The translations under genes and the position numbers were made by a program. Source: Flavobacteriales bacterium (GTDB taxonomy: Bacteria > Bacteroidota > Bacteroidia > Flavobacteriales_F > PHOS-HE28). From it: a stretch of 41,685 nt of DNA. The notes under the pieces were generated by a model, which saw only the letters and a program-made list of their open reading frames with translations, was not told the DNA's origin and made no database searches. Below, one piece after another: positions 1 through 41,685 of the stretch. Numbering within the stretch: position 1 is the first letter of the stretch; every line of letters begins with the position of its first letter. Location: positions 1 to 41,685 of the forward strand of contig JABWBQ010000048.1 of the NCBI GenBank assembly GCA_013360395.1, written 5' to 3'.

Positions 1-519
1 CCCGAGGTCGGCCGCGGCCTCCGGGGGCAGCACCACCTCGCCCACCTGCGACACCCAGGCCTGCACCCGCATCCCCGCCGTGGCGATCAGCTGGCGGGCG
101 ATGGCGCCGCCCACCACCCGGCACGCGGTCTCGCGCGCACTGCTCCGCCCACCGCCCCGATGGTCGCGGACCCCGTACTTCCGTTCCCACGCCAGATCGG
201 CGTGGCCGGGCCGGAAGCTGTCCTTCAGGTGGTCGTAGTCGCCGGGGCGGGCGTCGGCATTGCGCAGCAGGAAGCCGATGGGCGTGCCCAGGGTCACACC
301 GTCCATCACACCGCTGAGGACCTCGACGCGGTCGGGCTCACGCCGCGCGGTGCCCAGGGGCGTGCTGCCGGGCCGCCGGCGGTCCAGTTCGTGCTGCACG
401 GCGGCCAGGTCGATGCGCAGGCCGGCGGGGCAGCCTTCGAGCACACCGCCGATGGCCGCGTCGTGGCTGCCCCCGAAGGTGGTGAGGCGGAAAAGCAGGC
501 CGGTGCTGTCGCCGGGCAT
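1..519 (-). CDS. aroC: Chorismate synthase, 5' part (runs off left edge)
   Basis: Chorismate synthase converts 5-enolpyruvylshikimate-3-phosphate to chorismate, the last step of the shikimate pathway, using reduced FMN in the cytosol. The first 173 codons are present and the gene continues beyond base 1. The N-terminal fold is plain: an LFRLTTF start, the GGVLEGCPAGL stretch, a DRRRPG motif, GTPIGFLLRN, an FRPGHAD block and the RGGGRSSARETA motif that contacts FMN and substrate. The start at 519 follows a TACCTTCG promoter element by a few bases and matches the usual length of the family N-terminus. Oddity: the first family signature, normally GESHG, reads GGSHD here (residues 16-20). The conserved His is kept, but the Glu and the final Gly are replaced. 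It is divergent with the glycosyltransferase gene at 632. Confidence 0.93.
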   Translation of the reverse strand, partial: MPGDSTGLLFRLTTFGGSHDAAIGGVLEGCPAGLRIDLAAVQHELDRRRPGSTPLGTARREPDRVEVLSGVMDGVTLGTPIGFLLRNADARPGDYDHLKDSFRPGHADLAWERKYGVRDHRGGGRSSARETACRVVGGAIARQLIATAGMRVQAWVSQVGEVVLPPEAAADLG

Positions 520-523
520 GGCG

Positions 524-531
524 CGAAGGTA
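524..531 (-). promoter_or_regulatory. -7 promoter element for aroC
   Basis: On the minus strand this reads TACCTTCG, one base from the Bacteroidota TAnnTTTG consensus, ending 4 bases before the aroC start codon. Transcription would begin at or inside the start region, so the leader would be very short or absent. Confidence 0.5.
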
Positions 532-621
532 GCCGCGGGGTCCGGCAGGAGGCATCGAACCCCGGGGCGCCCTCTCCCGTACACGCCGGGTCCCCACCCT
601 CGCCCGCGCCGATCGGCGTGC

Positions 622-629
622 CATCTTTG
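622..629 (+). promoter_or_regulatory. -7 promoter element for the GT4 gene
   Basis: CATCTTTG, matching TAnnTTTG except for the first base, ends 2 bases before the ATG at 632. It is the mirror partner of the aroC promoter in this divergent gap. Confidence 0.45.
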
Positions 630-631
630 CC

Positions 632-1852
632 ATGCCCGTCCGCACCTCCACCCATCGCGTGCCCCTCGAACGCCCCACGACCCGGAGCAGCACGCCGCTG
701 CGGCTGATGTACGCCACCAGCATGGACCCGCACGATGTGCGGGCGTGGAGCGGCACGGTGCGCTTCATCGCCCGCAGCCTGGAGGACCAGCGTGTGGAGG
801 TGCGCTACCTGGGTGAGCTGCAGCGCACGCGCGTGCTGATGCGCAAGGCCGTGAACCGGATCCAGCACCTGCTCTCGCCCGACAGCATCTACCCGGTGGA
901 ACGCACCACGACCATGGCCCGGCGCTTCGCCGCCGAGATCGCCCGGGCGATGGACCGCCACGACAGCGAAGTGGTGCTCTCCCCCAGCAGCATCCCGGTG
1001 GCCCTGCTCAACGGCGACCGCCCCAAGGCCTTCTACACCGACGCCACCTTCGCCGGCATCCTGGAGCTCTACCCCGAATACCGCAACTACCCGCGCAAGT
1101 ACCTGCAACAGGGGCACGACCTGGAGCGGGAGGCGCTGCTGAGCTGCGACCTGGCCATCTACTCCAGCGAGTGGGCCGCCCGCAGCGCCGTGGAGCATTA
1201 CGGCGCCGACCCGGCACGGATCCGCGTGGTGCCCTTCGGCTGCAACCTGGACCGCACCCCGCCGCGGGCCCGCATCGCCCAGGTGATCGACAACCGGCCC
1301 ATGGAACGCTGCGAACTGCTCTTCCTGGCGGTGAGCTGGCAGCGCAAAGGGGGCGACATCGCCCTGCGCACCGCCGAGCTGCTGCATGCCCGGGGCCTGC
1401 CCGTACGCCTCAGCATCGTGGGCTGCGCGCCGCCCGTGGCCGTGCCCCCGCCGTTCGTGGAGGTGGTGCCCTTCATCGCCAAGGACACCCCCACCGGCCA
1501 GCGCCGCATCGCCAACCTCATCCAGCGGTCGCACTTCCTGCTGCTGCCCACGCGCGCCGACTGCTCGCCCATCGTCTTCAGCGAATGCAACGCTTTCGGC
1601 GTGCCCTGCATCACCACCGCCGTGGGCGGTACCCCCAGCTCGGTGCGCAACGGGGTCAACGGCCTCGCCCTGCCCCTGGAGGCCGGCGCCGAAGCCTACG
1701 CCGACGCCATCGCCGACCTGATGCACGACCACGCCCGCTACCGGGCCCTGGCCCACGGCGCGCTGAACGAGCACCACGAGCGCCTCAACTGGCACAGCAC
1801 GGGCCTCACCCTCCGCCACCACCTGGAGGAACTGGCACGCCCCTCGGCCTGA
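632..1852 (+). CDS. Glycosyltransferase family 4 protein
   Basis: A 406-residue retaining GT-B glycosyltransferase, probably transferring a sugar from a nucleotide sugar to a glycan or lipid acceptor; the substrate cannot be read from the sequence. The C-terminal Rossmann half is recognisable. ELLFLAVSWQRKGGD (about residues 228-242) is the usual start of the donor-binding domain, and RADCSPIVFSECNAFGVPCI followed by GGTPSSV near residues 310-340 is the EX7E-type donor loop. No signal peptide or membrane segment is evident, so it is likely cytosolic. It stands alone between aroC (divergent) and the DinB gene (same strand, 22-base gap). The start is the first ATG after the CATCTTTG element. 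Confidence 0.85.
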   Translation: MPVRTSTHRVPLERPTTRSSTPLRLMYATSMDPHDVRAWSGTVRFIARSLEDQRVEVRYLGELQRTRVLMRKAVNRIQHLLSPDSIYPVERTTTMARRFAAEIARAMDRHDSEVVLSPSSIPVALLNGDRPKAFYTDATFAGILELYPEYRNYPRKYLQQGHDLEREALLSCDLAIYSSEWAARSAVEHYGADPARIRVVPFGCNLDRTPPRARIAQVIDNRPMERCELLFLAVSWQRKGGDIALRTAELLHARGLPVRLSIVGCAPPVAVPPPFVEVVPFIAKDTPTGQRRIANLIQRSHFLLLPTRADCSPIVFSECNAFGVPCITTAVGGTPSSVRNGVNGLALPLEAGAEAYADAIADLMHDHARYRALAHGALNEHHERLNWHSTGLTLRHHLEELARPSA

Positions 1853-1862
1853 GCCGCCGCCC

Positions 1863-1870
1863 TACCTTGC
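1863..1870 (+). promoter_or_regulatory. -7-like element for the DinB-fold gene
   Basis: TACCTTGC lies in the 22-base gap before the ATG at 1875, giving the DinB-fold gene its own short-leader promoter despite the close upstream gene. Confidence 0.4.
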
Positions 1871-1874
1871 GGCC

Positions 1875-2384
1875 ATGGACCAAGAAGCGCGCTTCCTGGC
1901 GGCCATGATGGACCGCACCCGCGAATACACCATGTTCTACCTCGGTCGCCTGCTGAAGGCCGACCCCGACGGCACCAACGGCACCCTGCACAAACGGTTC
2001 ACCTGCGAAGGCACCACGCTCAACTCCGCCTTCTGGACCGTGGCCCACCTGGCCACCACCGAGAACGGGCTGCTGCTGCGCAGCACCGGCGGACCGGTGA
2101 TCAAGTTCAGCTGGGCCAAGCACTACACCCTGGGCGCCCACGGATCGCCCGAGGAGGAGCGGCCCCACGTGGAGGAGGTGCTGCACATGTTCCACGAGGT
2201 GCACCGCCAGGCCATCGCCCACGTGGCCACCCTGGGGCAGGAGGCGCTGAACAAGCCCAACCCCACCGGCCTGCCCTTCGGCGACCAGGTGCGCGACGTC
2301 ATCACCCACGCCATCCGGCACGAGGGCAGCCACATCGGCCACCTCGGCTGGCTCTGCAAGCTGCACGGCATCCCCACGGTGTGA
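1875..2384 (+). CDS. DinB-like four-helix metal-binding protein
   Basis: A 169-residue protein with features of the DinB/YfiT superfamily: an AHL motif near residues 57-59 and a C-terminal HAIRHEGSHIGHLGWL block. This supplies the histidines that bind a divalent metal (typically Ni or Zn) in a four-helix bundle. Some family members are thiol-dependent S-transferases acting with bacillithiol or mycothiol; most have no known reaction, and none can be assigned here. There is no signal peptide. It converges with the nhaD gene; the 101-base gap between the stops has only weak GC-rich dyads and no convincing terminator. Confidence 0.75.
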   Translation: MDQEARFLAAMMDRTREYTMFYLGRLLKADPDGTNGTLHKRFTCEGTTLNSAFWTVAHLATTENGLLLRSTGGPVIKFSWAKHYTLGAHGSPEEERPHVEEVLHMFHEVHRQAIAHVATLGQEALNKPNPTGLPFGDQVRDVITHAIRHEGSHIGHLGWLCKLHGIPTV

Positions 2385-2485
2385 GCCGGCGGGCACCGGC
2401 CTCGAACACCCTCATCGCCGGGATCGTGGTGCGGCCCCGGGGTGTGGGCTCCGGCTGGCGCCGGTCGAGGCCCCGTGCGGCGCCG

Positions 2486-3796
2486 TCAGTGCCACAGCAG
2501 CCAGAAGGCCGCGATGCCGCCGAAATACCCCAGCGCCGCAGGCACCGTCATCCGCCGCAGGTACCAGCCGAAGTCGATGCCCAGGATCCCCATCACCGCC
2601 ACCCCGGCCGCGCTGCCGATGATGAGCATGCTGCCCCCCGTGCCCGCGCAATAGGCCAGCAGCTCCCAGAAGGGATGGTCCGTGGGGAACTGCGCCAGCG
2701 GGTACATGCCCATGGCGGCGGCCACCAGCGGCACGTTGTCCACCACCGCGCTCAGCACCCCGATCACGGTGTTGATGGCGAAGATGTCGCCCAGCGAGCG
2801 GTCCAGCAGGTGCGCCACGTCCGTGAGGTGGCCCGCCACCTGCAGCCCGGCCACCGCCACCAGGATGCCCAGGAAGAACAGAATGCTGCTGTGGTCGATG
2901 CGCTTCAGGATGGAGGAGACCGTCATGTGCTGGCGCTCGGACCATTGCGGATGCCGCAGGTGGATGAACTCGGTGAACACCCACAACACGCCCAGGCCGA
3001 GCATCAGGCCCATGAAGGGCGGCAGGTGCGTCACCGCCTTGAACAGGGGCACCCCCAGCAGCGTGGCCATGCCCAGGAAGAACACCAGGTACTTCTCGCG
3101 CGCACCGAGCCGCGACGGCGAACCGGCGGCGTCCTGCGCCGGCACCTCCACCAGGTGCAGCCGCCCTTTGGCCCGGGCGGACAGGTACAGCAGCGGCAGC
3201 ACCAGGCACACCACGCTGGGCACGAAGAGCCTCAGGATGATGTTGGCCGTGGTGACCTGCCCCCCGATCCACAGCATGATGGTGGTGACGTCGCCGATCG
3301 GGCTCCAGGCACCGCCCGCGTTCGCCGCGATGATCACCAGGCCCGCGAAGGTCCACACGTCCTCCTTGTCGCGGATGAACTTGCGCAGCAGCGCCGCCAT
3401 CACGATCGCCGTGGTCATGTTGTCCAGCGCCGCGCTCAGGAAGAAGGTGATCGCACCGATCACCCACAGCAGCGCCCGCTTGTTCGTGCTGCGGATGCGG
3501 TCGGTGATCACCCGGAAGCCCTCGTGCGCATCCATCAGCTCCACCACCGCCATGGCGCCCAGCAGGAAGAAGAGGATGCTCGCGATCTGGCTCAGGTGCT
3601 CGTAGAGCTGATGCAGCAGGTGCTCGTGCCCGCCCTCCGCCGGTGGGAAGAGCTCGTCGTGCCCCAGCATGATCACCGTCCAGATCAACATGCCCGTGAG
3701 GACCGCGCTCGCCGCCTTGTTGATCTTCAACGGGTGCTCCAGGGCGATGCACGCGTAACCGACCAGGAAGATGAGCGCGATCAACAGGTAGGACAT
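2486..3796 (-). CDS. nhaD: NhaD-type Na+/H+ antiporter
   Basis: A 436-residue polytopic inner-membrane protein of the ion transporter superfamily (NhaD/ArsB-like). It should exchange cytoplasmic Na+ (or Li+) for protons. About a dozen hydrophobic segments are visible. The conserved ALDNMTTAIVMAALL and NAGGAWSPIGDVTTIMLW blocks in the first half and the SAVVDNVPLVAAAMGMYP and GTGGSMLIIGSAAGVAVMG blocks in the second half are the paired re-entrant motifs of the family. I chose the start at 3796 (MSYLLIALIFLV), because a longer frame to 3892 would add a polar leader and pass through the likely promoter (TAACCTTG, 3814-3821). It is divergent with the restriction-modification island. Confidence 0.88.
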   Translation of the reverse strand: MSYLLIALIFLVGYACIALEHPLKINKAASAVLTGMLIWTVIMLGHDELFPPAEGGHEHLLHQLYEHLSQIASILFFLLGAMAVVELMDAHEGFRVITDRIRSTNKRALLWVIGAITFFLSAALDNMTTAIVMAALLRKFIRDKEDVWTFAGLVIIAANAGGAWSPIGDVTTIMLWIGGQVTTANIILRLFVPSVVCLVLPLLYLSARAKGRLHLVEVPAQDAAGSPSRLGAREKYLVFFLGMATLLGVPLFKAVTHLPPFMGLMLGLGVLWVFTEFIHLRHPQWSERQHMTVSSILKRIDHSSILFFLGILVAVAGLQVAGHLTDVAHLLDRSLGDIFAINTVIGVLSAVVDNVPLVAAAMGMYPLAQFPTDHPFWELLAYCAGTGGSMLIIGSAAGVAVMGILGIDFGWYLRRMTVPAALGYFGGIAAFWLLWH

Positions 3797-3813
3797 GGGG
3801 CTCGGCGGGGCAG

Positions 3814-3821
3814 CAAGGTTA
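3814..3821 (-). promoter_or_regulatory. -7 promoter-like element for nhaD
   Basis: The minus strand reads TAACCTTG, 17 bases before the chosen nhaD start at 3796. It supports 3796 rather than the upstream start at 3892. Confidence 0.4.
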
Positions 3822-3925
3822 GGGCAATTCCCCTTGCACGCCCACACAAGCCCGGCCACCGCGGCCATGCCGAAGCCCGGGAGAGGGCGCACTAAGAAAG
3901 ATCCATGCCGAGACGGGGACTGAGG

Positions 3926-3999
3926 TTGCAGGACTGTCCTATGTCCTATGCTTGAACCGCCGGTTCTGCATTCGCATAGGGCATAAGACAGACCTGCAA
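3926..3999. repeat. Imperfect 26-base inverted repeat with inner hairpin
   Basis: The left arm 3926-3951 and right arm 3974-3999 are inverted copies matching at 23 of 26 positions. They are separated by 22 bases that hold a second small hairpin (GAACC 3954-3958 with GGTTC 3962-3966). The left arm also carries a short direct duplication (TCCTATG twice, with one overlapping base). It sits in the divergent gap between nhaD and hsdM, so it cannot be a terminator for either gene. Candidates are an operator, a cruciform or structured leader, or a remnant of a small mobile element at the island's left edge. Confidence 0.7.
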
Positions 4000-4083
4000 A
4001 GGGCGGGATTGCGGGTGGGACTTACGCACCGCTCCTCCCCCGCTCCCTGTTCCTTTCCATCTTTATCCCGTTGATCCCCTCCC

Positions 4084-6498
4084 ATGGCCCTCAAGAAATC
4101 CGACCTCTACGCCTCCCTCTGGAAAAGCTGCGACGAGCTGCGCGGCGGCATGGACGCCAGCCAGTACAAGGACTACGTGCTCACCATCCTCTTCGTGAAG
4201 TATGTGAGCGACAAGTACGCCGGGCGCACCGATAGCGTCGTCACCGTGCCCAAGGGCGGCGGCTTCGCCGACATGGTGGCCGCCAAGAACAGCAAGGACA
4301 TCGGCGACCGCATCAACAAGATCATCGCCCGGCTGGCCGAGGAGAACGAGCTGAAGGGCGTGATCGACCTCACCGACTTCAACGACGAGGAGAAGCTCGG
4401 CAAGGGCAAGGACATGGTGGACCGCCTCACCAAGCTCATCGGCATCTTCGAGGACCCCGGCCTCAACTTCAGCCGCAACCGCAGCGACGACGACGACATC
4501 CTGGGCGATGCCTACGAGTACCTCATGCGGCACTTCGCCACCGAGAGCGGCAAGAGCAAGGGGCAGTTCTACACCCCCGCCGAGGTGAGCCGCGTGCTCG
4601 CCGCCGTGATCGGTGTGGACCAGGCTACGGCCCGGAGCCAATCCGTGTACGACCCCACCTGCGGCTCCGGCTCGCTGCTGCTGAAGGTGGTGGACGCCGC
4701 CCCCGTGGGCCTCACCATCTACGGGCAGGAGAACGACAACGCCACCAAGGCCCTCGCCGTGATGAACATGTGGCTGCACGGCAACCCCACGGCAGAGATC
4801 TGGAAGGGCAACACCCTGAGCGAACCCCACTTCCTGGACAGCGGGCGCCTGAAACAGTTCGACTATGTGGTGGCCAACCCGCCCTTCAGCCAGAAGAACT
4901 GGAAGACCGGCTTCGACCCCGCCAACGACCCCTACGAACGCTTCAAGGGCTACGGCCTGCCGCCCGACAAGAACGGCGACTACGCCTTCCTGCTCCACAT
5001 CCTGAAGAGCCTGAAGAGCACCGGTACCGCCGCGGTGATCCTGCCGCACGGGGTGCTCTTCCGCGGCAATGCCGAGGCCGCCATCCGCAAGAACCTGGTG
5101 GAGCGTAAGGTGATCAAGGGCATCATCGGCCTGCCCGCCAACCTTTTCTACGGCACCGGCATCCCCGCCTGCATCATCGTGCTGGACAAGGCCGGGGCCG
5201 AGAAGCGCAGCGGCATCTTCATCATCGACGCCAGCAAGGGCTACATCAAGGACGGCAACAAGAACCGGCTGCGCGAGCAGGACATCCACCGCATCACCGA
5301 CGTGTTCCGCACGCAGGCCGAGGTGCCGCGCTTCAGCCGCCTGGTGGCTTGGGACGAGATCCAGCGCAACGAGTACAACCTGAACATCCCCCGCTACATC
5401 GACAGCACCGAGCCGGAGGACATCCAGGACCTGAGCGCCCACCTGCAGGGCGGCATCCCCGACCGCGACCTGGATGCGCTGGCGCCCTACTGGACCGTGT
5501 ACCCCGGCCTGCGCAAGGACCTCTTCGCTCCCAACGCCCGCAAAGGCTACAGCGACCTGAAGGTGCCCACCGCCGAGGTGCGGGCGCGCATATTCGGCCA
5601 CCCGGAGTTCACCGCCTACGCCGCCGAACTGGAGGCCGTGTTCATCCAATGGCGCACCGCGAACGTGCCCACCCTGCGCGGGGTGGATGGCAAGACCAAG
5701 CCGCGCCCCTTCATTGCCGCGCTGGGCGAGGGCCTGCTGAAGGCCTACATGGGCAAGGCGCTGGTGGACCCCTACACCATGTACCAGCACCTGATGGACT
5801 ACTGGAACAGCACCCTGAAGGACGATGTGTACATGCTGGTGGAGGAGGGCTGGCGGGCGGTGCCCGAACCGGTGAAGGACAAGAAGACCGGCAAGGTGAA
5901 GGCCGGGGAGTTCACCTGCGACCTGCTGCCCCAGCGGTTGGTGATCGCCCGCACCTTCGCCAAGGAGCAGGCCAAGGTGGAGGAACTGCAACGCGCCCAC
6001 GAGACCCTGGCGCAGCAACTGGAGGAGCTTATCGAGGAGCACAGCGGCGAGGAAGGCGCATTGGCCGAGTGCCTGAACGAGAAGGGCAAGGTGACCAAGG
6101 CCGGGGTGGCGGCGCGCTTTGCGGAGATAGCCAAGGACCCGGATTATGCCGAGGAGGTGAAGGTGCTGAAGGAAGTGGACCGGCTGATGGAGGCCGAGGC
6201 TAAGGCCAAGAAGGCGCACAAGGTGGCCTTTGAAGCCTTGGACACCGCCGCGTGGAACCACTACAAGCAGCTCACCGAGGCCGAGGTGAAGGAGCTGGTG
6301 GTGAACGACAAGTGGTTGGCCGACCTGCATGCCGCCGTGCTGGGCGAGCAGGAACGCATCAGCCAGCGTCTGGCTGCCCGCGTGGTGGAATTGGCCGAAC
6401 GCTACGGCCGCACCCTGCCCGCCCTGGACCGCGAGGTGGAGGCCCTGACCGCCAAGGTGGAACAGCACCTGAAACACATGGAGCTGGCATGGCAATGA
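4084..6498 (+). CDS. hsdM: Type I restriction-modification system, methyltransferase subunit
   Basis: An 804-residue HsdM, the N6-adenine methyltransferase subunit that pairs with HsdS to modify host DNA using S-adenosylmethionine. The N-terminal helical domain (about residues 1-150) precedes the catalytic core. The AdoMet motif DPTCGSG is at 190-196, and the catalytic NPPF is at 265-268. The last ~270 residues are an extended helical, Lys/Glu-rich, coiled-coil-like tail absent from ~500-residue HsdMs but seen in longer type I M subunits. The start at 4084 gives the normal N-terminus. Its stop overlaps the start of hsdS, so the two are translationally coupled, as expected for subunits of one complex. 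Confidence 0.95.
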   Translation: MALKKSDLYASLWKSCDELRGGMDASQYKDYVLTILFVKYVSDKYAGRTDSVVTVPKGGGFADMVAAKNSKDIGDRINKIIARLAEENELKGVIDLTDFNDEEKLGKGKDMVDRLTKLIGIFEDPGLNFSRNRSDDDDILGDAYEYLMRHFATESGKSKGQFYTPAEVSRVLAAVIGVDQATARSQSVYDPTCGSGSLLLKVVDAAPVGLTIYGQENDNATKALAVMNMWLHGNPTAEIWKGNTLSEPHFLDSGRLKQFDYVVANPPFSQKNWKTGFDPANDPYERFKGYGLPPDKNGDYAFLLHILKSLKSTGTAAVILPHGVLFRGNAEAAIRKNLVERKVIKGIIGLPANLFYGTGIPACIIVLDKAGAEKRSGIFIIDASKGYIKDGNKNRLREQDIHRITDVFRTQAEVPRFSRLVAWDEIQRNEYNLNIPRYIDSTEPEDIQDLSAHLQGGIPDRDLDALAPYWTVYPGLRKDLFAPNARKGYSDLKVPTAEVRARIFGHPEFTAYAAELEAVFIQWRTANVPTLRGVDGKTKPRPFIAALGEGLLKAYMGKALVDPYTMYQHLMDYWNSTLKDDVYMLVEEGWRAVPEPVKDKKTGKVKAGEFTCDLLPQRLVIARTFAKEQAKVEELQRAHETLAQQLEELIEEHSGEEGALAECLNEKGKVTKAGVAARFAEIAKDPDYAEEVKVLKEVDRLMEAEAKAKKAHKVAFEALDTAAWNHYKQLTEAEVKELVVNDKWLADLHAAVLGEQERISQRLAARVVELAERYGRTLPALDREVEALTAKVEQHLKHMELAWQ

Positions 6499-7769
6499 GC
6501 AGCCCCAGCGTTACTGCCGAAATGCGCCAGTCCGAGGTAGGAATGGTGCCGAGCGATTGGCAAGTTGTGCCATTGGGAAGCATCATGGATTTCAGGAACG
6601 GCGTGAATGCCGACAAGGCTGCATACGGGTCCGGAGTAGCGTTCATTAACGTACTTGAGGTGATCACCAAGCCTCACCTGCACCTCGCAGATATTCCGGG
6701 CCGGGTCGCGTTATCGAAGGCCACTATTGATTCCTACGCCGTGCGGCGGGGTGATGTGCTGTTCAACCGCACTTCAGAGACGCTGGAAGAAGTGGGATTG
6801 GCTTCAGTCTTCCTCGATGATTCCCAAGTGGTATTTGGAGGGTTCGTCATCAGGGGGCGTCCATCAGCTAACGTGCTTGACCCGACGTACTGCGGATACG
6901 GGTTGCGTCATCCGGCGGTACGGTCACAGTTGATCGCAAGAGGTCAAGGAGCGATCAGGGCGAATATTGGTCAAGCCGATATGCGGCAAGTCTTCGTTCC
7001 CCTACCACCCATCGAAGAACAACGCGCCATCGCCACGGCGCTCTCGGATGTGGATGGTTTGCTGGCGGGGCTGGATGCGCTGATCGCCAAGAAGAAGGCC
7101 CTGAAGCAGGGCGCCATGCAGCAGCTGCTCACCGGCAAGCAACGGCTGCCGGGGTTCAAGGGGGAGTGGGTGGTGAGGAGGCTGGGAGAGCTTGGATCCG
7201 TCTATGGTGGCCTAACCGGTAAGTCCAAGGCGGACTTCGGGACAGGCAACGCACGCTACATACCCTTCATGAACATCATGCAAGGGCCTATCATCGACAC
7301 AGGGTTCTTGGAGCAGGTCCGCGTGGGCGCGCATGAGTCACAGAACCGAGCGATGAAGGGAGACCTCTTCTTCAATGGCTCGTCCGAGACACCTGAAGAG
7401 GTCGGTATGTGCTCCGTGTTGAGGGAGGACATCCCCAACCTCTACTTGAACAGCTTCTCGTTCGCCTTCCGTCTGCAGAAGGACCTGAAGACCGACCCCA
7501 TGTTCCTGAGCTACTGGTTCCGGAGCCCTGCCGGAAGGCAGGTTATCTACTCGTCTGCGCAGGGTGCCACACGCTACAACTTGGCCAAGAGCAACTTTCT
7601 GCGGCTGGAGGTTCCGTGTCCATCACCGGAAGAGCAAACCGCCATCGCCGAGGTGCTGAGCGACATGGATGCGGAGCTGGGCGCGCTGGAGGCGCGTCGT
7701 GCGAAGACGGCGCTGCTGAAGCAGGGCATGATGCAGGAATTACTGACGGGAAGGACGAGGTTGGTGTGA
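6489..7769 (+). CDS. hsdS: Type I restriction-modification system, specificity subunit
   Basis: A 426-residue HsdS, the DNA-recognition subunit shared by the methyltransferase and restriction complexes. It shows the normal two-fold layout. Target-recognition domain 1 (about 15-168) is followed by a central conserved helix region (about 170-222, LSDVDGLLAGLDALIAKKK then LTGKQRLPGF). Recognition domain 2 (about 224-376) is followed by a terminal helix region (about 378-426, LSDMDAELGALEARR then LTGRTRLV). ATG codons at 6489 and 6495 both overlap the hsdM stop; 6489 is used here. The two recognition domains share a GD-hydrophobic-FN-x-SET-x-EEVG motif. They are visibly richer in A/T than the helical parts, which fits domain swapping by recombination. 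Confidence 0.94.
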   Translation: MAMSSPSVTAEMRQSEVGMVPSDWQVVPLGSIMDFRNGVNADKAAYGSGVAFINVLEVITKPHLHLADIPGRVALSKATIDSYAVRRGDVLFNRTSETLEEVGLASVFLDDSQVVFGGFVIRGRPSANVLDPTYCGYGLRHPAVRSQLIARGQGAIRANIGQADMRQVFVPLPPIEEQRAIATALSDVDGLLAGLDALIAKKKALKQGAMQQLLTGKQRLPGFKGEWVVRRLGELGSVYGGLTGKSKADFGTGNARYIPFMNIMQGPIIDTGFLEQVRVGAHESQNRAMKGDLFFNGSSETPEEVGMCSVLREDIPNLYLNSFSFAFRLQKDLKTDPMFLSYWFRSPAGRQVIYSSAQGATRYNLAKSNFLRLEVPCPSPEEQTAIAEVLSDMDAELGALEARRAKTALLKQGMMQELLTGRTRLV

Positions 7770-7797
7770 GGGATCTTGCTCATCTTCGACATCCGCC

Positions 7798-9291
7798 ATG
7801 GCCAAGAAGCGCAACACTGATCCTCGTTCCATGATGGAGTTGGCCGTCGCGGTGATGGAGCGCTCCATCCGCGAACACCGCCCGGATGCCAAAGCGAGTC
7901 CCCTTGTCGGCGCCGTACTTGTGTTTCCTGATGGCACGGTGGATTCGGCCTTTCGAGGCGAGTTACGCGATGGGGACCATGCAGAATTCACCCTGCTGGA
8001 ACGCAAGAACCGGCATCGTGCTTTGGACGGGTCCGTGCTCTATGCCACGTTGGAACCTTGTGCACCGGGATCGCGCAACCACCCCAAGTTGGGCTGTGCT
8101 GAGCGCATCGTGTTGGCCCGGATCAAGCAGGTGTACATCGGTATCGCTGACCCCGACCCCAAGGTGGACCGCAAGGGGATCCAGTATTTGCTGGCCAACG
8201 GCGTAACGGTGACCATGTTCGACCGAGATCTGCAGGAAAAGATCCAGGACGTGAACAAAGCGTTCATCGCCCAAGCGGAACAACGCGCCCAGGAGGCGAA
8301 GGAAAAAACCACCAAGGAGGTCGTTCTATCGCCTTTGGAGCAACCCATGAAGTCGGTGAAGGATACTGACCTATCCGTGTCCGCGTTGAGGCGCTATCGA
8401 TCCATGATGACGCAAAGTGGGCGAATGGATAATGCGACTTTCGATCGAATGCTCATTCACCAAGGCGTGCTCATTGAACGGGATGGAGAGCTTACGCCCA
8501 GCGGCTTTGGTGCGTTGCTCTTCGGTGCCAACCCTCGAAACTTGATGCCGCAGGCAGGCTTACTGGGCACCATTCGTTTCCCAGATGGCAAGGAGGAGAC
8601 CCGCGATTTCGACGGTCCCTTGGTGGAGATACCCGAAAAGGTGGAGCAATGGCTGAGGGATAAACTGCCCAATTTGCTTGACCGCGGGACAATGAGGGCC
8701 ACGAGGCAAGAGGCGGTGCCCTTCGAGCTCGTACGCGAGGCCGTGGTGAACGCGTTGGTGCATCGCGACTATGGCATCAAGGGCGCCAAGTGTCAGTTGG
8801 TCGTGGATACAGACAAGGTGGTGGTGAAAAGCCCCGGCGCTCCGGTGGAACCCATCACTCTGGAGAAGCTGCAGGCTTTCGATGCTCCCATGTTGAGCCG
8901 CAATCCGGTGTTGCATTACGTGTTCAACAAGCTGGGACTTGCGGAGGAGCGGGGCTTGGGGTTGCGGGCCTTGAAGGAGCGGAGCAAGGAACTGGGCATG
9001 CCCATGCCCACATACCGGTGGAACGCACCGTACTTGGAGCTTACGCTCTATCGTAGCGCACAAGGAGCGGTAGCCGCATTGGCCGATATTGCATTGGGCG
9101 AACTGAACCGGACCGAACGTGAAGGCTTGGCCTACTTGACCCGGATGGGAGCTTTGACCGTTGCTGCCTACGCAAAGCATCTTGACCTGGATCTGCGCCA
9201 GGCACGGAGGCATCTCCAGCACTTCGAGCGGCTCGGCTTGGTCCGGGCTGAGGGTCAGACACGCTCACGACGATATGTTCTTGTCCAATAA
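7798..9291 (+). CDS. Deaminase-GHKL ATPase-winged helix fusion in the hsd operon
   Basis: A 497-residue multidomain protein. Residues 1-150 form a cytidine-deaminase-fold domain of RibD type: H61-A-E63 and P87-C88 with C100 give the zinc ligands and proton-shuttling Glu, and DPDPKVDRKGIQYLLANGV matches the RibD substrate-side loop. A charged helical linker follows (about 165-195). Residues 200-410 match the ATP-binding module often annotated as RecG-C-terminal-like or HATPase_c_4: LTPSGFGALLFG, REAVVNALVHRDY (312-325, with N318 of the Bergerat fold) and ERGLGLRALKER. Residues 425-497 look like a winged helix. Relatives of the second part usually start with an AlbA/Schlafen-type domain; here the deaminase takes that place. 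It lies 28 bases after hsdS. Base use is less GC-rich than in its neighbours. The substrate is unknown: a free nucleotide, a modified base or a nucleotide signal are all possible. Confidence 0.82.
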   Translation: MAKKRNTDPRSMMELAVAVMERSIREHRPDAKASPLVGAVLVFPDGTVDSAFRGELRDGDHAEFTLLERKNRHRALDGSVLYATLEPCAPGSRNHPKLGCAERIVLARIKQVYIGIADPDPKVDRKGIQYLLANGVTVTMFDRDLQEKIQDVNKAFIAQAEQRAQEAKEKTTKEVVLSPLEQPMKSVKDTDLSVSALRRYRSMMTQSGRMDNATFDRMLIHQGVLIERDGELTPSGFGALLFGANPRNLMPQAGLLGTIRFPDGKEETRDFDGPLVEIPEKVEQWLRDKLPNLLDRGTMRATRQEAVPFELVREAVVNALVHRDYGIKGAKCQLVVDTDKVVVKSPGAPVEPITLEKLQAFDAPMLSRNPVLHYVFNKLGLAEERGLGLRALKERSKELGMPMPTYRWNAPYLELTLYRSAQGAVAALADIALGELNRTEREGLAYLTRMGALTVAAYAKHLDLDLRQARRHLQHFERLGLVRAEGQTRSRRYVLVQ

Positions 9292-9320
9292 ACCCATGTG
9301 CGCCTTGCTGCTGAATGCTC

Positions 9321-9554
9321 TTCGGACATTATTTCGGACGCCATGTCCGGAATTGGTGATAGATGCGCCTGGGCCACCTCTTTCCGGACATGATTGCGGA
9401 CATCATGTCCGGAAAGTCGATCGCCTCGCCGCATGCCGGTGTCCGGAAGAACGCCAACCAGCCAACTCGCCGATCACACACAGGCGTTGGGGGAAACTGG
9501 CCATCCGCATGACGACCGAGGAGGTTCCCGCAATTATCCCGCAGTTCTCGCGGG
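9321..9554. promoter_or_regulatory. Palindrome-rich hsdR upstream region (candidate operators)
   Basis: The 279-base gap before hsdR holds a set of related symmetric sites. A perfect inverted repeat has 14-base arms at 9381-9394 (TTTCCGGACATGAT) and 9402-9415, with a 7-base spacer. A second dyad uses TTTCGGAC (9332-9339) and GTCCGGAA (9345-9352) with one mismatch. A further half-site GTCCGGAA is at 9441-9448 and a CGGACATT at 9323-9330. A CCCGC/GCGGG dyad (9538-9542, 9550-9554) ends 16 bases before the hsdR start. No gene is visible in the gap. Repeated half-sites with dyad symmetry suggest a DNA-binding regulator of hsdR. Confidence 0.55.
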
Positions 9555-9570
9555 CAACTGGTAACCGAAC

Positions 9571-12500
9571 ATGACCGACATCGGCCAGCGCGAACGGCAG
9601 ACCCAGGAGCGGGTGATCCGCTTTTTCCAGAGGGTGCTCCAATGGGAGTACCTGGGCAACTGGGAGGAGCGCGAGAACCGCAACGTGGAGGAGCAATGGC
9701 TGCGCACCTTCCTGGAGGGGCGTTGCTCCGAGACCCTGGTGAACAAGGCCGTCCACGAACTGCAACGGGTGGCCGGTGACCAGAGCCGGGACCTGTACGA
9801 CGTGAACAAGGACGTGTACCGCCTGCTGCGCTACGGCGTGCGGGTGAGCGAGGGCCTGGGCACGCACAAGGAGACCGTGCACCTGATCGACTGGGAGTTT
9901 CCCCAGAAGAACCACTTCGGCATCGCCGAGGAGGTCACCGTGACGGGCGAGCACAAGAAGCGCCCGGACCTGGTGCTTTACGTGAATGGCATCGCCCTGG
10001 GGGTGATCGAACTGAAGCGCGGCACGGTGAGCGTGAGCGAGGGCATCCGCCAGAACCTGGACAACCAGCAGAGCCGCTTCATCCAACGCTTCTTCACCAC
10101 CATGCAGCTGGTGATGGCGGGCAACGACACGGAAGGCGCCCGCTACGGCACCATCCTCACCCCCGAGAAGTACTACCTGAAGTGGAAGGAGGAGAGCCGG
10201 GGCGAATACCGGCACCTGCTGGACCGGCACCTGTTCCAGCTCTGCAACAAGGAGCGCTTCCTGGAGCTGGTCCACGACTTCACCCTCTTCGATGCGGGCA
10301 TCAAGAAGGTGTGCAGGCCGCACCAGTACTTCGGGGTGCGGGCCGCGCAGCAGAAGGTGGTGGACCGCGAGGGCGGCATCATCTGGCATTGCCAGGGCAG
10401 CGGCAAGAGCCTCACCATGGTGTGGCTGGCCCAATGGATCCGCGAGCACATCGAGGACGCCCGCGTGCTGGTGATCACCGACCGCGACGAGCTGGACAAG
10501 CAGATCGTGCGCGTGTTCGGCGATGCCGGGGAGCAGATGCACCGCGCCCGGAGCGGGGCGGAGCTGATCCACCTGCTGGACCGGAACGAGCAGCCGCTGA
10601 TCTGCTCGCTGGTCCACAAGTTCGGCCGCCGGGAGGATGGGGACTACGAAAGCTTCATCGAGGAGATCCGCCACAGCCTGCCCAAGGACTTCAAGGCCAA
10701 GGGCCGCATCCACGTGTTCGTGGACGAATGCCACCGCACCCAGAGCGGCAAGCTGCACCAAGCGATGAAGGCCATCCTGCCCGATGCGCTCTTCATCGGC
10801 TTCACCGGCACCCCGCTGCTGCGCAAGGACAAGAGCACCAGTCTGGAGGTCTTCGGGCCTTACATCCACACCTACAAGTTCGACGAGGCCGTGAACGACA
10901 AGGTGGTGCTGGACCTGCGCTACGAGCCGCGCGACATCGACCAGCGCATCACCGACCAGCAGAGCATCGACGAATGGTTCGAGGCCACCACCAAGGGCCT
11001 CACCGACCTGGCCAAGGCCGAGCTGAAGAAGCGCTGGGGCACCCTGCGCAAGCTGTTCAGCTCGAAGGGCCGCCTGGAGAAGATCGTCTTCGACATCCTC
11101 AAGGACTTCCGCACCAAGCCCCGGCTGGCCACGGGCGACGGCAACGCCATCCTCGTGGCCGGCAGCGTGTACGAAGCGTGCAAGTTCTACGAACTGTTCC
11201 AGCAAGCGGGCTTCAAGGAATGCGCGATCGTCACCAGCTACGAGCCGAGCGTGGGGCGGATCAAGGGCGAGACCACGGGCGACGGCCGCGAGACGGAGGA
11301 ACTGGAGAAGTACACCACCTACGTGAAGATGCTGGCGGGCAAGGACCCGGAGACCTTCGAGGAGGAGGCGAAGAAGCTCTTCATCAAGGAGCCGGCCCGC
11401 ATGAAGCTGTTGATCGTGGTGGACAAGCTGCTCACCGGCTTCGATGCCCCCGCGGCCACCTACCTGTACATCGACAAGAGCATGCAGGACCACGGCCTGT
11501 TCCAGGCCATCTGCCGCGTGAACCGCCTGGACGACGAGGACAAGGAGTTCGGCTACATCGTGGACTACAAGGACCTGTTCCGCAGCCTGAACAAGTCGAT
11601 CAAGGACTACACCAGCGGGGCCTTCGATGCCTACGACAAGCGCGATGTGGAGGGCCTGCTGAAGAACCGCCTGGAGATGGCCCGCGAACGACTGGACGGC
11701 GCCTTGGAAGCGGTGATCGCGTTGTGCGAGCCGGTGCACCCGCGCGACCAGATGGCCTTCATCCGCTTCTTCTGCGGCGACCCGGAGAACGGTGAGGACC
11801 TGGCCAACACCGAGGACCAACGCCTGGGGCTGTACAAGCTCACGGCCGCGCTGATCCGCGCCTTCGCCAATGTGGCCAACGAACTGGCCGATGCCGGCTA
11901 CACCCGGGAAGAGGCCGAACGGATCCGCAAGGAAGTGGAGTTCCATACGCAACTGCGGGACACCATCAAGCTGGCCAGCGGCGACCACATCGACCTGAAG
12001 GCCTACGAGGCGGACATGCGCCAACTGATCGACATGTACATCAGCGCCGACCCCAGCCGCCAACTCGGCTCCTTCGACGACATGTCCCTGGTGGACCTGA
12101 TCGTGAAGCACGGCCTTACCGCCTTGGACAAGCTGCCGGAGGAACTGAAGAAGAACGAGACCGCCAGCGCCGAAACGATCGAGAACAACGTGCGCCGGGT
12201 GATCATCGAGGAGCGGCCCACGAACCCGAAGTACTTCGACAAGATGTCCGAACTGCTGGCCCAGTTGATCGAGGATCGGCGCAAGGGAGCCCTAGAGTAC
12301 CAAGCCTACTTGCAGCAGATCGCGGAACTGGCCCGGCAGGTGAAACATCCGGGCGGCGCGGCGTATCCCAACGGGGTGGATTCCAACGCCAAGCGCGCCC
12401 TCTACGACAACCTGGAGCGGAACGAGGAACTCGCCCTGGCGTTGGATGCCGAGGTGCGCCGGGTGAAACAGGACGGCTGGCGCGGGAACCGGCTCCGGGA

Positions 12501-12594
12501 GAAGGAGGTGAAGCTGGCCGTGCAGCGCATCCTGCCCCACGCCTTCGACCTGGATGCCATCTTCGATCTGATCAAGAGCCAACGTGAGTACTGA
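9571..12594 (+). CDS. hsdR: Type I restriction-modification system, endonuclease/translocase subunit
   Basis: A 1007-residue HsdR, the motor and nuclease subunit that, with HsdM and HsdS, translocates unmodified DNA with ATP and cuts it at a distance. The N-terminal PD-(D/E)xK nuclease is intact (D133, E147-x-K149). The superfamily 2 helicase core follows: Walker A CQGSGKS at 274-280, DECH at 385-388 and the FTGTP motif shortly after. A C-terminal helical region (about 770-1007) would bind the methyltransferase core. The start at 9571 is the first ATG after the palindrome-rich gap and gives the expected N-terminus. The gap means hsdR can be expressed independently of hsdMS. Its stop overlaps the next gene by 11 bases. 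Confidence 0.95.
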   Translation: MTDIGQRERQTQERVIRFFQRVLQWEYLGNWEERENRNVEEQWLRTFLEGRCSETLVNKAVHELQRVAGDQSRDLYDVNKDVYRLLRYGVRVSEGLGTHKETVHLIDWEFPQKNHFGIAEEVTVTGEHKKRPDLVLYVNGIALGVIELKRGTVSVSEGIRQNLDNQQSRFIQRFFTTMQLVMAGNDTEGARYGTILTPEKYYLKWKEESRGEYRHLLDRHLFQLCNKERFLELVHDFTLFDAGIKKVCRPHQYFGVRAAQQKVVDREGGIIWHCQGSGKSLTMVWLAQWIREHIEDARVLVITDRDELDKQIVRVFGDAGEQMHRARSGAELIHLLDRNEQPLICSLVHKFGRREDGDYESFIEEIRHSLPKDFKAKGRIHVFVDECHRTQSGKLHQAMKAILPDALFIGFTGTPLLRKDKSTSLEVFGPYIHTYKFDEAVNDKVVLDLRYEPRDIDQRITDQQSIDEWFEATTKGLTDLAKAELKKRWGTLRKLFSSKGRLEKIVFDILKDFRTKPRLATGDGNAILVAGSVYEACKFYELFQQAGFKECAIVTSYEPSVGRIKGETTGDGRETEELEKYTTYVKMLAGKDPETFEEEAKKLFIKEPARMKLLIVVDKLLTGFDAPAATYLYIDKSMQDHGLFQAICRVNRLDDEDKEFGYIVDYKDLFRSLNKSIKDYTSGAFDAYDKRDVEGLLKNRLEMARERLDGALEAVIALCEPVHPRDQMAFIRFFCGDPENGEDLANTEDQRLGLYKLTAALIRAFANVANELADAGYTREEAERIRKEVEFHTQLRDTIKLASGDHIDLKAYEADMRQLIDMYISADPSRQLGSFDDMSLVDLIVKHGLTALDKLPEELKKNETASAETIENNVRRVIIEERPTNPKYFDKMSELLAQLIEDRRKGALEYQAYLQQIAELARQVKHPGGAAYPNGVDSNAKRALYDNLERNEELALALDAEVRRVKQDGWRGNRLREKEVKLAVQRILPHAFDLDAIFDLIKSQREY

Positions 12595-13312
12595 GCGCAA
12601 ACGGATCACGGTGAGCGGCATCGCGGTGGATGTGGTGCGCAAGGACATCAAGAATGCCCACCTGGCCGTGTATCCGCCCCATGGGCGCGTCCGGATCGCC
12701 GCGCCGCTGCGGATGAGCGACCGGAGCATCCGGCTGCTGGCGGTCACCAAGCTGGCCTGGATCCGCAAGAACCGGAAGCGCATTGAGCAGCAGCCACGGG
12801 AAGCCCCGCGGGAGTATGTGAACGGGGAGAGCCATTATTTCCAAGGCCGCCGCTACCGGCTGCGTGTCATCGAAGCCTCCGGCAAGCATCGCGTGGAGCT
12901 GAAGAACGGTCGGTATATGATCCTGCATGTGCACCGTGGGGCATCCACAGCCTCCAAGGACCGGACCATGCGGGAATGGTACCGCGAACAGGTGAAGGCC
13001 CTGGCCGGTCCATTGTTCGCCAAATGGGCTCCGGTCGTAGGGGCGGAACCCGCCCAATGGGGCGTGAAGGTGATGCGCACCAAATGGGGATCATGCAACC
13101 ACAAGGCGGGCAACATCTGGCTGAACCTGGAACTCGCCAAGAAGCCGCCGCGCTGCCTGGAGTACATCATCGTGCATGAGCTCGTGCACCTGTTGGAGCA
13201 CACGCACAACGCACGGTTCGTCGCCTACATGGACCGCTTCATGCCGAACTGGAAAGCCAGGCGGACCGAGCTCAATGCCATGCCGGTAAGGCATGAGGAA
13301 TGGACGTATTGA
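12584..13312 (+). CDS. YgjP-like zinc metallopeptidase (M48/SprT-like)
   Basis: A 242-residue protein of the YgjP/DUF45 family. The zinc-binding HELVH motif is at residues 198-202 with a following H206, and the KWGSC motif that precedes it in this family is present about 30 residues earlier. It has no signal peptide, so it acts in the cytosol if active. The likely start is a GTG at 12584, overlapping the end of hsdR by 11 bases; there is no ATG nearby that would keep the family N-terminus. Such genes are often found directly behind hsdR. HsdR is a known target of host proteolysis in some type I systems (ClpXP control), so a dedicated protease controlling HsdR is a reasonable inference, but the sequence does not prove it. 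Confidence 0.85.
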   Translation: MSTERKRITVSGIAVDVVRKDIKNAHLAVYPPHGRVRIAAPLRMSDRSIRLLAVTKLAWIRKNRKRIEQQPREAPREYVNGESHYFQGRRYRLRVIEASGKHRVELKNGRYMILHVHRGASTASKDRTMREWYREQVKALAGPLFAKWAPVVGAEPAQWGVKVMRTKWGSCNHKAGNIWLNLELAKKPPRCLEYIIVHELVHLLEHTHNARFVAYMDRFMPNWKARRTELNAMPVRHEEWTY

Positions 13313-13428
13313 ATCCGGCGCCCCGTGGTACGCGAACTCAACGGCCCGCTCCATCGGATCTTCGTGCAACCATCGGAGATATGCTTCAGGGCAATCCTGT
13401 ACTTGCCGATCCATTGGGGCGGGTTCAA
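13313..13428 (-). pseudogene. Possible remnant of a small DUF3820-like gene
   Basis: One minus-strand frame gives PPQWIGKYR, and the frame next to it gives CPEAYLRWLHEDPMERAVEF. Joined by one extra base, these resemble the GKYK-then-PEEYLxWL pattern of small DUF3820-type proteins. No start codon or intact frame remains, and the match is short, so this is tentative. Confidence 0.22.
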
Positions 13429-13445
13429 TGTGCATTGCCCCCGAT

Positions 13446-13496
13446 CAGCCTGCACTGCTACACCGTGGGCAGGAACAGCCTGGACCGCCGGTGAAC
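13446..13496 (+). repeat. 51-base direct repeat, left copy (tail of a lost ATPase gene)
   Basis: Identical at all 51 positions to 19292-19342. In the right copy these bases encode the last 16 codons and stop of the AAA_14/DUF4143 ATPase. Here they encode the same peptide tail, SLHCYTVGRNSLDRR then stop at 13492-13494, but the upstream sequence no longer encodes an ATPase. Weak similarity continues 3' (TTTTCTC and CCCTCACC stretches in both). The simplest reading is a truncated second ATPase gene. Confidence 0.85.
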
Positions 13497-13774
13497 ACCG
13501 CGCCATTTTCTCTCCCTCACCCCGGGATGGGCAGGGTGAACAACGCACGTATCCACGCCCCCCTTCCACCCGAAGCTGCCCTTCCTCCCCTACCTTCGGT
13601 CCAAAGGAACACCCAACCAGCCCGGTCTATCCAAGAGCGGTGGATTGGAAGGGCTGGTCAGGTACAACTTGGCGGAAATTCGGAATGATATTGCCGATCG
13701 GTTTGTAACCTCACAACCGCACACCATCAATATGTACCCTATTCACAAAGCCGGCATTATCCCCGTTAGCATCC

Positions 13775-16408
13775 ATGCCTGTTGAGATCCCTTTTTCGTC
13801 CGTTGAGCTGGAGCGGCTGCAACGCCACTACGCTTCATTGAAGGACAAGCCCAGCTACGACGCCTTCATCCGCAGCGCCCACGCGCTGCTGCAACGCATC
13901 GGCGCGGACCCGTACCATGTGCGTATGGCGCTCACGAACGGCCATAGCATGATGGAGTTCGGCAGCCGCGCTGCATATCGGCATAAGGAAGATGCGCATG
14001 GCATCGGTGTCGGCCTGCTGGTGATGGAGGCGGACCTACCATTGGTGCCGGAAGAACTGAGACAGGATGTGGACCGCTTCAAACCGAGCGGCGAAACGGC
14101 ATACGTGAAATTCACCGTGCCCACATGGGCCGATATCCCCCAGGGCCTGCTGGCCATGAATGAAAAGGCCATGCGCTGGGAGTACGAACGCATCAAGGAC
14201 ACCAAGCTGGTGGAGATCCGCCGGGGATCCAGCACGGACAACGAGGCGCTGCGCTATGCGGTGGTTAACGGCATCACTGTACCCGAGCTGCCCGGTCCGC
14301 TGGGTTTGGTCATGGTCAATATCACCTGGAACAGCAACGATTGGAAACGCCCCAGCGATGACCCCAGCGATCACCGTTACGTGAAGGCGGGTAATACGCC
14401 CTATGAGAGCTGGAACTTCGATTTCGACAATCCGCGCAATACTCCGGAGAAGATCTACGGCTACTCTCAACGCACGGCGGAACCCAAGGTGACCGGGTCC
14501 AACAACCTGGTGATCTTCTACAGCCAGGGCAAGATCGTCGGGTTCTACGGCGGCGCGGAGTTCCTGCACGAAAAGATCCACGTGAACGACCAGCAGGATT
14601 GCAACATCGTCGGAGACCGGTCCCTGTCGTTGGTGCTGCCCCGCAAGCTGGACGACATCAAGGCGAAGGGCTACCTGGAGGACAAGCAGCGAATGGGGCA
14701 GAACGGCTTCATCTACTTGGAGGATCCCGGCACGGCCCTGCGGATGATCGATGAAGCGATCGACCTCAACCCCTCGGAGGCCGAAACCTTGCAGAGATTA
14801 CGGAACTGGCTGACCGACCGAGCACCGAGTAGTAGATCCGCAGCAACAAGCAATGAATCCGAACAGATGAAGATCCCATTGAACCGCATCTTCTACGGCC
14901 CGCCGGGCACCGGCAAGACCTTCCACACCGTGGGTGCGGCCGTGGCCGTGTGCGATCCCGCTTTCTACGCGGAGCACAAGGACGATCCCGCCCAGCTGCG
15001 CGAGCGTTTCAATGAGCTCCTTGTGAAGGACATGAAGAAGGCGGATGGCCAGATCGCCTTCTGTACCTTCCACCAGAGCTACAGCTACGAGGATTTCGTG
15101 GAGGGGATCAAGCCCGTGGAGGTCGAGGAGGATTCCGTGCAGCCGTTGCGCTATCACACGCGGCCGGGCATCCTGAAGGAGATGGCCCGCCGGGCCGGGA
15201 TCCGCGCCAGCGGCGAGGCGGCCAAGATGAAGCATAAGCTGGGCTTCACCCCCGAACAGTTCGACCAGGCCCAATTCTTCAAGCTGTCCTTGGGCGACAC
15301 CCAGAACCCCGAGGACCAGCTCATCTACGACTATTGCATCGAGAACAAGTGCATCGCCATCGGCTTCATGCACCAGCATGACCTCACCGGCCTGAGTGAA
15401 CATCAGGTGCGTTCGCTTCCCTTGCAGGAAGGGCAATCGTCCTACCACACGGTGGCCATGAACTACTTCAGCCAGTACGTGAAGGAGGGCGATATCGTCG
15501 TGGTAACGAAGGGGAACTACCTGGTGCGCGCCATCGGGCGGGTTACCGGCCCGTACCGGTATGACCCGAGATCGCCGATCGGCTATCCGCATTTCCGCGA
15601 TGTGGAATGGCTGCTGGCGAACGAGGATATCCCCTATGAGGAATTGTATGGGCGACAGTTCTCCCAGCAATCCATCTACAAACTGAAAAAAGAGGACATC
15701 AAGCGCGACTTCTTCGTACGGTCAAGCGCTGCGGACCCGGCACCCGATGAAGCCAGGAACTTCGTCCTGATCATCGACGAGATCAACCGCGGCAACGTGG
15801 CGGGCATCTTCGGCGAGCTGATCACGCTGATCGAGGAGAACAAACGCAAGGGAAGGCCGGAGGCCCTGGAGGTGACCCTGCCCTATTCGCAGGAGCCCTT
15901 CAGCATCCCGGACAACCTGTATATCATCGGCACCATGAACACGGCCGACCGCAGCGTGGAGGCCCTGGATGCCGCGCTGCGCCGCCGCTTCAGCTTCACG
16001 GCCATGATGCCGGAACCGGGCCTGCTCCAGCCGCTGCAGGGTTCCGCCATCGACCTCGCCGCGATGCTGGGGCGCATCAACGCGCGCCTGGTGCAATTGC
16101 TGGACGAGGACCACCAGATCGGCCACAGCCACTTCTGGGACCTCCACAAGGAAGCCGATCCGCTGCCCGCCTTGCGCCAGGTCTTCACGGACAAGGTGAT
16201 CCCGCAGTTGGAGGAGTATTTCCACCGCGACCGAGCCAAGTTGCAACTGGTGCTCGGCGAGCGGTTCGTCAGCGGCAGCGACCCCGCCGATGATCTTTTC
16301 CTGGGGGATGCGAATGCCATGGCCCCCGACCCGCGTACGGTCTATACGATCACCCCGATGGACACCTGGGACGAAGCGGCCTTCCGTTCCCTCTATGAAA
16401 AGGTCTGA
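13775..16408 (+). CDS. mcrB: McrB-like GTPase/AAA+ restriction subunit with EVE-like domain
   Basis: An 877-residue McrB homologue, the motor and recognition subunit of a modification-dependent restriction system; McrB proteins are GTP-driven AAA+ motors. Walker A GPPGTGKT is at 375-382, Walker B IIDEINRGN near 666-674, and the McrB sensor MNTADRS followed by LDAALRRRF near 721-737. Between Walker A and B, about residues 498-613, lies an EVE/YTH-like module: FFKLSLGDT, AIGF, GDIVVVTKGNYLVRAIGRVTG and a final VEWL. These domains bind modified bases. The first ~340 residues form a domain I cannot assign. It starts at the ATG at 13775 and overlaps mcrC by 14 bases. Confidence 0.88.
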   Translation: MPVEIPFSSVELERLQRHYASLKDKPSYDAFIRSAHALLQRIGADPYHVRMALTNGHSMMEFGSRAAYRHKEDAHGIGVGLLVMEADLPLVPEELRQDVDRFKPSGETAYVKFTVPTWADIPQGLLAMNEKAMRWEYERIKDTKLVEIRRGSSTDNEALRYAVVNGITVPELPGPLGLVMVNITWNSNDWKRPSDDPSDHRYVKAGNTPYESWNFDFDNPRNTPEKIYGYSQRTAEPKVTGSNNLVIFYSQGKIVGFYGGAEFLHEKIHVNDQQDCNIVGDRSLSLVLPRKLDDIKAKGYLEDKQRMGQNGFIYLEDPGTALRMIDEAIDLNPSEAETLQRLRNWLTDRAPSSRSAATSNESEQMKIPLNRIFYGPPGTGKTFHTVGAAVAVCDPAFYAEHKDDPAQLRERFNELLVKDMKKADGQIAFCTFHQSYSYEDFVEGIKPVEVEEDSVQPLRYHTRPGILKEMARRAGIRASGEAAKMKHKLGFTPEQFDQAQFFKLSLGDTQNPEDQLIYDYCIENKCIAIGFMHQHDLTGLSEHQVRSLPLQEGQSSYHTVAMNYFSQYVKEGDIVVVTKGNYLVRAIGRVTGPYRYDPRSPIGYPHFRDVEWLLANEDIPYEELYGRQFSQQSIYKLKKEDIKRDFFVRSSAADPAPDEARNFVLIIDEINRGNVAGIFGELITLIEENKRKGRPEALEVTLPYSQEPFSIPDNLYIIGTMNTADRSVEALDAALRRRFSFTAMMPEPGLLQPLQGSAIDLAAMLGRINARLVQLLDEDHQIGHSHFWDLHKEADPLPALRQVFTDKVIPQLEEYFHRDRAKLQLVLGERFVSGSDPADDLFLGDANAMAPDPRTVYTITPMDTWDEAAFRSLYEKV

Positions 16409-17711
16409 GCCCATCAAGGTCTTCGAGCACCAGCGCCTCACGTGGAAGGAGGCGGGCTTGTCCGCATCCCAGGTGGACCGGCTCATCGCCTGGAACGAGG
16501 CCAGCGGGAACCGCTTCCTCACGGTGGGCCACAAGAGCTTCACCTTCACCGAACATGTGGGCGTGGTGCAGGTCGGCCGCACGGTGATCGAAGTGCTGCC
16601 CAAGGCGGACCGCACGGAAGGGAACGGCGCCGAAACCAAGGCCAAGTGGCAGAACGCGCTGATCACCATGCTGCGCGAGGTGTACGACTTGCCGATCACC
16701 GGCACCACCGACGCCGACCTGCACAAGCGCAGCAGCAGTATCCTGGATTTCTTCTTCGGCCTGTTCGTGAGCGACGTGGAGGAACTGGTCCACCAGGGCC
16801 TGGTGAAACGCTACCGGCTTTCCCGTGGGAACCAGACCGCGCTGAAGGGCCGCTTGGACTTTCCCCGTCACCTTCACCACAACCTCATCCACCAGGAGCG
16901 CTTCTATGTGGAGCACCAGGTCTACGACACGGACCACCTGCTCCACAGCCTGCTCAAGCGTGCATTGTCGCTCGTGGCCGACCTGGGCCGCGATACCGAG
17001 GTGACCGGCCGTGCCAAAGGCTTGGAATGGGCCTTCGAGGACGTGACGGACCGCCCCCTCACCCAGCAAGTCCTCGACCGCATCATCCTGGACCGCAAGA
17101 CGGCGCCCTACACACGGGCGGTCCAACTGGCCAGGATGATCGTGCTGAACCACGCCCCGGACGTGAAGGGCGGGCACATGCCGCTCATCGGGCTCATGTT
17201 CAACATGAACCGGCTCTTTGAGGAATTCGTGTTCCGCGTGTTGCGCAAGGCGGCGAGGGCACCGGAGTTCCGGGCCCACGACCTCACGATCCGCAACCAA
17301 CGCTCCATGCGCTTCTGGAACGGCAAGACCATCCGTCCGGACCTGGTGCTGGAGTACGAACGGGAAGGCCAACCGAAGCGCATCATCGTGGACACCAAGT
17401 GGAAGGTGCCGCCCAATGGCAAGCCGAACGACGCCGACCTGAAGCAGATGTTCGTGTACAACGTGCAGCTCGATGCGAGCGAGAGCGTGCTGCTGTATCC
17501 GGCCACGGCAAATTGCGAACCCGCCTCCGGCCGTTATTCGGAAACGGCGAGGCTGCCCGGCTGGCCCCATCATTGCCACATGGAACATGCCCGGTTGTTC
17601 CGCTTCGACGGATCGCTATCGGCCGGCGCGGGCGCGGAGTTGCTGCGGATGCTTGTCAGTCATTCAGCCTCGTCCCACGTTCTCCCGTCCATGAACGACC
17701 AACGCACATGA
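16395..17711 (+). CDS. mcrC: McrC-like restriction endonuclease subunit
   Basis: A 438-residue McrC homologue, the nuclease subunit that binds the McrB ring, stimulates its nucleotide hydrolysis and cuts DNA. The N-terminal half has the family start (VFEHQRLTW, then VGVVQVGRTVIEVLPK) and a helical middle. The C-terminal PD-(D/E)xK centre is visible as RPD316-LVLEYE and VD333-T-K335, with a downstream QMFVYN motif. The start at 16395 lies inside the last codons of mcrB, so the pair is translationally coupled. The following 204 bases are AT-rich and carry the promoter of the next gene. Confidence 0.92.
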   Translation: MKRSEPIKVFEHQRLTWKEAGLSASQVDRLIAWNEASGNRFLTVGHKSFTFTEHVGVVQVGRTVIEVLPKADRTEGNGAETKAKWQNALITMLREVYDLPITGTTDADLHKRSSSILDFFFGLFVSDVEELVHQGLVKRYRLSRGNQTALKGRLDFPRHLHHNLIHQERFYVEHQVYDTDHLLHSLLKRALSLVADLGRDTEVTGRAKGLEWAFEDVTDRPLTQQVLDRIILDRKTAPYTRAVQLARMIVLNHAPDVKGGHMPLIGLMFNMNRLFEEFVFRVLRKAARAPEFRAHDLTIRNQRSMRFWNGKTIRPDLVLEYEREGQPKRIIVDTKWKVPPNGKPNDADLKQMFVYNVQLDASESVLLYPATANCEPASGRYSETARLPGWPHHCHMEHARLFRFDGSLSAGAGAELLRMLVSHSASSHVLPSMNDQRT

Positions 17712-17883
17712 CGATCGTTGCTTTGCGTCCATAGCCATTCTTGGTTCCAAGCTTAAGTCCTGCGTCCTAACGGCTCCCCTGCCGCCAAGGCCCCGCTCCA
17801 ACCACGCTCTATCACATTGGATGTCAACGGTTTATCGTTCAATGTTTCATTAACATCAACTCACTGACCTTATTCTGTGCTTT

Positions 17884-17911
17884 TAAGCTCAATCATTTGA
17901 GCTTATCTTTG
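17884..17911 (+). promoter_or_regulatory. Promoter with overlapping palindromic operator for the ATPase gene
   Basis: A perfect inverted repeat, TAAGCTCAA (17884-17892) and TTGAGCTTA (17897-17905) around TCAT, overlaps a full-consensus -7 element TATCTTTG (17904-17911). The ATPase start codon follows at 17916. A protein bound to the palindrome would cover the promoter, so repression, perhaps autogenous, is likely. The surrounding 150 bases are distinctly AT-rich. Confidence 0.6.
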
Positions 17912-17915
17912 TTTC

Positions 17916-19340
17916 ATGCTCGAAGTTCCTGAATCCGAGATACTTGCCAGGCTCCACGAAGAGAACCCCTGGTGGCAGGCGGGGCGCGGCATCCACCCCG
18001 ACCTCGTCCACCTGCCGCGCCGGGCTTATCTGAATGACTTCTGCCGGTTGGTACGTGAAAAGGACCCGCACCGTGCCGTGGTGCTCATGGGGCCGCGCCG
18101 CGTGGGCAAGACCTACCTGGTGATGCACACCATCCACGAGCTGATGGAGCGCCACGGCGTTTCGGGCCGCGACATCCTGTACGTGATGCTGGAGACCCCG
18201 ATCTACAACCGGCAGGGGCTGGATGCATTGGTGGCGCGGTTCCGCAAACTGTTCGAGCGCCCCGCCGGCCAAACGCTCCACGTCTTCTTCGACGAGGTGC
18301 AATACCTGAAGGAATGGGAGGTGCACCTCAAGACCTTGGTGGACCGGCACCGCGACATCCGCTTCGTGGCCACCGGCAGCAGCGCCGTGGCGCTGAAGAC
18401 CAGGAGCGCCGAGAGCGGGGCCGGGCGCTTCACGGAGTACATGCTGCCGCCGCTCACCTTCGCCGAGTACCTGCGCTTCATCGGCAGGGAGGAAGCGCTG
18501 ATCACGGCACACGGCGATGGACCGGCCCCGCGCTACCGTGCCACCGACATCGTGGGCCTGAACCGGGCCTTCATCGACTACATGAACCACGGGGGCTACC
18601 CGGAAGCCGTGTTCTCGGCGCGCCTGCAACAGGACCCGCAGCGCTACATCAAGAACGACATCATCGACAAGGTGCTGCTGCGCGACCTGCCCACGCTGTA
18701 CGGCATCGCCGACATCCAGGAACTGAACAGCCTGTTCAACACGCTGGCCTACCACACCAGCCGCGAGGTGAGCATGGAGGAACTGAGCAAGACCAGTAAC
18801 GTGGCCAAGAACACCCTGGCCAAGTACCTGGAGTACCTCGAGGCCGCCTTCCTGATCCGCCAGATGCGCCGCGTGGACGAGGACGTGACGCACTTCAAGC
18901 GCAAGACCACCTTCAAGGTCTTCCTCACCAACCCCACCATGCGGGCGGCCCTGTTCAATCCCCTGCGTGAAGGCGACCCGGCGCTGGGCCAGCAGGTGGA
19001 GACGGCCATCCACAGCCAGTGGATCCACAACCGCGACTTCATCGATTCGCTGCACTATGCCCGATGGAAGAGCGGCGAGGTGGACTTCGTCAGCCTGGAC
19101 CGTTCCGGCCGGAAGGCGCGTTTCGCCGTGGAAGTGAAATGGAGCGATGCCGCCTGGGACGTTCCCCGGCAGATCAAGGGGCTGCTGGCCTTCTGCAAGA
19201 AACACCGGCTGGAAAGGCGCCCGCTGGTGACCACCCTCACCCGCGAAGGCGTGCGTACGCTGGAAGGCGTGGAAGTGGAATTCACCCCCAGCAGCCTGCA
19301 CTGCTACACCGTGGGCAGGAACAGCCTGGACCGCCGGTGA
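17916..19340 (+). CDS. AAA_14/DUF4143 family ATPase
   Basis: A 474-residue ATPase of the large family with an N-terminal AAA_14 module and a C-terminal DUF4143 domain. Walker A GPRRVGKT is at 59-66 and Walker B FFDEVQ at 124-129. The DUF4143 part includes LRDLPTLYGI and a helix-turn-helix-like stretch (SKTSNVAKNTLAKYLEYLEAA). It ends in a PD-(D/E)xK-like pattern, GEVDF near residue 388 and VEVKW near 406. The cellular role of the family is unknown; such genes are common in accessory and defence regions. It has its own promoter/operator. The last 16 codons are duplicated at 13446. Confidence 0.87.
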   Translation: MLEVPESEILARLHEENPWWQAGRGIHPDLVHLPRRAYLNDFCRLVREKDPHRAVVLMGPRRVGKTYLVMHTIHELMERHGVSGRDILYVMLETPIYNRQGLDALVARFRKLFERPAGQTLHVFFDEVQYLKEWEVHLKTLVDRHRDIRFVATGSSAVALKTRSAESGAGRFTEYMLPPLTFAEYLRFIGREEALITAHGDGPAPRYRATDIVGLNRAFIDYMNHGGYPEAVFSARLQQDPQRYIKNDIIDKVLLRDLPTLYGIADIQELNSLFNTLAYHTSREVSMEELSKTSNVAKNTLAKYLEYLEAAFLIRQMRRVDEDVTHFKRKTTFKVFLTNPTMRAALFNPLREGDPALGQQVETAIHSQWIHNRDFIDSLHYARWKSGEVDFVSLDRSGRKARFAVEVKWSDAAWDVPRQIKGLLAFCKKHRLERRPLVTTLTREGVRTLEGVEVEFTPSSLHCYTVGRNSLDRR

Positions 19341-19342
19341 AC
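19292..19342 (+). repeat. 51-base direct repeat, right copy (3' end of ATPase gene)
   Basis: Exact partner of 13446-13496. It spans the last codons and stop of the ATPase gene plus two bases. The two copies bracket a 5.8-kb segment containing mcrB, mcrC and the ATPase. Confidence 0.9.
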
Positions 19343-19353
19343 GTCCCGCGACT

Positions 19354-19476
19354 TTCTCACCACCCTCACCTCTCTCCCCGCTCTCACCACCCTCACCTTC
19401 TTCACCTCCCTCACTTCTCTCACCACTCTCACCACCCTCACCACCCTCACCATTCTCACCATTCTCACCATTCTCT
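19354..19476. repeat. Degenerate 9-base minisatellite
   Basis: About a dozen imperfect tandem units close to CTCACCACC or CTCACCATT on the plus strand, most regular at the 3' end. It begins 12 bases after the 51-base repeat and ends just before the lemA promoter. The units have no unique spacers, so this is not a CRISPR array. The minus strand is open over the array because the unit is a multiple of three; this is not evidence of coding. Confidence 0.8.
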
Positions 19477-19486
19477 CCCCCCACGC

Positions 19487-19494
19487 TACATTCG
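19487..19494 (+). promoter_or_regulatory. -7 promoter-like element for lemA
   Basis: TACATTCG, 21 bases before the lemA start at 19516 and directly after the minisatellite. Confidence 0.4.
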
Positions 19495-19515
19495 TTCAAC
19501 CCAACACCACCCCGC

Positions 19516-20070
19516 ATGACCTTCCTCATCCTCCTCGGTTCCGTCGTACTGATGGCCTTGTACGGCGTTGCCATCTACAACAAGCTCGTGAAGGGCAAGA
19601 ACTTGGTGGCCGAGGGATGGAGCGGCATCGACGTGCAGTTGAAGAAGCGGCACGACCTGGTCCCGAACCTGGTGGAGACGGTGAAGGGCTACGCGGCGCA
19701 TGAGAAGGAGACGTTTGAGAACGTGACCCGGGCACGGGCGGCGGCGCAGCAGGCCACCACCATCGAGGGCCAGCAGGCGGCGGAGAAGCAGTTGAGCACC
19801 GCCATGATGAAGCTGATCGCCGTGGCCGAGCAGTACCCGGAGCTGAAGGCGAACACCAACTTCCTGGACCTGCAGCAGCAACTGGCACAGATCGAGGGCG
19901 ACCTGGAAAAGGCGCGGCGCTACTACAACGGCACGGTGCGCGAGCAGAACACGCTGATCGAATCGTTCCCGAGCAACCTGGTGGCCAACGGCTTCGGCTT
20001 CAAGCAGGCCAAGTTCTTCGAGCTGGACAGCCCGGCGGAGAAGGCGGTGCCCAACGTGAAGTTCTCGTGA
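19516..20070 (+). CDS. lemA: LemA family membrane-anchored protein
   Basis: A 184-residue LemA protein: an N-terminal membrane segment (about residues 2-21) followed by a long helical domain with the family blocks YNKLVKGKNLVAEGWSGIDV, RHDLVPNLVETVKGY and, near the C-terminus, YYNGTVREQNT and IESFPSNLVA. The molecular function is not established. LemA genes are commonly paired with DUF2207 or TPM-domain membrane proteins, as here: the stop overlaps the next start by one base (TGATG), so the two form a coupled pair. Confidence 0.93.
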   Translation: MTFLILLGSVVLMALYGVAIYNKLVKGKNLVAEGWSGIDVQLKKRHDLVPNLVETVKGYAAHEKETFENVTRARAAAQQATTIEGQQAAEKQLSTAMMKLIAVAEQYPELKANTNFLDLQQQLAQIEGDLEKARRYYNGTVREQNTLIESFPSNLVANGFGFKQAKFFELDSPAEKAVPNVKFS

Positions 20071-21779
20071 TGCGGCGCCTACTGCTCGGGGCTGCGCTGG
20101 CCATCGGGCTGGCGGCCTCTGCCCAATCGGAGCGGATCATTTCGTTCCATACCGACCTCACGGTAGCGGCCGACGGCGGCCTCACGGTGACGGAGGACAT
20201 CAAGATCCACGCGCGGGGCATCGAGTTCAAGCGCGGCATCGTGCGCAAGCTGCCCCTGCGGTTCACGAGCCACGACGGTCGCACGCAACGGGTGGAGTAT
20301 GCGTTCACCGAGGTGCTGATGGGTGGCCAGGAGTCGCCCTACCACACCGCCGAAGAGGGCGACGACTTCGTGCTCTACGTGGGCGACAAGGACGTGTACC
20401 TCGAGCCCGGCGACTATCAGTACCGCATCACCTACACCACCAAGGGCCAGGTGGGCTTTTTCCCGGAGTTCGACGAGATCTACTGGAACGTGAACGGCAA
20501 CGGTTGGGCCTTCTACATCGACAGCATCTCGGCCACGATCCACCTGCCGGAAGCCGCGCAGGTGCGGCAAACGGCCTGCTACACCGGGGTGATGGGCTCC
20601 ACGGAACGGGCGTGTTCGGATTCCATCATCGACGCGAGAACTGTGCACTTCACCGGTCGTGCCATGAGCTATTACGAGGGCCTCACCGTGGCGGTGGGTT
20701 TCCAGAAGGGCGTGGTGGCCGAGCCGCCGCCGCCCACCTTTTTCGAGCGATACGCGCTCGGCCTCGTGGGCGGTGGCATCACCCTGCTGCTCCTGCTCTA
20801 CTACGCCATCACCTGGTTCCGCCACGGCCGCGACCCCGACAGCCCCGTGGTGATCCCGCTCTTCGAGCCGCCCGACGGACTGTCACCGGCCTCCGTGGCC
20901 ATGGTGATGAACGGCAGCTACGCCAACGAGCAGATCACACCGGCCATGATCTCGCTCGCGGTGAAAGGCCACATCCGCATCGAGGAGGAGACCCAGAAGA
21001 TCCTGGGCGTGTTCAAGCAGCATACCTACACCCTCCGGAAACTGAAGAACGGCAGCGGTTTGCCGAAGGAGGAGCAGGAATTGCTCAACCGCATGTTCGG
21101 CTCGGGATCGGACAGCTTCGAGATCACCGGCTCGTACAACTCCACCGTGCAGAGCATGGCGAGCGCGTTCCGGGGCAAATTGCGCGACCAGTGGCACGCC
21201 TTCCTCACCAAGGGCAACAACTGGAAGTTCTGGCTGATCGCCATGCTCACCCTTATCGTCAGCGTCATCGCGCTGCTGATCCTGCACGGCTCCTACGATG
21301 GCGACTACGATCTGCTGTTCTTCGCCGGCTTCGTGGTGGCCAACCTGATCCTCTTCATCACCTACGCACGCCTGATCCGGAAACCCAGCGTGGAGAAGCT
21401 GGCCCTGCGCGCCAAGTTGAAAGGCTTCAAGATGTACCTGGGCACCGCGGAAGAGAAGCAGCTGCAGCACTTCAACCCGCCCGCGATGACACCCGAGGTC
21501 TTTGAGAAGTACCTGCCCTACGCCATCGCCTTCGGCGTGGAGGAGGTCTGGGGCGAGCGCTTCCAGGACCTGATCAACAAGGCCTTGGTGGACAACAGCT
21601 ACCGGCCCGGCTGGTACAGTGGATCCATCAGCCACTTCGGCTCGTTCTCCCACAGCATCAACTCCTCGTTCTCCAGCAGTGTGAAGAGCGCCAGCACGCC
21701 GCCGTCCAGCAGCGGCGGCAGCGGTGGTGGTGGCTCCTCGGGCGGCGGCGGCGGCGGTGGCGGCGGTGGTGGGTGGTAG
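20070..21779 (+). CDS. DUF2207 membrane protein with glycine-rich tail
   Basis: A 569-residue envelope protein. A signal peptide (about residues 1-18) precedes an extracytoplasmic DUF2207 domain (about 20-220). One membrane span follows near 230-250, a cytoplasmic part to about 385, then two more spans near 388-408 and 414-435. The C-terminus is a Ser-rich stretch followed by a Gly-rich tail ending in GW, a known trait of this family. The ATG at 20070 overlaps the lemA stop and leads straight into the signal peptide, so it is preferred over the GTG one codon upstream. Function is unknown; the LemA partnership suggests a shared envelope role. Confidence 0.9.
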   Translation: MRRLLLGAALAIGLAASAQSERIISFHTDLTVAADGGLTVTEDIKIHARGIEFKRGIVRKLPLRFTSHDGRTQRVEYAFTEVLMGGQESPYHTAEEGDDFVLYVGDKDVYLEPGDYQYRITYTTKGQVGFFPEFDEIYWNVNGNGWAFYIDSISATIHLPEAAQVRQTACYTGVMGSTERACSDSIIDARTVHFTGRAMSYYEGLTVAVGFQKGVVAEPPPPTFFERYALGLVGGGITLLLLLYYAITWFRHGRDPDSPVVIPLFEPPDGLSPASVAMVMNGSYANEQITPAMISLAVKGHIRIEEETQKILGVFKQHTYTLRKLKNGSGLPKEEQELLNRMFGSGSDSFEITGSYNSTVQSMASAFRGKLRDQWHAFLTKGNNWKFWLIAMLTLIVSVIALLILHGSYDGDYDLLFFAGFVVANLILFITYARLIRKPSVEKLALRAKLKGFKMYLGTAEEKQLQHFNPPAMTPEVFEKYLPYAIAFGVEEVWGERFQDLINKALVDNSYRPGWYSGSISHFGSFSHSINSSFSSSVKSASTPPSSSGGSGGGGSSGGGGGGGGGGGW

Positions 21780-22201
21780 CGTGGCGCGATCGCATCAACG
21801 CACGCTGTTGCCTGCCCGGTGGAACACATCGCGCTACGCACGTCCAGAGGGTTGCATTGGCATGCCTGACCGCCCTTGCAGGAAGGCCAGCACTTCATCC
21901 AACAAGGCCTGGTAGGTCTCCGCTTGCTCATGCAAACGGTCAAGGTCCGGCACTGCGGATCGCCCCGCCAACGCCTGCCGTATCAAGTAGGCATTCCTGT
22001 AGCTCTCGTGCGTGAACAGCTGCTTGTGATCCAGGTAGCGGATGTCCTTGCGAACGCTCCATCCCGCAGGGTGCCCGCCCCCTGGGGCATCAAGCGTCGC
22101 CGCGCTCCCGCGGATGTTGCCCTGGACCTGTCCCTGCCGCTCCGACCGCCGTACTTTGCGCGGCGCAACATCCACCGCCACACCGAGCCACCATAGCCGC
22201 C
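21780..22201. other. 422-base gap; possible gene fragment on minus strand
   Basis: No convincing intact gene. On the minus strand 21834-22060 is an open, amphipathic-looking stretch (VRKDIRYLDHKQLFTHESY... ending in ...LLDEVLAFLQGRSG) that could be the 3' part of a small helical protein. Its only upstream ATG (22181) lies in low-complexity sequence, and I recognise no family. The right end of the gap carries the pepD promoter. Confidence 0.3.
22152..22159 (+). promoter_or_regulatory. -7 promoter-like element for pepD
   Basis: TACTTTGC, close to TAnnTTTG, 42 bases before the pepD start at 22202. Confidence 0.4.
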
Positions 22202-23653
22202 ATGTCCAACGAATCCGTCCGCGCCCTCGAGCCCAAGGCCATCTGGAACCACTTCGCCGACCTGAACGCCATCCCCCGTGCCAGCAAGAAGGAGGCGCGC
22301 ATCACCGCCTTCATGAAGGCCTTCGGCGAGGGCCTCGGCCTGCCCACCCACGTGGACCACGCAGGCAACGTGATCATCAAGAAGCCCGGTAGCAAGGGCA
22401 AGGAGAAGGCCGCGCCGGTGGCGCTGCAGAGCCATTTGGACATGGTGCACCAGAAGAACGCCGGCACCGACTTCAACTTCGACACCGACGGCATCCGCAT
22501 GAAGGTGGACGGCGATTGGGTGAAGGCCGAGGGCACCACACTTGGCGCCGACAACGGCCTGGGTGTGGCCACCATCATGACCATCCTCGCCTCCACCGAC
22601 ATCGCACACCCGCCCATCGAGGCGCTCTTCACCATCGATGAGGAGACCGGCATGACCGGCGCCTTCGAGCTGAAGGGCGGTCTGCTCAGCGCGCCCATCC
22701 TGCTGAACCTGGACACCGAGGAGGACAACGAACTCACCATCGGCTGCGCCGGCGGCTTGGACGTGACGGCCACGGGCCGCTACGCCGAGGAAGCCTTGCC
22801 CCAGGGCATGAAGGGCTTCCGCATCAGCGTGAAAGGCTTGAACGGCGGCCACTCCGGCACGGAGATCCACCTGGGGCGCGGCAATGCCAACAAGCTGATG
22901 AACCGCCTGCTGCTGGCCGCCGAGCCGCACGGCATCCGAATCGCCGCCATCGACGGCGGCAGCCTGCGCAACGCCATCCCGCGCGAGAGCAACGCCACGG
23001 TCGCCGTGCCCGCCGACAAGGCCGACGCGTTCACCAAGGCGTTCCGTGAACTGGCGGACACCATCGCTGCGGAGTACCGCACCACCGACCCGGAGCTGAA
23101 GATCGAAACTGCGGCCGCCGACGCACCCGCCAAGGTCATGACAGCCCCGGATCAGCGCGGCTTCCTGCGCGCCGTGCAGGCCACGCCCAACGGCATCTTC
23201 CGCATGAGCCCCGACGTGAAGGACCTGGTGCAGACCAGCAACAACCTGGCCCGCGTGCAGCTCAAGGACGGCCAATACACGGTGATGTGCCTCACCCGCA
23301 GCTCGGTGGAGAGCGAGAAGATGGACGAGGCCGATTCCATCCGCGCGGCGTACGAGCTGATCGACGGCGAGGTGAAGTTCACCGGCGGCTACCCCGGCTG
23401 GACGCCGCACCCCGAGGCCAAGATCGTGCAGCTCATGAGCGCGGTGTACAAGGAGCTCTTCAACGAGGAAGCGCATGTGATGGCCTGCCACGCCGGCCTG
23501 GAATGCGGCATCATCGGCCGCAACTACCCCGGCATGGAGATGATCAGCTTCGGCCCCACCATCCGCGGTGCACACTCGCCCGATGAGAAGGCGAACATCC
23601 CCTCGGTGCAGAAGTTCTGGAAGTACCTGCGGGTAGTGCTGGAAAGGCTGTGA
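22202..23653 (+). CDS. pepD: Cytosol non-specific dipeptidase (aminoacyl-histidine dipeptidase)
   Basis: A 483-residue PepD of peptidase family M20, hydrolysing dipeptides such as Xaa-His in the cytosol for amino-acid recycling. The dinuclear metal site is visible: H78-L-D80, GAD117NG, the catalytic Glu and metal ligand in DEETG (E147, E148), a further Asp in LLNLDTEE, and a C-terminal H in the RGAHSPDE block. The lid domain sits between about residues 205 and 380. No signal peptide is seen. Length is normal for the family. It converges with the next gene with only two bases between the stop codons. Confidence 0.95.
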   Translation: MSNESVRALEPKAIWNHFADLNAIPRASKKEARITAFMKAFGEGLGLPTHVDHAGNVIIKKPGSKGKEKAAPVALQSHLDMVHQKNAGTDFNFDTDGIRMKVDGDWVKAEGTTLGADNGLGVATIMTILASTDIAHPPIEALFTIDEETGMTGAFELKGGLLSAPILLNLDTEEDNELTIGCAGGLDVTATGRYAEEALPQGMKGFRISVKGLNGGHSGTEIHLGRGNANKLMNRLLLAAEPHGIRIAAIDGGSLRNAIPRESNATVAVPADKADAFTKAFRELADTIAAEYRTTDPELKIETAAADAPAKVMTAPDQRGFLRAVQATPNGIFRMSPDVKDLVQTSNNLARVQLKDGQYTVMCLTRSSVESEKMDEADSIRAAYELIDGEVKFTGGYPGWTPHPEAKIVQLMSAVYKELFNEEAHVMACHAGLECGIIGRNYPGMEMISFGPTIRGAHSPDEKANIPSVQKFWKYLRVVLERL

Positions 23654-23655
23654 CC

Positions 23656-24840
23656 TCAGTCCAACACGACCAGTTTGCCGCTTTGCCGAATATGCCCGGC
23701 GACGGCTTTCCAAAGGTAGGTCCCTGGTGAGACGTTGTCCGCCTGCCAGCGCACAGCATGGTGCCCTGCGGACAAGCGCCCCGGATGGAGCATGGCGATG
23801 CGCGCACCGGCCAGGTCGGTCAGCTCGATACAAACGTCCACGGCACCGTCCAGGACCAGGCGGAACTCCGTGACCTGACGCAGCGGGTTCGGGGCCACCA
23901 CCACCTGGAACGGCCATGCCCCCGCTTCGGGAACCGCAGTGAGCTCCACCAAGGGCCGGCGGAAAACACCACCTCCCAACGAGCCCACATAGAGGTGGCT
24001 TGCATCGCTGGTGAGCCGGTTGACCCCGAAGGTCGTGAGCCCTTCGTTGAACGGGGTCCAGGTGGCACCGCTATCCAGGCTGCGCATCACGCCGTGGTAT
24101 CCGCAGCCGGCAAGCAGCAGGCTGTCGTGGGCATGCAGGGCGTAGATCAGCGTATCCTGCAATCCGCTCGCCGTCCAGTTCAACCCGCCGTCATCGGACC
24201 GGAAGACACCGTCGCCCATGCCCGCGAACAGCACATTCCCCATGCTGGTGAACGCATAGGCCTCATGGCCATTGAGCCCGTTGTTATGCGTGGCCCATGG
24301 CGTCGCACTGGCCGTGGTGCCGTAGATGCCTCCAGTCTGCCCGCCCACGTACAACCTGCCTTGGTGTGAAAGCAGGGGCCAAAGCCCCCCGGAACCGCCG
24401 GGGATGATCGCCGCCTGTTGCCATGTTGCACCCATGTCCGCGGACCAATGCACGCTGGCCCCGTACCATTGGCAGGCGTAAAGGGTGTCGTTGTGCAGGG
24501 CGAAGCCGCGTGCACTGTTGAGGCCGATATTCTCCCACGTGGCCCCGTCATCGGTGCTGCGGAAGGCGACCCCGCCCTGCGTGCCGCAGAACAGCACGCC
24601 TTCGATGGACGAGAGCCACCAAATGGAGGGCACCGTGATGCCCGTGTCGGACAAGGTCCAGGTGGCGCCATGATCGGAGGAACGATACAACCCGCCATTC
24701 ATGATGCCCGCATACACCGCATTACCCTGAACAGCGATGCCATAGGCGCTTCCCACGGGCCCCACCTGCTGCCATTGGGCAAGGAGCGGAACCGTGCAGC
24801 CGAAGCCGAGGAATACGAGGAGGTGTTGTAACCGGCCCAT
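23656..24840 (-). CDS. T9SS-sorted secreted protein with Asp-box repeats
   Basis: A 394-residue secreted protein. An N-terminal signal peptide (about 1-21, ending in AQ) is followed by a beta-propeller-like region with at least five Asp-box motifs (RSSDHGATW, RSTDDGATW, WSADMGATW, RSDDGGLNW, RSLDSGATW), as in sialidase/VPS10/YCF48-like folds. Residues from about 314 form a T9SS type A C-terminal sorting domain (VVAPNPLRQ, then ELTDLAGARI, ending in GKLVVLD). No sialidase active-site residues are evident, so enzymatic activity is not claimed. The start at 24840 puts the signal peptide first; longer frames begin in unlikely leader sequence. Confidence 0.88.
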   Translation of the reverse strand: MGRLQHLLVFLGFGCTVPLLAQWQQVGPVGSAYGIAVQGNAVYAGIMNGGLYRSSDHGATWTLSDTGITVPSIWWLSSIEGVLFCGTQGGVAFRSTDDGATWENIGLNSARGFALHNDTLYACQWYGASVHWSADMGATWQQAAIIPGGSGGLWPLLSHQGRLYVGGQTGGIYGTTASATPWATHNNGLNGHEAYAFTSMGNVLFAGMGDGVFRSDDGGLNWTASGLQDTLIYALHAHDSLLLAGCGYHGVMRSLDSGATWTPFNEGLTTFGVNRLTSDASHLYVGSLGGGVFRRPLVELTAVPEAGAWPFQVVVAPNPLRQVTEFRLVLDGAVDVCIELTDLAGARIAMLHPGRLSAGHHAVRWQADNVSPGTYLWKAVAGHIRQSGKLVVLD

Positions 24841-24856
24841 GATGGTAGCGTTTCCC

Positions 24857-24864
24857 CTAAGGTA
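24857..24864 (-). promoter_or_regulatory. -7 promoter-like element for the Asp-box protein gene
   Basis: The minus strand reads TACCTTAG, 16 bases before the start codon at 24840. It supports that start. Confidence 0.4.
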
Positions 24865-24904
24865 TCCCCAGCCTCGCGTCCTTCCTGAAGGATCGAGTGA
24901 GCGG

Positions 24905-24920
24905 TCGCTCGGCCGAGCGA
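24905..24920. repeat. 16-base perfect palindrome in divergent gap
   Basis: TCGCTCGGCCGAGCGA lies between the divergent Asp-box protein gene and the hexosaminidase gene. It could be an operator serving one or both; no further copy was noticed in the window. Confidence 0.45.
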
Positions 24921-25014
24921 ACGGGCGTTGGATCATCCCCTTCAAGGTAGTGCCCCCGGTCGCGACCTCCGGGGAAAAGCGGCCCCTGTGAACGGGGGTG
25001 CGCATCTTTACGCC

Positions 25015-26325
25015 ATGCATCGCCTCCTACCCTTCGCCCTATTCCTTTCGCTCTCCGTATCCGCCCAGGTGAACCTGATCCCGCTGCCCGTCCAGCTCAC
25101 CTACGAGGTCGGCAGCCTGGACCTGCGCTGCCCGTGGTCCGTGGATGGCGGCCCTGCCCTGCGGCCGTTCGCGCAACGGCTGGGCGCGGAGATCGAGCCC
25201 TTGCACCCTGCTTCCACGCTGAACTGCTTCCGCGCCACGCCCATCACGCTCAACCTGGTCACACCGGACACCGCACTGCATTCCGAATGGTACAGCCTGC
25301 GCGTCACCACCGGCGGGATCGCGATCGATGCCACCACCGAGGCCGGCCTGTACCGCGGCACCCGCACATTGGTCCAATTGCTGGAGCAGGGCCAGGCCAC
25401 GGCCTCCATCCCCTGCCTTTCCATCTCCGACCAGCCGCGCTTCGCCTGGCGCGGCATGCACCTCGACGTGTGCCGCCACTTCTTCCCCATCGCCTTTGTG
25501 AAGAAGTACATCGACCTGCTGGCGCGCTACAAGATGAACAGCTTCCATTGGCACCTCACCGACGACCAGGGCTGGCGGATCCAGATCAAGAGCCGACCTG
25601 AGCTCACCGCAGTTGGCGCCTGGCGCAACGGCAGCCAGGTGGGTGCGTACGCCAATCAGCAATTCGACACGGTGCGCTACGGCGGCTTCTACACGCAGGA
25701 TGAGATCCGTGAGGTGGTGGCCTATGCGGCCGAACGCCACATCAACGTGGTGCCGGAGATCGAGATGCCCGGCCATGCCCTGGCCGCATTGGCGGCCTAT
25801 CCGCAGCTGGGGTGCACCGGCGGCCCCTACGCGGTGGAACGCGGCTGGGGCGTGTTCCCTGATGTGTTCTGCGCCGGCAACGACAGTGTGTTCACCATGC
25901 TGCAGGACGTGCTCACCGAGGTGATGGCGCTTTTCCCGAGCAAGTACATCCACATCGGCGGCGACGAATGCCCCAAGGACCGCTGGAAGACCTGCCCCAA
26001 ATGCCAGGCGCGCATCGCTGCAGTCGTACTTCATCCGACGGATCGAGAGGTTCGTGAACGGCAAGGGCCGCAAGATCATCGGCTGGGACGAGATCCTGGA
26101 GGGCGGCCTGGCCCCCAATGCCACGGTGATGAGCTGGCGCGGCACGGAGGGCGGCATCGCCGCGGCACGCAGTGGTCACGACGCCGTGATGAGCCCCACG
26201 AGCTATTGCTATTTCGACTATTACCAGGGCGACCCCGCCAACGAACCGCTGGCCATCGGCGGCTACACGCCCTTGCAGAAAGTGTACAGCTACGAGCCCA
26301 TCCCCGCCGAGCTCACCGCCGATGA
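25015..26325 (+). pseudogene. GH20 beta-N-acetylhexosaminidase, 5' part (frameshifted)
   Basis: This frame encodes the N-terminal and catalytic part of an exported family 20 hexosaminidase, which removes terminal GlcNAc/GalNAc from glycans or chitin fragments. A signal peptide (about 1-16) precedes the small GH20b domain and the TIM barrel. The barrel carries RGMHLDVCRHFF, HWHLTDDQGWR, the PEIEMPGHA block and the catalytic pair D317-E318 in GGDEC. After CQARI near 26011-26017 the family sequence moves to another frame and this frame reads nonsense to 26325. About ten residues normally found between CQARI and LQSYF are missing, so a short out-of-frame deletion is likely rather than a single-base error. 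It begins 5 bases after CATCTTTA (25003-25010). Confidence 0.88.
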
Positions 26326-27277
26326 GGCCAGGCACATCCTCGGCGCACAGGCCAACCTGTGGACCGAGTACATCCAGACGCCGGAACACGTGGAATACAT
26401 GATGCTGCCGCGCATGCTCGCCCTGGCCGAAGTGCTGTGGTCACCGAAGGACAAGCGCAACGAAGCCGATCTCATCCGCCGCCTCGAAGCGGAGTTCCCA
26501 CGGCTGGATGCGCTGCTCGCCAACGCCAGCCGGAGCATTTACCAGGTGCGGATCACGCCGGAACAAGGTGCGAAGCCGGGCCGGATCAAGGTGGAACTGA
26601 AGGGAGCCATGCCGGACATCCCCGTGTATTACAAGTTCCCCGGGCAAGGCAGCGATCTGCTGACGAAGGATCCCCGCAAGGGCCCCATGGCGCAGCAGAA
26701 GCAGCGCTACACCGCGCCCTTGGACCTGGCTGCCTCATGCACCGTACAGGCCTGGGCCGAGCCCGAGGCCCAATTCGGCACCAAGGCCACCAATCCCATC
26801 GCCACCGCCACCTTCCGATTCAACAAGGCCACGGCCCGGCCCATCGCGTTGAGCGACCCGCCCGATGAGCGCTACAACATGGGCGGCGCCTTCACGCTGG
26901 TGGACGGCATCACCGCGGGCAGCAGGCGCGTCAGCACCGAATGGCTGGGCTGGAAACAGGGCGTCACCATCACCGTGGACCTGGGCAGCGTGCAGGATGT
27001 GCGTCACATCGGTATCGGCGCGTGGAACGATCATCACAGTTGGATCCACCTGCCCGCGGGCGTGGACTTCAGCACCAGCACGGACAGCACCACCTTCACG
27101 CCGTTCGGCAGCGCGAAGGACCAGCATGCAGGAGGACGCAACGACTTCAACGCGGATGGACAGGCCAAGGCCCGCTACGTGCGCATCGCGGTGAAGAGCA
27201 TCGGCAACATCCCGGACGGCCTGCCCGGCGCGGGGAATCCGGCCTGGCTCTTCCTCGATGAGGTGGAGGTACGGTGA
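26018..27277 (+). pseudogene. GH20 beta-N-acetylhexosaminidase, 3' part (frameshifted)
   Basis: Continuation of the preceding gene in another frame. It resumes the GH20 barrel at LQSYFIRRIERFVNGKGRKI, with GWDEILEGGL, MSWRGTEGG and the late barrel motif LGAQANLWTEYI. A linker follows, then a C-terminal discoidin-like (F5/8 type C) carbohydrate-binding module (about the last 150 residues, WLGWKQGVTITVDLG to FLDEVEVR). Translated alone, it would start at the ATG at 26054 and lack the catalytic pair. Joined, the two parts give about 750 residues, the usual size of this architecture in Bacteroidota. Whether it is a true pseudogene or an assembly artefact cannot be told from one sequence. Confidence 0.85.
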
Positions 27278-27313
27278 GGAACGTTACCCGGCACAAGCCA
27301 GCATGCATCCGGT

Positions 27314-27607
27314 TTACGGCCCGAATTCCCGACTGGGTTTACGGCTCATGTGGCGGACTTGGAACACGACCACATCCTGCCCGATCACTGCGAACACCAC
27401 GCGGTAACGGAACTTGTGCAACAGCGCATGCCGGTAGTTCTTCTTGCGGATCTGGAACCCTGCGGGTTGCCGTGTGATGTAGCCGTAACAAGCATCCAGT
27501 TCCTTTTCAAAGCGGTCCGCCAAGGCTTGTCCGATCTCTTTGTGGTAGGCGTAGATCTCAGCGGTCTCCGCCAAGGCCTCCGTGCTAACGACCAGCCTGT
27601 AGCTCAT
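27314..27607 (-). CDS. RelE/ParE family toxin
   Basis: A 97-residue protein of the RelE/ParE superfamily. RelE-type members are ribosome-dependent mRNA endonucleases and ParE-type members poison gyrase; the sequence does not settle which applies. Family traits are the start (YRLVVSTEALAETAEIYAYH), the central helix with RFEKELDACYGYI, and the C-terminal strands RHALLHKFRYRVVFAV and VVVFQVRHMSRKP, which hold the basic residues. The start overlaps the stop of the upstream antitoxin gene (ATGA), the usual arrangement of a toxin-antitoxin operon. It converges with the hexosaminidase gene across a 36-base gap. Confidence 0.88.
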   Translation of the reverse strand: MSYRLVVSTEALAETAEIYAYHKEIGQALADRFEKELDACYGYITRQPAGFQIRKKNYRHALLHKFRYRVVFAVIGQDVVVFQVRHMSRKPSREFGP

Positions 27608-27849
27608 CCCTCGAAGCCCTCGCGCATTTTGCGGATCGCTTCTTCATGGGAATAGGACTTGCTTTCACCGCTTAGGTACCGTGCTTGCCGCCGGTCGAGT
27701 TCCGCGACCTCCTCATCGGCATAGTCATCTTCACCAGCCATTGCCGGGATCTCCGTTTCAATGGCGTCACCGATGCGCTTCAAGGAGGCTTCGTCCCACA
27801 CGAGCATGAGGCGTTCCATCAACGTGAGCTTGATCCTTGCAACGTCCAT
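27604..27849 (-). CDS. Addiction-module antitoxin (putative, partner of ParE/RelE toxin)
   Basis: An 81-residue acidic protein with the layout of the small 'addiction module component' antitoxin family: an N-terminal helix region (KLTLMERLMLVWDEA), an acidic middle and a C-terminal ELDRRQARYLSGESKSYSHEEAIRKMR stretch, the part that usually wraps the toxin. The start at 27849 is chosen because it follows a TAACTTTA promoter element (27868-27875). An in-frame ATG at 27897 lies upstream of that element. It should neutralise the RelE/ParE protein encoded by the overlapping next gene, and may autoregulate. Confidence 0.8.
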   Translation of the reverse strand: MDVARIKLTLMERLMLVWDEASLKRIGDAIETEIPAMAGEDDYADEEVAELDRRQARYLSGESKSYSHEEAIRKMREGFEG

Positions 27850-27867
27850 GACTTCTCGATCGTACCG

Positions 27868-27875
27868 TAAAGTTA
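27868..27875 (-). promoter_or_regulatory. -7 promoter-like element of the toxin-antitoxin operon
   Basis: The minus strand reads TAACTTTA, 18 bases before the antitoxin start at 27849. Confidence 0.4.
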
Positions 27876-28037
27876 AGCCCAACCATCCTACATCCATTCG
27901 TACAGGGCCTCTACATCGTGCGGTGTGCCCGGATGTTCCCGCTCAGTTCCGCCCACGTGGGGCTACGCTCGAGCGTTCCGAGTGAGGCTGCGTAGGGCCT
28001 CCGGACCCGCCATGGGCTTCTGTGGCGTCTCTTACAA

Positions 28038-28087
28038 CGCACCTCCACCAGCCAACGTGCGCGGGAACATTGCGTGCTGGAGGTGCG
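28038..28087. repeat. Inverted repeat with 10-base arms
   Basis: CGCACCTCCA (28038-28047) and its perfect reverse complement (28078-28087) enclose 30 bases. A 10-base stretch GCGGGAACAT within that loop (28061-28070) is also the reverse complement of a segment near 27939-27948. The structure lies 28 bases after the stop of the gene at 28115-29500 (minus strand), so it could act as its terminator, though there is no U-run. Confidence 0.5.
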
Positions 28088-28114
28088 GTGAACGTCGATG
28101 CTGCGGTGCATGAG

Positions 28115-29500
28115 CTACCGCCACAGGGAATGCGTGGTCGTCTTCCCGGTCGCGTTCTCCACGACCACCACCAGCGGTTCGCTCACCTTGCCCGGCACCG
28201 GCAGCCGCGCGCCCACGAAGGCAAAGGCATCCGGGCCGGGCAGGATCTGCTTCAGGTTGAAGCGGTCGATCGCGGTGTTCACCGACCAGAGGGTCTTTCC
28301 GCTCAGGTCCATCCGGGAGACGATCGCAGTGCCCTTCAAGCCCGGCTCGGAGGTGTGCAGCATGAGCACACCGTCGGGACCGGAGAGCCGCAGGGGTTCC
28401 GACCTGTCGTCCAGGCGCAGAAAGGCCGCATTGAAGAACTCCGCGTCGCTCACCGGCTCCATGGCGGTGATGCGATGGTATTTGCCGTCCACCGGGGCCT
28501 CCAGCATGCCGCGGTACAGGCGCCGCATCCGCCTCCTGTCCTCCTGCGACACCACCTTGCGCACGAACTTCCCCGGCGCAAACTCCACTTGCAGCTCTTC
28601 CGCGGCATGCAGGCCGAACCACAGCCCGTCCGCCGGGATGAAGCCCGCGGACAGGTAGTTGTCCGGGCCGGGCGGGAACGGCGATCCCGACCTGGGCACC
28701 TGTGGATCGCGGATCTCCGACGGGTCCAACAGCACATGGCGCTCCAGGTCCGCCCCGCCGAGGCCGTTCACATCGAACCAGAGCACCCGTCCTTCATTGC
28801 CCAGGATCCTGGCCATCCGGATCTGCTCCGAACGGAACCCTTCGCCGATCAGGAGCTGGTGCGGCGCCGAGCCGTCGGTCGGGATGAGCAGGAGGCTGAC
28901 GGTCGTGGTGGTCTTGGCACCGCGGCCGGTGATCTCGGGCAGATGCGGATCGGTGGACTGAAGGAGCGTGGCGATGTGGTGGTCGGTGCGGAAGCATTCG
29001 CCAATGGGCATGGAGCTTGCCGACGCGACGGTGAGCACCTTCTTCCCGAGCCAGTACACCGCGCCGACAAGGAGCGCAGCCGCAAGCACAACGACCCCGA
29101 ACATGGCTTTGATCTTGGTGAAACGCCGCACGAAGGCCGCAGCCTCCGCCTTTCGCGCAGCCGGTGATGCGGGTGCGGTCCCCGGAGCGATGGCCTTCCG
29201 TTCCGCTTGGGCCGGACCTTGGTACACGGTGATCAGACCGCTTTCCTCATCGACCTCCGCACGGCAGCCGGGCGCTTGCTGGCGGATCACCTCACCGGCC
29301 ACGAAGGAGAGGATCGCCGCGCGTTGCCCGAGTGCCCAGGCATGACCCGTCCGCCATTCCTCACGGCTGCCCATGCTGATCAAGGTCACGGCATCCCCAC
29401 CCCCGAACTCCCACCACCCGTTGATGCGGCCATCGTCCTCCGCGTAGGTGACGGAGCCCGAGCGACCCTCCTGTGTGATGCTGACCTTGCGTTCGCCCAT
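28115..29500 (-). CDS. Unknown single-pass membrane protein
   Basis: A 461-residue protein I do not recognise with confidence; its layout loosely recalls PA2928-type hypothetical proteins. Residues 1-130 are a soluble, probably cytoplasmic domain (KVSITQEG, WWEFGGGDAVTLI) ending in an Ala/Lys-rich linker. One membrane span follows near 133-155, then a ~300-residue domain that should lie outside the cytoplasm, with late motifs GTAIVSRMDLSGKTLW and DAFAFVGARL that resemble beta-propeller blades. I chose the start at 29500; a longer frame from 29539 is possible. It is downstream of the lipase gene on the same strand with a 183-base gap. Confidence 0.6.
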   Translation of the reverse strand: MGERKVSITQEGRSGSVTYAEDDGRINGWWEFGGGDAVTLISMGSREEWRTGHAWALGQRAAILSFVAGEVIRQQAPGCRAEVDEESGLITVYQGPAQAERKAIAPGTAPASPAARKAEAAAFVRRFTKIKAMFGVVVLAAALLVGAVYWLGKKVLTVASASSMPIGECFRTDHHIATLLQSTDPHLPEITGRGAKTTTTVSLLLIPTDGSAPHQLLIGEGFRSEQIRMARILGNEGRVLWFDVNGLGGADLERHVLLDPSEIRDPQVPRSGSPFPPGPDNYLSAGFIPADGLWFGLHAAEELQVEFAPGKFVRKVVSQEDRRRMRRLYRGMLEAPVDGKYHRITAMEPVSDAEFFNAAFLRLDDRSEPLRLSGPDGVLMLHTSEPGLKGTAIVSRMDLSGKTLWSVNTAIDRFNLKQILPGPDAFAFVGARLPVPGKVSEPLVVVVENATGKTTTHSLWR

Positions 29501-29683
29501 GCGGTGTATCCAACATTGGCGAAGTTCACCATCTTCCATCGATCATCCAGCTCCTGCGAACCGAGGTTGGCCGCGAACGGCGCATTCCGGGGCCGCGCTA
29601 GGCGGGGCGGTCCGGAAGGGTCGCGCATCAGCTCGAGGATGCCAGACCTTCGCGGGACCCGGAGGGCGATCTTGTGCCGGCCA

Positions 29684-30877
29684 CTAGAGGTTCTCCGGCA
29701 GCACCTTGACCCGCAGGGCGGAATACCGCTCGGGGAACCAGCGGCGCAGGATGGCCACGTGGTAGTTGTACGGCTTGTGCTGGAAGAAGCCGGGTGCCCG
29801 GCGGTAAAGGTCCTTGTTGAGGAACACGCCCTGGGCATCCCGCGGGTTGGCCCGCATGATCGAATCGTTCGTCAGGATGGTGCTGTCACGCAGGATCAGC
29901 GGGTACGGGAAGGGCTCCAGCGCGACGCGGCCTGGCATCGGCGTGTAGTTCATCTCCTCGCGATAGGGCGGCAGCCGCACCTCGCCCACGGGCTTGGCGA
30001 TGCGCTTCTCCACCGAGGCGGATATGTACTGGGCCAGATCGGTCACCGTGCCCCGGAACATGCGGAACAGCGCACTGCGCGCAAGGCTTCGCATGTCGTA
30101 CCCATCCTGGCCCGACACCATTCCGTTGACCGTGGCGGCCGAGAAGATCCGGTGGTCGTGGAAGGCCAGCGGCATGCCCGGCACGGGATCCTCGGGGTTG
30201 ATGATGCTGAAGCTGGTGCCCGAGCTGCAGTACGCGCGCTCGTACTCCCGGACGAAGGCCGCGTTCCCCACCATCGGGTTGGCGAACGCGTAGGTGCGGA
30301 AGCGCACCCGCGCCGGCACCCGGTCCACCGGCCGGTGCTCCAGGTACGCCCGCAGCAGCTGCACCAGCGCCCCGCCCTGGCTGTGCCCGGTGAGCACGAT
30401 GTCGTGCACGCCCTCGCGGTCCAGTGCACGAAGCTGCTCCTCCACTTCGTCGGCGATGAACGCCACTCCCAGGGTGTAGCCTGCATGCACGGCGGCGGCC
30501 GTGTCGTCGGCGAAGTGGTAGTCGAACGGCCGGCCGTCCACCACCACGGTGCCGATGGCGGGCAGCATGGCCGCATGCACGTTCTCCATCCAGCTCAGCG
30601 GGTCGGCGGTGGAACCGCGCACCTCGATGACCCCCATCGCCCCTTTCCTGAACACCTGGAACAGGTTGTCCATGCCCCGGGGCTCGGACGTGTGGAGCCG
30701 TTCGTACCCCTCGGGCAGGATGGCCGCATCGGAGCCGTACAGGTCGCGGAAGGTGTGCGTGGTGCACAACGCGCTCAGGTCGCGCGCCAGGGCCGGATCG
30801 AAACCCGCAGGCTGGGCCGGCACGGCCGGGGCCACGCCGAGCATGACCCAGGGGAAAGTCCATCGAACGGTCCTCAT
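29684..30877 (-). CDS. Secreted class 3 lipase family protein
   Basis: A 397-residue exported alpha/beta hydrolase of the class 3 lipase type, expected to hydrolyse acyl esters. A signal peptide (about 1-22) precedes the domain. The nucleophile elbow GHSQGG is at 164-169 with S166. A family-typical FANPMVGNAAFV strand and an NPEDPVPGMP block holding the likely catalytic Asp follow; the His is probably in the later FHDHRIF or C-terminal HYHVA-like region, which I cannot fix. The start at 30877 puts the signal peptide first; the longer frame starts with GTG at 30964 and is unlikely. Confidence 0.82.
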   Translation of the reverse strand: MRTVRWTFPWVMLGVAPAVPAQPAGFDPALARDLSALCTTHTFRDLYGSDAAILPEGYERLHTSEPRGMDNLFQVFRKGAMGVIEVRGSTADPLSWMENVHAAMLPAIGTVVVDGRPFDYHFADDTAAAVHAGYTLGVAFIADEVEEQLRALDREGVHDIVLTGHSQGGALVQLLRAYLEHRPVDRVPARVRFRTYAFANPMVGNAAFVREYERAYCSSGTSFSIINPEDPVPGMPLAFHDHRIFSAATVNGMVSGQDGYDMRSLARSALFRMFRGTVTDLAQYISASVEKRIAKPVGEVRLPPYREEMNYTPMPGRVALEPFPYPLILRDSTILTNDSIMRANPRDAQGVFLNKDLYRRAPGFFQHKPYNYHVAILRRWFPERYSALRVKVLPENL

Positions 30878-30977
30878 GCCGGATGTTCCAACGCCGCAAG
30901 CAATGAAAACCGTATGCCGATCGCGATCGCCCCGGCCGGGGATCATCAACCGGGGATCGTGCACGCCCCCCGGAAAG

Positions 30978-31010
30978 CGGACGCCCCCGGCCGATGGCCG
31001 GGGGCGTCCG
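30978..31010. terminator. Strong GC hairpin after the Ig-like T9SS gene
   Basis: Perfect 15-base arms (30978-30992 and 30996-31010) with a GAT loop begin 17 bases after the stop of the minus-strand gene at 31028. The minus-strand 3' side has only CTTTCC rather than a clear T-run, so termination efficiency is uncertain, but position and stability fit a terminator. Confidence 0.65.
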
Positions 31011-31027
31011 AAGGCAGCGGCGTCCGT

Positions 31028-33088
31028 TCATTGCCGCACGATGCGCAGCACCGCGCCGTCGGCGGTGCGCAGCTCGTACAGCCCAGGGGCCAGGGCACCA
31101 AGGTCCAGCAGCGCCGGGTTCCCGAGGGCCTGGCCCTCCAGCAACAGGCGACCGCTCGCATCGGTCACCATGTACCGCACGCCGTGGAGACCTTCCACGT
31201 GCAACGGGCCCGTGGTGGGGTTCGGCCAGGCACGCATGGTCACGACGTGCCCTGCCGGCACTGCGGTGAAGACGTAGGTGTAAGGCTGGGAGGTGCTGCT
31301 GCAGCCGTTGCCGTCGGTGACGGTGACGGTGTAAGCCCCGCTGGCGATGGGCACGTACCAGCTGTCCGTGGCGCCCACGATCGGCTGCCCGTCCACATAC
31401 CATTGGAAGGCGCCACCGCCCGAGGCGAAGAGGGTGTCCACCACCTGGGTGATCACCGGTTCGGCCGGCGGGGTGTTCACAATGATCGCGATGGTATCGC
31501 CGGAGGCGCTGGAACAGCCCTGGCCATCGGTCACGGATGCCGTGTACAGGCCGGAGGTGGTCACCGACAGCTGGTTGGTGTCCGCATTGGGCACCACGAT
31601 GCCGTCCATGGTCCAGGTGTAGGTGACCCCCGCGATCAGGTCGGCCACCAGCAGCACCGAGCCGCCTTCGCAGAACACCGTGGTGTCCGAGGCGAGAACG
31701 CCCGGCGTGATGGGCGGTGCGCTCACCGTCACCGTCAGCGGGTCGGAAACGTCCGCGCCGCAGAGGTTCAGCACCGTCACGGTGTAGTCACCCGGCGCAT
31801 CGGCCACCAGGGTCGCCGAGGTGGCCCCGGCGATGTCCACGCCGTCCAGCTGCCATTGGTAGTCCAGCCCGCCACCGGAGCTGCCGTCCAGCGTGACGCT
31901 GCCGCCGGCGCAGAAGGTGGTGGGACCCATGGCGACCACCGTGGCCAGCGGCAGTGTATTGTCGATGGTGATGTCGAAGCCGTTGTCCTCGCCGGTGAAG
32001 GCGGGACTGGTGGAGACGATCCGGATACGGTAGCCCGTGCCGGGAGGCGTGTTCGCCGGGATGGTCACCGCGATGGTGCCGCCCGTGGTGGCCGTCACCT
32101 GCCCGATGTCCACGGCGTTCGTGAAATCACCGGCGGCGTCGCTCAACTGCACGATGAATTCGTTGGCATCGATGAACAGGCCGCCGGTGTTGAACACGCC
32201 GGTCTCGCTGTACGTGATGTCCAGGGTGCTGCCCGGGCAGAGGCTGGCCGCGAGGGGCTGCTCCACGGTGATACTGCGCGGCTCGTCGTGGAAGAGGATC
32301 GCCGTCACCACCTCGAAGCCGAAGATCTGCGTGGTGTTCACCTGCAGCACCGGTACGCGCAGGCCCGGGGTAAGCCATTTGTACTCGCGCACCACCGGCC
32401 GGTCGATCGCGAAGCCGACCCCCAGCGTGTCCACATTGATCGTGTCACGGCCGGCGAGGGTGGTCTTCACCCGCAGCGCGTCGAAGGTGCCCGCCGGCGT
32501 GGTGATGGTGCCCCAGCCGTCCACCTCGTTGGTACGGGTCTGCTGGTATCCGTAGTAGGCCAGGTTCGGAAGGCTCACGTTCCAGGCCGAATTCGACGTG
32601 CTCGCGTCGCCGTAGTTCAGCGGAAGCTCATAGATCACATCCTGCTGGCTGAAGGTGATCGGCACCGGGATGCCCGCCAGCTCGGCGCCGAAGCCCACTT
32701 TCCGGTACTCGGTGTTGCTGCGGTACAGGAAGGTGTACGGATCGGCGATGGGAAGCTGCTGGTAGAACGGGATGTCCACCCCGGCCGTGGCATGGTTGGC
32801 CCGGTTGGGGTTGAAGAAGATGTCCGCATAGACCAGGGCGTACACGATGTTCGTAGAGGCCACCGTCTGGTAGTTGGTGGTATCCTCATCCACCGACTGC
32901 AGGTTCGAGAAATCCCAGGTGTGCCCCGGACCGGTCTGCGCGTAGTTGATGAAGAGGTTCAGGTTGGCCTGGGTCAGCCTCAGGGCATCGCCCGCCGCCG
33001 GCATCTCCGCCAGGCCGATCGACACCTGGGCGTGCAGGGAGGCGGACAACAGGGATGCGGAGGCCAACAGGGTAAGGTTCTTCACCAT
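31028..33088 (-). CDS. T9SS-sorted secreted protein with Ig-like repeats
   Basis: A 686-residue secreted protein: signal peptide (about 1-20, ending in LHAQ), an N-terminal domain of about 240 residues typical of Bacteroidota surface proteins, then several Ig/PKD-like beta domains. Cues for the latter are FCAGGSVTLDGSSGGGLDYQ, FCEGGSVLLVADLIAGVTYT and repeated ATVTD/GDYTVTV strands. A C-terminal T9SS type A sorting domain (WPNPTTGPLHVEGL to LRIVRQ) ends it. An adhesin or matrix role is plausible; no enzyme domain is seen. The start at 33088 is supported by TAGTTTTG at 33113-33120, which would place transcription start downstream of the longer alternative start at 33115. Confidence 0.85.
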   Translation of the reverse strand: MVKNLTLLASASLLSASLHAQVSIGLAEMPAAGDALRLTQANLNLFINYAQTGPGHTWDFSNLQSVDEDTTNYQTVASTNIVYALVYADIFFNPNRANHATAGVDIPFYQQLPIADPYTFLYRSNTEYRKVGFGAELAGIPVPITFSQQDVIYELPLNYGDASTSNSAWNVSLPNLAYYGYQQTRTNEVDGWGTITTPAGTFDALRVKTTLAGRDTINVDTLGVGFAIDRPVVREYKWLTPGLRVPVLQVNTTQIFGFEVVTAILFHDEPRSITVEQPLAASLCPGSTLDITYSETGVFNTGGLFIDANEFIVQLSDAAGDFTNAVDIGQVTATTGGTIAVTIPANTPPGTGYRIRIVSTSPAFTGEDNGFDITIDNTLPLATVVAMGPTTFCAGGSVTLDGSSGGGLDYQWQLDGVDIAGATSATLVADAPGDYTVTVLNLCGADVSDPLTVTVSAPPITPGVLASDTTVFCEGGSVLLVADLIAGVTYTWTMDGIVVPNADTNQLSVTTSGLYTASVTDGQGCSSASGDTIAIIVNTPPAEPVITQVVDTLFASGGGAFQWYVDGQPIVGATDSWYVPIASGAYTVTVTDGNGCSSTSQPYTYVFTAVPAGHVVTMRAWPNPTTGPLHVEGLHGVRYMVTDASGRLLLEGQALGNPALLDLGALAPGLYELRTADGAVLRIVRQ

Positions 33089-33112
33089 GCGGTCGTTCTT
33101 TGGTTTGGTCGT

Positions 33113-33120
33113 CAAAACTA
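33113..33120 (-). promoter_or_regulatory. Consensus -7 promoter element for the Ig-like T9SS gene
   Basis: The minus strand reads TAGTTTTG, a full match to TAnnTTTG, 24 bases before the start at 33088. It overlaps the alternative start at 33115 and argues against it. Confidence 0.55.
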
Positions 33121-33161
33121 TCCTGTTCGTCGACGCACGTCAATTTCCTTCGACGAGCGGG

Positions 33162-34325
33162 TCACCGTCCTTCATCCCGGAAGAAGTCCAGGTGGCTCAG
33201 GTCGATCAGGTGGACGTCGTTGTAGTAGTGGTGCAGGATGTCGGTGAAGGGGATGCCCCGTCGGGCCATTTCCATGGCACCTTCCTGGCAGAGGCCCACC
33301 CCATGGCCGAAGCCCCGCCCGTCGAGCAACACCTGGTCGCCCACGGTGCGCACGGTGAAATAGGTGCTGCGCAGCTTCCAGTCCTCGCGCAGCTGCTTGA
33401 GCGGCACCAACGGCGCGTGCGCATTGAGGTAGAGCCCGCGGCATCGGGGCTCGTGCGCCAGCAGTTCGGACAGCACGGCGGGGTCGTTCGTGCGCAGGCC
33501 GTGCTTGCGTTCCATGTACCCGAGCCACTCGGTCTTGGGGATGGCCATGGACCAGGTGGCGTGCGGCTGCGCCAGGCAGAAGCTGTCGGTGACGGCCTGG
33601 AGATAAGGCTCGGGCTTGCTCCACAAGTCCTCGGCGTTGAGCGTTTCGCCCCCGCAATTGCTGTGGAAGGTGGCGTGTATCAGCCGGATGGATGCATCCA
33701 CCACCACCATGCCGCGAGTGGCCTGGGCCGCCTCGGTGATGGGCGCGTGCATGGCCCGGCCCTTGTACACCTGGCAATGCACCTGGTCGCACAGCTCGAA
33801 GCCTTCCGCCGCATGCTTTCGTGCGTTGGCCAGGGCGTAGGTCCTGCAGCTCACGGCCTGCAGCTTGTAATACTCGGGGGCCTGCTGCGCTCCGGCCTCG
33901 CTCTCCACCACGCCGGCGACATAATCCTCCAGGCGCACCTCGTTCACGAACCGCAGCTCGCCCTCCACGGCGCGCACATCGAGCATGCCGTTGTACACCC
34001 GTTCGGGCAGCTTGGGCACCACGGCCCGCAGGCGGATCCCTCCACCGGCCGGCGCCCGCAGCGTGATGCGTTCGCGGGCGGTGTAGCGGGCCGCCAGGGA
34101 GCGCCCCACCAACCGGCCGTCCTCCCAGGTAAGGCGCAGGCCGTCGTTGGGGGCCAGCTCCCCCACCTGCCGTCCGTCGGCCAGGATGGCCACGTTGCCG
34201 CGCGTGCCCATGACGGTGGCGCTGCGAACGCCCTTGCCGTACAACACGGCCACCTGGACCTCCTGGAACTGGGCCGTGCCCTGAAGGACCATGGCCAGGC
34301 CCAGCACGGTGCCGATCACGCGCAT
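33162..34325 (-). CDS. SpoIID/LytB domain protein
   Basis: A 387-residue exported protein with a SpoIID/LytB domain. In Bacillus, SpoIID is a lytic transglycosylase that cleaves peptidoglycan stripped of peptides, and LytB-type proteins modify autolysins. A signal peptide (about 1-19) is followed by a beta-rich N-terminal part, then the domain core: VRLEDYVAGVVESE, YYKLQAVSCRTYAL, HCQVYKG, a TFHSNCGGET block and a C-terminal GRGFGHGVGLCQEGA motif. The start at 34325 places the signal peptide first and follows a TACTTTCG element by 5 bases. Its lead gene status and the envelope genes nearby fit a cell-wall role, which is inferred. Confidence 0.9.
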   Translation of the reverse strand: MRVIGTVLGLAMVLQGTAQFQEVQVAVLYGKGVRSATVMGTRGNVAILADGRQVGELAPNDGLRLTWEDGRLVGRSLAARYTARERITLRAPAGGGIRLRAVVPKLPERVYNGMLDVRAVEGELRFVNEVRLEDYVAGVVESEAGAQQAPEYYKLQAVSCRTYALANARKHAAEGFELCDQVHCQVYKGRAMHAPITEAAQATRGMVVVDASIRLIHATFHSNCGGETLNAEDLWSKPEPYLQAVTDSFCLAQPHATWSMAIPKTEWLGYMERKHGLRTNDPAVLSELLAHEPRCRGLYLNAHAPLVPLKQLREDWKLRSTYFTVRTVGDQVLLDGRGFGHGVGLCQEGAMEMARRGIPFTDILHHYYNDVHLIDLSHLDFFRDEGR

Positions 34326-34330
34326 GAGGG

Positions 34331-34338
34331 CGAAAGTA
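34331..34338 (-). promoter_or_regulatory. -7 promoter element for the SpoIID/LytB gene
   Basis: The minus strand reads TACTTTCG, 5 bases before the ATG at 34325, so the transcript is nearly leaderless. Confidence 0.5.
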
Positions 34339-34357
34339 CCCGGCCCGCGGACGGCCC

Positions 34358-35476
34358 TCAGGGGCGGCGGTCCAGAATTTTCCACAGTTGCGCGGCGGTT
34401 CGCGCGCTGGCCCCCGGTCCGCCCAGCCGTTCACGCAGCAGGGCCAGGTCGGCCTGCATCGCTGCGCGATAGGGCGCATCGTGCAGCAACCGTTCCAGCT
34501 CGGCGCCCAAAGCTTCCGGGGTGAGGTCCTGCTGGATCATCTCGCGCACCACCGCGCGGTCCATGATCAGGTTCACCAGGGAGATGAACGGCACCTTCAC
34601 CAGGCGGCGGGCGAGCCACACGTTGACCGCGCTGCCGCCGTAGCACACCACCTCGGGCACTCCGAAGAGGGCCGTTTCCAGGGTGGCCGTTCCGCTGGTG
34701 ACCAGGGCCGCGCGTGCCTGCCGCAGCAGTGCGTAGGTGCGGTCGCGCACCACCAGGGCCGGTCGTCCGGCCAGCAACGGCGCGTACACCGCATCGTCGA
34801 GCGCGGGGGCGGCGGCCACCACGCATTGATGGTCCTTCACGCCCGCCGCCGCCTCCAGCATCACCGGCAGCATGCGTTCCACCTCCTGGCGGCGGCTGCC
34901 CGGAAGCAGGGCGATCACCGGGCGTCCGTCGGTCCCGGGCACGGGTGCGGCCGGCCGGGCCTCCTCCTCGGCGATGGCGTCCAGCAGGGGATGGCCCACG
35001 AAGGTGACGTCCATGCCGCGTTCGGCATACCACGCACGCTCGAACGGCAGGATGACGCACATCCCGGTGACGTCGCGGCGGATCCGCTTGACACGTCCGG
35101 CCTTCCAGGCCCAGACCTGGGGGCTGATGTAGTACAGCACCGGGATGCCGAGCGTGCGCGCGTAGGTGGCGATCCGCAGGTTGAAGCCCGGGTAGTCCAC
35201 CAGCACCAAGGCATCGGGGCGCCAGGCGGCGATGTCGGCCTTGCACGCGGCGATGTTGCCCAGGATGGTGCGCAGGTTGAGCAACACCTCGGCGAAGCCC
35301 ATGAAGGCCAGCTCGCGGATGTGCTTCACCACCTCCACCCCGGCGTCTGCCATGCGGTCGCCGCCCCAGCCGCGCAGCTCCACCTCAGGATGGTCGCGGC
35401 GCAGCGCCTTCACCAGGTTGGCCGCATGGAGGTCGCCACTGGCCTCCCCGGCGATGATGTACACGCGCCGGCTCAT
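34358..35476 (-). CDS. lpxB: Lipid-A-disaccharide synthase
   Basis: A 372-residue LpxB (GT19). It joins UDP-2,3-diacylglucosamine and lipid X to give the tetraacyl disaccharide of lipid A at the inner face of the cytoplasmic membrane. Motifs include the N-terminal IIAGEASGDLHAANLV, the GFAEVL and LVDYPGFNLR blocks, YYISPQVWAWK, FVGHPLLD, the nucleotide-binding LLPGSRRQEV, and the late SGTATLE and NLIMDRAVVRE(MIQ) stretches. Length is normal. The start overlaps the stop of the small membrane protein gene upstream (ATGA). It is the last gene of the surE-membrane protein-lpxB unit. Confidence 0.95.
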   Translation of the reverse strand: MSRRVYIIAGEASGDLHAANLVKALRRDHPEVELRGWGGDRMADAGVEVVKHIRELAFMGFAEVLLNLRTILGNIAACKADIAAWRPDALVLVDYPGFNLRIATYARTLGIPVLYYISPQVWAWKAGRVKRIRRDVTGMCVILPFERAWYAERGMDVTFVGHPLLDAIAEEEARPAAPVPGTDGRPVIALLPGSRRQEVERMLPVMLEAAAGVKDHQCVVAAAPALDDAVYAPLLAGRPALVVRDRTYALLRQARAALVTSGTATLETALFGVPEVVCYGGSAVNVWLARRLVKVPFISLVNLIMDRAVVREMIQQDLTPEALGAELERLLHDAPYRAAMQADLALLRERLGGPGASARTAAQLWKILDRRP

Positions 35477-35772
35477 ATCCACAGCGCCACGATCACCGCA
35501 CCGTGGATGAACAGGGCGGTCACCACGCCGCGCATGGCCTCCACCCGCCCCTTGCGGTCGAACCAGAAGAACAACGGCACATCGGCCAGGAGCGACAGGC
35601 TGAGCACCGGGGCCTGGTAGCGCCGTGTGCCCAGGAAGAGGTCCTGCACGAACCAACCCAGGTCGTGGTGCGGACGGATGACGTTGACATACAGCAGGCC
35701 GTAGATGAGGAAGCCCGCCAACGGTGCCAGCAGACCGGTCACCAGTCCCACGGTGCGGTCATTCCAGGCCAT
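35473..35772 (-). CDS. Small membrane protein between surE and lpxB
   Basis: A 99-residue protein with three likely membrane segments (about residues 8-30, 52-70 and 80-98) and short basic loops (RPHHD, DRKGR). No family could be named. It overlaps surE by 14 bases upstream and lpxB by 3 bases (ATGA) downstream, so it is translated with both. This placement, and its membrane nature, suggest an envelope or lipid A-related accessory role, but that is inference from position alone. Confidence 0.7.
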   Translation of the reverse strand: MAWNDRTVGLVTGLLAPLAGFLIYGLLYVNVIRPHHDLGWFVQDLFLGTRRYQAPVLSLSLLADVPLFFWFDRKGRVEAMRGVVTALFIHGAVIVALWI

Positions 35773-36538
35773 GGTCCCAGGTGTTCAGCTCGGCGATGGC
35801 ATGGTGCGCCGTCATGTCGAACTGGGTGGGCACGATGCTCACGAACCCGTTGTTGACGGCCCACACGTCGGTGTCCTCCCCGTGGTCCCCGTTGTTGAAC
35901 TCGCCCTTGAGCCAGTAGTATTCGCGGCCACCGGGGTCGTGGCGCGTCTCGAACGCATCGTTCCAGTTGGCCCGCGCCTGGCGGCACACACGCATGCCCC
36001 GGAGCCCCTCCCCGCGCGTGCGCGGTACGTTGACGTTGAGGCACGAGCCGTGGGCCAGGCCATGCCGCAGCACATTGTCCACCACCCGGCGCACCACCGG
36101 CCGCACCGGCCCGAAATCGGCCTCCATACTGTGGTCCATCAGGCTGAAGCCGATGCTGGGCACCCCTTCCATGGCCCCCTCCACCGCCGCGCTCATGGTG
36201 CCGCTGTACAGCACGTTGATGCTGATGTTCGCCCCGTGGTTGATGCCGCTGACGAGCAGGTCGGGCTTGCGTCCCTCCAAAAGCTTGTAGATGGCCAGCT
36301 TCACGCAATCCACCGGCGTACCGCTGCAGCTCCACGCCTCCAGGTCGTCCAGATAAGCCACTGTGTTGAGCCGCAGGAAGCTGTGGATGGTGATGGCATG
36401 CCCCATGGCGCTCTGGGGCTTGTCCGGCGCCACCACCATCACCCGACCGAAGGCACGCACCTCCTCCACCAGGGCGCGGATGCCCGGAGCGAAGATGCCG
36501 TCGTCGTTGGTGACCAGGATGAGGGGACGTTCCTTCAT
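35759..36538 (-). CDS. surE: 5'/3'-nucleotidase SurE
   Basis: A 259-residue SurE phosphatase that dephosphorylates nucleoside monophosphates in the cytosol and is linked to stationary-phase survival. The metal-binding start LVTNDDG (D12, D13) is present, with APDKPQSAMGHAIT, GTPVDCVK, the SGINHGANIS block and YSGTMSAAVEGA, all hallmarks of the family. Length is normal. It heads a three-gene unit with the small membrane protein and lpxB. The start at 36538 follows a full-consensus TACCTTTG by 7 bases. Confidence 0.95.
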   Translation of the reverse strand: MKERPLILVTNDDGIFAPGIRALVEEVRAFGRVMVVAPDKPQSAMGHAITIHSFLRLNTVAYLDDLEAWSCSGTPVDCVKLAIYKLLEGRKPDLLVSGINHGANISINVLYSGTMSAAVEGAMEGVPSIGFSLMDHSMEADFGPVRPVVRRVVDNVLRHGLAHGSCLNVNVPRTRGEGLRGMRVCRQARANWNDAFETRHDPGGREYYWLKGEFNNGDHGEDTDVWAVNNGFVSIVPTQFDMTAHHAIAELNTWDHGLE

Positions 36539-36545
36539 GGGAGTG

Positions 36546-36553
36546 CAAAGGTA
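36546..36553 (-). promoter_or_regulatory. Consensus -7 promoter of the surE operon
   Basis: The minus strand reads TACCTTTG, a full match to TAnnTTTG, 7 bases before the surE start. The adjacent minisatellite covers the region where the -33 element should be. Confidence 0.55.
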
Positions 36554-36560
36554 CCCCGCC

Positions 36561-36707
36561 GGCTGTTGCGCGTTGGGCGGCCATGTCGGGTGGTTGTGGG
36601 TTGGTTTGTTGGCGTGTTGGGCTGTTGCGTGTTGCGTGTTGGCGTGTTGGCGTGTTGCGGGTTGCGCGTTGGCGGGTTGCGGGTTGGCGGGTTGCGGGTT
36701 GTGTGTT
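36561..36707. repeat. Degenerate 7-8-base tandem repeat between surE and ridA
   Basis: About 150 bases built of imperfect units such as GCGTGTTG, GCGGGTTG and GCGCGTTG on the plus strand. They occupy the divergent promoter region of surE and ridA. Unit length varies between 7 and 9 bases. There are no spacers and no coding sense. Confidence 0.8.
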
Positions 36708-36777
36708 CAGCGGGACAAGAGCACCTTTGGCCACAGCCAACACGGAACGCACACTACCAACGCGCAACGCACTTGCC

Positions 36778-37155
36778 ATGAAGACCGCCATCCTTCCGCC
36801 CGACGCCGCCAAACCCCTCGCCCCCTACACACCCGCCATCCTGGCCGGGGACACCCTCTACCTCAGCGGACAGATCGCGCTGGACGCGCAGGGGAACCTG
36901 CACACCGCCGACATCGCCACCGAGACCCGGAAGGTGATGGACAACGTGGGGGCCCTGCTCCAGGCGGCCGGCATGGGCTACGAGCACCTGGTGAAGGTGA
37001 CCATCTTCATGAGCGACATGGCGCACTATGCCGCCGTGAACGAGGTGTACGGCACCTACTTTGGCGACACGCCGCCCGCCCGCGAGGCCGTGGCCGTGAA
37101 GGGCCTGCCGCGCGGGGTGAACGTGGAGATCAGCGGCATCGCCGTGCGGAGCTGA
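36778..37155 (+). CDS. ridA: RidA family enamine/imine deaminase
   Basis: A 125-residue RidA (YjgF/UK114). It hydrolyses reactive enamine/imine intermediates such as 2-aminoacrylate formed by PLP enzymes, protecting other PLP enzymes in the cytosol. The key residues are present: YLSGQIALD (G31), the central VKVTIFMSDM strand, R102 in PPAREAV that binds the substrate carboxylate, and E117 in VEISGIAV. Length is typical. It is divergent with surE across the tandem repeat region and converges with the esterase gene with a four-base gap. CACCTTTG at 36722-36729 may be its -7 element. Confidence 0.93.
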   Translation: MKTAILPPDAAKPLAPYTPAILAGDTLYLSGQIALDAQGNLHTADIATETRKVMDNVGALLQAAGMGYEHLVKVTIFMSDMAHYAAVNEVYGTYFGDTPPAREAVAVKGLPRGVNVEISGIAVRS

Positions 37156-37159
37156 CCGT

Positions 37160-37987
37160 TCAGCGCCCCTTCAGCCAGCGAATGCCGTCCAGCACGGCCT
37201 GGTGCAGGATGGTGCCGTGGTCGTGCCCCTTGAGCTCGCGGCATTCCACACGCACTTTCGGGGACCTGCCGACCAGCGCGGCCAGGCGCCTGGCACCGTC
37301 CACCATCTCGGCCCCCTCCTCGCCCACCGCCACGAACACCGCCTCCGGGGCCTGTACGGTGTCGCGCAGGAAGGCGGGGTCCGCCTGGAGCAACGAGCCG
37401 TTGTCCCACCACATGCTGGGGCTCACGATCACATAGCGGTCGAAAAGGCCGGGGTGTTCCAGCAGCAGCTCGGCGGCGAAGAGCCCCCCGAACGACTGGC
37501 CGATGAGCGTGCGTGCCCCATCGGTGCGGTACAGGCTGTCCACGAAGGGCAGCACCTCTTCGCCCAGGAATCGCTGGAAGGCCGCGCTGCCGCCGGTGGT
37601 GGGATAGTCCGCCTTGTCCCGGGCCACGGTGGTGGGAAAGGTGAGGTCGCGCTTGCGGTCCACGTTGGCGATGCCCACCACGATGGAGGGCGGCAGCCAC
37701 TCCACCCAGGGGAAGGCCGCGAACTGCACCAGCCCGGCCAGGTGGATGAAGTCCTCGTCGGCGCCCCCATCGAGGGCGTAGATGACCGGGTAGCGGGCCG
37801 CACTGTCCGGGTGGTAGCCCGGCGGCAGGGCGATGTTGAGCACGCGGTCCTCGCCCAGTACGGCGCTGTGGACCGTTTCCACGACCCCGATGGTGAAGGG
37901 CGCGGGCGGTGCGGCGCGCCGGAGCTGTGCGGCGGCGGGCAGGCTCAGGCCCAGCAGGGCCAGCAGGGGCAGCGGAAGGCGGATCAT
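37160..37987 (-). CDS. Exported alpha/beta hydrolase-fold esterase
   Basis: A 275-residue exported esterase of the esterase D/enterochelin esterase-like group. A signal peptide (about 1-20) is followed by the core with YPVIYALDGG, IVVGIANVDRKRDLT, the nucleophile elbow GQSFGG (S165 at 163-168), and SPSMWWDN, which is typical of the group. The catalytic His is probably in the late GHDHGTILHQ motif. The substrate is not known; siderophore esters, acyl esters and glycan-linked acyl groups are all handled by relatives. Its start overlaps the stop of the rhodanese gene (ATGA), so these two are coupled. Confidence 0.87.
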   Translation of the reverse strand: MIRLPLPLLALLGLSLPAAAQLRRAAPPAPFTIGVVETVHSAVLGEDRVLNIALPPGYHPDSAARYPVIYALDGGADEDFIHLAGLVQFAAFPWVEWLPPSIVVGIANVDRKRDLTFPTTVARDKADYPTTGGSAAFQRFLGEEVLPFVDSLYRTDGARTLIGQSFGGLFAAELLLEHPGLFDRYVIVSPSMWWDNGSLLQADPAFLRDTVQAPEAVFVAVGEEGAEMVDGARRLAALVGRSPKVRVECRELKGHDHGTILHQAVLDGIRWLKGR

Positions 37988-38382
37988 GGGGTGTGGGTGG
38001 TGGGGCCGTTCCAGCGCCGGAAGCCGCCCTCCAGGTCCACCACGCGGCGGAAGCCCATCCGTTTCATGCGCCGGGCGGCCAGGGGGCTGCGGTGGCAGGT
38101 GTGGCAGTAGAGAAGCACCAGCTTGGAACGGTCGATGTCCCGCACCAGCCGGCCGTAGCGCAACGAGAGGAAGCTGCGGTTGATGGCGCCCGGCAGGTGC
38201 GCCCGGGCATGCTCGGCGCGGGTGCGCACGTCGATCAGCACATGGTCGGCGCTGTCGGCCATCAGTTGTGCGAAGGTGCTGGCGTCCACCTTGGCGTACG
38301 CGAAGCGCGCCGTGCTGCGCACCGTGAAGCAGCCGGAGAGCGCGACGACCGCCAGGAGCAGGACCGGGACCATGCCGCGCAT
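37984..38382 (-). CDS. Rhodanese-like lipoprotein
   Basis: A 132-residue protein with a lipoprotein signal (lipobox ALSGC, C18) followed by one rhodanese domain (about 33-130): LIDVRTRAEHARAHLPGAINRS, then an active-site loop LLYCHTCHRS with C93 as the expected persulfide-carrying Cys and a second Cys (C96) in the loop, and GFRRVVDLEGGFRRW. Rhodaneses transfer sulfane sulfur; here the domain should be envelope-anchored. It lies between a membrane protein gene (10-base gap) and the coupled esterase gene. Confidence 0.9.
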   Translation of the reverse strand: MRGMVPVLLLAVVALSGCFTVRSTARFAYAKVDASTFAQLMADSADHVLIDVRTRAEHARAHLPGAINRSFLSLRYGRLVRDIDRSKLVLLYCHTCHRSPLAARRMKRMGFRRVVDLEGGFRRWNGPTTHTP

Positions 38383-38392
38383 GGGGATGCCT

Positions 38393-38887
38393 TCAGCGCA
38401 TGCGTTTCAACTGGCTGCCGTAAAGCGCCACGAACGCCAGGGCCAACAGGGGGCCGAACAGGCCGAGGTATTTCCAAGGCAGCACCACGTGCGGGAGGAA
38501 GATGCCCACCACCTGGGCGGCCGCGTAGATGTGAAAACCCTGCCGCTGGCCGCGCCACATCCGCACGGCGCCGATGAGGCGGGCGATGGTGCGCAGCAGG
38601 AACAGACCCATGAGCAGCGCCCCGCCCCGGTACATCAACGGCAGCAGTTCTTCGAAGGCCGCCACGCCGTCCTCCCCCATCATGTCCTGCATGCCCGCCA
38701 TCTGCTCGTGCATCTGCGCCATGAACTCCTGCTCGGGAACGGCCCGCATGCCGAGGGTGACGAAGAGGCCGATGGCGTAGATCACCAGGAAGAGCCCGCA
38801 GTTGATGAAGCTCAGGATCCCCAAGCCGGTGAGCATGTCGGGGCGTTCGGTGGAACCGGAGTCGTCCGGCAGGAAGTTGTTGGCCAT
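38393..38887 (-). CDS. Unknown polytopic membrane protein
   Basis: A 164-residue protein with about four membrane segments (near 18-44, 86-104, 120-136 and 140-157) and a Met-rich loop (about 55-70: MAQMHEQMAGMQDMMG) that could bind copper or another soft metal, or simply be flexible. No family name can be given. It leads a minus-strand cluster with the rhodanese lipoprotein and the esterase. The start follows TACTTTCG (38893-38900) by 5 bases. Confidence 0.7.
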   Translation of the reverse strand: MANNFLPDDSGSTERPDMLTGLGILSFINCGLFLVIYAIGLFVTLGMRAVPEQEFMAQMHEQMAGMQDMMGEDGVAAFEELLPLMYRGGALLMGLFLLRTIARLIGAVRMWRGQRQGFHIYAAAQVVGIFLPHVVLPWKYLGLFGPLLALAFVALYGSQLKRMR

Positions 38888-38892
38888 GGTGG

Positions 38893-38900
38893 CGAAAGTA
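38893..38900 (-). promoter_or_regulatory. -7 promoter element of the membrane protein/rhodanese/esterase cluster
   Basis: The minus strand reads TACTTTCG, 5 bases before the start codon at 38887. Confidence 0.5.
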
Positions 38901-38948
38901 GATCACAGCGACCGGTCCGGATAAGCATCCCGATCGCCCCGCCGGCCC

Positions 38949-38956
38949 TACCTTCG
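38949..38956 (+). promoter_or_regulatory. -7 promoter element for lpdA
   Basis: TACCTTCG, 25 bases before the lpdA start at 38982; it shares the divergent gap with the element at 38893-38900. Confidence 0.5.
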
Positions 38957-38981
38957 CCCCTTCAAAACGCACCCCTCTCCC

Positions 38982-40370
38982 ATGAGCTATGATGTGATCG
39001 TACTGGGCAGTGGCCCCGGAGGTTATGTGGCCGCCATCCGCGCCAGCCAGCTGGGCCTGAAGACCGCCGTGGTGGAACGTGAGAGCCTTGGCGGCATCTG
39101 CCTCAACTGGGGCTGTATCCCCACCAAGGCCCTGCTGAAGAGCGCCCAGGTGTTCGAGTACATCAACCACGCCAAGGACTACGGCATCACCGTGAGCGGC
39201 GGCACGCCCGACATGAAGGCCATCGTGGCCCGCAGCCGGGCCGTGGCCGACGGCATGAGCAAGGGCGTGCAGTTCCTGATGAAGAAGAACAAGATCGACG
39301 TGATCATGGGCTCCGGCAAACTGCTGCCGGGCCGCAAGCTCGAGGTCACCGGGACCGACGGCAAGAAGCAGGTGCTGGAGGCCAAGCACATCATCATCGC
39401 CACCGGTGCCCGCAGCCGCGAACTGCCCGCCCTGAAGCAGGATGGGAAGAAGATCATCGGCTACCGCGAGGCCATGGTGCTCGCCGACCAGCCCAAGAGC
39501 ATGGTGGTGGTGGGCAGCGGCGCCATCGGCAGCGAGTTCGCCTACTTCTACAACGCCATCGGCACCAAGGTGACCCTGGTGGAATTCCTGCCCAACGTGG
39601 TGCCCGTGGAGGACGAGGAGGTGAGCAAGCAACTGGAGCGCAGCTTCAAGAAGCAGGGCATCGACGTGATGCTCTCGGCCGAAGTGACCCATGTGGACAC
39701 CAAGGGCAAGGGCTGCGTGGTGACGGTGAAGAGCGCCAAGGGGGAGACCAAGATCGAGTGCGACATCGTGCTGAGCGCCGTGGGCATCACCCCCAACATC
39801 GAGGGCATCGGCCTGGAGGAAGTGGGCATCGCCACGGACAAGGGCAAGATCAAGGTGAACGAGTTCCAGGCCACGAACATCCCCGGCTACTACGCCATCG
39901 GCGACGTGACCCCCGGCCAGGCCCTGGCGCACGTGGCCAGCGCCGAAGGCATCCTCTGCGTGGAGAAGATCGCCGGGCACCACCCCGAACCGCTGGACTA
40001 CGGGAACATCCCCGGCTGCACCTATTGCAGCCCCGAGGTGGCCAGCGTGGGCATGACCGAGAAGCAGTGCAAGGAGAAGGGCCTGGACATCAAGGTGGGC
40101 AAGTTCCCCTTCAGCGCCAGCGGCAAGGCCAGCGCCGGGGGGAACAAGGACGGCTTCGTGAAACTGATCTTCGACGCCAAGTACGGCGAACTGCTGGGCG
40201 CCCACATGATCGGGGCCAACGTCACGGAAATGATCGCCGAGTGCGTGAGCATCCGCAAGCTGGAGACCACGGGCCACGAGATCATCAAGACCGTGCACCC
40301 GCACCCCACCATGAGCGAAGCGATCATGGAGGCCGCGGCCGCCGCCTACGGCGAAGTGATCCATTTGTAG
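38982..40370 (+). CDS. lpdA: Dihydrolipoyl dehydrogenase
   Basis: A 462-residue E3 flavoprotein that reoxidises dihydrolipoamide with NAD+ in 2-oxoacid dehydrogenase and glycine cleavage complexes. The FAD-binding GSGPGG (9-14) is at the start, and the redox pair C40-LNWG-C45 is intact. The NAD-binding GSGAIGSEFAYFYNA is central, a second FAD contact is in YAIGDVT, and the C-terminal interface has the HPHPTMSEA motif with the catalytic His. Length is normal. It is not next to other subunits of a dehydrogenase complex here. Confidence 0.96.
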   Translation: MSYDVIVLGSGPGGYVAAIRASQLGLKTAVVERESLGGICLNWGCIPTKALLKSAQVFEYINHAKDYGITVSGGTPDMKAIVARSRAVADGMSKGVQFLMKKNKIDVIMGSGKLLPGRKLEVTGTDGKKQVLEAKHIIIATGARSRELPALKQDGKKIIGYREAMVLADQPKSMVVVGSGAIGSEFAYFYNAIGTKVTLVEFLPNVVPVEDEEVSKQLERSFKKQGIDVMLSAEVTHVDTKGKGCVVTVKSAKGETKIECDIVLSAVGITPNIEGIGLEEVGIATDKGKIKVNEFQATNIPGYYAIGDVTPGQALAHVASAEGILCVEKIAGHHPEPLDYGNIPGCTYCSPEVASVGMTEKQCKEKGLDIKVGKFPFSASGKASAGGNKDGFVKLIFDAKYGELLGAHMIGANVTEMIAECVSIRKLETTGHEIIKTVHPHPTMSEAIMEAAAAAYGEVIHL

Positions 40371-40416
40371 CGCGGCAGGCTGAAAGCCGAGGGCCCGAAC
40401 GGGGATCCGTTCCCAC

Positions 40417-40466
40417 TTTCCCCTTTCAGCTTTCCCCTTTCAGCTTTCCTCATCCAGCTTTCCCCT
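40417..40466 (+). repeat. 14-base tandem repeat directly before asnB
   Basis: Units TTTCCCCTTTCAGC at 40417-40430 and 40431-40444 are identical. A diverged third unit follows at 40445-40458 and a partial fourth at 40459-40466, ending at the base before the asnB ATG. The array occupies the place of leader and ribosome binding site; no purine-rich Shine-Dalgarno sequence is present. Confidence 0.85.
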
Positions 40467-41685
40467 ATGTGCGGCATCGCCGGATCCTACCACCTGGGGA
40501 GCGGGCCGCCGGCGGGCGACCGCATGGCGACGGCACTGGACCGCCTCGCGCACCGGGGACCTGACGACCGCGGCCTGTACCGGGCGGGGCGCGCCCTGCT
40601 GGGGCACTGCCGCCTGAGCATCATCGACACCTCCGCCGCCGGGCACCAGCCCTTCACCGACGAAGGAGGCCGGTACACCATGGCCTTCAACGGCGAGGTG
40701 TTCAACTTCCCCGAGCTGCGCGCCGGCCTGGAAGCGCAGGGCCACCGGTTCCGCAGCCGCACCGACACCGAAGTGGTGCTGCGCCTGTACACCCTGATGG
40801 GCGGGTCCTTCCTCCAGGAGCTCAACGGTTTCTTCGCCCTGGCCATCCACGATGCGGAGGACGACACCCTGCTGGTGGCCCGCGACCGCTTCGGGGTGAA
40901 GCCCCTGCTGTGGACCGAACACGGCGGCACCCTGCATTTCGCCAGCGAACTGCGGGCCCTGCAAGCCCTTGGCGCTCCCGGCGCCCTCGATCCCGCGAGC
41001 CTGCGGCAATACTTCACCTACCACTACATCCCCGCGCCGGACAGCATCCTGCAAGGGGTGCACAAGCTGGAACCCGGGGAGCTCCTGCGCGTGGGCCCCG
41101 GCGGCGTGCAGCGTGAACGCTGGTACGACCTGGTGGGGGCCGCCGCCCGAACCCCCTTGCCGCCCGATCCCGCCGCACGCTTGCGCGAACTGCTGGACGG
41201 TGCCGTGCGTTGCCGCCTGGTGAGCGATGTGCCCGTGGGCACCTTCCTCAGCGGCGGCCTGGACAGCAGCATCGTGAGCGCGCTGGCACGCCGCCACAAG
41301 CCCGACCTGTGCACCTTCAGCATCGGCTATGCCGACGACCCCTACTTCGACGAGAGCGCGCATGCCGAGGCCGTGGCGCGCCACATCGGTTCGGACCACC
41401 ACACCTTCCGGCTCACGCGCGACGACCTGGCCGCGGCCTACCCGGACTTCCTCCAGGCCATCGACGAGCCCTTCGCCGACAGCAGCGCCCTGCCCTCCTT
41501 CCTGCTGTGCCGCGCCACCCGCAGGCACGTCACCGTGGCCTTGAGCGGCGACGGGGCCGACGAGGTCTTCGGCGGTTACCGGAAGCACCAGGCCGAACTG
41601 CGGCTGGCCCGACCCGGCGCGCTGGAAAAGGCCGTCGTCGCCCTGGGGCCGCTGTGGCGGGTGCTGCCGCGTTCGCGCAACGGTG
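40467..41685 (+). CDS. asnB: Asparagine synthetase (glutamine-hydrolysing), 5' part
   Basis: The first 406 codons of a class II glutamine amidotransferase-type asparagine synthetase; the gene runs off the right edge. The start MCGIAG supplies the N-terminal catalytic Cys2, and HRGPDDRG, AFNGEVFN and the RDRFGVKPL block define the glutaminase domain (about 1-190). The synthetase domain begins with the ATP-pyrophosphatase loop SGGLDSS (262-268), followed by YFDE, the DEPFADSSALP motif and LSGDGADEVFGGY. Such enzymes make asparagine from aspartate, but relatives amidate other substrates, including surface-glycan precursors, so the cellular substrate is not certain. Confidence 0.93.
   Translation, partial: MCGIAGSYHLGSGPPAGDRMATALDRLAHRGPDDRGLYRAGRALLGHCRLSIIDTSAAGHQPFTDEGGRYTMAFNGEVFNFPELRAGLEAQGHRFRSRTDTEVVLRLYTLMGGSFLQELNGFFALAIHDAEDDTLLVARDRFGVKPLLWTEHGGTLHFASELRALQALGAPGALDPASLRQYFTYHYIPAPDSILQGVHKLEPGELLRVGPGGVQRERWYDLVGAAARTPLPPDPAARLRELLDGAVRCRLVSDVPVGTFLSGGLDSSIVSALARRHKPDLCTFSIGYADDPYFDESAHAEAVARHIGSDHHTFRLTRDDLAAAYPDFLQAIDEPFADSSALPSFLLCRATRRHVTVALSGDGADEVFGGYRKHQAELRLARPGALEKAVVALGPLWRVLPRSRNG

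Follow-up and report, generated by a model that had tools for sequence, protein, structure and literature searches.

Bacterial Schlafen-type proteins with a winged helix (Schlafen-wHTH) have been reported as auxiliary RNase effectors that are widespread in BREX loci, with a link there to anti-phage defence (PMC12839542). AvcID provides a deaminase of the CDA superfamily with an accepted mechanism in phage defence (PMC10511110), and the RADAR system consists of an AAA+ protein, RdrA, and a separate adenosine deaminase, RdrB (PMC9994260). In the type I restriction locus EcoprrI, PrrC is an accessory effector that serves as a second layer (PMC12707154). The biosynthetic deaminase RibD has been described by the motif PCxHxG(R/K)TPPC and by an Asn and a His in the substrate pocket (PMC3668577); in RibG a Lys/Arg contacts the substrate phosphate and is needed for activity (PMC8256712, PMC3668577).

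We analyzed a 41,685-nt stretch of DNA from a Flavobacteriales bacterium (the window), in which a type I restriction locus carries an additional gene for a three-domain protein. The initial annotation had placed this 497-aa fusion between hsdS and hsdR, which the ORF (7798–9291) and Pfam analysis of the neighbouring genes bear out. The features of the locus are as follows:

4084–6498, plus strand: hsdM, type I DNA methyltransferase subunit (Pfam N6_Mtase, E 2e-103, and HsdM_N; PADLOC MTase_I)
6252–7769, plus strand: hsdS, specificity subunit (Pfam Methylase_S in two stretches; PADLOC Specificity_I from residue 84); the start at 6252 is that of the longest ORF, which overlaps hsdM, and the gene probably begins further downstream
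7798–9291, plus strand: fusion of deaminase, HATPase_c_4 and winged helix, 497 aa (ORF and translation with an ATG start; full-length homologues; alignment)
7816–8292, plus strand: deaminase domain, residues 7–165, with H61, E63, C88, C100, RGE (53–55) and RNxPK (93–97) (Pfam, fold match, invariant columns, RibD/TadA column check)
8365–9060, plus strand: DIP2311-like/HATPase_c_4 module, residues 190–421, with E314, N318, H322, G386 and G388 invariant (Pfam, fold match to 3lmm, alignment)
9061–9288, plus strand: C-terminal winged helix, residues 422–497 (AlphaFold2 secondary structure, weak HTH matches, wHTH in homologues)
9571–12594, plus strand: hsdR, restriction/translocase subunit (Pfam HSDR_N, SWI2_SNF2 and T1R_D3-like; PADLOC REase_I)

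Downstream of the type I locus, positions 13775–17711, which the first reading had passed over, encode an McrB-like AAA_5 protein and McrC (McrBC, type IV restriction). In the window (12584–13312) and in three of the related loci described below (L014, 15608–15970; L015, 15049–15411; L016, 14349–14678), hsdR is followed by a gene for a YgjP-like metallopeptidase, either full or short.

Pfam detected dCMP_cyt_deam_1 at residues 11–115 (E 1e-9) and HATPase_c_4 at residues 329–417 (E 1.9e-14) of the window protein. The AlphaFold2 model, computed from the window protein plus 15 viral and genome-contig relatives (homologues from the phylum genome search were left out), had a mean pLDDT of 80.9; with a pTM of 0.51 the arrangement of the domains in it is unreliable. 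Residues 7–165 of the model adopt the CDA fold (RibG 2b3z, Z 20.7, rmsd 2.4 Å over 147 residues). Residues 190–421 matched DIP2311 (3lmm, chain residues 186–409) with Z 19.5 and an rmsd of 3.0 Å over 206 residues. The helical linker anticipated between the deaminase and the ATPase module was found at residues 143–176. The predicted winged helix at the C-terminus likewise appeared, over the last 75 residues, in the secondary structure of the model (helices 438–450, 455–462 and 466–478, strands 482–485 and 492–495), together with weak CasR and Csa3 HTH matches. The GHKL-type motif noted around N318 is present as R313-E-A-V-V-N318-A-L-V-H322-R-D-Y325, with its key residues invariant in eight homologues. 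The HATPase module has SPG in place of a recognizable DxGxG box, so ATP turnover is uncertain. PADLOC models for pAgo/SIR2 matched residues 136–424, the chassis part of the protein (ATPase module plus winged helix), at E 1e-11 to 1e-14; some such models seem to include the ATPase module and could mislabel proteins.

The chassis is of a known kind. Nine homologues that lack the deaminase are SLFN_AlbA_2-HATPase_c_4 proteins, most of them with a recognized wHTH, and one of these relatives, on a Synechococcus plasmid (L036), also lies between hsdS and hsdR. Pfam gave no SLFN_AlbA_2 match in the window protein, which has the deaminase in that place, and the alignment of the model with 3lmm begins only at residue 190 (chain residue 186). 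The fusion is therefore a Schlafen-type architecture with another N-terminal domain, joined at the same border (near residue 186–190), and the proposal that a deaminase replaces the AlbA_2/Schlafen domain holds. The fusion thus resembles bacterial Schlafen-type proteins in its ATPase and winged-helix chassis, in this border, in its hsdS–hsdR site (as in L036; others are reported from BREX loci) and in having short repeats, which are common in or beside their genes. It differs from them in having a zinc deaminase for SLFN_AlbA_2 and an ordered array of three half-sites per module outside the gene.

The deaminase ligands listed in the initial annotation are present (H61-A62-E63, P87-C88 and C100), and all of these residues are kept in eight of eight copies. 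An HxE and two zinc cysteines on a CDA fold (fold matches with Z 15–21) place the domain in the CDA superfamily. The domain is also among the best conserved parts of the fusion in the eight-copy alignment. Judged from sequence, this conservation and the invariant catalytic residues argue for catalysis. The description 'RibD-like' stands for the fold and fails for the details of the active site. Like RibD/RibG, the fusion has the HAE, the two zinc cysteines and a basic residue at the phosphate site, R93, which is invariant and aligns with the phosphate-site Lys/Arg of RibG. In a column check against RibD and TadA, however, the RibD motif was absent from the fusions, which have PC-(A/G)P-x-x-RNxPKxxC instead (shorter in L019). 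The RibD substrate Asn (of NP) is changed to S/T/P/D and the His to Arg, both being kept in all RibD rows. RGE and RNxPK form the family signature of the fusion deaminase. An invariant R93 combined with the changed Asn and His argues that the substrate carries a phosphate and is not the riboflavin precursor, and we infer an active deaminase with that type of substrate.

A tree that included RibD and TadA rows united the fusions in one clade (100/98), so that the N-terminal domain does not group with biosynthetic RibD and is neither RibD nor TadA. Four deaminases, L106 and L107 (IMG/VR) and then L091 and L092 (Streptomyces plasmids), joined on the fusion side, and the split from RibD plus TadA had a support of 98/93. 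The two IMG/VR sister deaminases (L106, 4282–5313; L107, 5001–5891) carry, one, a different N-terminal part and, the other, a different C-terminal part. The plasmid genes (L091, 3252–4399; L092, 2285–3432) are stand-alone deaminases of the wider clade beside a 'dihydrofolate reductase family' gene, an arrangement like a split RibD.

The best solved-structure sequence matches of the deaminase domain are RibD, which would fit a metabolic RibD paralogue that travels with the restriction genes by chance. We regard this as very improbable: the fusion protein scored 53.6 bits against the RibD model TIGR00326 (cut-off 156.35) and has no C-terminal reductase domain, a separate true RibD above the curated cut-off is encoded in seven of the eight fusion genomes, and the restriction context is recurrent. 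A riboflavin enzyme was ruled out by the clade position, the lost motif and substrate residues and the separate RibD genes. The sequence matches included TadA as well, and the CDA fold is common to TadA and other nucleic-acid deaminases. With a DNA-binding domain in the same chain, the winged helix and the restriction complex could direct the deaminase to DNA or RNA; the outcome would be mutation or marking of the nucleic acid instead of nucleotide depletion. This editing role seems unlikely, as the closest folds are those of RibD/RibG, which act on a small nucleotide, and the Arg at the phosphate contact does not vary.

Among 395 genomes of the phylum we recovered seven further full-length fusions with 39–53% identity in four other genera, repeatedly at restriction loci. 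The recurrence sought for the fusion is therefore found, and a chance join or assembly artefact was ruled out by the whole fusion in seven other genomes. The fusion was absent from all 44 other species searched in the window's genus, a pattern suggestive of horizontal acquisition. When the genus and class that harbour the other copies were searched with profiles (two class searches), no additional fusions emerged. No plasmid or phage was found to carry the fusion as a whole, and a contig scan with weakly conserved peptides of the window protein returned a chassis relative only. With a deaminase-only profile, nothing besides the fusions fell below E 1e-25 in 247 genomes of the phylum; within this sample, the clade is thus confined to deaminases on the chassis. 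The sampling covers one phylum, and four copies (L013–L016) share one genus, so that the eight copies represent about five independent loci. In the literature searched (coverage incomplete), no deaminase-HATPase_c_4-winged helix layout was described, in agreement with the original statement that no described defence system has exactly such a layout.

In five of the eight copies (the window and L013–L016), all of them downstream of hsdS, the next gene after the fusion is hsdR. HsdM and HsdR of L013–L016 are only ∼26–35% identical to those of the window. In L017 the order is hsdS, hsdR and then the fusion; the HsdR-like protein of this locus (2658–5822, minus strand), next to the fusion, has a C-terminal SLFN_AlbA_2 domain of its own. 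The L018 copy follows a SNF2-PLD helicase, a KilA-N protein and a type IIG-like enzyme, and no recognizable restriction or defence gene was found within about 8–10 kb of the L019 copy. Linkage to hsdS/hsdR thus recurs in six copies, with one copy beside a type IIG-like operon and one in neither context.

Three related loci carry different cargo at one and the same site between hsdS and the fusion: Lamassu LmuA-LmuC-LmuB in L014 (6905–10658), a SIR2 protein and a short pAgo in L015 (6896–10088) and a PrrC-like AAA_13 protein (PDC-S06) in L016 (7123–9351). All of this cargo is known or candidate defence. Upstream of the fusion in the same loci we found truncated copies of the 5′ end of hsdR (L014, ∼10663–10790; L015, ∼10102–10231; L016, ∼9380–9588), ∼75–90% identical to each locus's own hsdR. 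These are the scar of insertion or duplication at the hsdS–fusion junction, where the cargo has been swapped while the fusion persists.

A repeat array, overlooked in the first reading, occupies the 279-bp gap (9292–9570) between the fusion gene and hsdR:

9321–9351, plus strand: first three-half-site module (direct, direct after 12 bp, inverted), from the array scans
9383–9413, plus strand: second three-half-site module, exact, TCCGGACATGATTGCGGACATCATGTCCGGA, from the array scans
9440–9448, plus strand: isolated additional half-site, TGTCCGGAA

An array of one to three such modules, each with a direct half-site, a second direct one 12 bp on and an inverted one, is found directly 3′ of the gene in eight of eight loci. 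A scan of half-site spacings from 9 to 20 bp over these loci gave 16 matches at 12 bp and 0 at 9–11 or 13–20 bp. The modules are spaced 61–64 bp apart (about 62 bp); dinucleotide shuffles gave about 0. A period of 62 bp is not a multiple of three and corresponds to ∼six helical turns, which fits a protein on one face of the DNA and not a coding repeat. The half-site letters are specific to the locus (CGGACA in the window, CGCGACA in L013–L016, CCCGCAA in L017, TTGGACA in L018 and CCGGCAA in L019), the architecture being constant. At position 471, in the winged helix, Arg occurs where the half-sites are of the GACA type (the window, L013–L016 and L018) and Asn where they are of the GCAA type (L017 and L019), a pairing that, with few cases, is only suggestive. 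We infer that the winged helix binds the array. An array also stands behind copies that no hsdR follows, which argues that it belongs to the fusion itself and not to hsdR. As it lies 3′ of the gene and not at a promoter, classical autorepression is not the obvious reading.

Short repeats are also found with the chassis genes that lack a deaminase. Ladders of at least three short repeats in or beside the gene were counted in 17 of 30 such loci vs. 4 of 39 control tiles; a simpler two-copy count separated the two poorly (17/30 vs. 13/39). A strict three-half-site scan of 39 chassis loci gave few exact triples, and one of these loci, L057, is a fusion copy. Ladders with a period of 10–12 bp were seen in the deaminase-less Schlafen-type genes of L038 (3870–4010), L065 (1790–1835), L068 (1317–1485) and others. 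Some chassis ladders encode four-residue protein repeats (equal to 12 nucleotides) just before the winged helix, such as TTQKTTQK and KTSGKTSG. Among the control tiles, window positions 16250–19500 and 35750–39000 contain short-word clusters with at least three copies within 80 bp.

The main rival to an effector is a local controller of hsdR. The fusion would be a C-protein-like transcription factor that, on the array, delays or triggers HsdR, and its deaminase fold would be a nucleotide sensor or tune a ligand. The winged helix at the C-terminus would suit this role, as would an array that occupies the fusion–hsdR gap at five of the eight loci, a module whose two occurrences in the 3.68-Mb genome are both in the 9292–9570 gap (a local target), and a fusion that stays constant while the neighbouring effector cargo is swapped. 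Against it, L017, L018 and L019 have the array behind a fusion that is not followed by hsdR, and a pure sensor would not need all of the catalytic residues that are kept. We consider the controller possible, with odds well below even; at loci whose cargo makes up a full effector system by itself, a controller would be an equally good reading of the fusion.

Alternatively, transcription of the 62-nt repeats might yield an inhibitory RNA, the antitoxin to the deaminase in a type III toxin-antitoxin system. Tandem repeats adjoin the deaminase gene here, AvcI/AvcD shows that a deaminase of phage defence can be under RNA control (PMC10511110), and the modules fold as RNA better than shuffled sequences (z -2.5 to -6.4). 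However, palindromic DNA sites fold well as RNA anyway, and pairing in RNA does not need two half-sites that are direct repeats at exactly 12 bp. No Rfam family was above threshold in the window region, and related ladders lie inside the coding regions of chassis homologues that have no deaminase. Known type III RNA antitoxin repeats are found upstream of the toxin, whereas this array is downstream of the fusion gene. An RNA antitoxin is possible but weaker than a set of DNA sites, and a type III system appears quite improbable. AvcD, a deoxycytidylate deaminase toxin, is like the fusion in being a CDA-superfamily deaminase with repeats beside its gene. To our knowledge, it has no Schlafen-type chassis, is controlled by RNA and occurs outside restriction operons, a contrast with the fusion by description and not by sequence.

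Our preferred reading is a restriction-linked accessory defence protein on a Schlafen chassis, in which the deaminase is the effector and is controlled through the cognate array; we put its probability at about 0.5. The defence role is suggested by a chassis common to Schlafen-wHTH proteins, the restriction linkage, the defence cargo nearby, the invariant catalytic residues and the 12-bp arrays. The winged helix would bind the three half-sites of each module, with successive modules on one face of the DNA. The bound protein would be held as an inactive oligomer and/or would repress the gene behind the array, which is hsdR in five of the eight loci. The bound state would change upon infection, when restriction fails or when the HATPase module senses a nucleotide signal, and the released deaminase might then act on a phosphate-bearing base, probably in free nucleotides or nucleic acid. 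Restriction would thereby be backed by a second layer of defence, probably an abortive one, comparable to PrrC in EcoprrI. Toxicity of the deaminase is purely inferred. More tentatively, the effector may be held on a private array near hsdR and freed upon disturbance of the array or of the restriction complex; the chassis would be a general platform with its own operator on which effectors (RNase, deaminase) are swapped.

Set beside the other systems, PrrC differs in being an anticodon nuclease, whereas the candidate effector of the fusion is a deaminase; L016 has a PrrC-like gene beside its fusion. RADAR is alike in pairing an ATPase and a deaminase in defence, and unlike in that the ATPase of the fusion is of the GHKL type, with both activities predicted in one chain. 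The chassis is already known; the deaminase as candidate effector and the well-defined array are new.

If the preferred reading is true, a deaminase joins the effectors of the Schlafen-type chassis, and type I restriction gains a direct tie to the deamination of nucleotides or nucleic acid. With the cognate arrays it can be tested directly what the winged helix binds and why so many chassis genes carry short repeats. The cassette, found beside exchanged Lamassu, short-Argonaute and PrrC-like cargo, offers a marker by which new defence systems linked to restriction could be found, and the fusion deaminase clade could be useful in base editing.
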